A stretch of DNA of 64,000 bases from Meghimatium bilineatum (Eukaryota > Mollusca > Gastropoda > Stylommatophora > Philomycidae). Under the pieces are notes generated by a model, which was not told the origin of the DNA, did not search any database, and was given only the letters and a program-made list of their open reading frames with translations. Location: positions 12,659,392 through 12,723,391 of the forward strand of contig CM067315.1 in NCBI GenBank assembly GCA_034231615.1. The letters run 5' to 3'. The translations under genes and the position numbers were made by a program. Below, piece by piece: positions 1 through 64,000 of this stretch (within the stretch, counting starts at the first letter, position 1; the number at the start of each line of letters is the position of its first letter).

Positions 1-742
1 GCTGCAGATGTACAGGCCCTAAGTATTGCTGCAGAAGGACAGACTCTAAGAATTCATGCAGAAGTACAGGCTCTAAGCAATCCTGCAGAAGTACAGGCCC
101 TAAGCATTGCTGCAGAAATACAGACCCTAAGCAGTGCTGCAGAAGTACAGGCTCTAAGCATTGCTGCAGAAGTACAGGCCCTAAGCATTGCTGCAGAAGT
201 ACAGGCTCTAAATATTGCTGCAGAAGTGAAGACTTTAAGCATTGCTGCAGACATGCAGGCCCTAAGGATTGCTGTAGAAGTACAGGCCTTAAGCATTGCT
301 GCAGAATTACAGGCTTCAAGCATTACTGCAGAAGTACAGGCCCTAAGTATTGATGCAGAAGTACAGGCTCTAAGCATTCCTACAGAAGTACAGGCCCTAA
401 GCATTGCTGCAGAAGTACAGGCCCTAAGCATTGCTGCAGAAGTACAGGCCCTAAGTATTGCTGCAGAAGGACAGGCTCTAAGCATTCCTGCAGAAGTACA
501 GGCCCTAAGCATTGCTTCAGAAGTAAAGGCCCTAATTATTGCTGCAGAATAACAGGCCCTAATGATTGCTGTAGAAGTACAGTCTCTTAGCATTCCTGCA
601 GAAGTACAGGCCCTAAGCATTGCTGCAGAAGTACAGGCCCTAAGCATTGCTGCAGAAGTACAGGCTCTAAGCATTGCTTCAGAAGTACAGGCCCTAAGCA
701 TTGCTGCAGAAGTACAGGCCCTAAGCACTGCTGCAGGAAAAA
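1..742 (+). repeat. 27-bp minisatellite grown inside a LINE RNase H domain
   Basis: About 27 head-to-tail copies of a 27-bp unit, running off the left edge of the window. Read on the plus strand the unit gives AEVQALSIA. Since 27 is divisible by three the frame survives, broken by a TAA at 550-552. At about 742 the same frame passes directly into an RNase H sequence (VVFLTYVKSVLQAR). The equivalent place in the LINE at 53371-53892 reads YDAEIQAISVAA followed by VVFLTDARSVLQAL, so the unit is the RNase H segment carrying the conserved AE.QA glutamate, amplified in tandem. The minus strand is also open, which argues against selection for coding. Confidence 0.8.
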
Positions 743-1215
743 ATAAAAACACAACAAGCCAATGTCAACTGGTGGTGTTTCTTACTTATGTAAAGTCTGT
801 CCTACAAGCCCGTGACAGCAATAAACAGCCAGACCTGAAGGAAGCCATTCGAGAAGTGAGCATCTAAAGAAGGATAGTACTACAGTGGATACTATCCCAC
901 TGCAGCATACGAGGAAATGAAGAGGCAGATAATTTAACAAAAGATGGAGCAACAAATGAACAAAAATACCAAAAATCACCTGCCAGGAATAGAAGAATCT
1001 TATCAAATTTATTAGGAAAATTGACCACCCAAAAGATATCTACCACCATCTTGACAGAGCTGAGCAAGTTTATCATCTTGGGTATAAACTGACTAGACAG
1101 TCACGTACATAGAGTAAGTGGTTGCATCACTTCTATGTCCATATGGGCACACAGAGACCTGAACATATCCTGCAAGACAACATTACACTATTGTCTATTG
1201 TCTTTCAACAGGTGG
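743..1215 (+). pseudogene. LINE ORF2 relic: RNase H and C-terminal tail
   Basis: Decayed end of a non-LTR retrotransposon of an RNase H-bearing (I-like) group. The frame reads VVFLTYVKSVLQAR, is cut by a TAA at 865-867, and resumes in the same frame as RRIVLQWILSHCSIRGNEEA then DNLTKDGA, the RNase H block that in the 53-kb LINE reads IPSHRGIPGNEKTDQLAKEGA. A second stop follows at about 1087. The PEHILQDN tail typical of such LINEs is then found in another frame near 1150, so at least one indel has occurred. Not functional. Confidence 0.75.
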
Positions 1216-1249
1216 TTTGTTATCCACTCTTGCCATTTAACGTCAATCA

Positions 1250-1490
1250 ATCAATAAAACCCATAACCCTTCAGGGTCGTAGGGGTACCACATTGGAATA
1301 TTCAGCACACAGAGTCCTCCAGCGAATTCTATCCTTAGAGATACGGATGAGTGTGGAAATATCTAGCCCTGTCCATTCCTTGATGTTGTCTGTCCATGTC
1401 TTTATTTGTTCTCCTTTGCTTCTTCTACCCTCGACAGTTCCCTGCAGTATTGTTTTGACAAGGAATCGTGCTAACGTAGGGGTGGTTGGA
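1250..1490 (-). pseudogene. LINE reverse transcriptase C-terminal tail
   Basis: Reading the minus strand gives ILQGTVEGRR, IKTWTDNIKEWTG and DRIRWRTLC, the post-RT tail of a common LINE group (endonuclease-reverse transcriptase type). The same tail is recognisable, more decayed, at 31493-31681, 32470-32850 and 34250-34790. It faces the RNase H relic to its left, so two unrelated LINE fragments abut here. Confidence 0.7.
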
Positions 1491-1494
1491 GCTG

Positions 1495-1660
1495 GAGCTT
1501 GCGTTCTAGAGCCAGATGTGTGGTCAAGGCTGTGCTATGACCGTGTTTGTTCAGGATGTCCCTGACGTTTTCTATCCACCTTTTCCGTGGTCTTCCTCTG
1601 GTTTTGTACCTTGATCTTATTTGGTTATATTCATGTACGGGCAACTTGTCGTGATGTCTT
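1495..1660 (-). pseudogene. Second LINE RT C-terminal tail
   Basis: The minus strand reads KTRGRPRKRWIENVRDIL and then a short hydrophilic tail. RGRPRKRW is the usual post-RT signature of a CR1/jockey-like group, different from the neighbouring VEGRR tail. Short and truncated at both ends. Confidence 0.55.
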
Positions 1661-2155
1661 CTTATAACGTGGATACACTAAATCAGTTAAAGGAGAAACA
1701 GTGATTCACGTAAACAGATATCCACAGAAAGCTGTATAATACCGAGGATCTGTCAAATGCAGCATCATTTATCACGAGCGACTACAGCGATAAATCCAGT
1801 CAGTCTATAAAAAAATTAATCATAAATCTTTAACGTGGTTATGAAATAATCCACTCATGTAAAATATGAAACCCATACGCTTAGTAATTACTGAGTTAAT
1901 AGACAATATCAGTGTTCAACTACTGATGAACGCGCTACAGCTATGTAGACTTGTTAAACAGCAAACAAGAAGAAGACGACAAATACGTCTCAATTTTTTC
2001 TAATGTGTCTTCGTATCTTACCTATTCTTTCGTCTTCTATTCTACACCCGATAACGGCTTTCCGTTCAAAATGTGGTTTGTTGACATGATTCCCTATCGA
2101 AGACTTTGCTGTAGCGTGGAATAAGAAGAAGGGAGAAAGAGATGGATAACTACCA
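1661..2155. other. No recognisable gene
   Basis: AT-rich sequence with a 71-codon minus-strand frame (1990-2205) that overlaps the next SINE and resembles nothing I recognise. I see no repeat structure. Confidence 0.4.
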
Positions 2156-2398
2156 AAGACCGCCCGAGTGTTAACGGGGTCCAAAAGTCGAGCAAAGAAC
2201 AGCAACGCTGTTTACCTTCCACGCATGTCGTAAAAGGCGTCTAAGGAGGTTATGGGATGGAGGTGGCTGTCCCATCCCATATAGGGTCAGTGACCCAAAG
2301 CCATGCTGAAGTCGGATGGGTCAGGCCGAAAGACTTCTCCGGACTATATCCTGCTGATCTGCAGGAGTTTGAGAACGAACGCAGAAGAAGAATAATAA
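2156..2398 (+). mobile_element. SINE with (GAA)n tail, copy 1
   Basis: Sense-strand copy of the most abundant short repeat of the window. Diagnostic blocks in order: TTTACCTTCCACGCATG, GTCCCATCCCATATAGGGTC, CATGCTGAAGTCGGATG, GGAGTTTGAGAACGAACGC, then a GAAGAA/ATA tail. It is shortened relative to the copies at 16634, 40750 and 61545 because the stretch covering GATATCGCAGC is deleted. Confidence 0.8.
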
Positions 2399-2558
2399 TA
2401 CCAAAGACTACTTCTTAAGCTGTCAAGGTTTTTTCCAGAACGTAGTAATCTTTATGAATTTTCAAAACTTCTCACTATTCTGGGCAAGTTGATCTGCCAC
2501 AGGGAGGGACATCTATAAATACAACGAGACATCACTTATCCATCGTCGTCTTGGGAGG

Positions 2559-2564
2559 CCCTTA
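2559..2564. repeat. Left target-site duplication CCCTTA
   Basis: CCCTTA lies immediately before the first base of the left arm and is repeated exactly after the last base of the right arm. The flanking DNA beyond it differs (GGGAGG to the left, CCCCTGC to the right), so it is not part of the palindrome. Confidence 0.85.
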
Positions 2565-2595
2565 AGTAGTTATATACGCATGACTTGATGCGTAG

Positions 2596-2713
2596 TGCTC
2601 ACCAATGCTCACCATTAGATGGCTCAAAGAGGAAAGTATTGGTGAGCTGCTCACCATTGCTCACCATTGCTCACCATTGCTCACCATTTAGATGGTTCAA
2701 AGAAGAAAGTATT
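2596..2713 (+). repeat. Subterminal TGCTCACCAT repeats, left end
   Basis: The 10-bp word TGCTCACCAT or close variants occurs about six times within 100 bp of the left terminus. A 25-bp module beginning TTAGATGG and ending AAAGTATT occurs twice (2616-2640 and 2689-2713) with two mismatches. Between them GGTGAGCTGCTCACC forms a short palindrome. Such clusters next to the ends of DNA transposons commonly serve as recombinase-binding sites; that role is inferred. Confidence 0.7.
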
Positions 2714-2744
2714 GACACACCAACACACCAGATTGTCAGCCAGT

Positions 2745-2890
2745 AGGATGGGGCGGCGCGAGATACCCCACCCCGGCCCGATCGGGGGTCGCTCGGATCA
2801 CCCCCACCAACGGTGGGGGCGCGCGGATACCGGTTCTTCCGCTGAAAATTGTCCACTGTGCTATTTAGCTATGGACCGGTTCAAGAAATA
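2745..2890. other. GC-rich hairpin block, left
   Basis: A sharply GC-rich island in otherwise AT-rich DNA. It contains perfect small palindromes such as CCCCCACCAACGGTGGGGG and CCCGATCGGG, plus GCGGCGCGAG. A structural, packaging, replication or promoter role is possible. No convincing protein frame. Confidence 0.5.
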
Positions 2891-3018
2891 GCATTGGTAC
2901 TGCTATTATGTGTGAAGTATGTGTTAGAGAATTAAAATGTATGTGTGTATGGTGGGTGTCTGAAACCCCCCATTTTTCTCTGTGTTGGTGTGTTGAATAA
3001 AAAATAATTTTCCGCTGG

Positions 3019-3815
3019 TTTATCTCCCACCCTTTCCCCGCGTGTGTCGGTTCTTAACATGAAATGACTTTATATGTTTAGTGGTCATAAGGTTTTCCAC
3101 TGAAACTTTTCCAGTGTTTTTAGGTACAAGGTGATACATCAAGGTCAATATCAATGAAGTTTGTAACAATTTTTTAACCTGTGCTTCACCTTTAGACTGA
3201 TAATTCAAGATAAAGAAAATGATACATACATCAGCTGAACTTGTGTCGACCTCAACATTCTAATGCTTATCTCCCACACTTTCCCCTCGTGTGTCGGTTC
3301 TTAACACGAAATGACTTTATCTGTTTAGTGGTCATAAGGTTTTCCACTGAAACTTTTCCAGTGTTTTTAGGTACAAGGTGATACATCAAGGTCAATATCA
3401 GTGAACTTTGTAACAATTTTTTAACCTGTGATTCACCTTTAGACTGATAATCCAAGATAAAGAAAATGACACATACATCAGCTGAACTTGTGTCGACCTC
3501 AACATTCTAATTAAGAAACTTTTCCACACCAGAAATTTTGTCTCGTTCAGATTAGCGGACTATCGCACCCACATTTAAACCATGCGTTGTATTGGTTTAT
3601 TTATAAAACAGGCCAATTTTTGTAACCTGTGCTTCACCTTTAGACTGATAATCCAAGATAAAGAAAATGACACATACATCAGCTGACCTTGTGTCGACCT
3701 CAACATTCTAATTATGAAACTTTTCCACACCAGAAATTTTGTCTCGTTCAGATTAGTGGACTATCGCACCCACATTTAAACCATGCGTTGTATTGGTTTA
3801 TTTATCAAACAGGCG
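3019..3815. repeat. 247-bp and 198-bp direct repeats, left arm
   Basis: A 247-bp unit occurs at about 3019-3265 and again from 3266. Part of it, extended by new sequence, recurs with a 198-bp period up to about 3815. Each 247-bp unit has a 62-codon minus-strand frame (3020-3208, 3267-3455) starting at ATG; the two differ at six residues. I do not recognise the peptide and treat it as unproven. Confidence 0.7.
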
Positions 3816-4164
3816 TGTGTGGTGTCTAATGAATGGCCGTGAAATGGTATTTCCATATAAATTAAACCAAGAAACAAACAATTCAACACGTTCAACGAAA
3901 TATATGAAGAACCCGTTTAAATATATGCCTATGTAGCAAGCTTTATATAAATACACAGTGAAAATAAAACTAACATCTATTTAACTTTAGCTGGTAGCAT
4001 AACGCTGGACGAGGCCAGGTAAGCCAAACATCTGCAAACCATTAAAACCCTCTGTATCGCAATTTAGTCCGTGGTCAGTACACGGAAGCCCAGCGGGTGC
4101 CAATTAACCAGATAAGCACGCTCACACTGAAAGTGGGCGCGCGTTTCTTTAAAACGAACGTTAA

Positions 4165-4215
4165 GACTATTTTCTCTCTCTCGCTCTCTCTCTCTCTTTC
4201 TCTCTCTCTCTTTAC
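4165..4215 (+). repeat. CT microsatellite, left arm
   Basis: Imperfect (CT)n of about 45 bp with TTT interruptions. It is copied exactly in the other arm as (GA)n. Confidence 0.85.
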
Positions 4216-4256
4216 ATATGTGGCACTTTATAAGCAGAGAAAGTTTTCTGTTACTT

Positions 4257-4488
4257 ATACAGCTTTTTTTGTATTTAGAAACATATTTTTGTTAAAAAGC
4301 ATATTATTAGTAATATTATAGATTATTATTATATACAAATAATTATTCGTATAATCACGTGTATTTTGAGATACAGCTTTTTTGTATTTAGAAACATATT
4401 TTTGTTAAAAAACATATTATTAGTAATATTATAGATTATTATTATATACAAATAATTATTCGTATAATCACGTGTATTTTGAGATATT
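4257..4488. repeat. 114-bp tandem duplication, left arm
   Basis: Two adjacent copies of an AT-rich unit starting ATACAGCTTTTTTGTATT and ending GTATTTTGAGATA, nearly identical apart from GC/AC and one T. Confidence 0.8.
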
Positions 4489-4539
4489 TGAACCTAGGAA
4501 ACAAAATATTCTTCTTCTGCTGGTGTAATCAAAGGTTCT

Positions 4540-5240
4540 ACCCTTGTGTGGTTATATTCAAGTGGTTCTTACAATGTAAAAATAGAGGCGTGTTCCTGTG
4601 CTGTGATGACATAACCTAACAGCCTGCTGTCCTATGACCAACGATTCGTGTATAATTCATTAGGAGGCGCTAACCTCTCTATCAAGGGGTCTTACATACA
4701 CTTCTTTTTTGTGTGCTTATATTCAAGTGGTTCTCAAATTGTAAAATACTGACCATAACAATGCAAACCCCCGAGACATATAGACACCACAAAAACTAAT
4801 ATTCTGCAAACATACTTCTGTGCCTTTGACCAACGGTTCTCATTATTTCATACTTATATTCAAGTGGTTCTCAAATTGTAAAATCTTGCCCATGCAATGT
4901 AAAACCCCTGACATATAGACACAACAAAAGCTATATTCTCCAAACATTCTTCTGTGCCTTTGGCCAATGATTATCATTATTTTATGCTTATATTCAAGTG
5001 GTTATCACGTTGTAAAAACCTGACCATGAGAATGTAAAACTCGTAACATTGACACCAAAAGAAAATATTCTGCAAACATTATTCTGTGTCTGTGGCCAAT
5101 AGTTCGCATTATTTTATGGTTATGTTAAAGTGGTTCTCACACAGGCCAATCCTGACCATACAAATGTAAAACCCATGTCATATATACACCACAAAAGCTA
5201 ATATTCTCCAAACAGTCTTCTCTCAGGCCACGCTTCAGCC
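4540..5240. repeat. Degenerate ~135-bp repeat field, left arm
   Basis: Five or more diverged units containing CTTATATTCAAGTGGTTCTC, then TTGTAAAAT, CCATACAATGTAAAACCC and ATTCTCCAAAC. Spacing between homologous words is roughly 125-170 bp. No coding frame. Confidence 0.6.
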
Positions 5241-5459
5241 ATGGTCGCTTGATGGTCTCTGTATGCTCTTTAACTATGTTCTACCATATTATCATTATGG
5301 TCTCACTAACTTCTAACAGGGTCTACTTTGGGCCAATATATTCTTAGTATATTTTCGCTAGAGTCTTAAACTAGGTTCTCATGTGCAGCTTCAATTATGT
5401 TCTCTCTGTGTTTTGAGTTATTTTTCTCTACTAAAAGGTTTCTTATTAACATATTTCAT

Positions 5460-7720
5460 TAGCGCAAACGGCGTGTTTATCAGATGTCGAAATTAACAAG
5501 TCACACGAAAACACATTTCAGCACTTTCTCACTAACAACATAGTACATTTGAGAAGTTTTATTTGTGTAAACTTACCATTTATTGGTGTTTTTTCACAAC
5601 TAGATAAGCCACTTATACGGATTTTCGCTGTTTTATTAGTTGTCTAAATTGTCATACGAAAATACATTTCAGTATTTTTGCAGTAACATCATGACAAATT
5701 TTATCGTGTTTGTATTTGTGTGACTTTACAAGGTACCATTTTCCACAATTAACCAATCTGCTTTTAGTGATTTTCATTATGTTTTATCATTTGTCTAAAT
5801 TATCATACCACACGAAATATATTTCAGTACTTTTACACAAACATTATAACACATTTTTTTATTTGTGTAAGTACATCATTTACAATTTTTTCACAAGTAA
5901 CCAACCCACTTTTACTATGTTATCACACTAAAAGAACCCATTTTTCAGTACGTTGCCACTAAGAACATAACGCATTTTGCCATGTTTTTATTTGTGGGCC
6001 TGCGGCATTTATCAATTTTAGTGATGTTCGTTATGTTTTATCAGTAGTTATCTAAATTAGATACCATACAAACCCATATTTCAGTACTTTTGCACAAACA
6101 TCATAACACATTTACCATGTTTTATTTATTCGCTTTCAACAGTTATTACTATTTTTGCAATTACACAAGCCGAATTGGGTGATTTTCGTTATGTTTTATC
6201 ATTTGTCTAAATTATCATACCACACGAAACATATTTCAGTACTTTTACACAAACATTATAACACATTTTTTTTTATTTGTGTAAGTACATCATTTACAAT
6301 TTTTTCACAAGTAACCAACCCACTTTTACTATGTTATCACACTAAAAGAACCCATTTTTCAGTACGTTGCCACTAACAACATAACACATTTTGCCATGTT
6401 TTTATTTGTGACCTTCGGTATTTATCAATTTTAGTGATGTTCGTTATGTTTTATCAGTAGTTATCTAAATTAGATACCATACAAACCCATATTTCAGTAC
6501 TTTTGCACAAATACCATAACACATTTACCATGTTTTATTTATTCGCTTTCAACCGTTATTACTATTTTTTGCAATTACACAAGCCGAATTGGGTGATTTT
6601 CGTTATGTTTTATCACATGTCTAAGTTATGATACCATACGAAGCTATTTTTCAGTACGTTGCCATTAACAACATAACAACTTTTGACATGTTTTTATCTG
6701 TTGGATAATCACTTATCACTTTTTCACAACAAGGCAAGTTGGTGGTAGCTTTCAGTGTGATCAGACAGTATTTATCTCTTTTCAATACTTACAGTTGCGC
6801 ATTTCACGCCATTTAGATACAAAACACGGTTCCATTTTTGAATTTGTGTAAGTACATCATTTAATTATTTTTTTTTTCACAAGTAACCAACCCAATTTTA
6901 CTATGTTATCATACCAAAAGAAACCATTTTCAGTACGCTGCCACTAACAATATAACACATTTTAGCATGTTTTTATTTGTGGGCCTGCGGTATTTATCAA
7001 TTTTAGTGATGTTCGTTATGTTTTATCAGTATTTATCTAAATTAGATACCATACAAACCCATATTTCAGTATTTTTTGCACAAACATGATAACACATTTA
7101 CCGTGTTTTATTTGTGTGCTTTCAACAGTCATTACTATTTTTGCAATTACACAATCCGAATTGAGTGATTTTCGTTATGTTTTATCACATGTCTAAGTTA
7201 TGATACCATACAAAGCTATTTTTCAGTACGTTGCCATTAACAACATAACAAACACAACGCATTTATCACTTTTGACAGCTAGACATGCTGTTTTTCGTAG
7301 TTTTCACAATGAGTAAAGTCACTATTTCACCTGTCTCTAGACTTACAAGGACAAATTACAGTGGTTTTATGTACCAACATGTTTAATATTACATATATTC
7401 AAATGACAGAAGTCATGTTTTATCACTGTTCACAACTAGGCAAACAGCATTTAACAATTGTTGGTATTACCAAAAGCATTGCGTGGTGGTTCACTAGACT
7501 TACACTGCAAATTTTCCTATTTTTATGCACCAACCGGCTTCATATTGCATATTTCCAAACGACGAAGGTCATGTTTTATCACTTTTCACAGCTAGCTAAC
7601 CCGATTTAAACACTTTTCAATTGACAAACGACATGTTTTATTAGTTTTCTATATTATCAGGTTATATGAAACCACATTACAATACGTTTACACTAAAAAA
7701 CATAAGGCATTTAACCACTT
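5460..7720. repeat. Degenerate ~150-bp repeat field, left arm
   Basis: A long AT-rich tract of diverged units recognised by GTTATGTTTTATCA, GTCTAAATTATCATACCA, TTTCAGTACTTTTGCAC, AACATAACACATTT and TTTTTATTTGTG. Larger blocks of about 440 bp are themselves duplicated (5710-5990 against 6155-6420). Small open frames here are products of the repeat. Confidence 0.65.
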
Positions 7721-8175
7721 TTCACAATTAGGCAAACCGCGTTTCGCAAATACCTTGCAATAACCCGGGTGATATCACATGACATTAGCCAGGGCCGATA
7801 GCTCCTGTTGTTACCCATGACAATGACCTAGGACACTACACCCTGTTAATAGCTCATCCGGATATCACCATACTAACAAGCCATACTAATATAATATTCG
7901 TTATTAACACCAACACGACTAAAAAAAAAACCCTGATACAGGACTATCTGGCTAGGAACAACTGACACATTTCTTACAACTAAATACCGATACAATATAA
8001 GAGGCGTTGTTGTTGGTTATGGTTTGCGTATATTTCCCAGTTATAGACAAATATATACACCAAGCTAAACTCGACAATATATTTTTTTAAAAGACAAGCA
8101 CATATTAAAAAATACTGACAAATACAGAAAAGACATTCACAGAAAAATTTAACAACGCAGGTTGCCTCATAATGG
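7721..8175. other. Arm sequence without repeats or genes
   Basis: Unique-looking sequence between the repeat field and the zinc-finger gene, containing the A-run at 7921-7930 where the arms differ by one base. No gene seen. Its mirror is 10703-11158. Confidence 0.4.
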
Positions 8176-8181
8176 TTTATT
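8176..8181 (-). terminator. Poly(A) signal of left zinc-finger gene
   Basis: AATAAA on the minus strand, about 110 bp after the stop codon. Identical in the mirror gene. Confidence 0.55.
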
Positions 8182-8290
8182 GAATCATTTGAACGACATA
8201 CATAGCATAGTTAGAAAGGGGCATATGTTGGTGTCAGCATTTACTATCTATAAGAACAGCTTCAATTGGTTGTGTCGGTTGTCTAAACAC

Positions 8291-9166
8291 TCAACCCAAC
8301 GGATGGTCGTTTATAAAATATAAGTCGAAAGAAGTTCCCACAATGTTCTCCAGCTGATATTTGGTATTTGGCCGCGTATTCTGGGCAACATTCATAGGGT
8401 CAGCTTCGTTAACTTTCTGAACAAAGAGGTCAGAGTCGTGTCTATTATTTATCAGCGGTGGGTACTCTAAAACAGCTGAATTGTTAACTGAGCCGTGAAA
8501 AGTTCTTGCTTCTAATGTCTCTCGATGCCGTAATATCAAATGTTTGGAAAAGTTCACTTTGAACCGCTTAGTTTGGTCAGTGAACATGGGTCTTAGAACC
8601 TCATTCCAGTCTTGTATATGAGGTATCGTTGGGGGATGAAAAAACGTGTAAGTCGCGCTGGACTTACGAACTGTGATATGTGTATGTATAGTTGACCAAT
8701 TATCGATATATATTTGGTGTATGTCTAATGGTAAACCAGCTAAAAAATCGAAGTGGGGTGAGTTAGGTGCCCGTGGTGTTAGTGCTCTTATGGTGCCGTT
8801 ATTGTCTGGTAGTAGTGATTGTTGTGATAATGGAGGTACACTGTTTTCAGAGGTAGCAGACAGCGACAAGGGCGATGTAATTTCCAAAACTGCTGCTAAT
8901 GAAGAGCCAGTCATATGTGGGGGTGAAACTGATAACGTTAGTGGTGTAACTGGCGCGGATGCATGACCAACACGCCCGTTCATTTGTTCTTGGTGTTTCT
9001 TTACGTGCCGCTGTAAAGACGCAATATCAGAATAGTCACGCTTACAAACAGAACAGTTATATCGACGCTTAATGTGCAAATTCTGACAATGTCTACGCAG
9101 TGTATATACGCATTTAAACTCTTTCCCACAAGTTTTATAGGCGTCGGCTTTGCTACCCAGGGCGAC
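8291..9166 (-). CDS. C2H2 zinc-finger protein, left copy (terminal exon)
   Basis: Mirror twin of the gene at 9712-10587, 291 codons from the proposed splice acceptor, intact. Numbered from that point, the first finger has Cys13, His26 and His31 but Tyr10 where the first cysteine should be. The second finger is complete (Cys38, Cys41, His54, His58). A Ser/Thr/Pro-rich linker (about 65-135) leads to a C-terminal block of about 155 residues rich in aromatic residues, ending DHPLG. It differs from the right copy at Cys19 (Arg), Thr222 (Phe) and Ser245 (Phe). All four nucleotide differences I found in the frame are non-synonymous. Probably a DNA-binding protein of the element. The C-terminal block vaguely recalls proteins of large DNA transposons, but I cannot name the family. 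Confidence 0.7.
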   Translation of the reverse strand, partial: VALGSKADAYKTCGKEFKCVYTLRRHCQNLHIKRRYNCSVCKRDYSDIASLQRHVKKHQEQMNGRVGHASAPVTPLTLSVSPPHMTGSSLAAVLEITSPLSLSATSENSVPPLSQQSLLPDNNGTIRALTPRAPNSPHFDFLAGLPLDIHQIYIDNWSTIHTHITVRKSSATYTFFHPPTIPHIQDWNEVLRPMFTDQTKRFKVNFSKHLILRHRETLEARTFHGSVNNSAVLEYPPLINNRHDSDLFVQKVNEADPMNVAQNTRPNTKYQLENIVGTSFDLYFINDHPLG

Positions 9167-9184
9167 CTGGTGATGATAAAACAC

Positions 9185-9693
9185 AAAGATGTCAATAGGA
9201 CAAACACATATATTTTAGTCGATGTAACAACCAAACCATAATAAAAGCATCGTTTAATAACAGAATATACGCAATAATACACACTAATTATAACCACACA
9301 GAGCTAATACAGTGACAACCGGGCATGGTGGCTAGTTCACCACCAGTGAATCCAGTGAATTAGTTTTTTAACTAGTCATAAGCGAACTTTTATCACACCA
9401 AGCAAATTCAATCACTATAGCCACTAACACATACAAGGTGCCTAGTAATAAGAGGCGGGGCTGTGATTGAATTTGCTTGGTGTGATAAAAGTTCGCTTAT
9501 GACTAGTTAAAAAACTAATTCACTGGATTCACTGGTGGTGAACTAGCCACCATGCCCGGTTGTCACTGTATTAGCTCTGTGTGGTTATAATTAGTGTGTA
9601 TTATTGCGTATATTCTGTTATTAAACGATGCTTTTATTATGGTTTGGTTGTTACATCGACTAAAATATATGTGTTTGTCCTATTGACATCTTT
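9185..9693. promoter_or_regulatory. Shared central region between the divergent genes
   Basis: About 509 bp, itself an inverted repeat around the spacer, must contain both promoters. In each half an ATG with a strong Kozak context (GCCACCATGC; plus copy at 9552-9554, mirror at 9324-9326 minus) opens only 12 codons before a stop. A good-looking acceptor (GTTTTATCATCACCAG) lies at 9711 just before the finger frame. A short first exon joined by an intron of about 130 bp is therefore plausible, though the best in-phase donor (at 9579, GTGTGG) is weak. AT-rich stretches such as GGTTATAATTAG could serve as core promoters. Confidence 0.45.
9416..9462. other. 47-bp unique spacer at the palindrome centre
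   Basis: The only non-mirrored sequence in the element. It starts TATAGCCACTAACACATAC and ends AAGAGGCGGGGCT. The GGCGGGG box resembles a GC-box. Too short to hold a gene; it would be the loop if the arms paired. Confidence 0.8.
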
Positions 9694-9711
9694 GTGTTTT
9701 ATCATCACCAG

Positions 9712-10587
9712 GTCGCCCTGGGTAGCAAAGCCGACGCCTATAAAACTTGTGGGAAAGAGTTTAAACGCGTATATACACTGCGTAGACATTGTCAGAATTT
9801 GCACATTAAGCGTCGATATAACTGTTCTGTTTGTAAGCGTGACTATTCTGATATTGCGTCTTTACAGCGGCACGTAAAGAAACACCAAGAACAAATGAAC
9901 GGGCGTGTTGGTCATGCATCCGCGCCAGTTACACCACTAACGTTATCAGTTTCACCCCCACATATGACTGGCTCTTCATTAGCAGCAGTTTTGGAAATTA
10001 CATCGCCCTTGTCGCTGTCTGCTACCTCTGAAAACAGTGTACCTCCATTATCACAACAATCACTACTACCAGACAATAACGGCACCATAAGAGCACTAAC
10101 ACCACGGGCACCTAACTCACCCCACTTCGATTTTTTAGCTGGTTTACCATTAGACATACACCAAATATATATCGATAATTGGTCAACTATACATACACAT
10201 ATCACAGTTCGTAAGTCCAGCGCGACTTACACGTTTTTTCATCCCCCAACGATACCTCATATACAAGACTGGAATGAGGTTCTAAGACCCATGTTCACTG
10301 ACCAAACTAAGCGGTTCAAAGTGAACTTTTCCAAACATTTGATATTACGGCATCGAGAGACATTAGAAGCAAGATTTTTTCACGGCTCAGTTAACAATTC
10401 AGCTGTTTTAGAGTACCCACCGCTGATAAATAATAGACACGACTTTGACCTCTTTGTTCAGAAAGTTAACGAAGCTGACCCTATGAATGTTGCCCAGAAT
10501 ACGCGGCCAAATACCAAATATCAGCTGGAGAACATTGTGGGAACTTCTTTCGACTTATATTTTATAAACGACCATCCGTTGGGTTGA
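9712..10587 (+). CDS. C2H2 zinc-finger protein, right copy (terminal exon)
   Basis: The open frame runs from just after a TAA at 9661-9663 to TGA at 10585-10587, but no ATG precedes the fingers, so I start at the acceptor-like CAG at 9709-9711. An ATG at residue 62 would lose both fingers. Finger 1 (residues 10-31) has Tyr10 in place of the first cysteine. Finger 2 (residues 38-58) is a canonical C-x2-C-x12-H-x3-H. After a Ser/Thr/Pro linker comes a C-terminal block containing NFSKHLILRHRET, RPNTKYQLENIVG and FINDHPLG. Residues 19, 222 and 245 are Arg, Phe and Phe here. Divergently oriented to its twin around the central spacer. Likely a nuclear DNA-binding protein (inference from the fingers); partner and target unknown. 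Confidence 0.7.
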   Translation, partial: VALGSKADAYKTCGKEFKRVYTLRRHCQNLHIKRRYNCSVCKRDYSDIASLQRHVKKHQEQMNGRVGHASAPVTPLTLSVSPPHMTGSSLAAVLEITSPLSLSATSENSVPPLSQQSLLPDNNGTIRALTPRAPNSPHFDFLAGLPLDIHQIYIDNWSTIHTHITVRKSSATYTFFHPPTIPHIQDWNEVLRPMFTDQTKRFKVNFSKHLILRHRETLEARFFHGSVNNSAVLEYPPLINNRHDFDLFVQKVNEADPMNVAQNTRPNTKYQLENIVGTSFDLYFINDHPLG

Positions 10588-10696
10588 GTGTTTAGACAAC
10601 CGACACAACCAATTGAAGCTGTTCTTATAGATAGTAAATGCTGACACCAACATATGCCCCTTTCTAACTATGCTATGTATGTCGTTCAAATGATTC

Positions 10697-10702
10697 AATA
10701 AA
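10697..10702 (+). terminator. Poly(A) signal of right zinc-finger gene
   Basis: AATAAA 110 bp downstream of the stop codon, mirroring 8176-8181. Confidence 0.55.
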
Positions 10703-11158
10703 CCATTATGAGGCAACCTGCGTTGTTAAATTTTTCTGTGAATGTCTTTTCTGTATTTGTCAGTATTTTTTAATATGTGCTTGTCTTTTAAAAAAATATA
10801 TTGTCGAGTTTAGCTTGGTGTATATATTTGTCTATAACTGGGAAATATACGCAAACCATAACCAACAACAACGCCTCTTATATTGTATCGGTATTTAGTT
10901 GTAAGAAATGTGTCAGTTGTTCCTAGCCAGATAGTCCTGTATCAGGGTTTTTTTTTTTAGTCGTGTTGGTGTTAATAACGAATATTATATTAGTATGGCT
11001 TGTTAGTATGGTGATATCCGGATGAGCTATTAACAGGGTGTAGTGTCCTAGGTCATTGTCATGGGTAACAACAGGAGCTATCGGCCCTGGCTAATGTCAT
11101 GTGATATCACCCGGGTTATTGCAAGGTATTTGCGAAACGCGGTCTGCCTAATTGTGAA

Positions 11159-13419
11159 AAGTGGTTAAATGCCTTATGTTTTTTAGTGTAAACGTATTGT
11201 AATGTGGTTTCATATAACCTGATAATATAGAAAACTAATAAAACATGTCGTTTGTCAATTGAAAAGTGTTTAAATCGGGTTAGCTAGCTGTGAAAAGTGA
11301 TAAAACATGACCTTCGTCGTTTGGAAATATGCAATATGAAGCCGGTTGGTGCATAAAAATAGGAAAATTTGCAGTGTAAGTCTAGTGAACCACCACGCAA
11401 TGCTTTTGGTAATACCAACAATTGTTAAATGCTGTTTGCCTAGTTGTGAACAGTGATAAAACATGACTTCTGTCATTTGAATATATGTAATATTAAACAT
11501 GTTGGTACATAAAACCACTGTAATTTGTCCTTGTAAGTCTAGAGACAGGTGAAATAGTGACTTTACTCATTGTGAAAACTACGAAAAACAGCATGTCTAG
11601 CTGTCAAAAGTGATAAATGCGTTGTGTTTGTTATGTTGTTAATGGCAACGTACTGAAAAATAGCTTTGTATGGTATCATAACTTAGACATGTGATAAAAC
11701 ATAACGAAAATCACTCAATTCGGATTGTGTAATTGCAAAAATAGTAATGACTGTTGAAAGCACACAAATAAAACACGGTAAATGTGTTATCATGTTTGTG
11801 CAAAAAATACTGAAATATGGGTTTGTATGGTATCTAATTTAGATAAATACTGATAAAACATAACGAACATCACTAAAATTGATAAATACCGCAGGCCCAC
11901 AAATAAAAACATGCTAAAATGTGTTATATTGTTAGTGGCAGCGTACTGAAAATGGTTTCTTTTGGTATGATAACATAGTAAAATTGGGTTGGTTACTTGT
12001 GAAAAAAAAAATAATTAAATGATGTACTTACACAAATTCAAAAATGGAACCGTGTTTTGTATCTAAATGGCGTGAAATGCGCAACTGTAAGTATTGAAAA
12101 GAGATAAATACTGTCTGATCACACTGAAAGCTACCACCAACTTGCCTTGTTGTGAAAAAGTGATAAGTGATTATCCAACAGATAAAAACATGTCAAAAGT
12201 TGTTATGTTGTTAATGGCAACGTACTGAAAAATAGCTTCGTATGGTATCATAACTTAGACATGTGATAAAACATAACGAAAATCACCCAATTCGGCTTGT
12301 GTAATTGCAAAAAATAGTAATAACGGTTGAAAGCGAATAAATAAAACATGGTAAATGTGTTATGGTATTTGTGCAAAAGTACTGAAATATGGGTTTGTAT
12401 GGTATCTAATTTAGATAACTACTGATAAAACATAACGAACATCACTAAAATTGATAAATACCGAAGGTCACAAATAAAAACATGGCAAAATGTGTTATGT
12501 TGTTAGTGGCAACGTACTGAAAAATGGGTTCTTTTAGTGTGATAACATAGTAAAAGTGGGTTGGTTACTTGTGAAAAAATTGTAAATGATGTACTTACAC
12601 AAATAAAAAAAAATGTGTTATAATGTTTGTGTAAAAGTACTGAAATATGTTTCGTGTGGTATGATAATTTAGACAAATGATAAAACATAACGAAAATCAC
12701 CCAATTCGGCTTGTGTAATTGCAAAAATAGTAATAACTGTTGAAAGCGAATAAATAAAACATGGTAAATGTGTTATGATGTTTGTGCAAAAGTACTGAAA
12801 TATGGGTTTGTATGGTATCTAATTTAGATAACTACTGATAAAACATAACGAACATCACTAAAATTGATAAATGCCGCAGGCCCACAAATAAAAACATGGC
12901 AAAATGCGTTATGTTCTTAGTGGCAACGTACTGAAAAATGGGTTCTTTTAGTGTGATAACATAGTAAAAGTGGGTTGGTTACTTGTGAAAAAATTGTAAA
13001 TGATGTACTTACACAAATAAAAAAATGTGTTATAATGTTTGTGTAAAAGTACTGAAATATATTTCGTGTGGTATGATAATTTAGACAAATGATAAAACAT
13101 AATGAAAATCACTAAAAGCAGATTGGTTAATTGTGGAAAATGGTACCTTGTAAAGTCACACAAATACAAACACGATAAAATTTGTCATGATGTTACTGCA
13201 AAAATACTGAAATGTATTTTCGTATGACAATTTAGACAACTAATAAAACAGCGAAAATCCGTATAAGTGGCTTATCTAGTTGTGAAAAAACACCAATAAA
13301 TGGTAAGTTTACACAAATAAAACTTCTCAAATGTACTATGTTGTTAGTGAGAAAGTGCTGAAATGTGTTTTCGTGTGACTTGTTAATTTCGACATCTGAT
13401 AAACACGCCGTTTGCGCTA
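11159..13419. repeat. Degenerate ~150-bp repeat field, right arm
   Basis: Mirror of 5460-7720. Confidence 0.65.
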
Positions 13420-13638
13420 ATGAAATATGTTAATAAGAAACCTTTTAGTAGAGAAAAATAACTCAAAACACAGAGAGAACATAATTGAAGCTGCACATGA
13501 GAACCTAGTTTAAGACTCTAGCGAAAATATACTAAGAATATATTGGCCCAAAGTAGACCCTGTTAGAAGTTAGTGAGACCATAATGATAATATGGTAGAA
13601 CATAGTTAAAGAGCATACAGAGACCATCAAGCGACCAT

Positions 13639-14339
13639 GGCTGAAGCGTGGCCTGAGAGAAGACTGTTTGGAGAATATTAGCTTTTGTGGTGTATATATG
13701 ACATGGGTTTTACATTTGTATGGTCAGGATTGGCCTGTGTGAGAACCACTTTAACATAACCATAAAATAATGCGAACTATTGGCCACAGACACAGAATAA
13801 TGTTTGCAGAATATTTTCTTTTGGTGTCAATGTTACGAGTTTTACATTCTCATGGTCAGGTTTTTACAACGTGATAACCACTTGAATATAAGCATAAAAT
13901 AATGATAATCATTGGCCAAAGGCACAGAAGAATGTTTGGAGAATATAGCTTTTGTTGTGTCTATATGTCAGGGGTTTTACATTGCATGGGCAAGATTTTA
14001 CAATTTGAGAACCACTTGAATATAAGTATGAAATAATGAGAACCGTTGGTCAAAGGCACAGAAGTATGTTTGCAGAATATTAGTTTTTGTGGTGTCTATA
14101 TGTCTCGGGGGTTTGCATTGTTATGGTCAGTATTTTACAATTTGAGAACCACTTGAATATAAGCACACAAAAAAGAAGTGTATGTAAGACCCCTTGATAG
14201 AGAGGTTAGCGCCTCCTAATGAATTATACACGAATCGTTGGTCATAGGACAGCAGGCTGTTAGGTTATGTCATCACAGCACAGGAACACGCCTCTATTTT
14301 TACATTGTAAGAACCACTTGAATATAACCACACAAGGGT
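13639..14339. repeat. Degenerate ~135-bp repeat field, right arm
   Basis: Mirror of 4540-5240. Confidence 0.6.
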
Positions 14340-14390
14340 AGAACCTTTGATTACACCAGCAGAAGAAGAATATTTTGTTTCCTAGGTTCA

Positions 14391-14622
14391 AATATCTCAA
14401 AATACACGTGATTATACGAATAATTATTTGTATATAATAATAATCTATAATATTACTAATAATATGTTTTTTAACAAAAATATGTTTCTAAATACAAAAA
14501 AGCTGTATCTCAAAATACACGTGATTATACGAATAATTATTTGTATATAATAATAATCTATAATATTACTAATAATATGCTTTTTAACAAAAATATGTTT
14601 CTAAATACAAAAAAAGCTGTAT
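14391..14622. repeat. 114-bp tandem duplication, right arm
   Basis: Mirror of 4257-4488. Confidence 0.8.
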
Positions 14623-14663
14623 AAGTAACAGAAAACTTTCTCTGCTTATAAAGTGCCACATAT

Positions 14664-14714
14664 GTAAAGAGAGAGAGAGAAAGAGAGAGAGAGAGCGAGA
14701 GAGAGAAAATAGTC
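14664..14714. repeat. GA microsatellite, right arm
   Basis: Mirror of the CT tract at 4165-4215, with the same interruptions. That is notable because microsatellites normally diverge fast between copies. Confidence 0.85.
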
Positions 14715-15063
14715 TTAACGTTCGTTTTAAAGAAACGCGCGCCCACTTTCAGTGTGAGCGTGCTTATCTGGTTAATTGGCACCCGCTGGGCTTCCGTGTA
14801 CTGACCACGGACTAAATTGCGATACAGAGGGTTTTAATGGTTTGCAGATGTTTGGCTTACCTGGCCTCGTCCAGCGTTATGCTACCAGCTAAAGTTAAAT
14901 AGATGTTAGTTTTATTTTCACTGTGTATTTATATAAAGCTTGCTACATAGGCATATATTTAAACGGGTTCTTCATATATTTCGTTGAACGTGTTGAATTG
15001 TTTGTTTCTTGGTTTAATTTATATGGAAATACCATTTCACGGCCATTCATTAGACACCACACA

Positions 15064-15860
15064 CGCCTGTTTGATAAATAAACCAATACAACGCATGGTT
15101 TAAATGTGGGTGCGATAGTCCACTAATCTGAACGAGACAAAATTTCTGGTGTGGAAAAGTTTCATAATTAGAATGTTGAGGTCGACACAAGGTCAGCTGA
15201 TGTATGTGTCATTTTCTTTATCTTGGATTATCAGTCTAAAGGTGAAGCACAGGTTACAAAAATTGGCCTGTTTTATAAATAAACCAATACAACGCATGGT
15301 TTAAATGTGGGTGCGATAGTCCGCTAATCTGAACGAGACAAAATTTCTGGTGTGGAAAAGTTTCTTAATTAGAATGTTGAGGTCGACACAAGTTCAGCTG
15401 ATGTATGTGTCATTTTCTTTATCTTGGATTATCAGTCTAAAGGTGAATCACAGGTTAAAAAATTGTTACAAAGTTCACTGATATTGACCTTGATGTATCA
15501 CCTTGTACCTAAAAACACTGGAAAAGTTTCAGTGGAAAACCTTATGACCACTAAACAGATAAAGTCATTTCGTGTTAAGAACCGACACACGAGGGGAAAG
15601 TGTGGGAGATAAGCATTAGAATGTTGAGGTCGACACAAGTTCAGCTGATGTATGTATCATTTTCTTTATCTTGAATTATCAGTCTAAAGGTGAAGCACAG
15701 GTTAAAAAATTGTTACAAACTTCATTGATATTGACCTTGATGTATCACCTTGTACCTAAAAACACTGGAAAAGTTTCAGTGGAAAACCTTATGACCACTA
15801 AACATATAAAGTCATTTCATGTTAAGAACCGACACACGCGGGGAAAGGGTGGGAGATAAA
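15064..15860. repeat. 247-bp and 198-bp direct repeats, right arm
   Basis: Mirror of 3019-3815. The 62-codon frames appear here on the plus strand at 15424-15612 and 15671-15859. Confidence 0.7.
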
Positions 15861-15988
15861 CCAGCGGAAAATTATTTTTTATTCAACACACCAACACAGA
15901 GAAAAATGGGGGGTTTCAGACACCCACCATACACACATACATTTTAATTCTCTAACACATACTTCACACATAATAGCAGTACCAATGC

Positions 15989-16134
15989 TATTTCTTGAAC
16001 CGGTCCATAGCTAAATAGCACAGTGGACAATTTTCAGCGGAAGAACCGGTATCCGCGCGCCCCCACCGTTGGTGGGGGTGATCCGAGCGACCCCCGATCG
16101 GGCCGGGGTGGGGTATCTCGCGCCGCCCCATCCT
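15989..16134. other. GC-rich hairpin block, right
   Basis: Mirror of 2745-2890. Confidence 0.5.
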
Positions 16135-16165
16135 ACTGGCTGACAATCTGGTGTGTTGGTGTGTC

Positions 16166-16283
16166 AATACTTTCTTCTTTGAACCATCTAAATGGTGAGC
16201 AATGGTGAGCAATGGTGAGCAATGGTGAGCAGCTCACCAATACTTTCCTCTTTGAGCCATCTAATGGTGAGCATTGGTGAGCA
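16166..16283 (-). repeat. Subterminal ATGGTGAGCA repeats, right end
   Basis: Mirror of 2596-2713. Confidence 0.7.
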
Positions 16284-16314
16284 CTACGCATCAAGTCATG
16301 CGTATATAACTACT

Positions 16315-16320
16315 CCCTTA
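16315..16320. repeat. Right target-site duplication CCCTTA
   Basis: Follows the terminal ACTACT of the right arm without a gap and matches 2559-2564 exactly. Confidence 0.85.
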
Positions 16321-16633
16321 CCCCTGCTACCATTAACCATACCTACCGTGATTAATTGTTCCCATGTTGTTATATCAAAGACTGGATAGGATTAAGTATC
16401 TCCACACTGAAACAGGGCATGGAAAGGAATGGCAGGATTTATGTGTTGATGTTTGTAAAGTGACACCGCAACGATCACGGTGAGGGTTACGGAATATTAT
16501 ATACGGATTTCTAGATACAGGGATTTGTGACGTCGCGACAAGAGTTGAATGTTAAGACAAACATTGTTGAGACTTAATTTACAATACAGTGTATTGTCTG
16601 GAGAGTGGAGAGTTTAACAGGTGAAAACTTAAT
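16321..16633. other. No recognisable gene
   Basis: Single-copy-looking flank of the palindromic element. Nothing recognised. Confidence 0.4.
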
Positions 16634-16930
16634 CTTCTTCTTCTGCGTTGTTCTCAAACTCCTGCAGATTAGCAGGATGTAGTCCATAAAAACGGAATGC
16701 GTTGTGTCATGGTTACAGATTTGCTGCGATATCTGCGCCTTTCGGCCTGACACATCCGACTTCAGCATGGCTTTGGGTCACTGACCCTATATGGGATGGG
16801 ACAGCCAACTCCATCCCATAATCTCCGTAGTCGCCTTTTATGACATGCGTGGAAGGTAAACAATGTTGCTATTGTTTGCTCCCCTTTCGGGCCCCGGTAT
16901 CACAAGGACCCCGGCAACACACGGGAAAAC
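16634..16930 (-). mobile_element. SINE with (GAA)n tail, copy 2 (near full length)
   Basis: The plus strand reads the antisense: CTTCTTCTTCTGCG, CTCCTGCAGATTAGCAGGAT, GATATCTGCGCCTTTCGGCC, ACATCCGACTTCAGCATGGC, TATATGGGATGGGACAGCC, CCTTTCGGGCCCC. About 290 bp. I cannot assign the 5' head to a tRNA, 5S or 7SL source. This copy has a small insertion (TATCACAAGGACCCC) near the head. Confidence 0.8.
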
Positions 16931-16989
16931 TTGTTAAAATGGATACAACTGAAGAAATTTTCAGCAGTATATATATATATATATATCGT

Positions 16990-17455
16990 CAAACTAAGTA
17001 AGTGAAGTAACCTCACAGCCATGCGTCAAACTAAGTAAAGTAACCTCACGGCCATGCGTCAAACTAAGTAAAGTAACCTCACGGCCATGCGTCAAACTAA
17101 GAAAGTAAAGTAACCTCACGGCCATGCGTCAAACTAAGTAAGTGAAGTAACCTTACGGCTATGCGTCAAACTAAGTAAAGTAATCTCACGGCCATGCGTC
17201 GAACTAAGTAATTAAAGTAACCTCACGGCCATGCGTCAAACTAAGTAAGTGAAGTAACCTTACGGCCATGCGTCAAACTGAGTAAAGTAATCTCACGGCC
17301 ATGCGTCGAACTAAGTAATTAAAGTAACCTCACGGCCATGCGTCAAACTAAGTAAGTGAAGTAACCTCACCCCAAGTAAGTAAAGTAACCTCACGGCCAT
17401 GCGCCAAACTAAGTGAAGTAACCTCACGGCCATTCGTCAAACGTAAGCGATGTCA
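16990..17455. repeat. 33/37-bp minisatellite
   Basis: About 13 units containing GTAACCTCACGGCCATGCGT and CAAACTAAGTAAAG. Lengths alternate because GTAAGTGAA/GTAATTAAA inserts come and go. Preceded by a short (AT)n. Confidence 0.85.
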
Positions 17456-17514
17456 CCGGCATAAAATAAATACAGACATCAAATTATTTAATATATGGCG
17501 TTTGCATGTACAAA

Positions 17515-17625
17515 CTAAGGTAAAGTATATAAAAACTAAGGTAAAGTATATAAAAACTAAGGTAAAGTATATAAAAACTAAGGTAAAGTATATAAAAACT
17601 AAGGTAAAGTATATAAAAACCATGG
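17515..17625. repeat. 21-bp minisatellite
   Basis: Five to six nearly identical copies of AAAACTAAGGTAAAGTATAT plus one base. Confidence 0.9.
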
Positions 17626-17754
17626 AATTTATGTATTGTTTAGCTTCTCACTGTATATTGATTCCTGCCGGCCACTAGTTTGCTTAATCTCGGGAGAACT
17701 TTGGCTTCCCGGTTAAAACAAAAATAAAAACTGTCAAATATTGCATGCTTTCTG

Positions 17755-18060
17755 TTATGGGATTGCATGGAGGGATTTTGCAGCTGTGAGATTTTGTAGC
17801 TGTAGGAATGTGTAGCTTTGAGATTTTGCAGCTGTGAGATTTTGTAGCTGTAGGAATGTGTAGTTTAGAGATTTTGTAGCTGTGAGAATTTGTAGTTGTG
17901 GGTTTTTGTAGCTGTGGGATTTTGTAACTGTGAGATTTTGTAGGTGTGAGATTTTCTAGCTATGCGATTTTGTAGCTGTGAGATTGTGTAGCTGTGAGAT
18001 TTTGTAGCGGTGTAATAAATGCTGCATGCGCATACTGTTGCCAATACATGTAAACAGGGT
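17755..18060 (+). repeat. 16-bp minisatellite inside a Penelope-like fragment
   Basis: Flanks: the left edge ATGGAGGGATTTTGCAGCTGTG and the right edge AATAAATGCTGCATGC are adjacent in the Penelope element at 35200-35250 (GTGAGGGATTTTGCGACTGTG then CATAAATGCCGCATGC). Between them GATTTTGTAGCTGTGA is repeated about 14 times, so the array appears to be an expansion of that Penelope segment. Confidence 0.6.
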
Positions 18061-18084
18061 GTTTAAAAAAAAATTATCCTCCGA

Positions 18085-18185
18085 CAGAAAAAAAACCCAG
18101 TCCTTACCTGGGTTCGAACACTGGAGCTCACTAGTGTAAGACCAACGCTCTAACCTCTCGGCTTCCCCGTCAACACAAATAGTTC
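18085..18185 (-). mobile_element. tRNA-derived SINE head
   Basis: On the minus strand a tRNA-like body is visible: GAGGTTAGAGCGTTGGTCTT (A-box region) and GTGTTCGAACCC (B box), ending GGACTGGG then TTTTCTGTCGGAGG. The same non-tRNA tail follows the tRNA-like body at 38095-38200, which marks a SINE family instead of a tRNA gene. No clean acceptor-stem pairing is evident. Confidence 0.6.
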
Positions 18186-18239
18186 GTGATTTCAATCCAC
18201 ATTCAAACCCCCCATATAAAAATGTCTTCAGAGAAATAT

Positions 18240-18425
18240 CGAGGGACGGCGAGCAATAGTTAGGCAGATATACAGGTGGGAGAGAAACATCTTGACATGG
18301 ACATGTTACACTCAGTTAAGTCTGACAGAGTGCACTAACAAGACAAAAAACAGGGAATATTGGAGGTCAGTTGCAGCCAACTTCATTGTAGAGACGGCGC
18401 TTAATGATGATGCTTAAAATTACAT
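18240..18425 (+). pseudogene. LINE 3' end with (ATG)n tail
   Basis: Decayed match to the end of the LINE at 38262-38720: TAGGCAGATATACAGGTGGGAG, then AGTGCACTAACAAGACAA, TTGCAGCCAACTTCATTG and GACGGCGCTTAATGATGATG. No open frame remains. Confidence 0.65.
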
Positions 18426-18439
18426 TACAATTTTTCAGC

Positions 18440-19260
18440 AAAATCGCAGAAAACAGGCCGTAAATATACAAACAGAGGGGTACTGCAACATGTAGATAAT
18501 TACCAATATCTTGGACACACAAACATAAATGATGGCAGATGAGAATAGAAATGGATAAAAGTACTTTCAATGACATGACAATATTATTTATATCTAAACA
18601 TATCACAAACAAATTAAACATGAGAACTATAGAAGGCTACATCTGTTCTACATTACTGTGTGACAGAAACATAGATAATGAACAAACAAGTATAAAACAG
18701 AATTGAAAACCTCCTCTGAGTTAAAGACTCTTTAAATAGGCATTTCACTAAGCCAAAGACTGAAGTCTCTTGGGTATGAAATAAAGCTCAGAAAAACCAC
18801 TCCACTGCATATAGGAAGTAAGAGTTAATAGCTCGTAATTCCTGAGGTTCTCAAACAAAACAAAACAAAAAGACAAAATTAATTAATTTTAGATGTTGAT
18901 ATAGTAAAGAATAGGGGGAATAAGGAAAACAAGGAGAAGAACACGAACATATACGTTCTGACAATACTACGTATGAGAACAAAAAGAATTCAAGGAAACA
19001 AATATCACACAGATAAACTATTGTGGACATCTTAAAAAACAAGACATTTTGTTGAAGACCTAAGACTTACTAAGGGGAATAATTGGTGGAGAGGGGGCAG
19101 CTAGAGTAGGCAGAGACACCCGTGGGCGGGATCCATAACGTGATAAAAAAGGTTACAGCCTAGCAAAGTGCATCACCAAAGCAAGAGTAGGCTGAGACAC
19201 CCGTGGGCGTGATCCATAACGAAATAAAACGGCTACAGCGTAGCAAAGTGCATCACCGTG
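18440..19260 (+). pseudogene. Decayed LINE RT fragment, same family
   Basis: Corresponds block by block to 63406-63978: CAATATCTTGGACACA (YLGH), TAAAAGTACTTTCAATGACA, AAACAAATTAAACATGAGAA, and the tail TAGGCAGAGACACCCGTGGG. A segment of about 78 bp at the 3' end (19105-19258) is duplicated in tandem. Many indels; no coding capacity. Confidence 0.65.
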
Positions 19261-20319
19261 TGACAGATGAAAGGATCTGCACGTGATGTCCTTGATGAAA
19301 GATCTGCACTTCGCTGACAGAATAGCAAGTGACGATGCTAGCTAGTGTCGTCAATTTAGTGTGACAATAGAACAATCTTCATCAGCGTCACAAATAAGTG
19401 TGACAATAAAACAAGATGCATGTCAAGCATCGTAGACAAGATCCTTTCTGGAACCTCTGCTGCTGTGGCCAGGTCTAAACCTGTGAAATCAAATAATCTT
19501 TCGTGACATCAAATAATCACAAAGACACTTCTTGTCTCAATATAAGAACGATTTTAATGTGAACATCAAATTCCGGAGTAACTGCTATCTCCGAGACGGA
19601 CATCAGATCATGAATATGAAATGTACATCCTGAAAACATTAATGAAACAACTCTAACACTTCCAAATGAATAACCACATGTTACGGTATAAACTTAATGA
19701 GAATAATAAAACATCTCATTCAACTCTAATCTCACTTTTTTTCAATACTAGTGCTAGACAGCCCTATGACTGTACGCCTGGGTTCCACGACAACCGCATG
19801 TGCTGTTTTGGAACTGTTCCCTCAGGAGCGAAATGCGACCACCCGGCTCGGCAGTCGATAATGCAATTCTCTTCCTAACTCAACTCCAAACTTCCTCCAA
19901 ACTTCACAAAACGTCAAACTAATCAAAGGCTTTCATTTCCCCAGAGGAAAACGTCTGACTAATCAACATTGGTCAATCTGGTCTTGCGATAAACCCACGT
20001 TGCCTCATTCCAACTTCAACCCACCAGAAAGCTTCTACGTGGTATGCTTCCCGCCTGTTTATTATCTGGCACGTTCTTAGGTAAACAAACGTTGCATTTT
20101 TCATCGTCGCTTGACCCGTTCTTAGAAAAACATACCTTTGCATTGCGTGTGAGCAGCGCCCTTAGTGACAACATTTACACAAGAGCTAAACATTCAATGT
20201 GTGGCATTTCACGCCGTCAATCTCTCGCTATATGTGAAGGGTTCTCACTTCTTACTGTGAAACCCCCTGCTTGTGAAGGGTTCCGTAACCAGATACTATC
20301 ACAACCGAAGCAATAGATA
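19261..20319. other. No recognised gene; two short open frames
   Basis: Plus-strand frames of 70 codons (19666-19878) and 90 codons (20044-20316) are present. Neither matches a family I know and both are near chance length. Short direct repeats such as GTGAAGGGTTC occur at 20235 and 20272. Confidence 0.35.
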
Positions 20320-20395
20320 GAGGATGTTGGAAGTCCGTTGCAGTTAAATTTCATCGCGAGACGACGGCATTTAAGTATGATGATAATAATACAAA
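20320..20395 (+). pseudogene. LINE 3' end fragment with (ATG)n tail
   Basis: GGATGTTGGAAGTCCGTTGC, ATTTCATCGCGAGAC and a degenerate ATGATGATAATAAT tail, a truncated match to the end at 38680-38715. Confidence 0.5.
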
Positions 20396-20499
20396 TCCAC
20401 AAGTGTCTTTACAGAGGATTGCAAATTTGATAGATTGGTCAGAAAGCCAATGCCATGACTTACCAGTTGTCACCAAAATTACAACACCCATCAATCTGA

Positions 20500-20940
20500 C
20501 AAAACGACAATTGATAAACAGTATTTGTATACCAACTCTGTGTTACCAATGTCAAACATGACCCTTGACAAAGTCAGTTACGAAAAAATCGCAGAGTGTG
20601 AAATGATATGCTTGAGGAAAGCTATACATGTCACCAGAACAGCTCACAAAGAAATGAAGATATCGGAATAAATAAAGACAATCTCAAGACAGACTACATC
20701 AAAATACTACCCCCCCAAAAAATAGCATACCATGAGAATGAAGACAACGTAACCAGAACATCGTACATAAAACAGCAGAAGATTGGGGTACAAGGCACGA
20801 GGAAGACCATGAACTATTTGGATGGAGACAATCAAAGAAAACTTAAAAAGACACCAGCAGATCATGATCAAAGCGACCAAAATTGCCGAAGAAGGACAAC
20901 TCCACCTTCCGCCACTGCGCTAAACGGCACACGTGGAAAT
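20500..20940 (+). pseudogene. LINE reverse transcriptase C-terminal relic
   Basis: Plus-strand reading across frames gives SICIPTLCYQCQTWTLTKS, ECEMICLRKAIHVTR and KARGRP, the post-catalytic part of a mollusc-type non-LTR RT. Stops at several places. Confidence 0.65.
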
Positions 20941-21168
<228 letters not shown>

Positions 21169-21339
21169 AAATTACACTGGAATAGTTTCCATCAGTCAAT
21201 AGTTTCACCTTCTAGGCAGTACTCTCACACAAGCTGCAACTATCGACACTGTAGTAAACAAAAGACGAGAAAAAGCTTTGGATGCATTTGGAATACTGTA
21301 ATACGCAAAAATGTATGGAACAGAAGGGAAATCACAATT

Positions 21340-22510
21340 ACCACGGGGCTGAAAGGGTACCGCACTGCTCTCGACGGACCCAGGATTCAAGATAACCAAT
21401 ACCCCAAAAGTACCTCCTCGTGGTGCACCCTGGAAGCAGAAATACAGCTGCTCGTGTTGATACTGGTTAAACCTTTTGAGTTTCGTGTCCGTGAATATGG
21501 AGGCCGCAGATGGAAAGATATTTGACTGCAAAAGAGACAGACATATCCAGCACATGCAGTGGCACTGTCGACACACAGTTACCCTAGTCAGTCCGATCCG
21601 AGCATTGGTGGGGCGGCCATCGCAACTGACACGAAAGAAAAGGTAGATACAAAACGAGAGACGAAAAGATAATATATTGAGTACAATGAGAGAGCAGCAC
21701 ATCGCCAGAGGGCAGCACAGCACCAGAGGGCAGCACAGCGCCAGAGGGCAGCACAGCGCCAGAGGGTAGCACAGCGCCAGAGGGTAGCGCCATGTGCAAA
21801 TAGAAAGGAAAAACGTTCTAACGAAATTGGAACTACACGTTCTGTCAGCTCGAGACAAGCTTCTAGGTATCGGTGCTCCTTCGGCAGAGGCCCAATCGTG
21901 GCCGAACCGACAAAGAAAGCGGGTTATGGTCCAACTTCCTATACCGGAAACATCCTCGCAAAGAGAAAGGGTTCCGTACCTGATGGGCTAGGCACAAATT
22001 GGACAATGTCGCTCATCTCGAGAACGCACCCTGCTCCAAAACGCGTTGTGTGAACCAGACTTGGACGAAGGGTTCACGATGTTGGTGAACGACATTTCGG
22101 CTAAGAAAAGGTAAGAACCCAGGTCCAACTCTTATTTCTAAACAGGAACCTGGTTCGTGGATTAAAAATGGTTTAGTAGCCGATGGACACAGACACGAAA
22201 CGTCTAATTACAGGAGGCATGTTCGCTGGCTGCGGAACGCCTCGTGCGTGATAGACATGAACGACATTCGTCTCGTCGAAGAGTCATCATACACGCGCCT
22301 TCTGTCGACAGATAGGAAGGCTGTCACAAGCTAGGAAAGCCAACTACCCGAATTAAAGGTATGCCGAAAATGGATGTGCTTGGTCTCTGGGATGTCCAGG
22401 CCACAGTTTGTGCTAACCGACGTGGAAATAACACAGTTCTACCGTGGAACTAGCATCAGAACGTACTTCATGCTTCCTAGCGTGAAGAAGAAGAAAAAGA
22501 ACATCTACCA
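21340..22510 (+). repeat. Non-coding dispersed repeat, copy 1
   Basis: Shares a series of blocks in the same order with 58145-59565: GACGGACCCAGGATTC / GGCGGACCCAGGGTTA, GTACCTCCTCGTGGTGCACC, GATATTTGACTGC, GGGGCGGCCA, AGAGAAAGGGTTCCGTACC, AACGACATTTCGG, CCCGAATTAAAGG, ACACAGTTCTACCGTGGAAC, and a GAAGAAGAAG end. An 18-bp unit (GCAGCACAGCGCCAGAGG) is repeated about six times at 21690-21795, where copy 2 has a single equivalent. No long frame, so it is probably a large non-autonomous retroposon. Confidence 0.6.
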
Positions 22511-23285
22511 CAAAGCGCATAGTTTAATAATCAGCAGTTATACCATCACTTCTTAATGCCTGTAAAATATGGACAGTATACGCCAGACACCATGGGAGAC
22601 ATAACCAATTTGACTTAAGCTAGCTCCGTAAGTTACCAGCATACATTGGTGAGAAAAAATACCAGATACTGAGGTACTAATACTATAAATCTGTAAGCAC
22701 ACACAAATACACGCCGATAGGCAGGTCATTCAGTCCGTATGAAGGATCTTCGACTGCCTGAAGCTGCTCCATGTGGAGAGCTTAAGACTGGCTTCTGAAA
22801 AGGAGAACGACAGTAGAAGTGTTTTAAAGACACGCTTAAGACATTACTGTTCCCTTTAATATAGATATGCATTCATACAAGATTCTAGCACAAGACAGAT
22901 GCGATTGGCGTCATAGAATCGTGATTACTGAAGCTGCTGCAGAAAAAGAATTAATTCTGACAAATGTTTACTAAAAGAAAATGTACGAGAAGGAAAGCAA
23001 TAATTTCTCAAAGTCTCACGTACTCTTTCCTCCCAGACAGGATAAGAATTAGGTAGAAAAATTACTTCTGACTAGTCACAGTCGGACACACCCCCCATTC
23101 ATCATCATCATCAACGAGATCATCATTGGAGTCTCTATTCCAGTTAATCTCAAATCCGACCACTAACTAGCAGTCATGAAACATCACGCAAATTATGTCT
23201 TGACAATCAACCATTGCAATGACGTCACCATTGCAATGACGTGACATATCATTTTATCTAGAAATCTTTACGTGATATCCAATAC
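22511..23285. other. No recognisable gene
   Basis: Unremarkable sequence with a short ATCATC stretch near 23100. Confidence 0.4.
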
Positions 23286-23379
23286 TCCGTGTATCATCTG
23301 AAAAAAAAAAACTTGAAAAAAAGCTGGACATTCAGCCCTCACGTGACAGTCAGATCTCAGTCTCCTCCTTACTCCCTAA

Positions 23380-23387
23380 CATCTCTA

Positions 23388-23419
<32 letters not shown>

Positions 23420-23435
23420 CCTCTCTCTTCCTATT
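23380..23435 (+). repeat. CT microsatellite
   Basis: Imperfect (CT)n of about 50 bp. Confidence 0.9.
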
Positions 23436-23689
23436 TTCTCCCTTACTAACGTGAAAGTGAATTTAAACATACAAAAAGAACGGCTAAATATGAGTAAATA
23501 CAATATACCGGCTTCCTTAATCTGTTTTCTTCTGTGCAGCGAGTACTGAATAATTCATATGGGGATGGCACTTACCAATGAAGACCTACTCAAATGAAGA
23601 ATGGTAGGAGAGTATGGTGAAAAAGGGTGGGGGTGGGGTGGGGTGGAGAAGTAAGAATAAAGTTACATAAATCGATCTCCGCAGTATTT

Positions 23690-24420
23690 CATCCACACCA
23701 CACACACATATCCACATGTTCCCACACCACTAACATATATCCACATGTTCCCACACCACACACACACACATATACACATTTAACTGTTTATGTTCCCGCA
23801 CCACACACACATCCACATGTTCCCACACCACACAATACACATATACCCATATAACTGTTTATGTTCCCGCACCACACACACACACACATATCCACATGTT
23901 CCCACACCACACACATACACATATACCCATATAACTGTTTATGTTCCCGCACCACACACACACACATATCCACATGTTCCCACACCACACACATACACAT
24001 ATACCCATATAACTGTTTATGTTCCCGCACCACACATATCCACATGTTCCCGCACCACACACACACATATACACTTGTAACTGTTTATGTTCCCGCACCA
24101 CACACACATATCCACATATGGTTGTTTATGTTCCCGCACCACACACACCTATCCACATATAATGGTTTATGTTCCCGCACCACACACACATATCTACATA
24201 TAATTGTTTATGTTCCCACACCACACACACATATATAGCTGTTTATATTACCACACCACACACACATTTATCTACATATAATTGCTTTAGTTCAAACACC
24301 GCATGCACCTATACACACATATAATTGCTTATGTTCACACACCACACACATATATACATATATATACTTGCTTATGGTCACATACATCTATATATATATA
24401 TATATATATACACACACATA
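23690..24420. repeat. CA-rich minisatellite
   Basis: Units combine GTTCCCGCACCACACACACA, TATCCACAT and ATATAACTGTTTAT, with total lengths of roughly 60-95 bp, decaying to the right into (CA)n/(TA)n. Frames here are by-products. Confidence 0.85.
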
Positions 24421-24484
24421 TAAGTGCCTATACGTATATATATTGTAGGCTATTGGAGTCACGAGTCTCGACAAAATACACATG

Positions 24485-25890
24485 ACAGAGTGTGGAGAGA
24501 TTGTTAAACAAACATATGACAGTGTGTGGAGAGATTGTTCAACAAATATATGACAGTGTGTGGAGAGATGGATTGTTCAACAAACATATGACAGTGTGTG
24601 GAGAGATGGATTGTTCAACAAACATATGACAGTGTGTGGAGAGATTGTTCAACAAATATATGACAGTGTGTGAAGAGATTGTTCAACAAATATATGACAG
24701 TGTGTGGAGAGATTGTTCAACAAATATATGACAGTGTGTGGAGAGATTGTTCAACAAATATATGACAGTGTGTGGAGAGATTGTTCAACAAATATATGAC
24801 AGTGTGTGGAGAGATTGTTCAACAAATATATGACAGTGTGTGGAGAGATTGTTCAACAAACATACGACAGTGTGTGGAGAGATGGACTGTTCAACAAACA
24901 TATGACAGAGTGTGGAGAGATTGTTCAACAAACATATGACAGTGTGTGGAGAGATTGTTCAACAAACATATGACAGTGTGTGGAGAGATGGACTGTTCAA
25001 CAAACATATGACAGTGTGTGGAGAGATTGTTCAACAAACATATGACAGTGTGTGGAGAGATTGTTCAACAAACATATGACAGTGTGTGGAGAGATGGACT
25101 GTTCAACAAACATATGACAGTGTGTGGAGAGATTGTTCAACAAACATATGACAGTGTGTGGAGAGATGGACTGTTCAACAAACATATGACAGTGTGTGGA
25201 GAGATTGTTCAACAAATATATGACAGTGTGTGGAGAGATTGTTCAACAAACATATGACAGTGTGTGGAGAGATTGTTCAACAAACATATGACAGTGTGTG
25301 GAGAGATGGACTGTTCAACAAACATATGACAGTGTGTGGAGAGATTGTTCAACAAACATATGACAGTGTGTGGAGAGATGGATTGTTCAACAAACATATG
25401 ACAGTGTGTGGAGAGATTGTTCAACAAACATATGACAGTGTGTGGAGAGATTGTTCAACAAACATATGACAGTGTGTGGAGAGATGGATTGTTCAACAAA
25501 CATATGACAGTGTGTGGAGAGATTGTTCAACAAACATATGACAGTGTGTGGAGAGATGGATTGTTCAACAAACATATGACAGTGTGTGGAGAGATGGACT
25601 TTTAAACAAACATATGACAGTGTGTGGAGAGATGGATTGTTCAACAAACATATGACAGTGTGTGGAGAGATTGTTCAACAAACATATGACAGTGTGTGGA
25701 GAGATTGTTCAACAAACATATGACAATGTGTGGAGAGATGGACTGTTCAACAAACATATGACAGTGTGTGGAGAGATGGATTGTTCAACAAACATATGAC
25801 AGTGTGTGGAGAGATTGTTCAACAAACATATGACAGTGTGTGGAGAGATGGATTGTTCAACAAACATATGACAGTGTGTGGAGAGATTGG
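24485..25890. repeat. 34/38-bp minisatellite with higher-order structure
   Basis: About 39 copies of a unit containing GTGTGGAGAGATTGTTCAAC and AAACATATGACA. Two forms exist, 34 bp (AGATTG) and 38 bp (AGATGGATTG or AGATGGACTG). In the central part they alternate to make a 72-bp compound, and a 212-bp block is repeated almost exactly. Confidence 0.9.
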
Positions 25891-25939
25891 CTGTTCTTCA
25901 TAACGTGAACAATTAATATTATCTATGTTCCTACATCAC

Positions 25940-26110
25940 CGAACATCGTGCATAGGGCAGAAGCCAGAGCTCTCCAGTATGAGCGTCGTGATGCTACTGT
26001 GTGTAATTTTTGCAAAACTGTTGAGACCCATATTCATACCCTCTTTAACGGCTGCTCTGCAAATAATCTCTCTTGGTCTTCCACTTTGAATACTGATGGA
26101 AATTGAATAA
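25940..26110 (+). pseudogene. LINE C-terminal zinc-knuckle relic
   Basis: The plus strand reads NIVHRAEARALQYERRDA then CNFCKTVETHIHTLFNGC, a CCHC-like pattern at the end of many LINE ORF2 proteins (compare GCRLCTHPYETVDHHLFQCP in the LINE at 36136). Ends at a TGA. Confidence 0.55.
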
Positions 26111-26349
26111 GGGGAAAATGTTCCACTGAATTAAATCTTTCTCCTTTAATAGAACTTTGTACACAAGCTATAGCGGCAAGTATATCAATGAAACAATAAA
26201 AGATAAACTGCTACGGGAATCAACACTAAGTATTACCATTTTCCTTATATATATAAATTATTGAGCAGATCATCTTATAACTTCTAATCCCATGTTTGCT
26301 GATGAGCTGGTGAAATGGTGTGAGAGTAAGGATCTGCTAGAGTGAAACA

Positions 26350-29095
26350 AAAGACTAAATTGTACCCTCTCAACACTGACTACATTCTGCAGTTTATGGA
26401 AACTAAATTGTGCCCTCTCAACACTGACTACATTCTGCAGTTTATGGAAACTAAATTGTACCCTCTCAACACTGACTACATTCTGCAGTTTATGGAAACT
26501 AAATTGTACCCTCTCAACACTGACTACATTCTGCAGTTTATGGAAACTAAATTGTGCCCTCTCAACACTGACTACATTCTGCAGTTTATGGAAACTAAAT
26601 TGTGCCCTCTCAACACTGACTACATTCTGCAGTTTATGGAAACTAAATTGTGCCCTCTCAACACTGACTACATTCTGCAGTTTATGGAAACTAAATTGTG
26701 CTCTGTCAACACTGACTACATTCTGCAGTTTATGGAAACTAAATTGTGCCCTCTCAACACTTATTACATTCTGCAGTTTATGGAAACTAAATTGTGCCCT
26801 CTCAACACTGACTACATTCTGCAGTTTATGGAAACTAAATTGTGCCCTCTCAACACTTATTACATTCTGCAGTTTATGGAAACTAAATTGTGCCCTCTCA
26901 ACACTGACTATATTCTGCAGTTTATGGAAACTAAATTGTGCCCTCTAAACACTGACTACATTCTGCAGTTTATGGAAACTAAATTGTGCCCTCTCAACAC
27001 TGACTACATTCTGCAGTTTATGGAAACTAAATTGTGCCCTCTAAACACTGACTACATTCTGCAGTTTATGGAAACTAAATTGTGCCCTCTCAACACTGAC
27101 TACATTCTGCAGTTTATGGAAACTCAATTGTGCTCTGTCAACACTGACTACATTCTGCAGTTTATGGAAACTCAATTGTGCCCTCTCAACACTTATTACA
27201 TTCTGCAGTTTATGGAAACTAAATTGTGCCCTCTCAACACTGACTACATTCTGCAGTTTATGGAAACTAAATTGTGCCCTCTAAACACTGACTACATTCT
27301 GCAGTTTATGGAAACTCAATTGTGCTCTGTCAACACTGACTACATTCTGCAGTTTATGAAAACTAAATTGTGCTCTGTCAACACTGACTACATTCTGCAG
27401 TTTATGGAAACTAAATTGTGCCCTCTCAACACTTATTACATTCTGCAGTTTATGGAAACTAAATTGTGCCCTCTCAACACTGACTACATTCTGCAGTTTA
27501 TGGAAACTAAATTGTGCTCTGTCAACACTGACTACATTCTGCAGTTTATGGAAACTAAATTGTGCCCTCTCAACACTTATTACATTCTGCAGTTTATGGA
27601 AACTAAATTGTGCCCTCTCAACACTGACTACATTCTGCAGTTTATGGAAACTCAATTGTGCTCTGTCAACACTGACTACATTCTGCAGTTTATGGAAACT
27701 AAATTGTGCCCTCTAAACACTGACTACATTCTGCAGTTTATGGAAACTAAATTGTGCCCTCTCAACACTTATTACATTCTGCAGTTTATGGAAACTCAAT
27801 TGTGCTCTGTCAACACTGACTACATTCTGCAGTTTATGGAAACTAAATTGTGCCCTCTAAACACTGACTACATTCTGCAGTTTATGGAAACTCAATTGTG
27901 CTCTGTCAACACTGACTATATTCTGCAGTTTATGGAAACTAAATTGTGCCCTCTAAACACTGACTACATTCTGCAGTTTATGGAAACTCAATTGTGCTCT
28001 GTCAACACTGACTACATTCTGCAGTTTATGGAAACTAAATTGTGCCCTCTCAACACTTATTACATTCTGCAGTTTATGGAAACTAAATTGTGCCCTCTCA
28101 ACACTGACTACATTTTGCAGTTTATGGAAACTAAATTGTGCTCTGTCAACACTGATTACATTCTGCAGTTTATGGAAACTAAATTGTGCCCTCTCAACAC
28201 TTATTACATTCTGCAGTTTATGGAAACTAAATTGTGCCCTCTCAACACTGACTATATTCTGCAGTTTATGGAAATTAAATTGTGCCCTCTAAACACTGAC
28301 TACATTCTGCAGTTTATGGAAACTAAATTGTGCCCTCTCAACACTGACTACATTCTGCAGTTTATGGAAACTAAATTGTGCCCTCTCAACACTGACTACA
28401 TTCTGCAGTTTATGGAAACTCAATTGTGCCCTCTCAACACTGACTACATTCTGCAGTTTATGGAAACTCAATTGTGCCCTCTCAACACTGACTACATTCT
28501 GCAGTTTATGGAAACTCAATTGTGCCCTCTCAACACTGACTACATTCTGCAGTTTATGGAAACTAAATTGTGCTCTGTCAACACTGACTACATTCTGCAG
28601 TTTATGGAAACTCAATTGTGCCCTCTCAACACTGACTACATTCTGCAGTTTATGGAAACTAAATTGTGCTCTGTCAACACTGACTACATTCTGCAGTTTA
28701 TGGAAACTCAATTGTGCCCTCTCAACACTGACTACATTCTGCAGTTTATGGAAACTCAATTGTGCTCTGTCAACACTGACTACATTCTGCAGTTTATGGA
28801 AACTCAATTGTGCCCTCTCAACACTGACTACATTCTGCAGTTTATGGAAACTCAATTGTGCCCTCTCAACACTGACTACATTCTGCAGTTTATGGAAACT
28901 CAATTGTGCCCTCTCAACACTGACTACATTCTGCAGTTTATGGAAACTCAATTGTGCCCTCTCAACACTGACTACATTCTGCAGTTTATGGAAACTCAAT
29001 TGTGCCCTCTCAACACTGACTACATTCTGCAGTTTATGGAAACTCAATTGTGCTCTGTCAACACTGACTACATTCTGCAGTTTATAGAAACTAAA
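26350..29095 (+). repeat. 48-bp minisatellite (~57 copies)
   Basis: The unit contains TTCTGCAGTTTATGGAAACT, AAATTGTGCCCTCTCAACAC and TGACTACA. Variants: CTCTGTC for CCCTCTC, CAATTG for AAATTG, TTATTAC for TGACTAC, CTAAAC for CTCAAC, arranged in recurring patterns. The 48-bp period keeps a 922-codon plus-strand frame open (METKLCPLNTDYILQF repeated). The minus strand is also open over long parts (28289-29047), and the frame differs from that of the flanking RT. The word TTATGGAAACTAAATTGTG aligns with TTATGGGCAAATAGATGGTG of the LINE at 53 kb. Confidence 0.9.
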
Positions 29096-29464
29096 GATAA
29101 TTACTACTAAAACTTTATTTCATTTTTACTTTCAGCAACAAGATATCAAAAATGAGAAATGAAAAGTAACACTAGTAACCACTAAGTTAACTAAGGAAAA
29201 TAACTCAACATATCTAGGGGTACAAATAAACATACAACTTATATATGGAAAAGAGAAAGCTTCAAAGAGAATATAAATCTAACCTAAATAGAAAATCTAA
29301 TAAGGCTCATAAGCACATCATAGGCAGCAGATTTTCACACCCTGCGTCACCTATATCTGGGACATGTGCGATCAGTGCTCGACTACTTACTTGCTTTATA
29401 GTCCACAGCTAGCCATACTAACCGACTCAGTGACTCATCGTATTCAAAACCAGAAACGGTTTGT

Positions 29465-29605
29465 TACGGACTATGAACTAAGCCAGCAAACCCATGTGAA
29501 ATGAGGTTTGCTTTTGACGGACTATGAACTAGACCAAAAAACGCATGTGAAATGAGGTTTGTTTGTGACGGACTATGAACTAGGCCAGCAAACCCATGTG
29601 AAATA
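29465..29605. repeat. 58-bp tandem repeat, 2.5 copies
   Basis: GACGGACTATGAACTA, CCAGCAAACCCATGTGAAAT and GAGGTTTG recur three times within the LINE relic region. Confidence 0.8.
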
Positions 29606-30189
29606 TCTACCCATATTGAACAATCAAAGGTAAGGACTGATAAAGCAGTTTTCCTACCAATTGAAATATTCCTTCGTACCAAAAGAAATCTAACACAGAG
29701 TTTATCCAAACAAAAATCCAAACAGAATTAAATCAAGAATCTATCATTCAACAAAAAGTACCAAGAACTGCTGAGAAAACATTATGTTCCCAACAAAGGT
29801 AAACAATTCAGATAATATTAAAATTACCAGCACACCAACATTGAAATTAAAAAAACATCTAATGTACAAATAAATCTCAAAAAAGAAATAAATAACACGC
29901 TTCCACAGACACAGGCTAAAAAATTGTTATGGTGACTATTTATTGGTTTGCGCAAGGCTTTCTTCATGCCTTTACTGATGGGTAAACGTTACAGCCACAA
30001 TTAATACGGAGTATAGAGCCATCATCATCTCCCTTGATGTAATCGATCCAATGAAAATAGCAGGTCCCAGTGGAGACTATTGTTCAAATTATGAAGCTGA
30101 GGTGCTTGATAGGCAGAAAAATCTACTCAAAACATATTCATTTGTGAATACAATTAAATAGAATCAAAGAGTATTGTAATCTGGTTTGG

Positions 30190-31080
30190 CTCACAGTATG
30201 CAACTGACACAGGCTGCCACTGGCACACAACTGCACTGACAAAGGATACAATGACACAGATTGCACTGACACAGGTTGCCATACACACAGACTGCCACTG
30301 ACACAGGCTGCAAATGACACAGGCTGCGACTGACACAATATGAACTGACACAGACTGTACTGACAAAGAGTACAATGACACAGATTGCACTGACACAGGC
30401 TGCACTGAAACATGCTGCCAATGACAAAAGCAGCACTGACACAGGCTGAAAATGATACAGGCTGCCACTGACACAGGCTGCACTGACACAGACTGCACTG
30501 ACACAATCTGCACTGACACAGATTGCACTGACACAGGCTGCACTGACACATGCTTCCACTGACAAAAGCAGCACTGATACAGACTGCCACTGACACAGGC
30601 TGCCACTGACACAATCTGCACTGACACAGACTGCGCTGACACAGGCTGTAACTGACACAATCTCCACTGACACAGACTGCACTGGCACAGACTGCACTCA
30701 CACAGACTGCGCTGACACATGCTGCCACTGACACAGTCTGAACTGATTCAGACTGCTCTGACACAGGCTGTCACTGACACATTCTGCACTGACACAGACT
30801 GCACTGACACAAGCTGCCTCTGACACAATCTGCACTGACACAGACTGCACTCTCACAAGCTGCCACTGACACAATCTGCAACTGACACAGACTGCACTGA
30901 CACAAGCTGCCACTGACACAATCTGCACTGACACAGACTGCACTCACACAAGCTGCCTCTGACACAATATGCACTGATACAGACTGCACTGACACAAGCT
31001 GCCACTGACACAATCTGCACTGACACAGACTGCTCTGACACAGGCTGCCACTGACACAGACTGTCACTGATAAAGAACAA
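30190..31080. repeat. CTGACACAG-type minisatellite
   Basis: Short units of about 15-16 bp (TGCACTGACACAGACTGCAC) in compound blocks, covering almost 900 bp. All three minus-strand frames are partly open because the unit lacks stops. Confidence 0.9.
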
Positions 31081-31415
31081 GGTTAGGGTTGTAGGCGTGC
31101 CACACCGGAGACATAAGAAAAAGCACGAGTTCGTAGGCGTGCCACACTGGAGACATAAGAGCAAGGTCAGGGTCGTAGGCGTACCACACAGGAGACATAA
31201 GAGCAAGATCAGGGTTGTAGGCGTGCCACACTGGAGACATAAGAGCAAGGTCAGGGTCGTAGGCGTACCACACAGGAGACATAAGAGCAAGATCAGGGTT
31301 GTAGGCGTGCCACACTGGAGACATCAGCACAAAGTCATGGTTGTAGGCGTACCACACTGGAGACATCAGAACAAGGTCAGGGTTGTAGGTATGCCACACT
31401 GGAGACATCAATAGA
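31081..31415. repeat. 42-bp minisatellite, 8 copies
   Basis: The unit contains GTAGGCGTGCCACACTGGAG and ACATAAGAGCAAGGTCAGGG. Plus-strand reading GVPHWRHKSKVRVV is a by-product of the 42-bp period. Confidence 0.9.
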
Positions 31416-31489
31416 CAAAAGCCCTCCAAACAACTCTGCACGTAGCCATTCGAAGGAATGCAGAATAATACTGCCAAGACCATTCCTTA

Positions 31490-31681
31490 ATGTTATGAAT
31501 CCCAAATTTTCTTCGTCTTCATCTTCTCCTTTAGACTCTCGACTGTTCCTTGCAAAATAATTATAGAAAGCCAGTCGTTACATGTCCAAACCAAACAAGT
31601 ATATAGCATACCCTTCTGCCAAAGAACCAAGCATTTTAAACAATTTATACAGCAACCCTGAACAACTGAAAAGAACTGCAC
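31490..31681 (-). pseudogene. LINE RT C-terminal tail
   Basis: The minus strand reads CNDWLSIIILQGTVESLKEK, the ILQGTVEG tail of the LINE group seen at 1250-1490. Truncated both sides. Confidence 0.5.
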
Positions 31682-31687
31682 AGTTCT

Positions 31688-31721
31688 GTGGTTGGTTGGT
31701 TGGTTGCAGATCCAGTGGTCC
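31688..31721 (-). mobile_element. LINE 3' end cut by the scaffold gap
   Basis: (GGTT)n followed by TTGCAGATCCAGTGGTCC is the same 3' end, in the same orientation, as the LINE at 36136-36900. The rest of this copy is in or beyond the gap. Confidence 0.65.
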
Positions 31722-31821
31722 NNNNNNNNNNNNNNNNNNNNNNNNNNNNNNNNNNNNNNNNNNNNNNNNNNNNNNNNNNNNNNNNNNNNNNNNNNNNNNN
31801 NNNNNNNNNNNNNNNNNNNNN
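31722..31821. other. Assembly gap of 100 N
   Basis: Exactly 100 ambiguous bases, the usual placeholder for a gap of unknown length, at the edge of a LINE end and a 31-bp array. Confidence 0.99.
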
Positions 31822-32360
31822 AAACATGAGTTCAGTAATACATAATTATAGTAGAAATGAGTTTAAGAATACAACATTACAGTAGAGATGAGTTTAAGAA
31901 TACAAAATTACAGTAGAGATGAGTTTAAAAATACAACATTACAGTAGAGATGTGTTTAAGAATACAACATTACAGTAGAGATGTGTTTAAGAATACAAAA
32001 TTACAGTAGAGATGAGTTTAAGAATACAACATTACAGTAGAGATGAGTTGGAGAATACAACATTACAGTAGAAATGAGTTTAAGAATACAACATTACAGT
32101 AGAAATGAGTTTAAGAATACAACTTTACAGTAGAGATGAGTTGGAGAATACAACATTACAGTAGAAATGAGTTTAAGAATACAACATTACAGTAGAGATG
32201 AGTTGGAGAATACAACATTACAGTAGAAATGAGTTTAAGAATACAACTTTACAGTAGAGATGAGTTGGAGAATACAACATTACAGTAGAAATGAGTTTAA
32301 GAATACAACATTACAGTAGAAATGAGTTTAAGAATACAACATTACAGTAGAAATGAGTTT
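31822..32360. repeat. 31-bp minisatellite
   Basis: About 17 copies of GTAGAAATGAGTTTAAGAAT followed by ACAACATTACA, with GAGATG and GTTGGAG variants. Its left edge is the gap, so the full array length is unknown. Confidence 0.9.
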
Positions 32361-32469
32361 CAAATATTCAACACTATTATCAACTGATAATCCTTCAAAG
32401 CTGTAAGGGTGCATTCTGGAAATATCAACATGAAAATCTCGAAATGTTTATCTATGCTTACTTCCTCCT

Positions 32470-32850
32470 TCTTCTTTAAGTGTGGAAAATCTTAATTCTA
32501 TCTAGTCATTAATATTATCAATGCGTACTTTCTTTAGTCCTCTTCTTCTTCTTCCACTATGAACTGCACCATGCAGTATAGTTTTGGGTATGGAAATCAC
32601 GCCTAAACACATGACCAAACCCAGCATGTTTGTGATGTTCTATTACTGACAGTAGATGTTCTTGGCCTATAACCTACACAATCATCTATTATGTTTCCTA
32701 CGGATATGTTAGTTTTATGTTCTTATAATGAACACAAAATACACGTTCAAATTTTTGTTTCCAAAATCCTGCATTCTCCTCTCCATTTTTGTTGTAAAGG
32801 TCCAACTCTCACATTCATGCACACAACATATACATTATTAGAAATGTACA
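32470..32850 (-). pseudogene. LINE RT C-terminal relic
   Basis: Minus-strand reading across frames: ECESWTFTTKMERRMQDFGN, then a GLVMCLGV (FGHV-like) block, then TILHGAVHSGRRRRG. This is the CESWT...ILQGTVEGGRRRG order of a common mollusc LINE group. Confidence 0.65.
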
Positions 32851-33040
32851 TACGTTGATATTCAATGTGTACTATAGCTAGTTTCACTAGCTGTGCCCAA
32901 CTTCAAAATGATGTATCACATCAGATATACATAACGCATATACTTTTAAATTGTGTGTGTGAATTTGAAATAGTATATACCAATATGAATTATATTTTTT
33001 CATTAAAATGCAGTAATTTATTTTCATTTTCGTATATTTG

Positions 33041-33607
<567 letters not shown>

Positions 33608-34249
33608 AAGTTTACTTATCAACACACGTCTTGCACATACGATGTTTACAGTCAATTATAGGACATCAGTACTGGTTTATTTTTACAGTTTGCAAGATTT
33701 AAATTAACGGTAAAAAATCGGTTTTCTATTTTTTTGAACACTGGACAGACGGTGTTGAAGGTTGTAACCGCAGTAAATTCTGAAGTGGTAACAAAGTTCT
33801 ATTCTCGATACACAATAATTAGTTTGCCAACAAAGATCAAATGATTTCATTCGTTTATAAAAGCAGGACACGATGAACAAACATAAAGTATATATTTATT
33901 GGGTCATACCAAATATAACATCATATGTAATCATATGTACATTAATACTTTAGACAACCAGATAATTACATTTGTTTGAGAATAAAGAGATTGAAACGTG
34001 CTATAAATAAGCTCAGGTAATAATATTACTACGAAAAGAATAACGGTTCACAACGTTGAAAATGACATTATATTGTCATTTGTATGTTTTCCTGTTTACA
34101 CCCTCATAAACTCTTAGCAATAGTTTGTTGTGCTCAAGTGAAACTTTCAAAAATCTGTGTTCTACGTATGTACTATTATAATTATGCTCGTCATTAATCT
34201 AGACAATGCAGCCGAGGCCATTTCATGTCTAGTCATTATTTCTTTTTTG
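33608..34249. other. No recognisable gene
   Basis: AT-rich sequence, nothing recognised. Confidence 0.4.
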
Positions 34250-34790
34250 GTTAGTGCTATCTTCGTTGCTCAAATGAGATCCCACATATTTATAGTTTTT
34301 ATCCATTCACCCACATATTAACGGGATCTTGTTTCATTCACCCCACATATTAACGGGATCTTGTTTCCATTCACCCACATATTAACGATTTCCATCTTCA
34401 ACAATGTGAACGGTTGATGGAAAATCTTGTCCTGTTCTGTCCAGTCCTTGTTAACTGTCATTGCTTTCCTTTGTTCTCCTCTACTTTTTACACCCTCAAC
34501 TGTTCCATGCAGCAACGTATTTGACACGTTATAATGTCGGTATACATGTTCAAATCTTGCACATTTTCTTTTCACTAGTGAATGTAATGGTTCTTGTGAA
34601 TTATGTAAAGATCTTTATTGTATTTCTTACGTACACGTTTGCCTTATGTTCTCTATAAGACATGCGCACAATTCATCTGTAACATTTGTACGTGAAGTCC
34701 TGTAACAGTTTCTCCATGTTCACAATCAGCGTCCAACTCTCGCAACCATACAGCATAATATAAAGCAGTAGTGAGATTATAACGTGAGAT
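34250..34790 (-). pseudogene. LINE RT C-terminal relic
   Basis: Minus strand: YGCESWTLIVNMEKLLQDFT, IVRMSYREHKANVYVRNTI, then ARFEHVYRHYNVSNTLLHG and TVEGVKSRGEQRKAMTVNK. Same group and order as 32470-32850. A 38-bp segment (CACCCACATATTAACGGGAT) is triplicated at 34310-34390. Confidence 0.7.
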
Positions 34791-34850
34791 TATAAAGTGA
34801 GATTATAAAGTGAAATTATAAAGTTTGATTATAAAGTGAGATTTTCACTT
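34785..34850. repeat. 13-bp tandem repeat
   Basis: GATTATAAAGTGA repeated about five times. Confidence 0.85.
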
Positions 34851-35189
34851 TGAGACAATTGTTATTTTTCCAAATTAAATTTATCCTTGACATTACAGCT
34901 AAAGCCATCTCCAGAATTATCTCTAATTCTGATACAACAAGAGTGGCGCGTCGAGAGATCAAACAAACATAATTATAGCTACGGGAAATTATTTTCGACA
35001 CAATGCGGAAGCTATTGCGATCAATTAAGCTAAATTTTGCAGAATTCAAATAACGACAGTAGAGCTTAATTATGGAGCATCAAGAGGCGCAATATGAACT
35101 TTCAAACATGTCTTCTGCGTTCGTTCTCACACTTCCGAACATTATCAGGATGACCCGAGAACAGTAATGTAGTCAAAGACTGATACTCT
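34851..35189. other. No recognisable gene
   Basis: Contains at most a short SINE-like scrap near 35110 (TCTTCTGCGTTCGTTCTCA). Confidence 0.35.
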
Positions 35190-35262
35190 CCCGTTAAGGA
35201 GTTGCAGTGAGGGATTTTGCGACTGTGTCATAAATGCCGCATGCTCTAGCTGTCGCCACGTC

Positions 35263-36122
35263 ATGAAAGGGGAGCGGTTGTTGTCTGGCGCAAGGACCTC
35301 TATCTCGCAGATGCTTCAAGCGCAGCTATCTAATCCCATGTTCTACAGGGCCAACACGTGCAAGAAAGACCCGATTTTTGCCCATAACGACACAGTCTCT
35401 ACCACCATCAACGGTTTAATAGCTGACAACCTTCTGTCCACTTCGGCCGCCACTCTATGCCTCAATGGCAGACCCATTGTCTCTGCGTGTTCTTGCCCTA
35501 CTGAACACATCTCAGACTTTCTGGATAGTGTCTTCCAACCATTAGTGGAGCAACTTCCTACATTCCTGAAAGATACTAACCATGCCCTGTCCATCTTTGC
35601 TTCTATTTCTTTGTCCCCTGCCCTTATGTATCGTCTCTTTCTGCTGGACGTCTGTTTTCTTTACACCTCCTTACCGCACTCAGAGGGTCTCAAGGCTGTG
35701 AAGTTCTTCCTCGACCAGCATCCTCACCCCTCTGTGTCTACTTCTACCCTCATCCGCCTTGCTGAACTCATGCTTACTCTCAATTCCTTCGACTTTGATG
35801 GGCACTTTTTGGACCAAAACAGTGGGGTCGCCATGGGCACCAAGATAGGGCCCAGCTATGCCTGTTTGTTTATGGGTCACTTTGAGCATCAGGTATGGGG
35901 ATCCTATGGGGGGCCCTTTTCATCGGTGTTCCATAGGTATGTCTGAGGCTGTTCACTGTGTTCACTGACATGTCTGAGGCTGACCTGGCACGCTTCATAC
36001 AATTCATAGACAATTTTCATCCGGCCATCAAGTTCACATCTGAGATCATCACTTCCCATGTGAACTTTCTTGACATATCTATCACTATTCAACCCCTCTG
36101 TCTTAGCACATCAGTACACTAC
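35263..36122 (+). pseudogene. Penelope reverse transcriptase domain, 5' part
   Basis: RT copying RNA into DNA for a Penelope-like element. From residue 1 at 35263: GRPIVSACSCPTEHISDFLD (69-88) belongs to the RT fingers, LDVCFLYTSLPH (128-139) is motif A with its catalytic Asp, and SGVAMGTKIGPSYACLFMGH (187-206) is motif B. The frame ends at HRYV followed by TGA (35944-35946), exactly where the catalytic Y-x-D-D should stand, so both aspartates are lost. After a shift, MSEADLARFIQFIDNFHPAI and VNFLDISITI continue (from 35958) to the LINE insertion at the sequence VHYKPTD. No initiator is certain; the frame may begin upstream. Confidence 0.8.
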
Positions 36123-36135
36123 AAACCGACTGATG
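36123..36135. repeat. 13-bp target duplication, left
   Basis: AAACCGACTGATG, repeated exactly at 36901-36913 on the far side of the inserted LINE. Confidence 0.85.
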
Positions 36136-36900
36136 GTTGGTTGGTTGGTTGCTGATCCAGCGGTCCATGGGCTCATGCCCTTTGACCCAATGCCATTGTG
36201 TGATATATGCATGTGTTTGTGAGTTGTTGTTTTGTTCCATATAATGTGTTCCATTTATCTGGCCCCGGAGGGAGAAGCATTTTCCTGATGTCATCCAGTG
36301 CTGGACATTGAAAAAGGTGGTGGTCAACAGTTTCATATGGATGAGTGCACAGCCGGCACCCTGGAGTGTGTTGTGGTTGTATTCTGTTCAGGTGATTGTT
36401 AAGCTGTACATGTTGTGTGCGCAGTCGGAATATGATACTCTGGTCTTTTCTTTCCAGGAGGTTGATATTGTCTTTAGGATTTGGGCTGGTCATATATTTA
36501 TAGATTTCCCTCCCAGTGTTTCCCATGGCCCATCTGTTCATCCAATTTTCTTTGTTCACAGATTTCAGAATCATTTTAACTGTGTGCATTGCTGTTTCTG
36601 TATAAGGCTGTTCTTGTTGTGCTCCCCTATTTGCTAGTCTGTCTGCCTTATCATTACCAGGTGTGTTTGAGTGGCCAGGAATCCACTGCGTAACAATGTT
36701 GACATCATAAGATGTGAGCAGCTGGTTTGCATGGTGGTATATTTCAGCTAGCTCGGGTTTACAATGTCCATCACATTCCAATGCTTGGAGCGCAGACATA
36801 GAGTCTGTAAAAATAACAATGTTTTGGACTTTTGATGGGAAGGCATCAAATATGGTCTTCAGGTGGTACAAGGCAATTTCTAGTGCTGTTATTTCAGCTT
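36136..36900 (-). mobile_element. 5'-truncated LINE with (AACC)n 3' end
   Basis: A minus-strand non-LTR retrotransposon copy kept only from the RNase H domain to the 3' end. Its 3' terminus is (AACC)n, seen as GGTTGGTTGGTTGG on the plus strand. It is bracketed by the 13-bp duplication, so the insertion boundaries are exact. It interrupts the Penelope RT coding sequence. Confidence 0.85.
36173..36871 (-). pseudogene. LINE RNase H and C-terminal zinc knuckle, intact frame
   Basis: 232 codons without a stop. IFTDSMSALQAL (20-31) carries the RNase H catalytic Asp and WIPGHSNTPGNDKADRLANR (63-82) the His/Asp block. GCRLCTHPYETVDHHLFQCP (171-190) is a CCHC knuckle. The frame continues upstream through AEITALEIAL, with its catalytic Glu, to the truncation point at 36900. 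It lacks endonuclease and RT through 5' truncation at insertion, so it is dead on arrival. Open frame and exact duplications suggest a younger insertion than its host. Confidence 0.8.
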
Positions 36901-36913
36901 AAACCGACTGATG
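36901..36913. repeat. 13-bp target duplication, right
   Basis: AAACCGACTGATG, partner of 36123-36135. Confidence 0.85.
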
Positions 36914-37790
36914 ATCATAGCTTTCTTCTATACACCTCTTTTCATTCCTCTGCCTGTCGTGATTCATTTCCATTCTCCCAACTTCGTCGTCTTCAGCGCC
37001 TGTGCAGTTACAAGGATGACTTCATCGAGAAGGCCTACGAGATGGTAGCTTTCTTCCGCTGTCGCCTGTACCCTGAGGCTGTCCTCAGGTCTGCCCTTCT
37101 TCGACTATGCAGTGTCTCCCGTCAGGACACCCTCTCGACCACTCAGAAGTCTTCCTCGTCTAACCGGACTAAGCTGGTTCTCACTTTCCACCCCTAAAGC
37201 GATGCCGTTCGCCATGCCCTGCTTCGTCACCTTCCCCTTCTCCAGTCTGACCCCAAGACGCGGGAAGTGTTTTGTAATCCCCCTCTTGTTGCTTACAGAC
37301 GTGACAAGAACCTCAGGGATCTACTGGTCCCGAGTCACCTCCAGCCTGACGTTCCTAATCAGTTTGGCACCATCAGATGCAAAGGCTACACTTGTGCCTA
37401 TGCAAACGCAGCAAATGCTACACTTGTGCCTATGTCACCCAGAACCGGTCTGTCATATTCCCTAAAGCCACCTTCACCATTGAGGAGAGCTTCACAAGTG
37501 TGTCCCGCAACGTCATCTATGCCATCGTATGCAAGCGTTGCTCCATGGCATATATAGGTGAAACTGGAAGGAGGCTCGCAGACCGATTCTGGGAACATCT
37601 GTACAGCATAAAAAACCATTCGGGCTTGCCTGTTGACGTCCATTTTAATGCCACCGGGGCACCCAGGACATTCAGGTTAGGGCCATTAAATCGTGTTTCT
37701 CTGACGACCGGGCCCTTGAGAACCGCTACATTTATCAATATGGCACTCTTAAATCCGACGGAATTAATGAGCGCCTGTCTCATGTATGAT
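36914..37790 (+). pseudogene. Penelope RT 3' part and GIY-YIG endonuclease
   Basis: Resumes the host element as HSFLLYTSFHSSACRDSFPF and LCSYKDDFIEKAYEMVAFF. A TAA at 37195-37197 and frame changes follow. VIYAIVCKRCSMAYIGETGR then RLADRFWEH (about 37512-37598) is the GIY-YIG nuclease core with its CxxC linker and the YIGET signature of Penelope elements. A 40-bp stretch at about 37377-37440 (GCTACACTTGTGCCTATG twice) is a small internal duplication. Several frames are needed to follow it, so it is inactive. Confidence 0.8.
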
Positions 37791-37959
37791 TTCAGTCGAT
37801 CCATAGTTTGTTTGTTTCGTGTCACATGTTTGTTGTTATTTTTGTATTTTCCTTGTCCGGTGTCATTTCGCCTCTTCCGGTAAATCCATACTACTCATAC
37901 CAATGTGACCGTCGATGTTATTACTGTTCGCTTTCTGTTATATGTTTTAATTTTGTTTC

Positions 37960-38005
37960 AATTGTCTGTCTTGATAAAGGCCTTTTTGTCGAAACATCGA
38001 TTTGT
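37960..38005 (+). ncRNA. Hammerhead-ribozyme-like remnant at Penelope 3' end
   Basis: TTGATAAAGGCC-TTTTT-GTCGAAACATC resembles the core CTGATGA-stem II-GAAA of the hammerhead motifs known in Penelope-like elements. The core has two substitutions (TTGATAA) and stem II is poor, so it is probably inactive. Confidence 0.35.
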
Positions 38006-38094
38006 GTGTGTCATTATGTGTATTACTAAGTATTAACGAAAATTTATTACCCTTTTCCTGGATCTGCAACATCATGTACTGGATGAATTCATTT

Positions 38095-38200
38095 ATTTAC
38101 CCTCCGACAGAAAAGAACACAGTCCTAACTGGTAATCGAACACAGGACCTGAATAGTATGAGACCGACGCTATAACCTCTTGGCCAAGCCGTATTGTATT
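38095..38200 (-). mobile_element. tRNA-derived SINE head, second copy
   Basis: Minus strand: GCTTGGCCAAGAGGTTATAG (A box TGGCCAAGAGG), GTCCTGTGTTCGATTACC (B box), then AGTTAGGACTG and TTTTCTGTCGGAGG, the same tail as at 18085. Confidence 0.65.
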
Positions 38201-38261
38201 GTAATGTCGTATGTAAATGGTAATATCGAAAATAGATGTATTAATATATATATATATATAG

Positions 38262-38720
38262 TTAAAAATGAGAATTATAAAATGCTACATCTATTCTATA
38301 TTAATGTATGGCTCAGAAACATGGACACTAAATAAACAATTAGAAGACAAAATTGATGCCTTTGAGATGTGGGTATATAGAAGAATAGGGAGAACATCAT
38401 GGAAAGAGAAGAAAACAAATAAAGAGGTGCTAAAGACACTTAATATGAAGAAAGAACTACTAAGAGAAATAAAGATCAGGCAAATAAAATACTTTGGACA
38501 CATTAAAAGACACGACACCTTATTGAAGACCTTACTTGAGGGTAAAGTCAAAGGGAAGGGAGCAAGAGGTAGGCAGAGATACAAGTGGGAGAGTAACATT
38601 ACACGATGGATTGGTTACAGTCTAGCAGAGTGTACCACCAAGACAAGAGACAGAAGATGATGGAGATACGTTGCAGCCAACCTTCGTTGCGGAGACGGCA
38701 CTTGATGATGATGATATATA
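38262..38720 (+). pseudogene. 5'-truncated LINE: RT C-terminus with (ATG)n tail
   Basis: 130 open codons: CYIYSILMYGSETWTLNKQL, FEMWVYRRIGRTSW, IRQIKYFGHIKRHDT, GARGRQRYKWESNITRWIGY. The 3' end reads GTTGCAGCCAACCTTCG and GACGGCACTTGATGATGATG. The frame is clean up to the truncation point next to (AT)n at 38250. Reverse transcriptase activity is impossible because the catalytic part is missing. Nearly identical to 63406-63978. Confidence 0.8.
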
Positions 38721-38729
38721 TATATATAA

Positions 38730-38915
38730 AGTGATATTCTTTCCAGAACGTTGTCTTCGTCGTGGATACTCTGACGTCGGTGGATACTGTGAATGCCTCT
38801 CTGTGCCGGGCAATGAGGCCAGCATTGGCAAGAGACATGTTTATACATTCTTCGACATCGTTGAATCTATGTCTTCTTAGTATTCTTCTTCTTCTTCTCT
38901 CGCCTGGCACTGTCC
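38730..38915 (-). repeat. Unassigned repeat end with (GAA)n
   Basis: Minus-strand (GAA)n preceded by a 100-codon frame (RRHRFNDVEECINMSLANAG) that I do not recognise. The tail resembles that of the GAA-tailed elements. Confidence 0.35.
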
Positions 38916-39069
38916 TCTAGCATCAGATTTTTCTACTATCATGTCGCTTTAAGTGTCCATAATACTGTTGCTACATTCTTATGATGGTATTTAGAAGCCA
39001 CTCTATATTTAGTTTCAGTAATTTCGAAATTTCATAGTTCTTTTTTTTTTCCTGTTCATGACATTCGTA

Positions 39070-39250
39070 TGATCTGTCTGTAGCACACCATTTCAAATGA
39101 GTTTATCCTTATGGATATTGTCTTGTTTAAAGTCTGTCTGTATCACTATACTTTAAATGAATTTATCCTTATGGATATTGTCTTGTTTAAAGTCTGTCTG
39201 TAGCACTTCACTTCAAATGAATTTATCCTTGTGGATATTGTCATGTTTAA
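39070..39250. repeat. 60-bp tandem repeat, 3 copies
   Basis: ATTTATCCTTATGGATATTG, TCTTGTTTAAAGTCTGTCTG and TAGCACTTCACTTCAAATGA recur with a 60-bp period. Confidence 0.85.
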
Positions 39251-39489
39251 AGTCAAAGTCTCGCGTACATACGCTGCCATTGAGAAACCACATGATCTTA
39301 AAAGGGTTACTTTAGTGTCATTATTACTATTTTGCCATAGCCCACTGAATTATTTAGTTAGGACCGCCGAAAGCAACCGAGGTTGGATGAAAAGTCTTCA
39401 TGAAAGGTTTACCACAATGCTCCTCTTTAAATTCTGTAACAGAGTATTGAGTGAGACAATCTCAGAATGCAAACTATTTTGAAGTATGA

Positions 39490-39700
39490 ACGTCGGCAGT
39501 AAACACCTCTGTTCTTTGTAATCATGGCTTCATTCGTGACGTTTGTTATTATTGTCGTGATTTTATTTGTCACTATTTATATGCATAGAGTCGCTTGACA
39601 ATAAAGGCAATGTCGATAAACGAAATGTACGGAAATAATCAAAAATTAACATTTCAGGTCATGTTTCTTTTCTGTACACATGTCTTTACTGGAGCCCGGT
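39490..39700 (+). repeat. Dispersed repeat, probable Penelope 3' remnant
   Basis: Matches 41670-41880: TTTGTCACTATTTATATGC, AATAAAGGCAATG, CGAAATGTACGGAAATAATC, ACACATGTCTTTACTGGAGC. The AATAAAGGC...AACGAAATG core is a degenerate form of the Penelope 3' motif at 37968. Confidence 0.45.
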
Positions 39701-40189
39701 CACGCTTGAAGTTTGACGCGCAGAGACGCGGTGTTCGCGTTGTACTGACAAGATGACCAGACATATAAATGGTGATTAAAAATTCAACATTAACTGACCA
39801 ACAATACTCAATGCGTGAAATTCTTCACAAAGTTACACCAAGTTAAATTCCACTCATGTGTTATTTCATCATTGACTTGTGGTTGTGAAAGCTGTAAATC
39901 AAAACAGGCAAAGGACCAAAAGTTAAACAGTTTTGAAAACAAATGTAACCATCGATAACAGTTACCATGTTGTTCTGACAGGCCAACGTTGTGCTTGAAC
40001 TAGTTATGGGCACGGCGTGGGTGGGCAGAACAACAAAGAAACCTGTTGCAGGGGCCAGAGTTGTGCCCTGATGTCGACGTCTGTTTCGGCAGCATTGGAC
40101 TCGAAACATCACTGAGTCGAATGGCTGCAGGAACAGAGGGCGGAGCACTTATGGTAATGCAAACGTGCTGTGAGGCCCGTTTCTAATCA

Positions 40190-40560
40190 AGAATCGAGAA
40201 TCAAGAAAACAAATGTCTTGAAAAATTAGTGAACATAAAATGGAGCGATTTCGTCACAAATAGCGACCTAAGAAATAAAACACACCAAGAATATGTTTCA
40301 AATGTTATAAGAAAACGCAAATGAAAATACCTGGGACACGTTACGAGACTAGATGAAACAAACTGACTCAGCAAACCCGTGTGTGGACACCTGCGGGTAA
40401 AGAAAAGAGAAACACTCAAAATTACCATTAAAAGCACCACATTTAAAGAACGTAACTAAAAGTACAGGCAGCGGAACGCAGCGCATGGAGAATCGAAACC
40501 TGTGCTCTATGTACCGCCTGTGGCACAAACGGAACAAACAAATTGTTGTACAAATCTAAG
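40190..40560 (+). pseudogene. LINE RT C-terminal relic
   Basis: The plus strand gives NKCLEKLVNIKWSDFVTNSD, LRNKTHQEYVSNVIRKRK, stop, YLGHVTRLDE, the post-catalytic IxWxDxVTN...YLGHV.R order of a LINE. Stops at 40310 and 40355. Confidence 0.6.
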
Positions 40561-40749
40561 TTGACTGACCATTATTAGTTTTTTTTTTTAAATTGAAAAG
40601 TATAGGGTGTCTATGAAGTCGATGTTCACTTATTTACATTGTTGGTGACACTACATCACACGAATCATGGGTATTTAGTGCACACTTGTGTGATACCGTT
40701 GCTTCTACACCATTTCTGAAAAGAACACTATTACCTGTCACTCATGCAT
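40561..40749. other. No recognisable feature
   Basis: Short unassigned sequence before the next SINE. Confidence 0.3.
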
Positions 40750-41030
40750 TTAGTTCTTCTTCTTCTTCTGCGTTCGTTCTCAAATTCATGCATATTAGCA
40801 GGATGTAGTCCGGAATGCGGTGTGTCATGGTTTACAGCATTGCTGCGATATCCGCGCCTTTCGGCCTGACACATCCTACTTCAGCATGGCTTTGGGTCAC
40901 TGACCCTATATGGGATGGGACAGCCAACTCCATCCCATAACCTCCTTAGTCGTCTTTTACGACATGCGTGGAAGGTAAACAGTGTTGCTATTCTTTACTC
41001 CCCTTTCGGGCCCGGCACACACGGGCGATG
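40750..41030 (-). mobile_element. SINE with (GAA)n tail, copy 3 (full length)
   Basis: All blocks present in antisense order from (CTT)n at 40755 to CCTTTCGGGCCCGGCACACA. One of the best copies in the window. Confidence 0.85.
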
Positions 41031-41670
41031 AATTGAGTGAAGTTACTGGTATCACAGCGAAGTTATTTTTTAGTTAGTGAAGAAACTTTAAGTCTGCAGT
41101 AAACTACAAACTGTTGAGTCACTATGTGCACTTTATCATGGAAATACACATCTTTCAATGACGTCATACTTTTAACATTTTTTTCATTTTAAATTCAGTG
41201 TAAAACGACTTTATAAAGAAGCTATATATCTCACACACATGTGCGATGTGCAGTTCATTCACTCATTCATTCATTAATTCATTAATTTTCATTTCGCGCT
41301 GAAGTTAGCGCATAGGGCAGAGGTTAGATCTCTCCAATTAAGTCTGTTCAAAGCTATTCTGTGCAGTTCTTGAATAGTATGAATTTTGGTTGTTTTACTT
41401 TCTCTAAGTTAATATAATGTGCAGTTAATATAGTACAATTGTAAGTGAGCTGTTTTTGTTCAGCAGGACACACTATTACTATTATATACAACTAGATCTT
41501 TTCTTGCTTGTTAACGTTCGTTCTCAAACTCCTGCCTGACTTCCATTGTAACGGAACAACGAATCTACTAGATTTCTAATCCAGATGTAATCCAGTCAAC
41601 CGAGAAGAGTTGTGTCGCCGGTATATTTGAATTGATAGTTCGACTTCGGACAAACCATCGGCAGTATAGT
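41031..41670. other. No gene; fragmentary SINE
   Basis: A scrap at about 41515-41540 (GTTCGTTCTCAAACTCCTGC) is the SINE 3' end. (ATTC)n lies near 41265. Otherwise nothing recognised. Confidence 0.4.
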
Positions 41671-41880
41671 TCAGAAATCACACAAGCCTTCATTCGTTAT
41701 ATTTTTAATTTCTGTCGTGGTTTTCGTTTGTCACTATTTATATACTTGGAGTCGCATGCCAATAAAGCCATGAACGACTAACGAAATGTACGAAAATAAT
41801 CAAAATCAGCCTTTCAGATCATGTTGACCTTTCTGTACACATGTCTTTACACTGGAGCACGGTCCTGCATCGGCGGTGGG
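41670..41880 (+). repeat. Dispersed repeat, probable Penelope 3' remnant, copy 2
   Basis: Partner of 39490-39700 with about one difference in five bases. Confidence 0.45.
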
Positions 41881-41999
41881 AGATTAGAAAAGGCTTTTTC
41901 GATTTTTATGCCAAGGTCAAATATAAAAACTTTTCTCCATCGTCAAATCAGCAATAGGCGCCGTCGTACACTGTCTCGTCAAGTCTCTGTTCTCATCGT

Positions 42000-42800
42000 C
42001 ATCATCAGGTGCCATGCTGGGTGGCGTAGGCGGTCAAGGCTCTCCACAGCTCTCTGTCCACAGTATTATGTATCAAAGTCGTTGTTGTTTCTTTGCTGTG
42101 CCAGGTTGTCAAACTGTCTAATATTTTCTCACGTTGTCGCCCTCTGTCTCTGGTGCCTTCAATCTTGCCTGTTGTGATTATGTTCTCTAAACCTGCCTGT
42201 CTCATGAAGTGGCCAAAAAAAGAAGATTGCCTTTTTCTTAATATATTGTTGATTAAGGTCCGTTTCGCATTTAACTCTTAACACCTCTACATTAGTTTTT
42301 CTGGCAGTCCATGGTATTCTCAGCATTCTTCTGTAGAACCGCATCTCTGTTGCCTCCAATCTCCCACTTTCCAGTTTGTTTATTGTCCAAGACTCGCACC
42401 CATATGTTAGTATAGGGGTTATATAGCACTGAAGAACTCTCTTTCTCACCTCTAATGACAAGGTCATATTACACAGTATATTTTTCATTTTTCTGAATGT
42501 TGTTTTTGCCTGTCCTATTCTGCATCTTATTTCTGTTGAACTTCTTCCATCTGCTGTAATAATTGTACCTAGATATTTGAATTGGTGGACCTGTTTTAAT
42601 ACTATATCATTCACTATGATATTGCAAGGTGTGTTATTTTCTTTCTTTGAAATAACCATTACTTCTGTTTTCTTGATATTTAGGAAGAGGCCTTTCTCTT
42701 TGCTTTCTGTGACTACTACTTTAATTAAGTTTTGAAGGTCTTCCTCACTTTTTGCAATCAGAACAGTGTCATCCGCATATCTCAAATTATTTAACTTGTT
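42000..42800 (-). pseudogene. 5'-truncated LINE: RT from YADD to the 3' end
   Basis: Minus-strand frame 42785-42159 reads LRYADDTVLIAKSEEDLQNL (motif C), FLNIKKTEVMVISKK, FKYLGTIITADGRSSTEIRC and YGCESWTINKLESGRLEATE. An indel in an A/T run at about 42218 shifts the frame, and MRQAGLENIITTGKIEGTRD continues to a stop at 42005. RT palm and thumb are present, but the fingers and endonuclease are gone through 5' truncation at about 42800. A homologous 3' end lies at 63145-63322. Confidence 0.8.
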
Positions 42801-43374
42801 TTTAACAAATTAACTTGTTTTTAACACATTAACTTGTTTTTAACAAATTTTTTAAACAAATTATTTCTCTGTTCTCAACTTGTTGAAATCAGCAATAGGC
42901 GCCATCGTACACTGTCTGATCAAATATATGTTATCAACACTTGTTCATCCCGCACCATACACTGCATGCATTGCAATATAACTTTCCTGTCACGAATCGG
43001 ACATCTACGACCTCACAAACCAAATTAGACAATCACAAATGTATGTGTTGTTTTTCTACTTGCTCATCAAATTTATTGTTTTTCATGCCATGATCTTCTT
43101 CTCTTGCGAAGGAGAAACATCATCCTGCACCATCAATGACATGAAGCAATCATGCTATCTTTTTCACTGCTTAGGAATGATTTGTTTCAGCTTGACTGAG
43201 ATAGCTGTAAATTGTATATTGTGAGCTTTGGGTCAGTTTCTATCTGTTTATTGTCTTTCCTGTGCATTTCCTGTTAAGCGTCGCAGGATTGAATGATAAT
43301 TGGTTTTCTGGCTATCTCATATTTAGTCCCTTCATGTGCACTAATATTCTAACGCCCTAACACGAAGATAACTT
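42801..43374. other. No gene recognised
   Basis: A 22-bp TTAACTTGTTTTTAACA repeat (42786-42850), a 40-bp stretch shared with 41943-41985 on the other side of the LINE, and a 61-codon frame at 43039 of no known family. Confidence 0.4.
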
Positions 43375-43900
43375 CTACAACCCATCTTCTTCTTTGTCTT
43401 CGTATGCCCCTTTCTATCTCAATTATCACGATGTATTCCCTTGCTGCTGGCCAAAAGGGTTCATTCTCATTAAGTAGTCGAACCATTTATATTTTTCAAT
43501 ATATTTGACAACAGACGGTGTACCAAGAGTTTGTATAATCTCTTTGTTCCTCACATGATCTCTTCTTGATCTGGTTGCTTTTTTCTTAGACATGTAAGTT
43601 CAAACGTAGTATTGTTTTCTCTTCTTGTTTCTTAGCTACTGTACATTGATAATACATGTTGAAATGAAGATTGGATGTATGATTGGCCTTTTGTTGTCCA
43701 TCAGGATAGAAGATTGTTTCAAGATTCGTCTAAATGCATAATTTGTGTAGTTAGCTTTCTGAATTCTTGTCTCAATCGCTTTGTACATTATTCCATCCTT
43801 TGTTGAAATGTCACACATTTAAATTCATGCACTTGTTTCAGTAGTTTGAGTTGTTATTTGAATTTCATTGATAATTTTTATTCAATATTTATCTATATAT
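43375..43900 (-). pseudogene. LINE RT C-terminal relic
   Basis: The minus strand gives CDISTKDGIMYKAIETRIQK, AFRRILKQSSILMDNKRP, then in other frames SRRDHVRNKEIIQTLGTPSV and IEKYKWFDYLMRMN. This matches the YLG-x-I...RI-x-KA...IRWFGHV-x-RM order of LINE C-termini. Confidence 0.55.
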
Positions 43901-44149
43901 TGATTGTATTGAACTCGCTGCTTTTTAAAACATTCTATTTATTCATTATTGATCTTCATGTGATTAAGGCAGCTTTCGCCGAGTAGGTTTATGTGATCTT
44001 ACGTTTATGTGATCTTAGGTTTATGTTCATCGAAATCTGTCTTAATCACAACATGAAATTCGATACAGATAAAACCAGAAGTAAAGTCTATAGACAAGGA
44101 ACCTCTAGGGCCAGTGCATTTAGTAATGTCTAACTCACTCCTGGCAGAT

Positions 44150-44600
44150 CATTTCAAAATGTGACTGTCCTACCGTATTATTCAATCCATGATCTTGTAA
44201 TATGACAAAGTCATGAAACCACCCCTGATCTTGTAATATGACAAAGTCATGAACCCCCCCCCCCCCGATCTTGTAATATGACAAAAACATGAAACCATCC
44301 CTGATCTTGTAATATGACAAAGTCATGAAACCACCCCTGATCTGGTAATATAACAGTCATGAACCCACCCTCCCCCTCCCCCCTCCGATCTGGTAATATG
44401 ACAAAATCATGAAACCACCCCTGATCTGGTAATATGACAAAATCATGAAACCACCCCTGATCTCGTAATATGACAAAGTCATGAAACCATCCCTGATCTG
44501 GTAATATGACAAAATCATGAAACCACCCCTGATCTCGTAATATGACAAAATCATGAAACCACGCCTGATCTGGTAATATAACAGTCATGACAATTTTTAA
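44150..44600. repeat. 37-bp minisatellite
   Basis: About 12 units containing CCCTGATCTGGTAATATGAC and AAAATCATGAAACCA. Two units carry C-rich expansions (CCCCCCCCCCCC near 44258; CCTCCCCCTCCCCCC near 44370). Confidence 0.9.
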
Positions 44601-44654
44601 AAAGCACACAAATTGTGAAAATTAAACACAATTACCTGACTACTTTTACAAAGC

Positions 44655-44790
44655 GTTGTATGTCAACTGCACTGATGTCAACTGCACTGATGTCAACTGC
44701 ACTGATGTCAACTGCACTGATGTCAACTGCACTGATGTCAACTGCACTGATGTCAACTGCACTGATGTCAACTGCACTGATGGCTTGAAC
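44655..44790. repeat. 15-bp minisatellite, 8-9 copies
   Basis: Perfect TGATGTCAACTGCAC repeats. Confidence 0.95.
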
Positions 44791-45059
44791 GCCGCTAAAC
44801 AAAACATCTGTATACTTAATAAACATTGACTAGTATGACACGGACACTGTACATCTTGAAGCAACACTTGAACGACAGCTCATTCCTATGAAGCACGTTC
44901 AGAAAATTAAGAATAAGATCGTTGAGAAGATTATATCTATTGTTGATACTGGTTGGCACTACATAAGGGCCTGGTGAAGATACTTTGAGAGGCTTAGATC
45001 TTTACGACGTCAACTCTGCTGTATAATACAGCAGTAAACTTGTGAATATGGTTGAATTC

Positions 45060-45210
45060 TGAGTTTGTTCTCATACTCTTTAAGACTGGCAGGATGTAGT
45101 CCGGAGAACGGAGTGCGTTGTGTCACGGTTTACATATTAGCTGCTATGTCTGCGGCATTCAGCCTGAAACATCCAACTTCTGCATGGCCTCTGGATCACT
45201 TTGATACTCT
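45060..45210 (-). mobile_element. SINE with (GAA)n tail, partial
   Basis: Blocks GGCAGGATGTAGTCCGGAGA, TGCGTTGTGTCACGG and ACATCCAACTTCTGCATGGC are recognisable; the head is missing. Confidence 0.65.
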
Positions 45211-45334
45211 ATGGCACGGGTGATGACCATCTGGTCTGCGAGCCATGTATTACTCGTGAGATCATGTACGTATGTTCAGCCGAAGGCAACAGATGCTAAA
45301 CTAGAAAAACCTAGCTCGTCTTTCACAGCACCAT

Positions 45335-45475
45335 ATTTGTATCCTTCTTCAGCTCTCATTCTTAAACTTCCACTGGATCTCTCTTGTAGCAGGACAATGG
45401 TCCAACTAGATTTCCTGCAGGATGTAGTCCAGAAAATGACAATGCGTTGTATCGCCGTTTTTTTGTACTAATGGC
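45335..45475 (-). mobile_element. SINE with (GAA)n tail, partial
   Basis: CTTCTTCAGCTCTCATTC, GGATGTAGTCCAGAAAATG and CAATGCGTTGTATCGC. An extra stretch lies between the first and second blocks. Confidence 0.5.
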
Positions 45476-45639
45476 TCGACGAATTCGTCTTCTCCGGGAC
45501 CATAAATGTATATTAAGAAAATCATAGTAATAACGTAAATATTAATCGTCTTATTGTGTTTGGATAAGCACAGTTCGCCTAATTAGTTCATGGTCAACAG
45601 GAAATTGAGATACCAGTAATACGCAGCCTTAAATGGGTA

Positions 45640-45775
45640 CCGGATTAATCCGGGAAGTAAAGACTGCGAGGGAGAGGAGATGGCTACTGCCCTCATTTGC
45701 AGAGCCTCTGAAATATGAGATCGCTAACATCTCACACCCCTACGGCATTAATAAATGCTATGGGTTACTTTACTT
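45640..45775 (+). repeat. Possible conserved SINE module
   Basis: TACCGGATTAATCCGGGAAG, GGGAGAGGAGATGGCTACTG, GCAGAGCCTCTGAAATATG and AACATCTCACACCCCTACGG resemble a short interspersed module I associate with molluscan genomes. The memory is weak and there is no second copy in this window. Confidence 0.35.
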
Positions 45776-45844
45776 TTTACGTACCATAGACAACATATTT
45801 CCCTGATGCTTGTCACCAAATGTGTGTTGTGTACGGTTAGATAT

Positions 45845-46340
45845 TGTAGTTTTTCATCTTCTGTCTTCATTCTTAAACTTTTGCGGATAAACAGTCTGTT
45901 GTTTGATGACTTACATTCTGGCTGTGATATCTGCGCCTTTCTAACAAAATAAATTCACGTAGGAAGCATGAGGATAAATAAAAAAAATCTTGAAAACAAG
46001 TCACTGAAAACGGACCAAACGAGACAATGTTACTCGAGTACATAGTTTGAATGTCTTGACAAGATTATTCTTTTTTGGGGATACGGTTAGTCAAGTACGG
46101 AAAAACCCGTTTACTCGAGGTGCAAGGCGATTCGGTGCAGCTAGAACGCACCTGGTTCAATTCCAATAAATATCAAGAACTTTTTAACTAGCACATCCGA
46201 CTTCAGCATGACTTCTGTGACACTTTAACCCAGTAAGGGAGATTTGACAGCTAATTTCTACATCAAACCTCCCTAGTCGCCTTTTAGGATATGCATGACA
46301 TTTAACAGTGTTAATATTCTTTTCTCCCCTCTCATGGCTT
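45845..46340 (-). mobile_element. SINE split by a ~245-bp insertion
   Basis: The first part ends at GATATCTGCGCCTTTC (about 45946) and the rest resumes at CACATCCGACTTCAGCATG (46193). In intact copies these are contiguous. The insert holds a possible B box (GGTTCAATTCC near 46160). Confidence 0.55.
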
Positions 46341-46389
46341 TGTAACACATAGGGAGTTTGATCTTATATTGATAATTATCAACAGTTTC

Positions 46390-46480
46390 ACGTTCTAACG
46401 TTGGCGATCATATTACCACACTAGTTTTGAGCTTCGCTTGATGAGTTCCTGGTTCGAGTTCTAAACAGGGCATCCGTCTT
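46390..46480 (+). repeat. Weak tRNA-like segment
   Basis: GTTGGCGATCATATTACC followed about 40 bp later by CTGGTTCGAGTTC looks like an A and B box pair of a decayed SINE. No cloverleaf can be drawn. Confidence 0.25.
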
Positions 46481-46749
46481 TTCATGAGAACTACATTTTA
46501 ATCAATATTGCAAACGGATATTTTTAGGCCTAATTTCTGAAAAAAATCCCCCCCCCCTTACTCCAGCCTCCCCTCCGCCAAATAAACCGTTATCTAGGTG
46601 CATGGATCGAGGCTTAATTCCATCTGTAACCAGTACGCTGTCAACATTCACATCTGCCATTTGTAACCAGTAACGTTTGACGTCATTTCCGTTTAATTTG
46701 CAGGTCGATACTTCCGGTTGCTTGCTGTTTCAATAATTATACATTGTCC

Positions 46750-47660
46750 GTATAGCATGATCTCTCTCACACAAACAAATAGACTCTCTCACACTTAGAA
46801 TCTCACACACGTAGACTCACACCTACAATCTCTCACAATATACTCTCTGGCACATAGTTTCTCTCACACCTAGATTCTCACACACCTAGAATCTCACACG
46901 AACAATCTCACACCTAGAATCTCACACACCTAGACTCTCACACACCTAGATTCTTTCACACAGATAATAACTATCTGGCACATAGTTTCTCTCACACCTA
47001 GATTCTTACACATCTAGAATCTCACTCATCTGGACTCTCACACCTATATTTTCTAACACACCTAAGCTCTCTTACACCTAGACTCTCTCACACGTCTAGA
47101 CTCTCTCAAACCCAGATTCTCACACACCTAGAATCTCACACTCCCAGACTCTTTAACACACCTAGATTCTCACACCTAGAATCTCTCGCACAAATCTATT
47201 CTCTCACGCATACACCTAAACTCTCACACACTTAGTCTATAACACAAATACCTAGATTCACACACACGCACACACCTATACTTTCATAGACGTAGACTCT
47301 CCCACATGCCGACTCTCTTACACACCTAGACTCTCCCACATGCCGACTCTCTTACACACCTAGACTCTCCCACATGCTGACTCTCTTACACACCTAGACA
47401 GTTGTTCAGACTCTCTCATCAACACACCATAATTAACTTACGTATTATACCTAGACAGTTTCTCACATACCTAGACTCATACACCTACACTGTCTCACAC
47501 ACAAATAGACTCACTCACACAAACCTAAACTGTCACACACATACATAGACTGTCTCACACACAGCTAGACTCTCTCACACACCTAGACTGTCACACACAC
47601 CTAAACTGTCTCTCACACACCTAGACTGTCTCACATACACCTTTACTCAACACAATCACA
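46750..47660. repeat. CACACCTAGACTCT-type degenerate minisatellite
   Basis: About 900 bp of imperfect 15-20-bp units (CTCTCACACACCTAGA), with a 28-bp compound (CTCCCACATGCCGACT) in three perfect copies at 47297-47400. Confidence 0.85.
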
Positions 47661-47689
47661 CTTGCCAGTAACCTAAAGGGCACGAACAC

Positions 47690-47945
47690 AAACACATAGA
47701 TTTTTCCGCTCACACACACCAACATTCTTAATACACACACTCATCAATATTCCCACTCACGCACCCCATCACCCTCAGCACACAATCATCAATATTCCCG
47801 TTCACTCACACCAACACCCTCAGTAAACGCACTCATCAATATTCCCACTCATGCACAACAGAATCCTCAGTGCAAAAACATATCAATATTCCCACACCCT
47901 CAAACCAACAGCCTCAGTACAAACATTATCAATATTTGCCATTTC
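47690..47945. repeat. ~58-bp repeat with ATCAATATTCCCACTCAC
   Basis: Five diverged units of CATCAATATTCCCACTCACG plus CACCCTCAGTACACA. Confidence 0.75.
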
Positions 47946-47959
47946 ATACTTCAAGTCCT

Positions 47960-48650
47960 TCGACGGACTATAACAGAACTTTGATATTCTCAAAATGAAG
48001 AACTAATCCACACACAGAACTTTGATATTCTCAAAATGAAGAACTAATTCACACACAGAACTTTGATATCTCAAAATGAAGAACTAATTCACACACAGAA
48101 CTTTGATATTCTCAAAATGAAGAACTAATTCACACACAGAACTTTGATATTCTCAAAATGAAGAACTAATTCACACACAGAACTTTGATATCTCAAAATG
48201 AAGAACTAATTCACACACAGAACTTTGATATTCTCAAAATGAAGAACTAATTCACACACAGAACTTTGATATTCTCAAAATGAAGAACTAATTCACACAC
48301 AGAACTTTGATATTCTCAAAATGAAGAACTAATTCACACACAGAACTTTGATATTCTCAAAATGAAGAACTAATTCACACACAGAACTTTGATATTCTCA
48401 AAATGAAGAACTAATTCACACACAGAACTTTGATATTCTCAAAATGAAGAACTAATTCACACACAGAACTTTGATATTCTCAAAATGAAGAACTAATTCA
48501 CACACAGAACTTTGATATTCTCAAAATGAAGAACTAATTCACACACAGAACTTTGATATTCTCAAAATGAAGAACTAATTCACACACAGAACTTTGATAT
48601 TCTCAAAATGAAGAACTAATTCACACACAGAACTTTGATATTCTTAAACA
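47960..48650. repeat. 41-bp minisatellite, ~16 copies
   Basis: Very homogeneous: AACTTTGATATTCTCAAAAT then GAAGAACTAATTCACACACAG. Two copies lack two bases (GATATCTC). Confidence 0.95.
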
Positions 48651-48894
48651 CAGCTGAACACTGAATGATATGCAATCACATTCGTAGAAGTACAACGTAA
48701 TACTTTGACGTCAATACCCACAAGCTAGAACTTTCTCAGATTCAATGATCTCACGCTTAAATTTTGTCAGAATTCAGTGATATCAAATTTTAGCACTCAG
48801 AACTTCAAATCTCTCAGTATGGAACTCAAATCTCATTTTCAACATACTTGAATGTTCTCAAACTTCTACACTATCCCATTTCCGAACTGTAACA

Positions 48895-50360
48895 CTTCCA
48901 TACTATCATGTCTCCACACAGTCAAACTTCCAGACTATCATGTCTCCACACAGTCAAACTTCCATACTATCATGTCTCCACACAGTCAAACTTCCATACT
49001 ATCATGTCTCCACACAGTCAAACTTCCATACTATCATGTCTCCACACAGTAAAACTTCCATACTATCATGTCTCCACACAGTCAAACTTCCATACTATCA
49101 TGTCTCCACACAGTCAAACTTCCATACTATCATGTCTCCACACAGTCAAACTTCCAGACTATCATGTCTCCACACAGTCAAACTTCCAGACTATCATGTC
49201 TCCACACAGTCAAACTTCCAAACTATCATGTCTCCACACAGTCAAACTTCCATACTATCATGTCTCCACACAGTCAAACTTCCATACTATCATGTCTCCA
49301 CACAGTCAAACTTCCATACTATCATTTCTCCACACAGTCAAACTTCCAAACTATCATGTCTCCACACAGTCAAACTTCCAGACTATCATGTCTCCACACA
49401 GTCAAACTTCCATACTATCATGTCTCCACACAGTCAAACTTCCAAACTATCATGTCTCCACACAGTCAAACTTCCAGACTATCATGTCTCCACACAGTCA
49501 AACTTCCATACTATCATGTCTCCACACAGTCAAACTTCCAAACTATCATGTCTCCACACAGTCAAACTTCCATACTATCATGTCTCCACACAGTCAAACT
49601 TCCATACTATCATGTCTCCACACAGTCAAACTTCCATACTATCATTTCTCCACACAGTCAAACTTCCAAACTATCATGTCTCCACACAGTCAAACTTCCA
49701 GACTATCATGTCTCCACACAGTCAAACTTCCATACTATCATGTCTCCACACAGTCAAACTTCCAAACTATCATGTCTCCACACAGTCAAACTTCCAGACT
49801 ATCATGTCTCCACACAGTCAAACTTCCATACTATCATGTCTCCACACAGTCAAACTTCCAAACTATCATGTCTCCACACAGTCAAACTTCCATACTATCA
49901 TGTCTCCACACAGTCAAACTTCCATACTATCATGTCTCCACACAGTCAAACTTCCAGACTATCATGTCTCCACACAGTCAAGACTATCATGTCTCCACAC
50001 AGTCAAACTTCCAGACTATCATGTCCCACACAGTCAAACTTCCATACTATCATGTCCCACACAGTCAAACTTCCAGACTATCATGTCCCACACAGTCAAA
50101 CTTCCAGACTATCATGTCTCCACACAGTCAAACTTCCATACTATCATGTCTCCACACAGTCAAACTTCCATACTATCATGTCTCCACACAGTCAAACTTC
50201 CATACTATCATGTCTCCACACAGTCAAACTTCCATACTATCATGTCTCCACACAAACTTCCAGACTATCATGTCTCCACACAGTCAAACTTCCAGACTAT
50301 CATGTCTCCACACAGTCACACTTCCAGACTATCATGTCTCCACACAGTCAAACTGTCAAA
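48895..50360. repeat. 32-bp minisatellite, ~45 copies
   Basis: The unit is TCCATACTATCATGTCTCCA then CACAGTCAAACT, with the variable base in CCATAC/CCAGAC/CCAAAC. Since 32 is not a multiple of three and the unit has no stop in any plus frame, all three plus frames are open for 1.4-1.8 kb with the same cyclic peptide. There is no reason to call a protein. Confidence 0.95.
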
Positions 50361-50384
50361 CATTCACACTGCCATTCTTCAACT

Positions 50385-50600
50385 CTCTCAAACCTCAGCG
50401 CTCTGAGACCTCCAACTCTCACAGACTTTCAACTCACAGATGTTCAACTCTCACAGGCTTCCAACTCTCACAGACTTCTAACTCTCACAGAATTCCAACT
50501 TTCACAGAATTCCAACTTTCACAGAATTCCAACTCTCACAGACTTCCAACTCTCACAGACTTCCAACTCTCACAGACTTCCAACTCCCACAGAAAATATA
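50385..50600. repeat. 17-bp minisatellite
   Basis: About nine units of CAGACTTCCAACTCTCA and CAGAATTCCAACTTTCA. Confidence 0.85.
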
Positions 50601-51039
50601 CTCAGACTTAAAAACTATCTCAGACATACATTCAAAAACATTCACAAACTCCCATATTCTCAATCACACATACAAACATACGCAAGGACACTTATGCACA
50701 CATTCACAAAACATACATTTTACAGTTATTTTATACACACACCTAAACACACCAAAACTCGCACTCGTCTCTCAAACTCCACACATACCCATACATACAC
50801 TTTTGTCTCAATTACACACACTCCTTCGTGTTCTGTCCCAAGACACCTTTAGAATGGGGATACATGCCAGACGACGCTTCCAAATGGTTTCATCGATTTT
50901 GACGCTCTGTCCTTAGCTATTCTCACATCTAGTGGCGTATCCTTGGCTGCGACCTTAAAAAAAACAATAGAGTGAGCTGAAGACGAAAATGATCAATGAA
51001 ATATTGAAGAAAACTTGTGATAAAAAAGACAGTTTTCTG
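50601..51039. other. No gene seen
   Basis: CA-rich tail of the array, then single-copy-looking sequence. TTTCATCGATTTTGACGCTC at 50890 recurs at 63000. Confidence 0.4.
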
Positions 51040-51215
51040 TGTTTCTGAGAAAATAGGATCTCGGGATAATTTTATCAGACAGACCACATTGTTATGTTTC
51101 TCTGTAAATAGGATATGGGGATAATTTTATCAGACGGACAACATTGTTATGTTTCTCTGTAAATAGGATCTGGATATAATTGTATCAGATGGACCACATT
51201 TTTATGTTTCTCTGT
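51040..51215. repeat. 62-bp tandem repeat, 3 copies
   Basis: AATAGGATCTGGGATAATTT, TATCAGACGGACCACATTGT and TATGTTTCTCTGTA recur with a 62-bp period. Confidence 0.85.
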
Positions 51216-51304
51216 TTGTGTCGTTCTGTTTCTGCCGCTGAATCTTTTAAGCTATTATAACGTTTCGTTTGTTTAACTGTTTGATGCACATGTATTATGA
51301 GCAA

Positions 51305-52480
51305 TACTGCTCTTTTATCCCTGTGTGTAAGGTTTCTTTTATCCCTGTGTGTGTTTTCTTTTATCCCTGTGTGTAAGGTTTCTTTTATCCCTGTGTACAA
51401 GGTTTCTTTTATCCCTATGTGTAAGGTTTCTTTTATCCCCGTGTGTAAGGTTTCTTTTATCCCTGTGAGTAAGGTTTATTTTATCCCTGTGTGTAAGGTT
51501 TCTTTTATCCCTGTGTGTAAGGTTTCTTTTATCCCTGTGTGTAAGGTTTCTTATATCCCTGTGTGTAAGGTTTCTTTCATCCCTGTGTGTAAGGTTTCTT
51601 TTATCCCTGTGTGTAAGGTTTCTCTTTTATCCCTGTGTGTAAGTTTTCTTTTATCCCTGTGTGTAAGGTTTCTTTTATCACTGTGTGTAAGGTTTCTTTT
51701 ATCCCTATGTGTAAGGTTTCTTTTATCCCTGTGTGTAAGGTTTCTTTTATCCATGTGTGCAAGGTTTCTTTTATCCCTGTGTGCAAGGTTTCTTTTATCC
51801 CTGTGTGCAAGGTTTCTTTTATCCATGTGTGCAAGGTTTCTTTTATCCCTGTGTGCAAGGTTTCTTTTATCCCTGTGTGCAAGGTTTCTTTTATCCCTGT
51901 GTGTAAGGTTTCTTTTATCCCTGTGTGTAAGGTTTCTTTTATCCCTGTGTGTAAGGTTTCTTTTATCCCTGTGTGTAAGGTTTCTTTTATCCCTGTGTGT
52001 AAGGTTTCTTTTATCCCTGTGTTTAAGGTTTCTTTTATCCCTGTGTGTAAGGTTTCTTTTATCCCTGTGTGTAAGGTTTCTTTTATCCCTGTGTGTAAGG
52101 TTTCTTTTATCCCTGTGTGTAAGGTTTCTTTTATCCCTGTGTGTAAGGTTTCTTTTATCCCTGTGTGCAAGGTTTCTTTTATCCCTGTGTGCAAGGTTTA
52201 TTTTATCCCTGTGTGCAAGGTTTCTTTTATCCCTGTGTGTAAGGTTTCTTTTATCCCTGTGTGTAAGGTTTCTTTTATCCCTGTGTGTAAGGTTTCTTTT
52301 ATCCCTGTGTGTAAGGTTTCTTTTATCCCTGTGTGTAAGGTTTCTTTTATCCCTGTGTGCAAGGTTTCTTTTATCCCTGTGTGTAAGGTTTCTTTTATCC
52401 CTGTGTGTAAGGTTTCTTTTATCCCTGTGTGTAAGGTTTCTTTTATCCCTGTGTGTAAGGTTTCTTCCAAGTTTTCTTTC
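51305..52480. repeat. 24-bp minisatellite, ~48 copies
   Basis: The unit is TTTTATCCCTGTGTGTAAGG plus TTTC. Variants are GTGCAAGG and CTATGTG. Open on both strands. Possibly expanded from the SINE segment TTTACCTTCCACGCATG...AAAAGG (see findings). Confidence 0.95.
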
Positions 52481-52489
52481 ATACCCATC

Positions 52490-52870
52490 AAATTAACAGA
52501 AACTATGACAGAAACTATGACAGAAACTATGACAGAAACTATGGCACAAACTATGACACAAACTATGGCAGAAACTATGGCGAAAGTTATGACAGCAGCT
52601 ATCTTCTATGCGTTCATCATCTGTGGTCATGTTATACCGTCAGGCCTGTCGTCATGGCAAAGTCCACTGTCTTCTCCAGGTCAGAGCAGCTGCCCTATAG
52701 CTTTTGCCTCAAGTCTGTAACCTCTGGCCAGGTCTGCTGTCTCTGTTCTGTGTATGTTGGGTAATGACAGCAGGTTTGACAAAAACCATGACAGCAGATA
52801 TGACAGAAACTATGCTGAAGTCGGATGTATCAGGCAGAAAAGCGCAGATATTTCAGTTAAACTGCAAACC
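52490..52870 (+). repeat. 12-bp minisatellite running into a SINE middle
   Basis: GACAGAAACTAT repeats (52495-52580, again at 52780-52812) lead without a break into ATGCTGAAGTCGGATGTATC, AGGCAGAAAAGCGCAGATAT and CTGCAAACCACG, the SINE middle. In intact SINEs the preceding bases are GACCCAAAGCCATG, which resembles the repeat unit. Confidence 0.6.
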
Positions 52871-53084
52871 ACGAAAAAAGCTGTCCATTGTTCGAATTAC
52901 ATCCATTTAGCCTGCAGTATTCTCAGAACAATCGCAGAAAGAATAACGTTCATACCTCCTCGCAAAGAAAAACAACGAAAAAATGTTCAACCTTATGCAA
53001 TTTACTGAGAAGTCTCCGTGGGGTTACCAGGGACAGAAACGAGGAGCAATTAAATAGTAATATTGTAACGAGAGTGGCAATAAG
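52871..53084. other. No recognisable feature
   Basis: Between the inflated SINE and the next one; nothing recognised. Confidence 0.3.
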
Positions 53085-53176
53085 CAATTAAGGTTTCTTA
53101 GATATGGGGTTGGCTATTCCATCCCATAGAGGGTCAACATAACCCAGAAGCGGTGTTAAAATCAGATGTGTCAGGC
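53085..53176 (+). mobile_element. SINE, 5' part, interrupted by the LINE
   Basis: GGCTATTCCATCCCATAGAG, GGTCAACATAACCCAGAAGC, GATGTGTCAGGC, then the LINE's 3' end. Continues at 57148. Confidence 0.7.
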
Positions 53177-56100
53177 TTCTTCTTCTTCTTCTTCTTTCGT
53201 TCACTTGAAACATGTCTATATCTGTAATTCTGTCTCCTTAATAAAACTCACTGTCTTTTGTAGTTCATACAGTGTCCCATAGAGCTTTGATTCCAGTGTT
53301 GTTTTCTCTGGCCAATATGTATGCCTCAGCGTTTCATGCTCAGAACACTCTTGAAGTATATGTTTGGCACTCAGTGCTGCCTTTCCACATGTACACATGG
53401 CCGTGTTGCCAATCTTGAACTTTGTTTACATAGACGTAGAATTATAACTTGTTCTGGTCTGTTCATAATATGATAGTCATCTTGTGTTGGCATTTGTGGA
53501 TTTCTTATTGACTTGATCATCTGTTTTTTCTGATGGTAGGTGATTGGTATATCTGGTTGGTCTTCGGCAGCACCTTCCTTAGCCAGTTGGTCTGTTTTTT
53601 CATTTCCTGGTATTCCACGGTGCGAGGGTATCTTTTGCATGGTTACCCTATACTGGTTAGACAATTCGCTAAGTAGTTTTTTCAAGTCTGTTAGTTTTCC
53701 AGACTGGAGAGCTTGGAGCACTGACCTTGCATCTGTCAGGAATACCACAGGCTGTAGGACAGAGTTGGAGTTCAGCAGGTTTTTAGCTGCCACACTAATT
53801 GCCTGGATTTCAGCATCATAATTATTGCAGAATTTTTCTGTTGGTATCTCTAGGCTTGTGTGGATATTCTGTATATACACCTGCACCTCCATTCCTCACA
53901 GAATTCTGTGCTGACCCATCTGTGTACACTCTGACCCATATATCTTGTGGATATTCCTCATCCAGGAAACTGAGGGTGACTGTCATTCGCTGCACACTGT
54001 TCTGTTCGTCCTCGTTTAGTATTCCTTTCACATGGGTCTGAATGTATATTGGCATTCCATGGCTTTCACTCCACGGGGTTTGTTCTGGTACAGACCTTAA
54101 GGGGCTATCAACTTCAGGTAGGTCTGTAAGTTGTCTACGGAGTCGTTTAGCTTGATGGATAAAGCTGCTTCTTTTCAGTCGCCCCATTGCTAGATTTTGG
54201 AATCTTTCCTTCATTGGATGACTTGGCATACACTGGAACTTTTCTGCTTGAATTAGTACTTTTGTGTCTCTGCGTTCGCCAAGTGTTTGCATTCTTCCCA
54301 TTTTCTGCATCTCTGCTATGGGTGTTGATTTCATTGCTCCCAACATTATTCTAAATGCCTGGTTTTGCACTTTATCTAGATCTTGTAATGTGGTGTTTGA
54401 TGCAGGACACCACGTAGCTGAACCATATTCCAGGTGTGGTCTTTTGCCTTGCTGGTAAACTTTACTAAGTATATTTCCACTGTCTCTCCATGTGGTTCCA
54501 CTTAGTTTTCTCAGGATAGCTAACTTCCTCCTGGCTTTTGTTGTTGCTTTGTTTATGTGCTGCTTCCATGTCAGCTTATCATCAAAAGTAACTCCGAGAT
54601 ATGTGGGTTGTTTGTCTTCTTTCAAGAGCTCTCCATCTATCTTGATATGACCAGCTTTTTGTTTTGGTGAAAGAGTAAAGAGTGTAGTGCTGCACTTATC
54701 TGTGTTAATGCTGACGCACCATCTATTTGCCCATAAGGTTAGTGCATCGATAGCTCTTTGTATTTGTTTAGTGGCCACTGTCGCATGTTCTTCCGTGCAC
54801 CAGATCACCAGGTCGTCAGCATACATTGCCTTTTTGATCCCGTGTGGTAGTTCAGCAACTAGGTCATTGATGTAAACCAAGAAAAGTGTGGGTGACAAGA
54901 CTCCTCCTTGGGGGACTCCATGACGCAGTAGGACTTTCTTGCTCTTGCGACCATCTAATTGTACCCTGGCTCTTCTATTATGCAGGTATGCTTTTACTCA
55001 TTTGTACATTCTTGAGCTAACCCTGCAATTACGCAATTTCTTTAGGAGCCCTTCTTTCCAGACCTTATCAAATGCTTCCTGAGGTCTATCCATGCTGCTA
55101 GTACCAGTTTCTGTTCTTGGAAGGCATCCTCAATCTCTTGGGAGAGGTAGGTTGCCTGATCTTCAGTAGAGTAGCACTGTCTGAAACCTGCTTGCTGTGA
55201 TACCAGAAGGTTTTCACTTTCAAGGTACCACTGCATCCTAAGATTGATAATGCGCTCCATTGTTTTACATAGACAGCTTGTGAGGCTGATGGGCCTGTAG
55301 TTGGAGACTGTGTTGCTATCTTTTCCTGATTTGAGGAGTGGTATCATTATTGCTTCTCTCCACGCCTGTGGTACATTACCTGTTGACCAGCTTGTGTTAA
55401 AGATCTGCAGTAGATTTGCTCTTGTTGCAATTCCCAGGTTTCTAATCATTTCACTGGACACTCCATCAGCTCCAGGGGACTTTTTCATTTTCAATTTGGA
55501 TATTGCATGCTCCAGTTCTCTCATTGTGATTGGTGCCTCCATGACTTCAGGTATAGGTTCGCCTTGTCCAATGTTTTGCTGGTTCTCTCGAACCTCCTGT
55601 TGTTTGTCTGGGCTGACTTTGATGTTATTGTCTTCTGCAAAGTAATCAGCTGCATGTTTACCTGTTAAAATGTTTCTATCTTTATAAAGCGTGATCCTGG
55701 TATTTCTCCCTGTACCTTCATCATTTAGTTGTTTTACAAGTTTCCATAATTTCCTAGTATCTCTTTCTAGGTTACAGCTGCTCCATCTGGCTTGTAACTT
55801 GGCTCTTTGACATTTAGCCTTTGCTGATATCTGTTGTGATGTTCTTGGCTAGGTCTGTTCTCAGCCTGCTGTCTAGATGTGTCCATCTCATTTTACAGCT
55901 TTTCCAGTTCATCATTCCAGTAGGGTTTGTAGTTTTTGCGTGCCCCCCTGGGTATGGTTTTACTAGCAGCATGTAGTATACATCTATTAAATTCACTCAC
56001 TGCTCTATTGATGTCTTTGTCCAAGTTCATGCCCTTAGCTATAACACTGGTTAAATGCTGGTACATTTTCCAGTCTGCCCTTTTATAGTTCCACCTAGTG

Positions 56101-57147
56101 AGCGTGCTGCTGCCCTTGGTAAATTCATTGTGGATTGCCAGAAATACTGGTCTGTGGTCACTACCTCCAAGCTGCTTTCCAACGACAAGTGTGATGTTCC
56201 ATTCCAAACCTGGTGAGTGGAATGCCAGGTCTAGTGTAGAGGTGGTGTGCCATGCTCTCGAGTAGAAGGTTGGTGAGTCTGCTGGCTGGTTAATGAGGAT
56301 GAGATTATTTTCATCCTGCCAGCTCTCAAGCTCCTCACCTCTTGTCGATATGATCGTAGCCCCAGCTCTGGGAGTGGCTGTTGAAGTCACCACACACCAT
56401 AAGTCTCTCTTTGTCTGAAATTGTGTCTAGTGCCAATGGTTTATCATTTGGGCAATAGTAGTTCAGGAGATGGAATTCTGCAATGTCTATTTTTAGGTGG
56501 AGCATCTGGTATTCTGCCCCTTCCATATATAATTCCAGCTGACATGCGCTGATATTGTTTTTAACAAGTGTCAGAATTCCACCCTTTCGCCTGTCCTTTC
56601 TGTCAGACCGGTAGCACTGGTAGCCTCTGAAGGCTATGTCGCTGCTGAGGTGTGTTTCTTCGATACAGCATATACTAACTTGTTCTTCACTGAGGACATT
56701 TTCAAGTTACAATTTTTTGCTGTATCCATCTCTTTTACTGTTGACACCCTCAGCATTCCAGTGCATTATTTTTATTGGTCGTTTGTTTGTTTGGCCAGTA
56801 GCTCTATTCCCTTGTCTCCTGGCTCCTCGGGGCAATTGAGAAGGACTTCCAGTAACTGAGGTTGGGCCCTTCAGAGGTATAGGGCCCGGCACCGTCCCTG
56901 CCTGAACGTCCTCCACAGGGCAGGCACCATAACTATTTATAGATGTAGACATGTTTCCATTGTGTTTTGTGCGTGGCATCCTGATTATCTGTGCGCCTTA
57001 TGGCTGGATGCCTCCGTCTTCAGCACTCTGCTTACTTGGGCAGGACTATGGTCCTGCTCGAGTGGGACTGCCCAACCAGTCTTAGTTTCCAGCCCCTGAT
57101 GGCTGGACTATGCCCCATCACCTCTGCACGGTGCTGGTCTCGATGGG
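53177..57147 (-). mobile_element. Full-length LINE (I-like, RNase H-bearing), 3,971 bp
   Basis: Minus-strand non-LTR retrotransposon with a 5' leader of about 168 bp, one ORF2-like coding region and a (GAA)n 3' tail. It is flanked by the 12-bp direct repeat GATGTGTCAGGC (53165-53176 and 57148-57159), which is a word of the SINE it landed in. The domain order endonuclease-RT-RNase H-Cys/His tail fits the I superfamily (for example the Nimbus elements of snails); the exact clade is inference. Several inactivating mutations are present. Confidence 0.85.
53216..56979 (-). pseudogene. LINE ORF2: endonuclease, reverse transcriptase, RNase H
   Basis: Starts at ATG 56979. Endonuclease: IKIMHWNAEGVNSKRDG, EETHLSS, VCGDFNSHSQSW and GGSDHRPV (about 56780-56150). 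RT: KMKKSPGADGVSSEMIRN, SNYRPISLTS, AAWIDLRK (motif A Asp), HGVPQGGVLSP and YADD at 54812-54823. RNase H: VYTDGSA (about 53926), NNYDAEIQAI, FLTDARSVLQAL, SHRGIPGNEKTDQLAKEGA. C-terminal CTCGKAALSAKHILQEC. Defects: TAA at 56707, frameshift at about 56340, stop at 55893, one-base deletion in DLRKAFDK at about 55070, a TGG-to-TGA stop at about 54992, and frameshifts in RNase H (about 53850) and before the Cys tail. Not functional, but every catalytic motif remains readable. Confidence 0.85.
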
Positions 57148-57720
57148 GATGTGTCAGGCTGATAGGCGAAGATGTCGCAGACAAGCTTCAAGTCTCTTAT
57201 ACTTCAGCTCCTTCACACATCAACTCTCACACATCAGATTATAACTTTCTCAGAATTCAACTCTCTCAGACTTCAATTCTCTCAGACTTCATCTCTCTCA
57301 GACTTCATCTCTCAGACTTCATCTCTCTCAGACTTCATTTCTCTTTCAGACTTCAACTATTTCACACTTAAACTCTCGGATACATCAGTTAACTGAGGCG
57401 TCAATACTCTCAGATGCAACTCTCACAAACGTCATCCCTAACAGACTTTAAATCATCATATAACTCAACTCTCACAGACCCAACTCTCACAGACCCAACG
57501 CTCACAGACCCAACTCTTACAGACCCAACGCTCACAGACTCAACTCTCACAGACCCAACTCTCACAGACCCAACGCTCACAGACCCAACTCTTACAGACC
57601 CAACGCTAACAGACCCAACTCTCACAGTGTTCCAACTCTCATGGCACAACGGTTACCATTCTCTGGACTACATTCTGATAACCTGCAGGAGTTTGAGAAT
57701 GATCAAAGAAGTATAAAAAA
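57148..57720 (+). mobile_element. SINE, 3' part, inflated by a 15-bp minisatellite
   Basis: After the right LINE duplication the SINE resumes as GATAGGCGAAGATGTCGCAG. About 450 bp of CT-rich 15-bp repeats follow (CTCAGACTTCA, then CAGACCCAACTCTCA at 57470-57630). The SINE then continues with CATGGCACAACGG, CTCTGGACTACATTCTGATA and CTGCAGGAGTTTGAGAATG. In intact copies the two parts are only about 15 bp apart. Confidence 0.65.
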
Positions 57721-57924
57721 AAGTGTATAACATTTACGTTATAATTACAAAGATAAAGTTCGGTGAAGCTTCCATAGGAGGAACACTTTATGTTGTGAGA
57801 CGGTTGGTCTGATTCTCCACAGATGAGACCTTTATCTATACCACGTACCGGTCGTTGTGTTAATTATCGATAACGATCGATTCATCTATTAAACCAATCC
57901 ATATTCCATTCACCTATAAAGTAC
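57721..57924. other. No recognisable feature
   Basis: Nothing recognised. Confidence 0.3.
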
Positions 57925-58130
57925 GCATTCTTCGTTCTCAGACTCCTGCAGATTAGTAGGATGCAGTCCAGTGCACGAAATGTGTTGTGTCATGGGTTAC
58001 AACTTTGCTGCCTTTCGCCTGGACATATCCGATTTCAGCATGGCTTCTTTGTCACTTTGACTCTGTATGAGTTGGAGTACAAACTCCACACCATAACCTA
58101 TTCAGTGGCCTCTTACGCCATGTACGGAAG
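57925..58130 (-). mobile_element. SINE with (GAA)n tail, truncated head
   Basis: TTCGTTCTCAGACTCCTGCA, GGATGCAGTCCAGTGCACG, ATATCCGATTTCAGCATGGC and CCATGTACGGAAGATAAATG. More diverged than the copies at 40750 and 61545. Confidence 0.75.
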
Positions 58131-58144
58131 ATAAATGAATTATA

Positions 58145-59565
58145 TATATCTAAATGGGGTGCAAAGGAAACGCATTGCTCTAGGCGGACCCAGGGTTAGC
58201 AGATAACCAAGATCCCAAATGTACCTCCTCGCGGTGCACCCTGGAAACAGAAATACAACAGATCGAGCTGATTCTTGCCAAATAATTTGGGGATCGTGTC
58301 CGAGAATGTGGAGGTAGCAGATGGAAAGAGATTTGACTGCCTCAGAGACAGACAATATCTCCGATACCATAAGCATCACCACATATAGCGACACTGTCGA
58401 CATGCAGTGTTGCCAGTTAGTCCAGTCAGAACATTTGATGGGGCGGCCAATGTAAAAAGGCACGTAAAGGTAGATGCATGGCGAGAGACAAATAGATTTC
58501 ATACTGAGTACAATGACACAATGAAAGGACAGAACAGAGCCACAGCGCTGCGCGAACTGCAAATAGAAAGGGAAAAGTTCCTAGGAAAGGGGAACTAAAA
58601 GCTCTGTTAGCTCTTGACGAGCTTCTAGTTGCATGTGCTCCTTATAGGCAGAGAAACAGACCCAATCATGGACGTTCAGAAAAGCAAGAACACCTGACCA
58701 ACTCTAATGTCGAGCCTTCTAAATCGGAAATATACTCGCGAAGAGAAAGGGTTCCGTACCCGATAGGCTCAGGCACAAAAAGGACAACGATTTTAGCTCT
58801 GGCCCAACTCTACTGTCAAGCTTTCCTATACCGGAAATACACTTGCAGAGAGAAAGGGTTCAGTACCTGATAGGCTCAAGCGCAATTGGGACAAGGTCGC
58901 TCAGCTAGAGAACGCCTTGCTCTCAAACGCGCGGTGTGAGACTCGAACTTGGGCGAGGAGTTCACGATGTCTGTTAACGACGCCTCGGGTAGGAGGGCTA
59001 ACGGGCCAGGTCCAACTCTTCTGGCGAGCTCTTCCTCATACGGCACCAGGCTCGCGGATGAGAAACGGTTCAGTACCCGATGGGCACAGGCACAGTACGT
59101 CCAATTGCACGAGGTGAGTTTATAGACGGTGGGACACCTCGTGCCAGATAGACGCGCTCGACAAGCGTCTTGGCGAAGAGGCACTACACACCAGCATGCC
59201 CGGAGACAGATAGACAAGCTGTCACATACTAGGGAAGCCTACCCGAATTAAAGGCATTACATCACAGTTCTACTGTGGAACTTGCAGCACAAAGTACTTC
59301 ACGATCCCTTGTGGGAATCACAAGAAATATTCGTTGTGCTTATTTGAGAGCGAACGCTGAAGAAGAAGAAGAAGAAAGGCATTACGAAAACGGATGTGCT
59401 AGACCTCGGACGTCCTGATCACAAGTGGCCAACTGAGGTGCAAGTAACACAGCTCTACTGTGGAACTTGGAGCACAACGTACTTCACGCTCACCGGCGGA
59501 AATCACATGAAATATTCGTTGTGGTTGTATGAAAGCGAACGCTGAAGAAGAAGAAGAATATATCT
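58145..59565 (+). repeat. Non-coding dispersed repeat, copy 2
   Basis: Longer partner of 21340-22510. Internal parts are duplicated: AGAGAAAGGGTTC occurs at 58742 and 58850, and the terminal block (TCTACTGTGGAACTTG to GAACGCTGAAGAAG) occurs at 59266-59375 and 59450-59560. The end GAGCGAACGCTGAAGAAGAA resembles the SINE and LINE 3' ends. No coding capacity recognised. Confidence 0.6.
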
Positions 59566-60455
59566 AAACAATCCACCCGTGTCTCAACAAGAGCCTGGAG
59601 TTCTAGTATAGACTAAACAATCCAACCGCTGTCTCAACCAGAGCCTGGAGTTCTAGTACAGACTAAATAATCCAACCGATGTCTCAACCAGAGCCTGGAG
59701 TTCTAGTACAGACTAAACAATCCAACCGCTGTCTCAACCAGAGCCTGGAGTTCTAGTACAGACTAAACAATCCAACCGCTGTCTCAACCAGAGCCTAGAT
59801 TTCTAGTACAGACTTAAACAATTCACCCGTGTCTCAACCAGAGCCTAGAGTTCTAGTACAGATTAAACAATCCACCCGTGTCTCAACCAGAGCCTAGAGT
59901 TCTAGTACAGACTAAACAATTCCCCCGCTGTCTCAACCAGAGCCTAGATTTCTAGTACAGACTAAACAATCCACCCGTGTCTCAACCAGAGCCTAGAGTT
60001 CTAGTACAGACTAAACAATTCCCCCGCTGTCTCAACCAGAGCCTAGAGTTCTAGTACAGACTAAACAATTCCCCCGCTGTCTCAACCAGAGCCTAGATTT
60101 CTAGTACAGACTAAACAATCCACCCGTGTCTCAACCAGAGCCTAGAGTTCTAGTACAGACTAAACAATCCACCCGTGTCTCAACCAGAGCCTAGAGTTCT
60201 AGTACAGACTAAACAATTCCCCCGCTGTCTCAACCAGAGCCTAGATTTCTAGTACAGACTAAACAATCCACCCGTGTCTCAACCAGAGCCTAGAGTTTTA
60301 GTACAGACTAAACGATCCACCCGTGTCTCAACCAGAACCTGGAGGTCTAGTACAGACTAAACGATCCACCAGTGTCTCAACCAGAGCCTGGAGTTCTAGT
60401 CCTGACTAAACAATCCACCCGTGTCTCAACCAGAGCCTGGAGTTTTAGCCAGACT
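59566..60455. repeat. 49/50-bp minisatellite, ~18 copies
   Basis: The unit contains ACTAAACAATCCACCCGTGT, CTCAACCAGAGCCTAGAGTT and CTAGTACAG. A second form has TTCCCCCGCTGTC. The two forms alternate in patterned blocks. The array starts immediately after the (GAA)n end of the dispersed repeat. Confidence 0.92.
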
Positions 60456-60689
60456 GCAAAGAATATGACCACTGTCTTATTTTCCGGAATATCGTAGGAG
60501 GAAACTAAGAAAAGTTGGGGATAAGTAGCTGACGTGTCATCTGTTTAAAAAATCACCCTCACTGCATGTATTGTCAGGATTTCTTACTGGTATTTTCTAA
60601 GCAAATGCTCGCCATCTATGAGGAATATATGCAGACCAGCAGACATTGCACCATTGTCCTTTTGTGGCAGACTTCTATGTGGTGAGAAA

Positions 60690-60805
60690 TACTGGATATG
60701 TCATTAATCCAGATGGATCAACAAACCTGATACTCAAAATGGATCAATAAACCTGATGCTCCAGATGGATCAACAAACCTGACATACCAGATGGATCATG
60801 GATGG
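60690..60805. repeat. ~29-bp tandem repeat
   Basis: CCAGATGGATCAACAAACCT with GATACT/GATGCT, about four copies. Confidence 0.8.
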
Positions 60806-60819
60806 ATCCAGATGGACCA

Positions 60820-61050
60820 CGTCCGTCCGCCCGTCCGTTTGTCTGCCTGCTTGCCTATCTGTATGCCTGTCTGTCCGTACTTCTGTCTGTCTCTCTATCT
60901 GCCTGCCTGTCTGTCCGACTGGATAGCTGTCTGCCAGGCTCGCAGTTTATCTCTCTGACTGGATCGCTGTTTATCGGTGTGTGTGCGCGTGTGTGTCTTT
61001 CTGTCCTACTTGCTCGATGAATACCGGTGTGTGTGTGTGTTTGCATTTGA
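60820..61050. repeat. CTGTCTGTCCG-type low-complexity tract
   Basis: Degenerate (CTGT)n/(CCGT)n followed by GTGTGTGCGCGTGTGTG. Frames here are spurious. Confidence 0.75.
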
Positions 61051-61149
61051 CTAGATGTCTGTCACCTTCACTAAGTAGGGAACATCTTTGAGAGTTTAGT
61101 AACGGCTGTTTAATAAATCAAATGAAGAATCTTCCCGCGCCTCCAAAAA

Positions 61150-61475
61150 AATGCACAATAAATAAGGCAAAACCTCTCATTAGTGGTGTTGGAAACAAAC
61201 AAATGCTCACAAAACCTCTCATTGGTGGTGTTGGAAAAAAACAACTGCTCTCAAAACCTCTCATTGGTGGTGTTGGAAACAAACAACTGCTCACAAAACC
61301 TCTTATTGGTGGTGTTGGAAACAAACAAATGCTCACAAAACCTCTCATTGGTGGTGTTGGAAACAAACAAATGCTCACAAAACCTCTCATTGGTGGTGTT
61401 GGAAACAAACAAATGCTCACAAAACCTCTCATTGGTGGTGTTGGAAACAAACAACTGCTCACAAAACCGACGTAA
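61150..61475. repeat. 42-bp minisatellite, ~7.5 copies
   Basis: AAAACCTCTCATTGGTGGTG, TTGGAAACAAACAACTGCTC. Open in two plus frames and in parts of the minus strand because the period is a multiple of three. Confidence 0.93.
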
Positions 61476-61544
61476 CCAGGTCCCTAAATAATAATTAATT
61501 CTCAGTCGCTACGCCGCGATCCAGTGCCGATGCACAGCAATATC

Positions 61545-61825
61545 TTCTTCTTGTGCGTTCGTTCTCAAACTCATGTAGATTAGCAGGATGTAGTCCGGAG
61601 AACGAAATGCGCTGTGTCATGGCTAACAGCATTGCTGCGATATCTGCGCCGTTCGGCCTGACACATCCGACTTCAGCATGTCTTTAGGTCACTGACACTA
61701 TATGGAATGGGGCAGATAACTCCACCCCATAACCTCCTTAATCGCCTCTTACAACATGCATGAAAGGTAAACAGTGTTGCTATACTTTGCTCACCTTTCG
61801 GGCCCCGGCAACACACTGGCGGCAC
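61545..61825 (-). mobile_element. SINE with (GAA)n tail, copy 4 (full length)
   Basis: All blocks present from CTTCTTCTTGTGCGTTCG to TTCGGGCCCCGGCAACACAC. Confidence 0.85.
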
Positions 61826-63144
61826 AGCAATATGTCTAGCGAGATTGTCTTCTTGAGTTGTACAGTTCACGTATGAGTATATAGAGTTATTGTGACTGGG
61901 TCCTAATCTTAAAAAATAAATATAATTACTGGGTCCCGGTCTCACAAAGGTTCAGAAGCACTGCTCTATATAGAAGCACATGGCACATGACTTACTTTTA
62001 GCCACATTTTTAACGAAAGAAATCATTAATTATTTACTGAAATGAATTTTCGATAAAGACGCATAAACCGTCGCTTCCATCAATCTGCGCGCAACGCACT
62101 GAGAGCCCTTCTCCTAGTTGACCATATGGGTGGGGGGGGGATTCTCAGTGAGTTGCTCGCTACTCGATTCATTGGCGACAAAAGTTGGGTCTTTTTAATC
62201 TCCGGGTCACGGAGGCTGTATGCAATTACGCATAATATTAAAAAGTTGGACTGTGGCCACTGCTTCCCGTAATGAACTATACAAAAATTACTTTTATATT
62301 TGTGCCAATACATGCGGGAGTTGATGGCAGTGCGCGAGCCGATAAACTGGCGACCATTTTCATAGCGTCAATAAGTACATAAATGTATCGATCTGACATA
62401 GTAATTGCATTAAGAAGCCTTGTCAACTCAGAAGATTTTAATTGAATTATTATCTCTCTCAAAACTGCGTGAGATTGGTGTAAACAGTGGATCAACACGA
62501 AAAGAGAAACATAATAGATGTAGAAGAAACTGATAAATCAGCGTGGAACTGGAACTGTCTGCCGCTACACTGAGGGATTATTGAGACGGAGATCGGAACA
62601 CCTATGGACTTGTCTTATGTGCTCTGATAATAAACTGCTGCCGACAGCTCATAACTCGTGAGTTTACATCAAACCTTTCACTTACAGTAAAACCCGATTA
62701 TAACTTGATTCGGGCATAGAAATTACGTATATAATAACTAAATCTCGCTATATACGGCATAAACTCATTTGACTACTCCCGCTATTTTCATTGGCTGTCG
62801 ACATAAAGTATAGTCATAGTGACCAATAAAACTCACCGGAAAAGTCAGATAAGTCATTTTAGAAGTCAGATGATTCATCTATATAAACCGATGGGTCTTA
62901 TATAATCGATGGCCTGGCTTCTATCTAGAGAAACTATACCGAATCACACGACTGTAATGTAATTATTTGATCGCAAAAACAGACTGAATCAAACATGTTT
63001 CATCGATTTTGACGCTCTGCCCCTAGCAAGTGTCATATGTAGTAGTGTAGCATACACATAATTGTTCTGTTGAATCGGCAAGCTGCCATGCTAACGTTAT
63101 CATTATGAGATATGCATCCATAAATATATATATATATATCATTA
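61826..63144. other. No recognised gene
   Basis: About 1.3 kb of AT-rich sequence with only short frames (up to 90 codons). CAGTAAAACCCGATTATAAC at 62687 superficially resembles a pogo/Tigger-type terminus, but no partner end was found. Confidence 0.4.
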
Positions 63145-63322
63145 GGTACAGTGTCGGTTGGCGTAGACGATCATGGCTCTCCACAGCTTTCAATCTCCAG
63201 TATTTATGTATCAGGATCGCTGTTGTTACAGTGTTATGCCAGGTTGACAAACTGTCTATTATTGTCTCACAGTGACGCTCTCTGTCTCTGTTGCCTTCAG
63301 TCTTTCCTGTTGTGACTCATCA
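63145..63322 (-). pseudogene. LINE 3' end of the 42000-42800 family
   Basis: The minus strand matches the last 180 bp of that LINE: GGAAAGACTGAAGGCAACAG (KTEGNR), GACAGTTTGTCAACCTGGC (DSLSTWH), ATCCTGATACATAAATACTG, AGAGCCATGATCGTCTACGC. Confidence 0.65.
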
Positions 63323-64000
63323 TCATCAAGTGCCGTCTCAGCAACGAAGGTTGGCTGCAACGTATCTCCAACATCTCCTGTATCTTGTCTTGGTGGTGCA
63401 CTCTGCTAGACTGTAACCTGTCCATCGTGTAATGTTACTCTCCCACTTGTATCTCTGCCTACCTCTTGCTCGCTTCCTTTGACTTTACCCTCAAGTAAGG
63501 TCTTCAATAGGGTGTCATGTCTTTTAATGTGTCCAAAGTATTTTATTTGCCTGATCTCTATTTCTCTTAGTAGTTCTTTCTTCATATTAAGTGTCTTTAG
63601 CACCTCTTTATTTGTTTTCTTATCTTTCCATGATGTTCTCCCTATTCTTCTATATACCCACATCTCAAAGGCATCAATTTTGTCTTCTAATTGTTTATTT
63701 AGTGTCCATGTTTCTGAGCCATACATTAATATGGAATAGATGTAGCATTTTATAATTCTCATTTTTAACTTGTTTGTAATTTGTTTAGATATTAATAATT
63801 TCCTCATGTTATTGAAGGTACTTTTAGCCATTCCTATTCTCCTTTTAACTTCTGTTTCACATCTGCCATCATTTGTGACTATGTGTCCAAGATATTGATA
63901 CTGTTTTACTTGTTGTAGTTTCTCTCCCTGTATGTTTATGTTTATCTCCTGTTCTTCTGTGTTTTTGCTGATTATCATGGTTTTTGTTTTTTGAATGTTT
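63323..64000 (-). pseudogene. LINE RT C-terminus with (ATG)n tail, runs off the window
   Basis: Minus-strand frame from the window edge: QQVKQYQYLGHIVTNDGRCE, RRIGMAKSTFNNMRKLLISK, CYIYSILMYGSETWTLNKQL, FEMWVYRRIGRTSWKDKKTN, IRQIKYFGHIKRHDT. A one-base frameshift at about 63478 (GKVKGSEQEV for GKVKGKGARG) ends it early. 3' end as in the copy at 38262-38720, to which it is nearly identical. The catalytic part lies outside the window, so whether the element is complete cannot be judged here. Confidence 0.8.

Follow-up and report, generated by a model that had tools for sequence, protein, structure and literature searches.

Mavericks (Polintons) are among the described elements closest to the one considered here. 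Intact vertebrate Mavericks measure 12,723-24,620 bp, carry terminal inverted repeats of 46-1,447 bp (mean 402 bp), and have a core flanked by accessory regions with diverse ORFs; their most frequent end motif is (AGT)2//(ACT)2 (PMC8097293). The same source adds that they produce 6-bp target duplications and that the repeated end motif is tied to jumping-back in protein-primed replication, which as of 2021 it describes as expected but not shown, with Maverick virus particles likewise unobserved at that date (PMC8097293). Adintoviruses are animal viruses of the polinton kind, and some are reported to carry genes resembling zinc-finger regulators (PMC11071296). No description of a palindromic Maverick was found in the literature searched, a scope outside which most subscription papers lie.

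The window, a 64,000-nucleotide stretch of DNA from the gastropod Meghimatium bilineatum (contig CM067315.1), contains a near-perfect palindrome with a total length of 13,750 bp (13.75 kb; 2565-16314). BLASTN of the window against itself returned one inverted match, 2565-16314 against 16314-2565, and alignment of one half with the other gave the same arms, in agreement with a first-pass annotation made from the letters alone. That annotation had also described a 47-bp loop with mirror-image genes, and the centre and a zinc-finger ORF in each arm are found as it said (Table 1). The layout, one terminus followed by its own mirror around a short asymmetric centre, is that of a copy-back (snapback) molecule.

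Table 1. Features of the palindromic element and its borders, in window coordinates.
Feature	Position	Strand	Details
Left target-site duplication copy	2559..2564	+	CCCTTA, 6 bp
Terminal motif	2565..2570	+	AGTAGT = (AGT)2
Left arm	2565..9415	+	6,851 bp; self-BLASTN and half-vs-half alignment
Subterminal repeats	2596..2688	+	about 10 bp each, TGCTCACCAT; mirrored in right arm
Tandem-duplication stretch	3020..6657	+	duplications of 247, 201, 113, 132 and 414 bp; mirrored in right arm
C2H2 zinc-finger ORF, left arm	8291..9214	-	307 codons stop to stop; 5' end facing centre
Asymmetric centre (loop)	9416..9462	.	47 bp
Right arm	9463..16314	-	6,852 bp, mirrors left arm; self-BLASTN and half-vs-half alignment
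C2H2 zinc-finger ORF, right arm	9664..10587	+	mirror copy; AATAAA at 10697
Terminal motif	16309..16314	+	ACTACT = (ACT)2
Right target-site duplication copy	16315..16320	+	CCCTTA, 6 bp

The one homopolymer length difference and handful of substitutions first reported between the arms can now be counted. Six alignment columns differ, comprising five substitutions (left-arm positions 7735, 8433, 8502, 8503, and 9112) and one indel, an A-run at 7920 that is one A shorter in the left arm. All are confined to the inner 1.7 kb of the arm, and its outer 5.17 kb contains none. With 8502 and 8503 merged as one, the indel and four substitution events make five, and the post hoc chance that all fall so far inward is about 0.0009. 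This clustering, which the first-pass annotation did not mention, is not predicted by the copy-back reading discussed below. At the two ends of the centre, 4 bp are complementary (AGCC/GGCT), with an offset of 3 nt. This microhomology is weak, since 366 of 5000 shuffled loops (7%) do as well.

The borders are sharp. CCCTTA is the longest direct repeat immediately flanking the element, and the sequences farther out on the two sides differ. The palindrome edges, the end motif, and the direct repeat agree to the single base, so the exact coincidence of outer ends and 6-bp repeat noted at first stands. Mirror symmetry continuing into the flanks, which that annotation had named as evidence against an integrated element, was looked for and amounts to 0 bases past either end. 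Because symmetry ends, terminal motif, and target duplication coincide to the base while the flanks differ, the evidence supports the palindrome as a single integrated unit. This upholds one part of the earlier claim; the other part, that the element resembles no described mobile element, is not supported in that form, as its ends are the signature published for vertebrate Mavericks. AGTAGT/ACTACT had gone unnoticed as such a signature in that annotation.

Chance occurrence of the ends was assessed by counting AGTAGT...ACTACT pairs at spacings from 300 bp to 40 kb whose 6-bp flanks match. One such pair exists in the window, and it is the palindromic element. Sixty first-order Markov sequences of window length gave a mean of 0.017, with at least one pair in 1 of 60. 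The AGTAGT motif alone is not rare here, since three further copies lie inside the left arm (6043, 6456, and 8811) and are mirrored in the right. Allowing up to 3 mismatches, the terminal 15-mer occurs in the window at the two ends and once more at 62725, a match at chance level. For the remaining two end motifs published for Mavericks, the window holds no pair whose flanks match. Elsewhere in the window, no similarity to the arm was detected by blastn or tblastx at E <=1e-3, and scans of the whole window returned neither an Rfam family at gathering score nor a tRNA.

Coding content is sparse. Each arm has only three ORFs of at least 100 aa, which overlap at the zinc-finger gene, and the tandem-duplication stretch has none of this length. 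The two zinc-finger ORFs differ in three codons, and the residue is altered at all three. Twelve ORFs were scanned against Pfam, namely 10 of the 57 ORFs of at least 45 aa from 2400-9500 and both zinc-finger ORFs. No Maverick core domain (polymerase, integrase, ATPase, protease, or capsid) was found in these 12, and the ten other arm ORFs gave only five weak sub-cut-off matches, in four ORFs (E 0.067-0.5), unrelated to Mavericks. Among 1407 candidate relatives of the zinc-finger protein, one reached E <=0.001, through the zinc-finger part (45% identity over 18%), and for residues 150-306 none of 35 candidates reached E <=1. In the PDB, 111 matches were obtained at E <=10, and the best 60 of the 111 fall within about the first 90 residues. 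Alignment-free structure prediction was uninformative (mean pLDDT 31.5, pTM 0.18). In viral contigs, 0 of 4 stretches were confirmed for the zinc-finger protein, and terminal and subterminal DNA patterns each gave 0 matches. Neither the protein nor the viral-contig searches returned a relative that links this protein to Mavericks.

The element shares with Mavericks a 6-bp target-site duplication (CCCTTA), a length inside the range of intact elements, and (AGT)2//(ACT)2 ends, a signature published for vertebrate Mavericks. Inverted repeats are present as well; at 6.85 kb they exceed the longest published one (1,447 bp) by a factor of 4.7. The element also differs in having no distinct middle and, among the 12 ORFs scanned, no core gene. 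With no core gene recognised there, it is classed only as Maverick-ended and non-autonomous, not as a Maverick. Like some adintoviruses, it carries genes of the zinc-finger transcription-regulator type; in contrast to them, genes for a polymerase, hexon, or integrase were not recognised among its scanned ORFs, and no sequence relative was found. It is best read as a mirror-image form derived from a Maverick-like element and not as an unrelated new class, because its ends and 6-bp duplication match the published vertebrate Maverick signature.

We consider it probable that the palindrome arose by copy-back replication from one end of a linear, protein-primed element of the Maverick kind before a predicted helper integrase inserted it. 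The parent would have replicated by strand displacement starting at its ends. An extending 3' end would leave its template, prime on a strand displaced from the same or a sister molecule, and copy 6.85 kb back to the same terminus. Each arm would then represent the parent's terminal repeat plus one accessory region with the zinc-finger gene. The product would carry a replication origin at each end and so could be finished and copied by the helper's polymerase. A putative helper integrase would recognise the identical ends and insert one linear piece, giving the 6-bp duplication. What is observed is the arms, the 47-bp centre, the (AGT)2/(ACT)2 ends, the direct repeat, and the lack of a recognisable core gene in the ORFs scanned; copy-back, helper, and helper integrase are what we infer.

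Adenoviruses and yeast linear killer plasmids, which are protein-primed systems, form palindromic defective genomes with two copies of one end; these palindromes are extrachromosomal and are not known to involve an integrase or a target duplication. The phi29 polymerase belongs to the protein-primed group (PMC6921018). In a random-primed study of its strand displacement, more than 85% of the 475 chimeras had inverted joins; neither hairpin self-priming nor simple template switching was left as a major route, and priming on nearby displaced strands was favoured (PMC1855051). For this reason, strict snapback is not the best-supported route of copy-back. In another linear DNA virus, AAV, snapback genomes show the same layout, symmetric or with a single-stranded loop; they likewise join a viral end to its mirror, and AAV dimers have head-to-head genes (PMC8235507). 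However, AAV, a parvovirus, uses hairpin-based and not protein-primed replication, and those genomes were sequenced from virions, not from integrated copies with a target duplication. In weighing the copy-back/Maverick reading, the end motif, duplication, their coincidence with the palindrome edges, length, link of the motif to jumping-back, accessory regions, adintovirus zinc fingers, phi29 chimeras, AAV snapbacks, and poor fit of two back-to-back insertions were counted in its favour. The lack of recognised core genes in the ORFs scanned, oversized inverted repeats, a signature published for vertebrates, non-rare motif, weak microhomology, phi29 evidence on priming routes, inner cluster of arm differences, and lack of a zinc-finger relative tied to Mavericks were counted against it.

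The mirror could instead have arisen after integration. An ordinary Maverick-like element would have inserted first; when one half later broke, repair would have used the other arm as template, starting at the shared terminal repeat, so that a mirror copy replaced the middle and the far half. Host repair alone would suffice for this, the Maverick ends and target duplication are explained equally well, and the difference-free outer 5.17 kb fits gene conversion between the arms. We nevertheless regard it as rather unlikely. With a terminal repeat of average size (402 bp), copying would have to run on for about 6.4 kb beyond it, the join must fall near the template's own end with just 47 bp unpaired, and the lost middle left no recognised trace. 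It is quite improbable that a real Maverick-like insertion was misassembled at its centre, with the true middle lost or the second arm written as a mirror. Missed-adapter reads create false palindromes, a 100-N gap at 31722-31821 indicates that the assembly is probably scaffolded, and the arm differences are inner, farthest from the unique flanks and beyond short-read anchoring. Yet one would not expect a read artefact to halt at the terminal motif or to yield two different flanks with a 6-bp duplication, and the arms are joined by a unique 47-bp centre.

It is improbable that the element belongs to another DNA transposon superfamily as a non-autonomous member of the fold-back type, with inverted repeats that fill its whole length and a transposase acting in trans. 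The superfamilies IS3EU and Dada also make 6-bp (6-7 bp) duplications, with their own end motifs and transposase. FB and TU have very long inverted repeats with internal repeats, which the internal tandem duplications of these arms recall; the arms are also mostly devoid of recognised genes, and Maverick core genes were not found in the ORFs scanned. Against this, the ends are the Maverick motif, and fold-back elements (FB, TU, Galileo) usually have other ends and a distinct middle, for which this palindrome has only its 47-bp centre. The same very long inverted repeats and internal repeats are described for Galileo (PMC3573991). Ginger1 and Ginger2, the other family compared by its ends, have 4-bp duplications and TGTNR ends, in contrast to the 6-bp duplication and AGTAG ends observed here. 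Mirror-image arms by themselves are also compatible with two head-to-head insertions or a host segmental inverted duplication, which we consider barely conceivable. Two adjacent insertions were rejected, as the element's own ends are the sole motif pair of the window whose 6-bp flanks match, and none of the internal AGTAGT/ACTACT copies comes within 600 bp of the palindrome centre. Segmental inversion was rejected because the mirror halts at the terminal motif and 6-bp duplication.

If the palindrome is a copy-back product, it would be a chromosomal, physical trace of extrachromosomal strand-displacement replication, and integration would need only two ends in cis. Maverick replication would become testable from assemblies alone, via mirror-image copy counts and centre sequences. 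A more speculative and, on present evidence, unlikely extension is that mirror-image Mavericks are mobile, defective satellites that parasitise Mavericks. With an origin and integrase sites at both ends and a packageable length, they would rely on a helper for copying, packaging, and insertion, and would endure in an animal genome as a separate lineage whose members each bear two copies, head to head, of a zinc-finger regulator. Defective genomes, known from virus stocks, would by the copy-back reading extend to integrated animal elements. The presence of a near-perfect palindrome of 13.7 kb in a chromosome, probably that of an animal, also bears on how such structures survive.

The window compared with itself contains a single long inverted match, at 2565-16314. 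The two halves align with differences at 6 columns, five of which are substitutions and one a one-A length change in an A-run. The mirror symmetry ends immediately beyond both termini, and the direct repeat flanking the element is exactly CCCTTA. The palindrome described in the first-pass annotation, with its coordinates, 47-bp centre and flanks, is correct.

Features of the palindromic element and of the surrounding window
Feature	Position	Strand	Remarks
Left arm	2565-9415		From aligned halves
Centre	9416-9462		47 bp
Right arm	9463-16314		From aligned halves
Short hairpin	2575-2594		TACGCAT...ATGCGTA, 10 bases inside the terminus; mirrored at the opposite end
Zinc-finger ORF, left arm	8291-9214	-	Mirror copy
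Zinc-finger ORF, right arm	9664-10587	+	Mirror copy
Tandem repeat	1-736		27-bp unit (divisible by three), 27 copies; minus-strand open frame 54-764
Tandem array	26354-29095		48-bp unit, 57 copies, 95% matches
Run of 100 N	31722-31821		Probably a scaffold gap
Tandem array	47973-48648		41-bp unit, 16.5 copies, 99% matches and therefore perhaps recent
ORFs	35173-37880 (+), 42162-42809 (-), 53374-56997 (-), 63409-63999 (-)		By eye, presumably LINE reverse transcriptase, RNase H and Penelope-type pieces

Numerous further mid-length tandem arrays lie across the window. The ORFs resembling reverse transcriptase, as judged by eye, suggest an animal host.

Flanked by the CCCTTA copies, the element opens with AGTAGT and closes with ACTACT. 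The survey of vertebrate Mavericks gives 5'-(AGT)2//(ACT)2-3' as the commonest end motif and places 6-bp target duplications around intact elements (PMC8097293). AGTAGT is not rare by itself here, with three further sites inside the left arm that are mirrored in the right. Motif pairs with matching 6-bp flanks occur once in the window, at the element's own ends; across 60 simulated sequences, such pairs averaged 0.017 per sequence, and a single sequence had any. The coincidence of palindrome edges, motif and duplication is strong evidence that a linear molecule bearing Maverick-type ends was inserted in one event, because the edges were set independently of the other two. The subterminal hairpin may be an end-recognition site.

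Each arm has three ORFs of at least 100 aa, overlapping at one place, and its outer 5.7 kb has several tandem duplications and no ORF of that length. One ORF, which the other two run across, spans 307 codons and encodes C2H2 zinc fingers. Its Pfam scores fall under the curated cut-offs, and PDB zinc-finger proteins match it with E down to 1.8e-8 among the matches listed. Among the protein candidates and viral contigs searched, the protein has no sequence relative beyond the fingers. The 5' end of the gene lies toward the centre, so both copies point outward. An AATAAA follows the stop by 110 bp. In the right arm, an upstream ATG at 9552 is in what we take to be a good start context, and a small putative intron between it and the ORF is possible. 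The copies differ at three codons (8433, 8502/8503 and 9112), each altering the residue; thus, there is no sign of selection since the arms separated.

The element likely originated by copy-back from a Maverick-like parent. Such a parent would replicate from its ends by strand displacement, and the growing 3' end would move onto a displaced strand and copy back to its starting terminus. The product would carry the same end at both sides and a short unpaired centre, and a helper element is predicted to copy and integrate it. In its discussion, the vertebrate survey connects the repeats at Maverick ends with jumping-back during protein-primed replication (PMC8097293). Precedents for inverted joins of this kind are found in phi29 polymerase chimeras and AAV snapback genomes. 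In random-primed strand displacement by phi29 polymerase, >85% of 475 chimeras were inverted; the study rules out major roles for self-hairpins and simple template switching, preferring a route in which priming takes place on displaced strands close by (PMC1855051). AAV snapback genomes are described with and without a loop (PMC8235507). Additionally, the element's 13,750 bp lie inside the reported range of intact vertebrate Mavericks (12,723-24,620 bp; PMC8097293) and are therefore a predicted packageable size for such a molecule.

Copy-back alone does not predict how the arm differences are distributed. All lie within the inner 1.7 kb (7735-9415) as five events, four substitution events (one comprising the adjacent pair at 8502-8503, inside the zinc-finger ORF) and one indel, whereas the outer 5.17 kb (2565-7734) is identical (post hoc chance about 0.0009). 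This clustering could reflect gene conversion starting at the ends or unanchored reads mid-assembly. The former also serves the main rival to copy-back, post-insertion repair between the two terminal repeats, which would yield identical anatomy and could owe its difference-free outer segment to such conversion. The latter could explain the inner-only differences if the centre is misassembled, as it may be. Membership of another transposon superfamily is less likely because of the element's ends, which were compared with those of Ginger (TGTNR, 4-bp duplication); IS3EU and Dada were also considered as candidate superfamilies.

The element thus has the Maverick end motif and 6-bp duplication, but its terminal-repeat length lies outside the published Maverick range (46-1,447 bp). 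A Pfam scan of both zinc-finger ORFs and of 10 of the 57 ORFs of at least 45 aa listed in 2400-9500 gave no Maverick core domain. Zinc-finger regulators are reported for some adintoviruses (PMC11071296), which fits kinship with the element without proving it. Because the ends fit, the scanned ORFs yielded no core genes and the repeat length is out of range, we class the element not as a Maverick but as a Maverick-ended, non-autonomous element resembling a copy-back defective genome.
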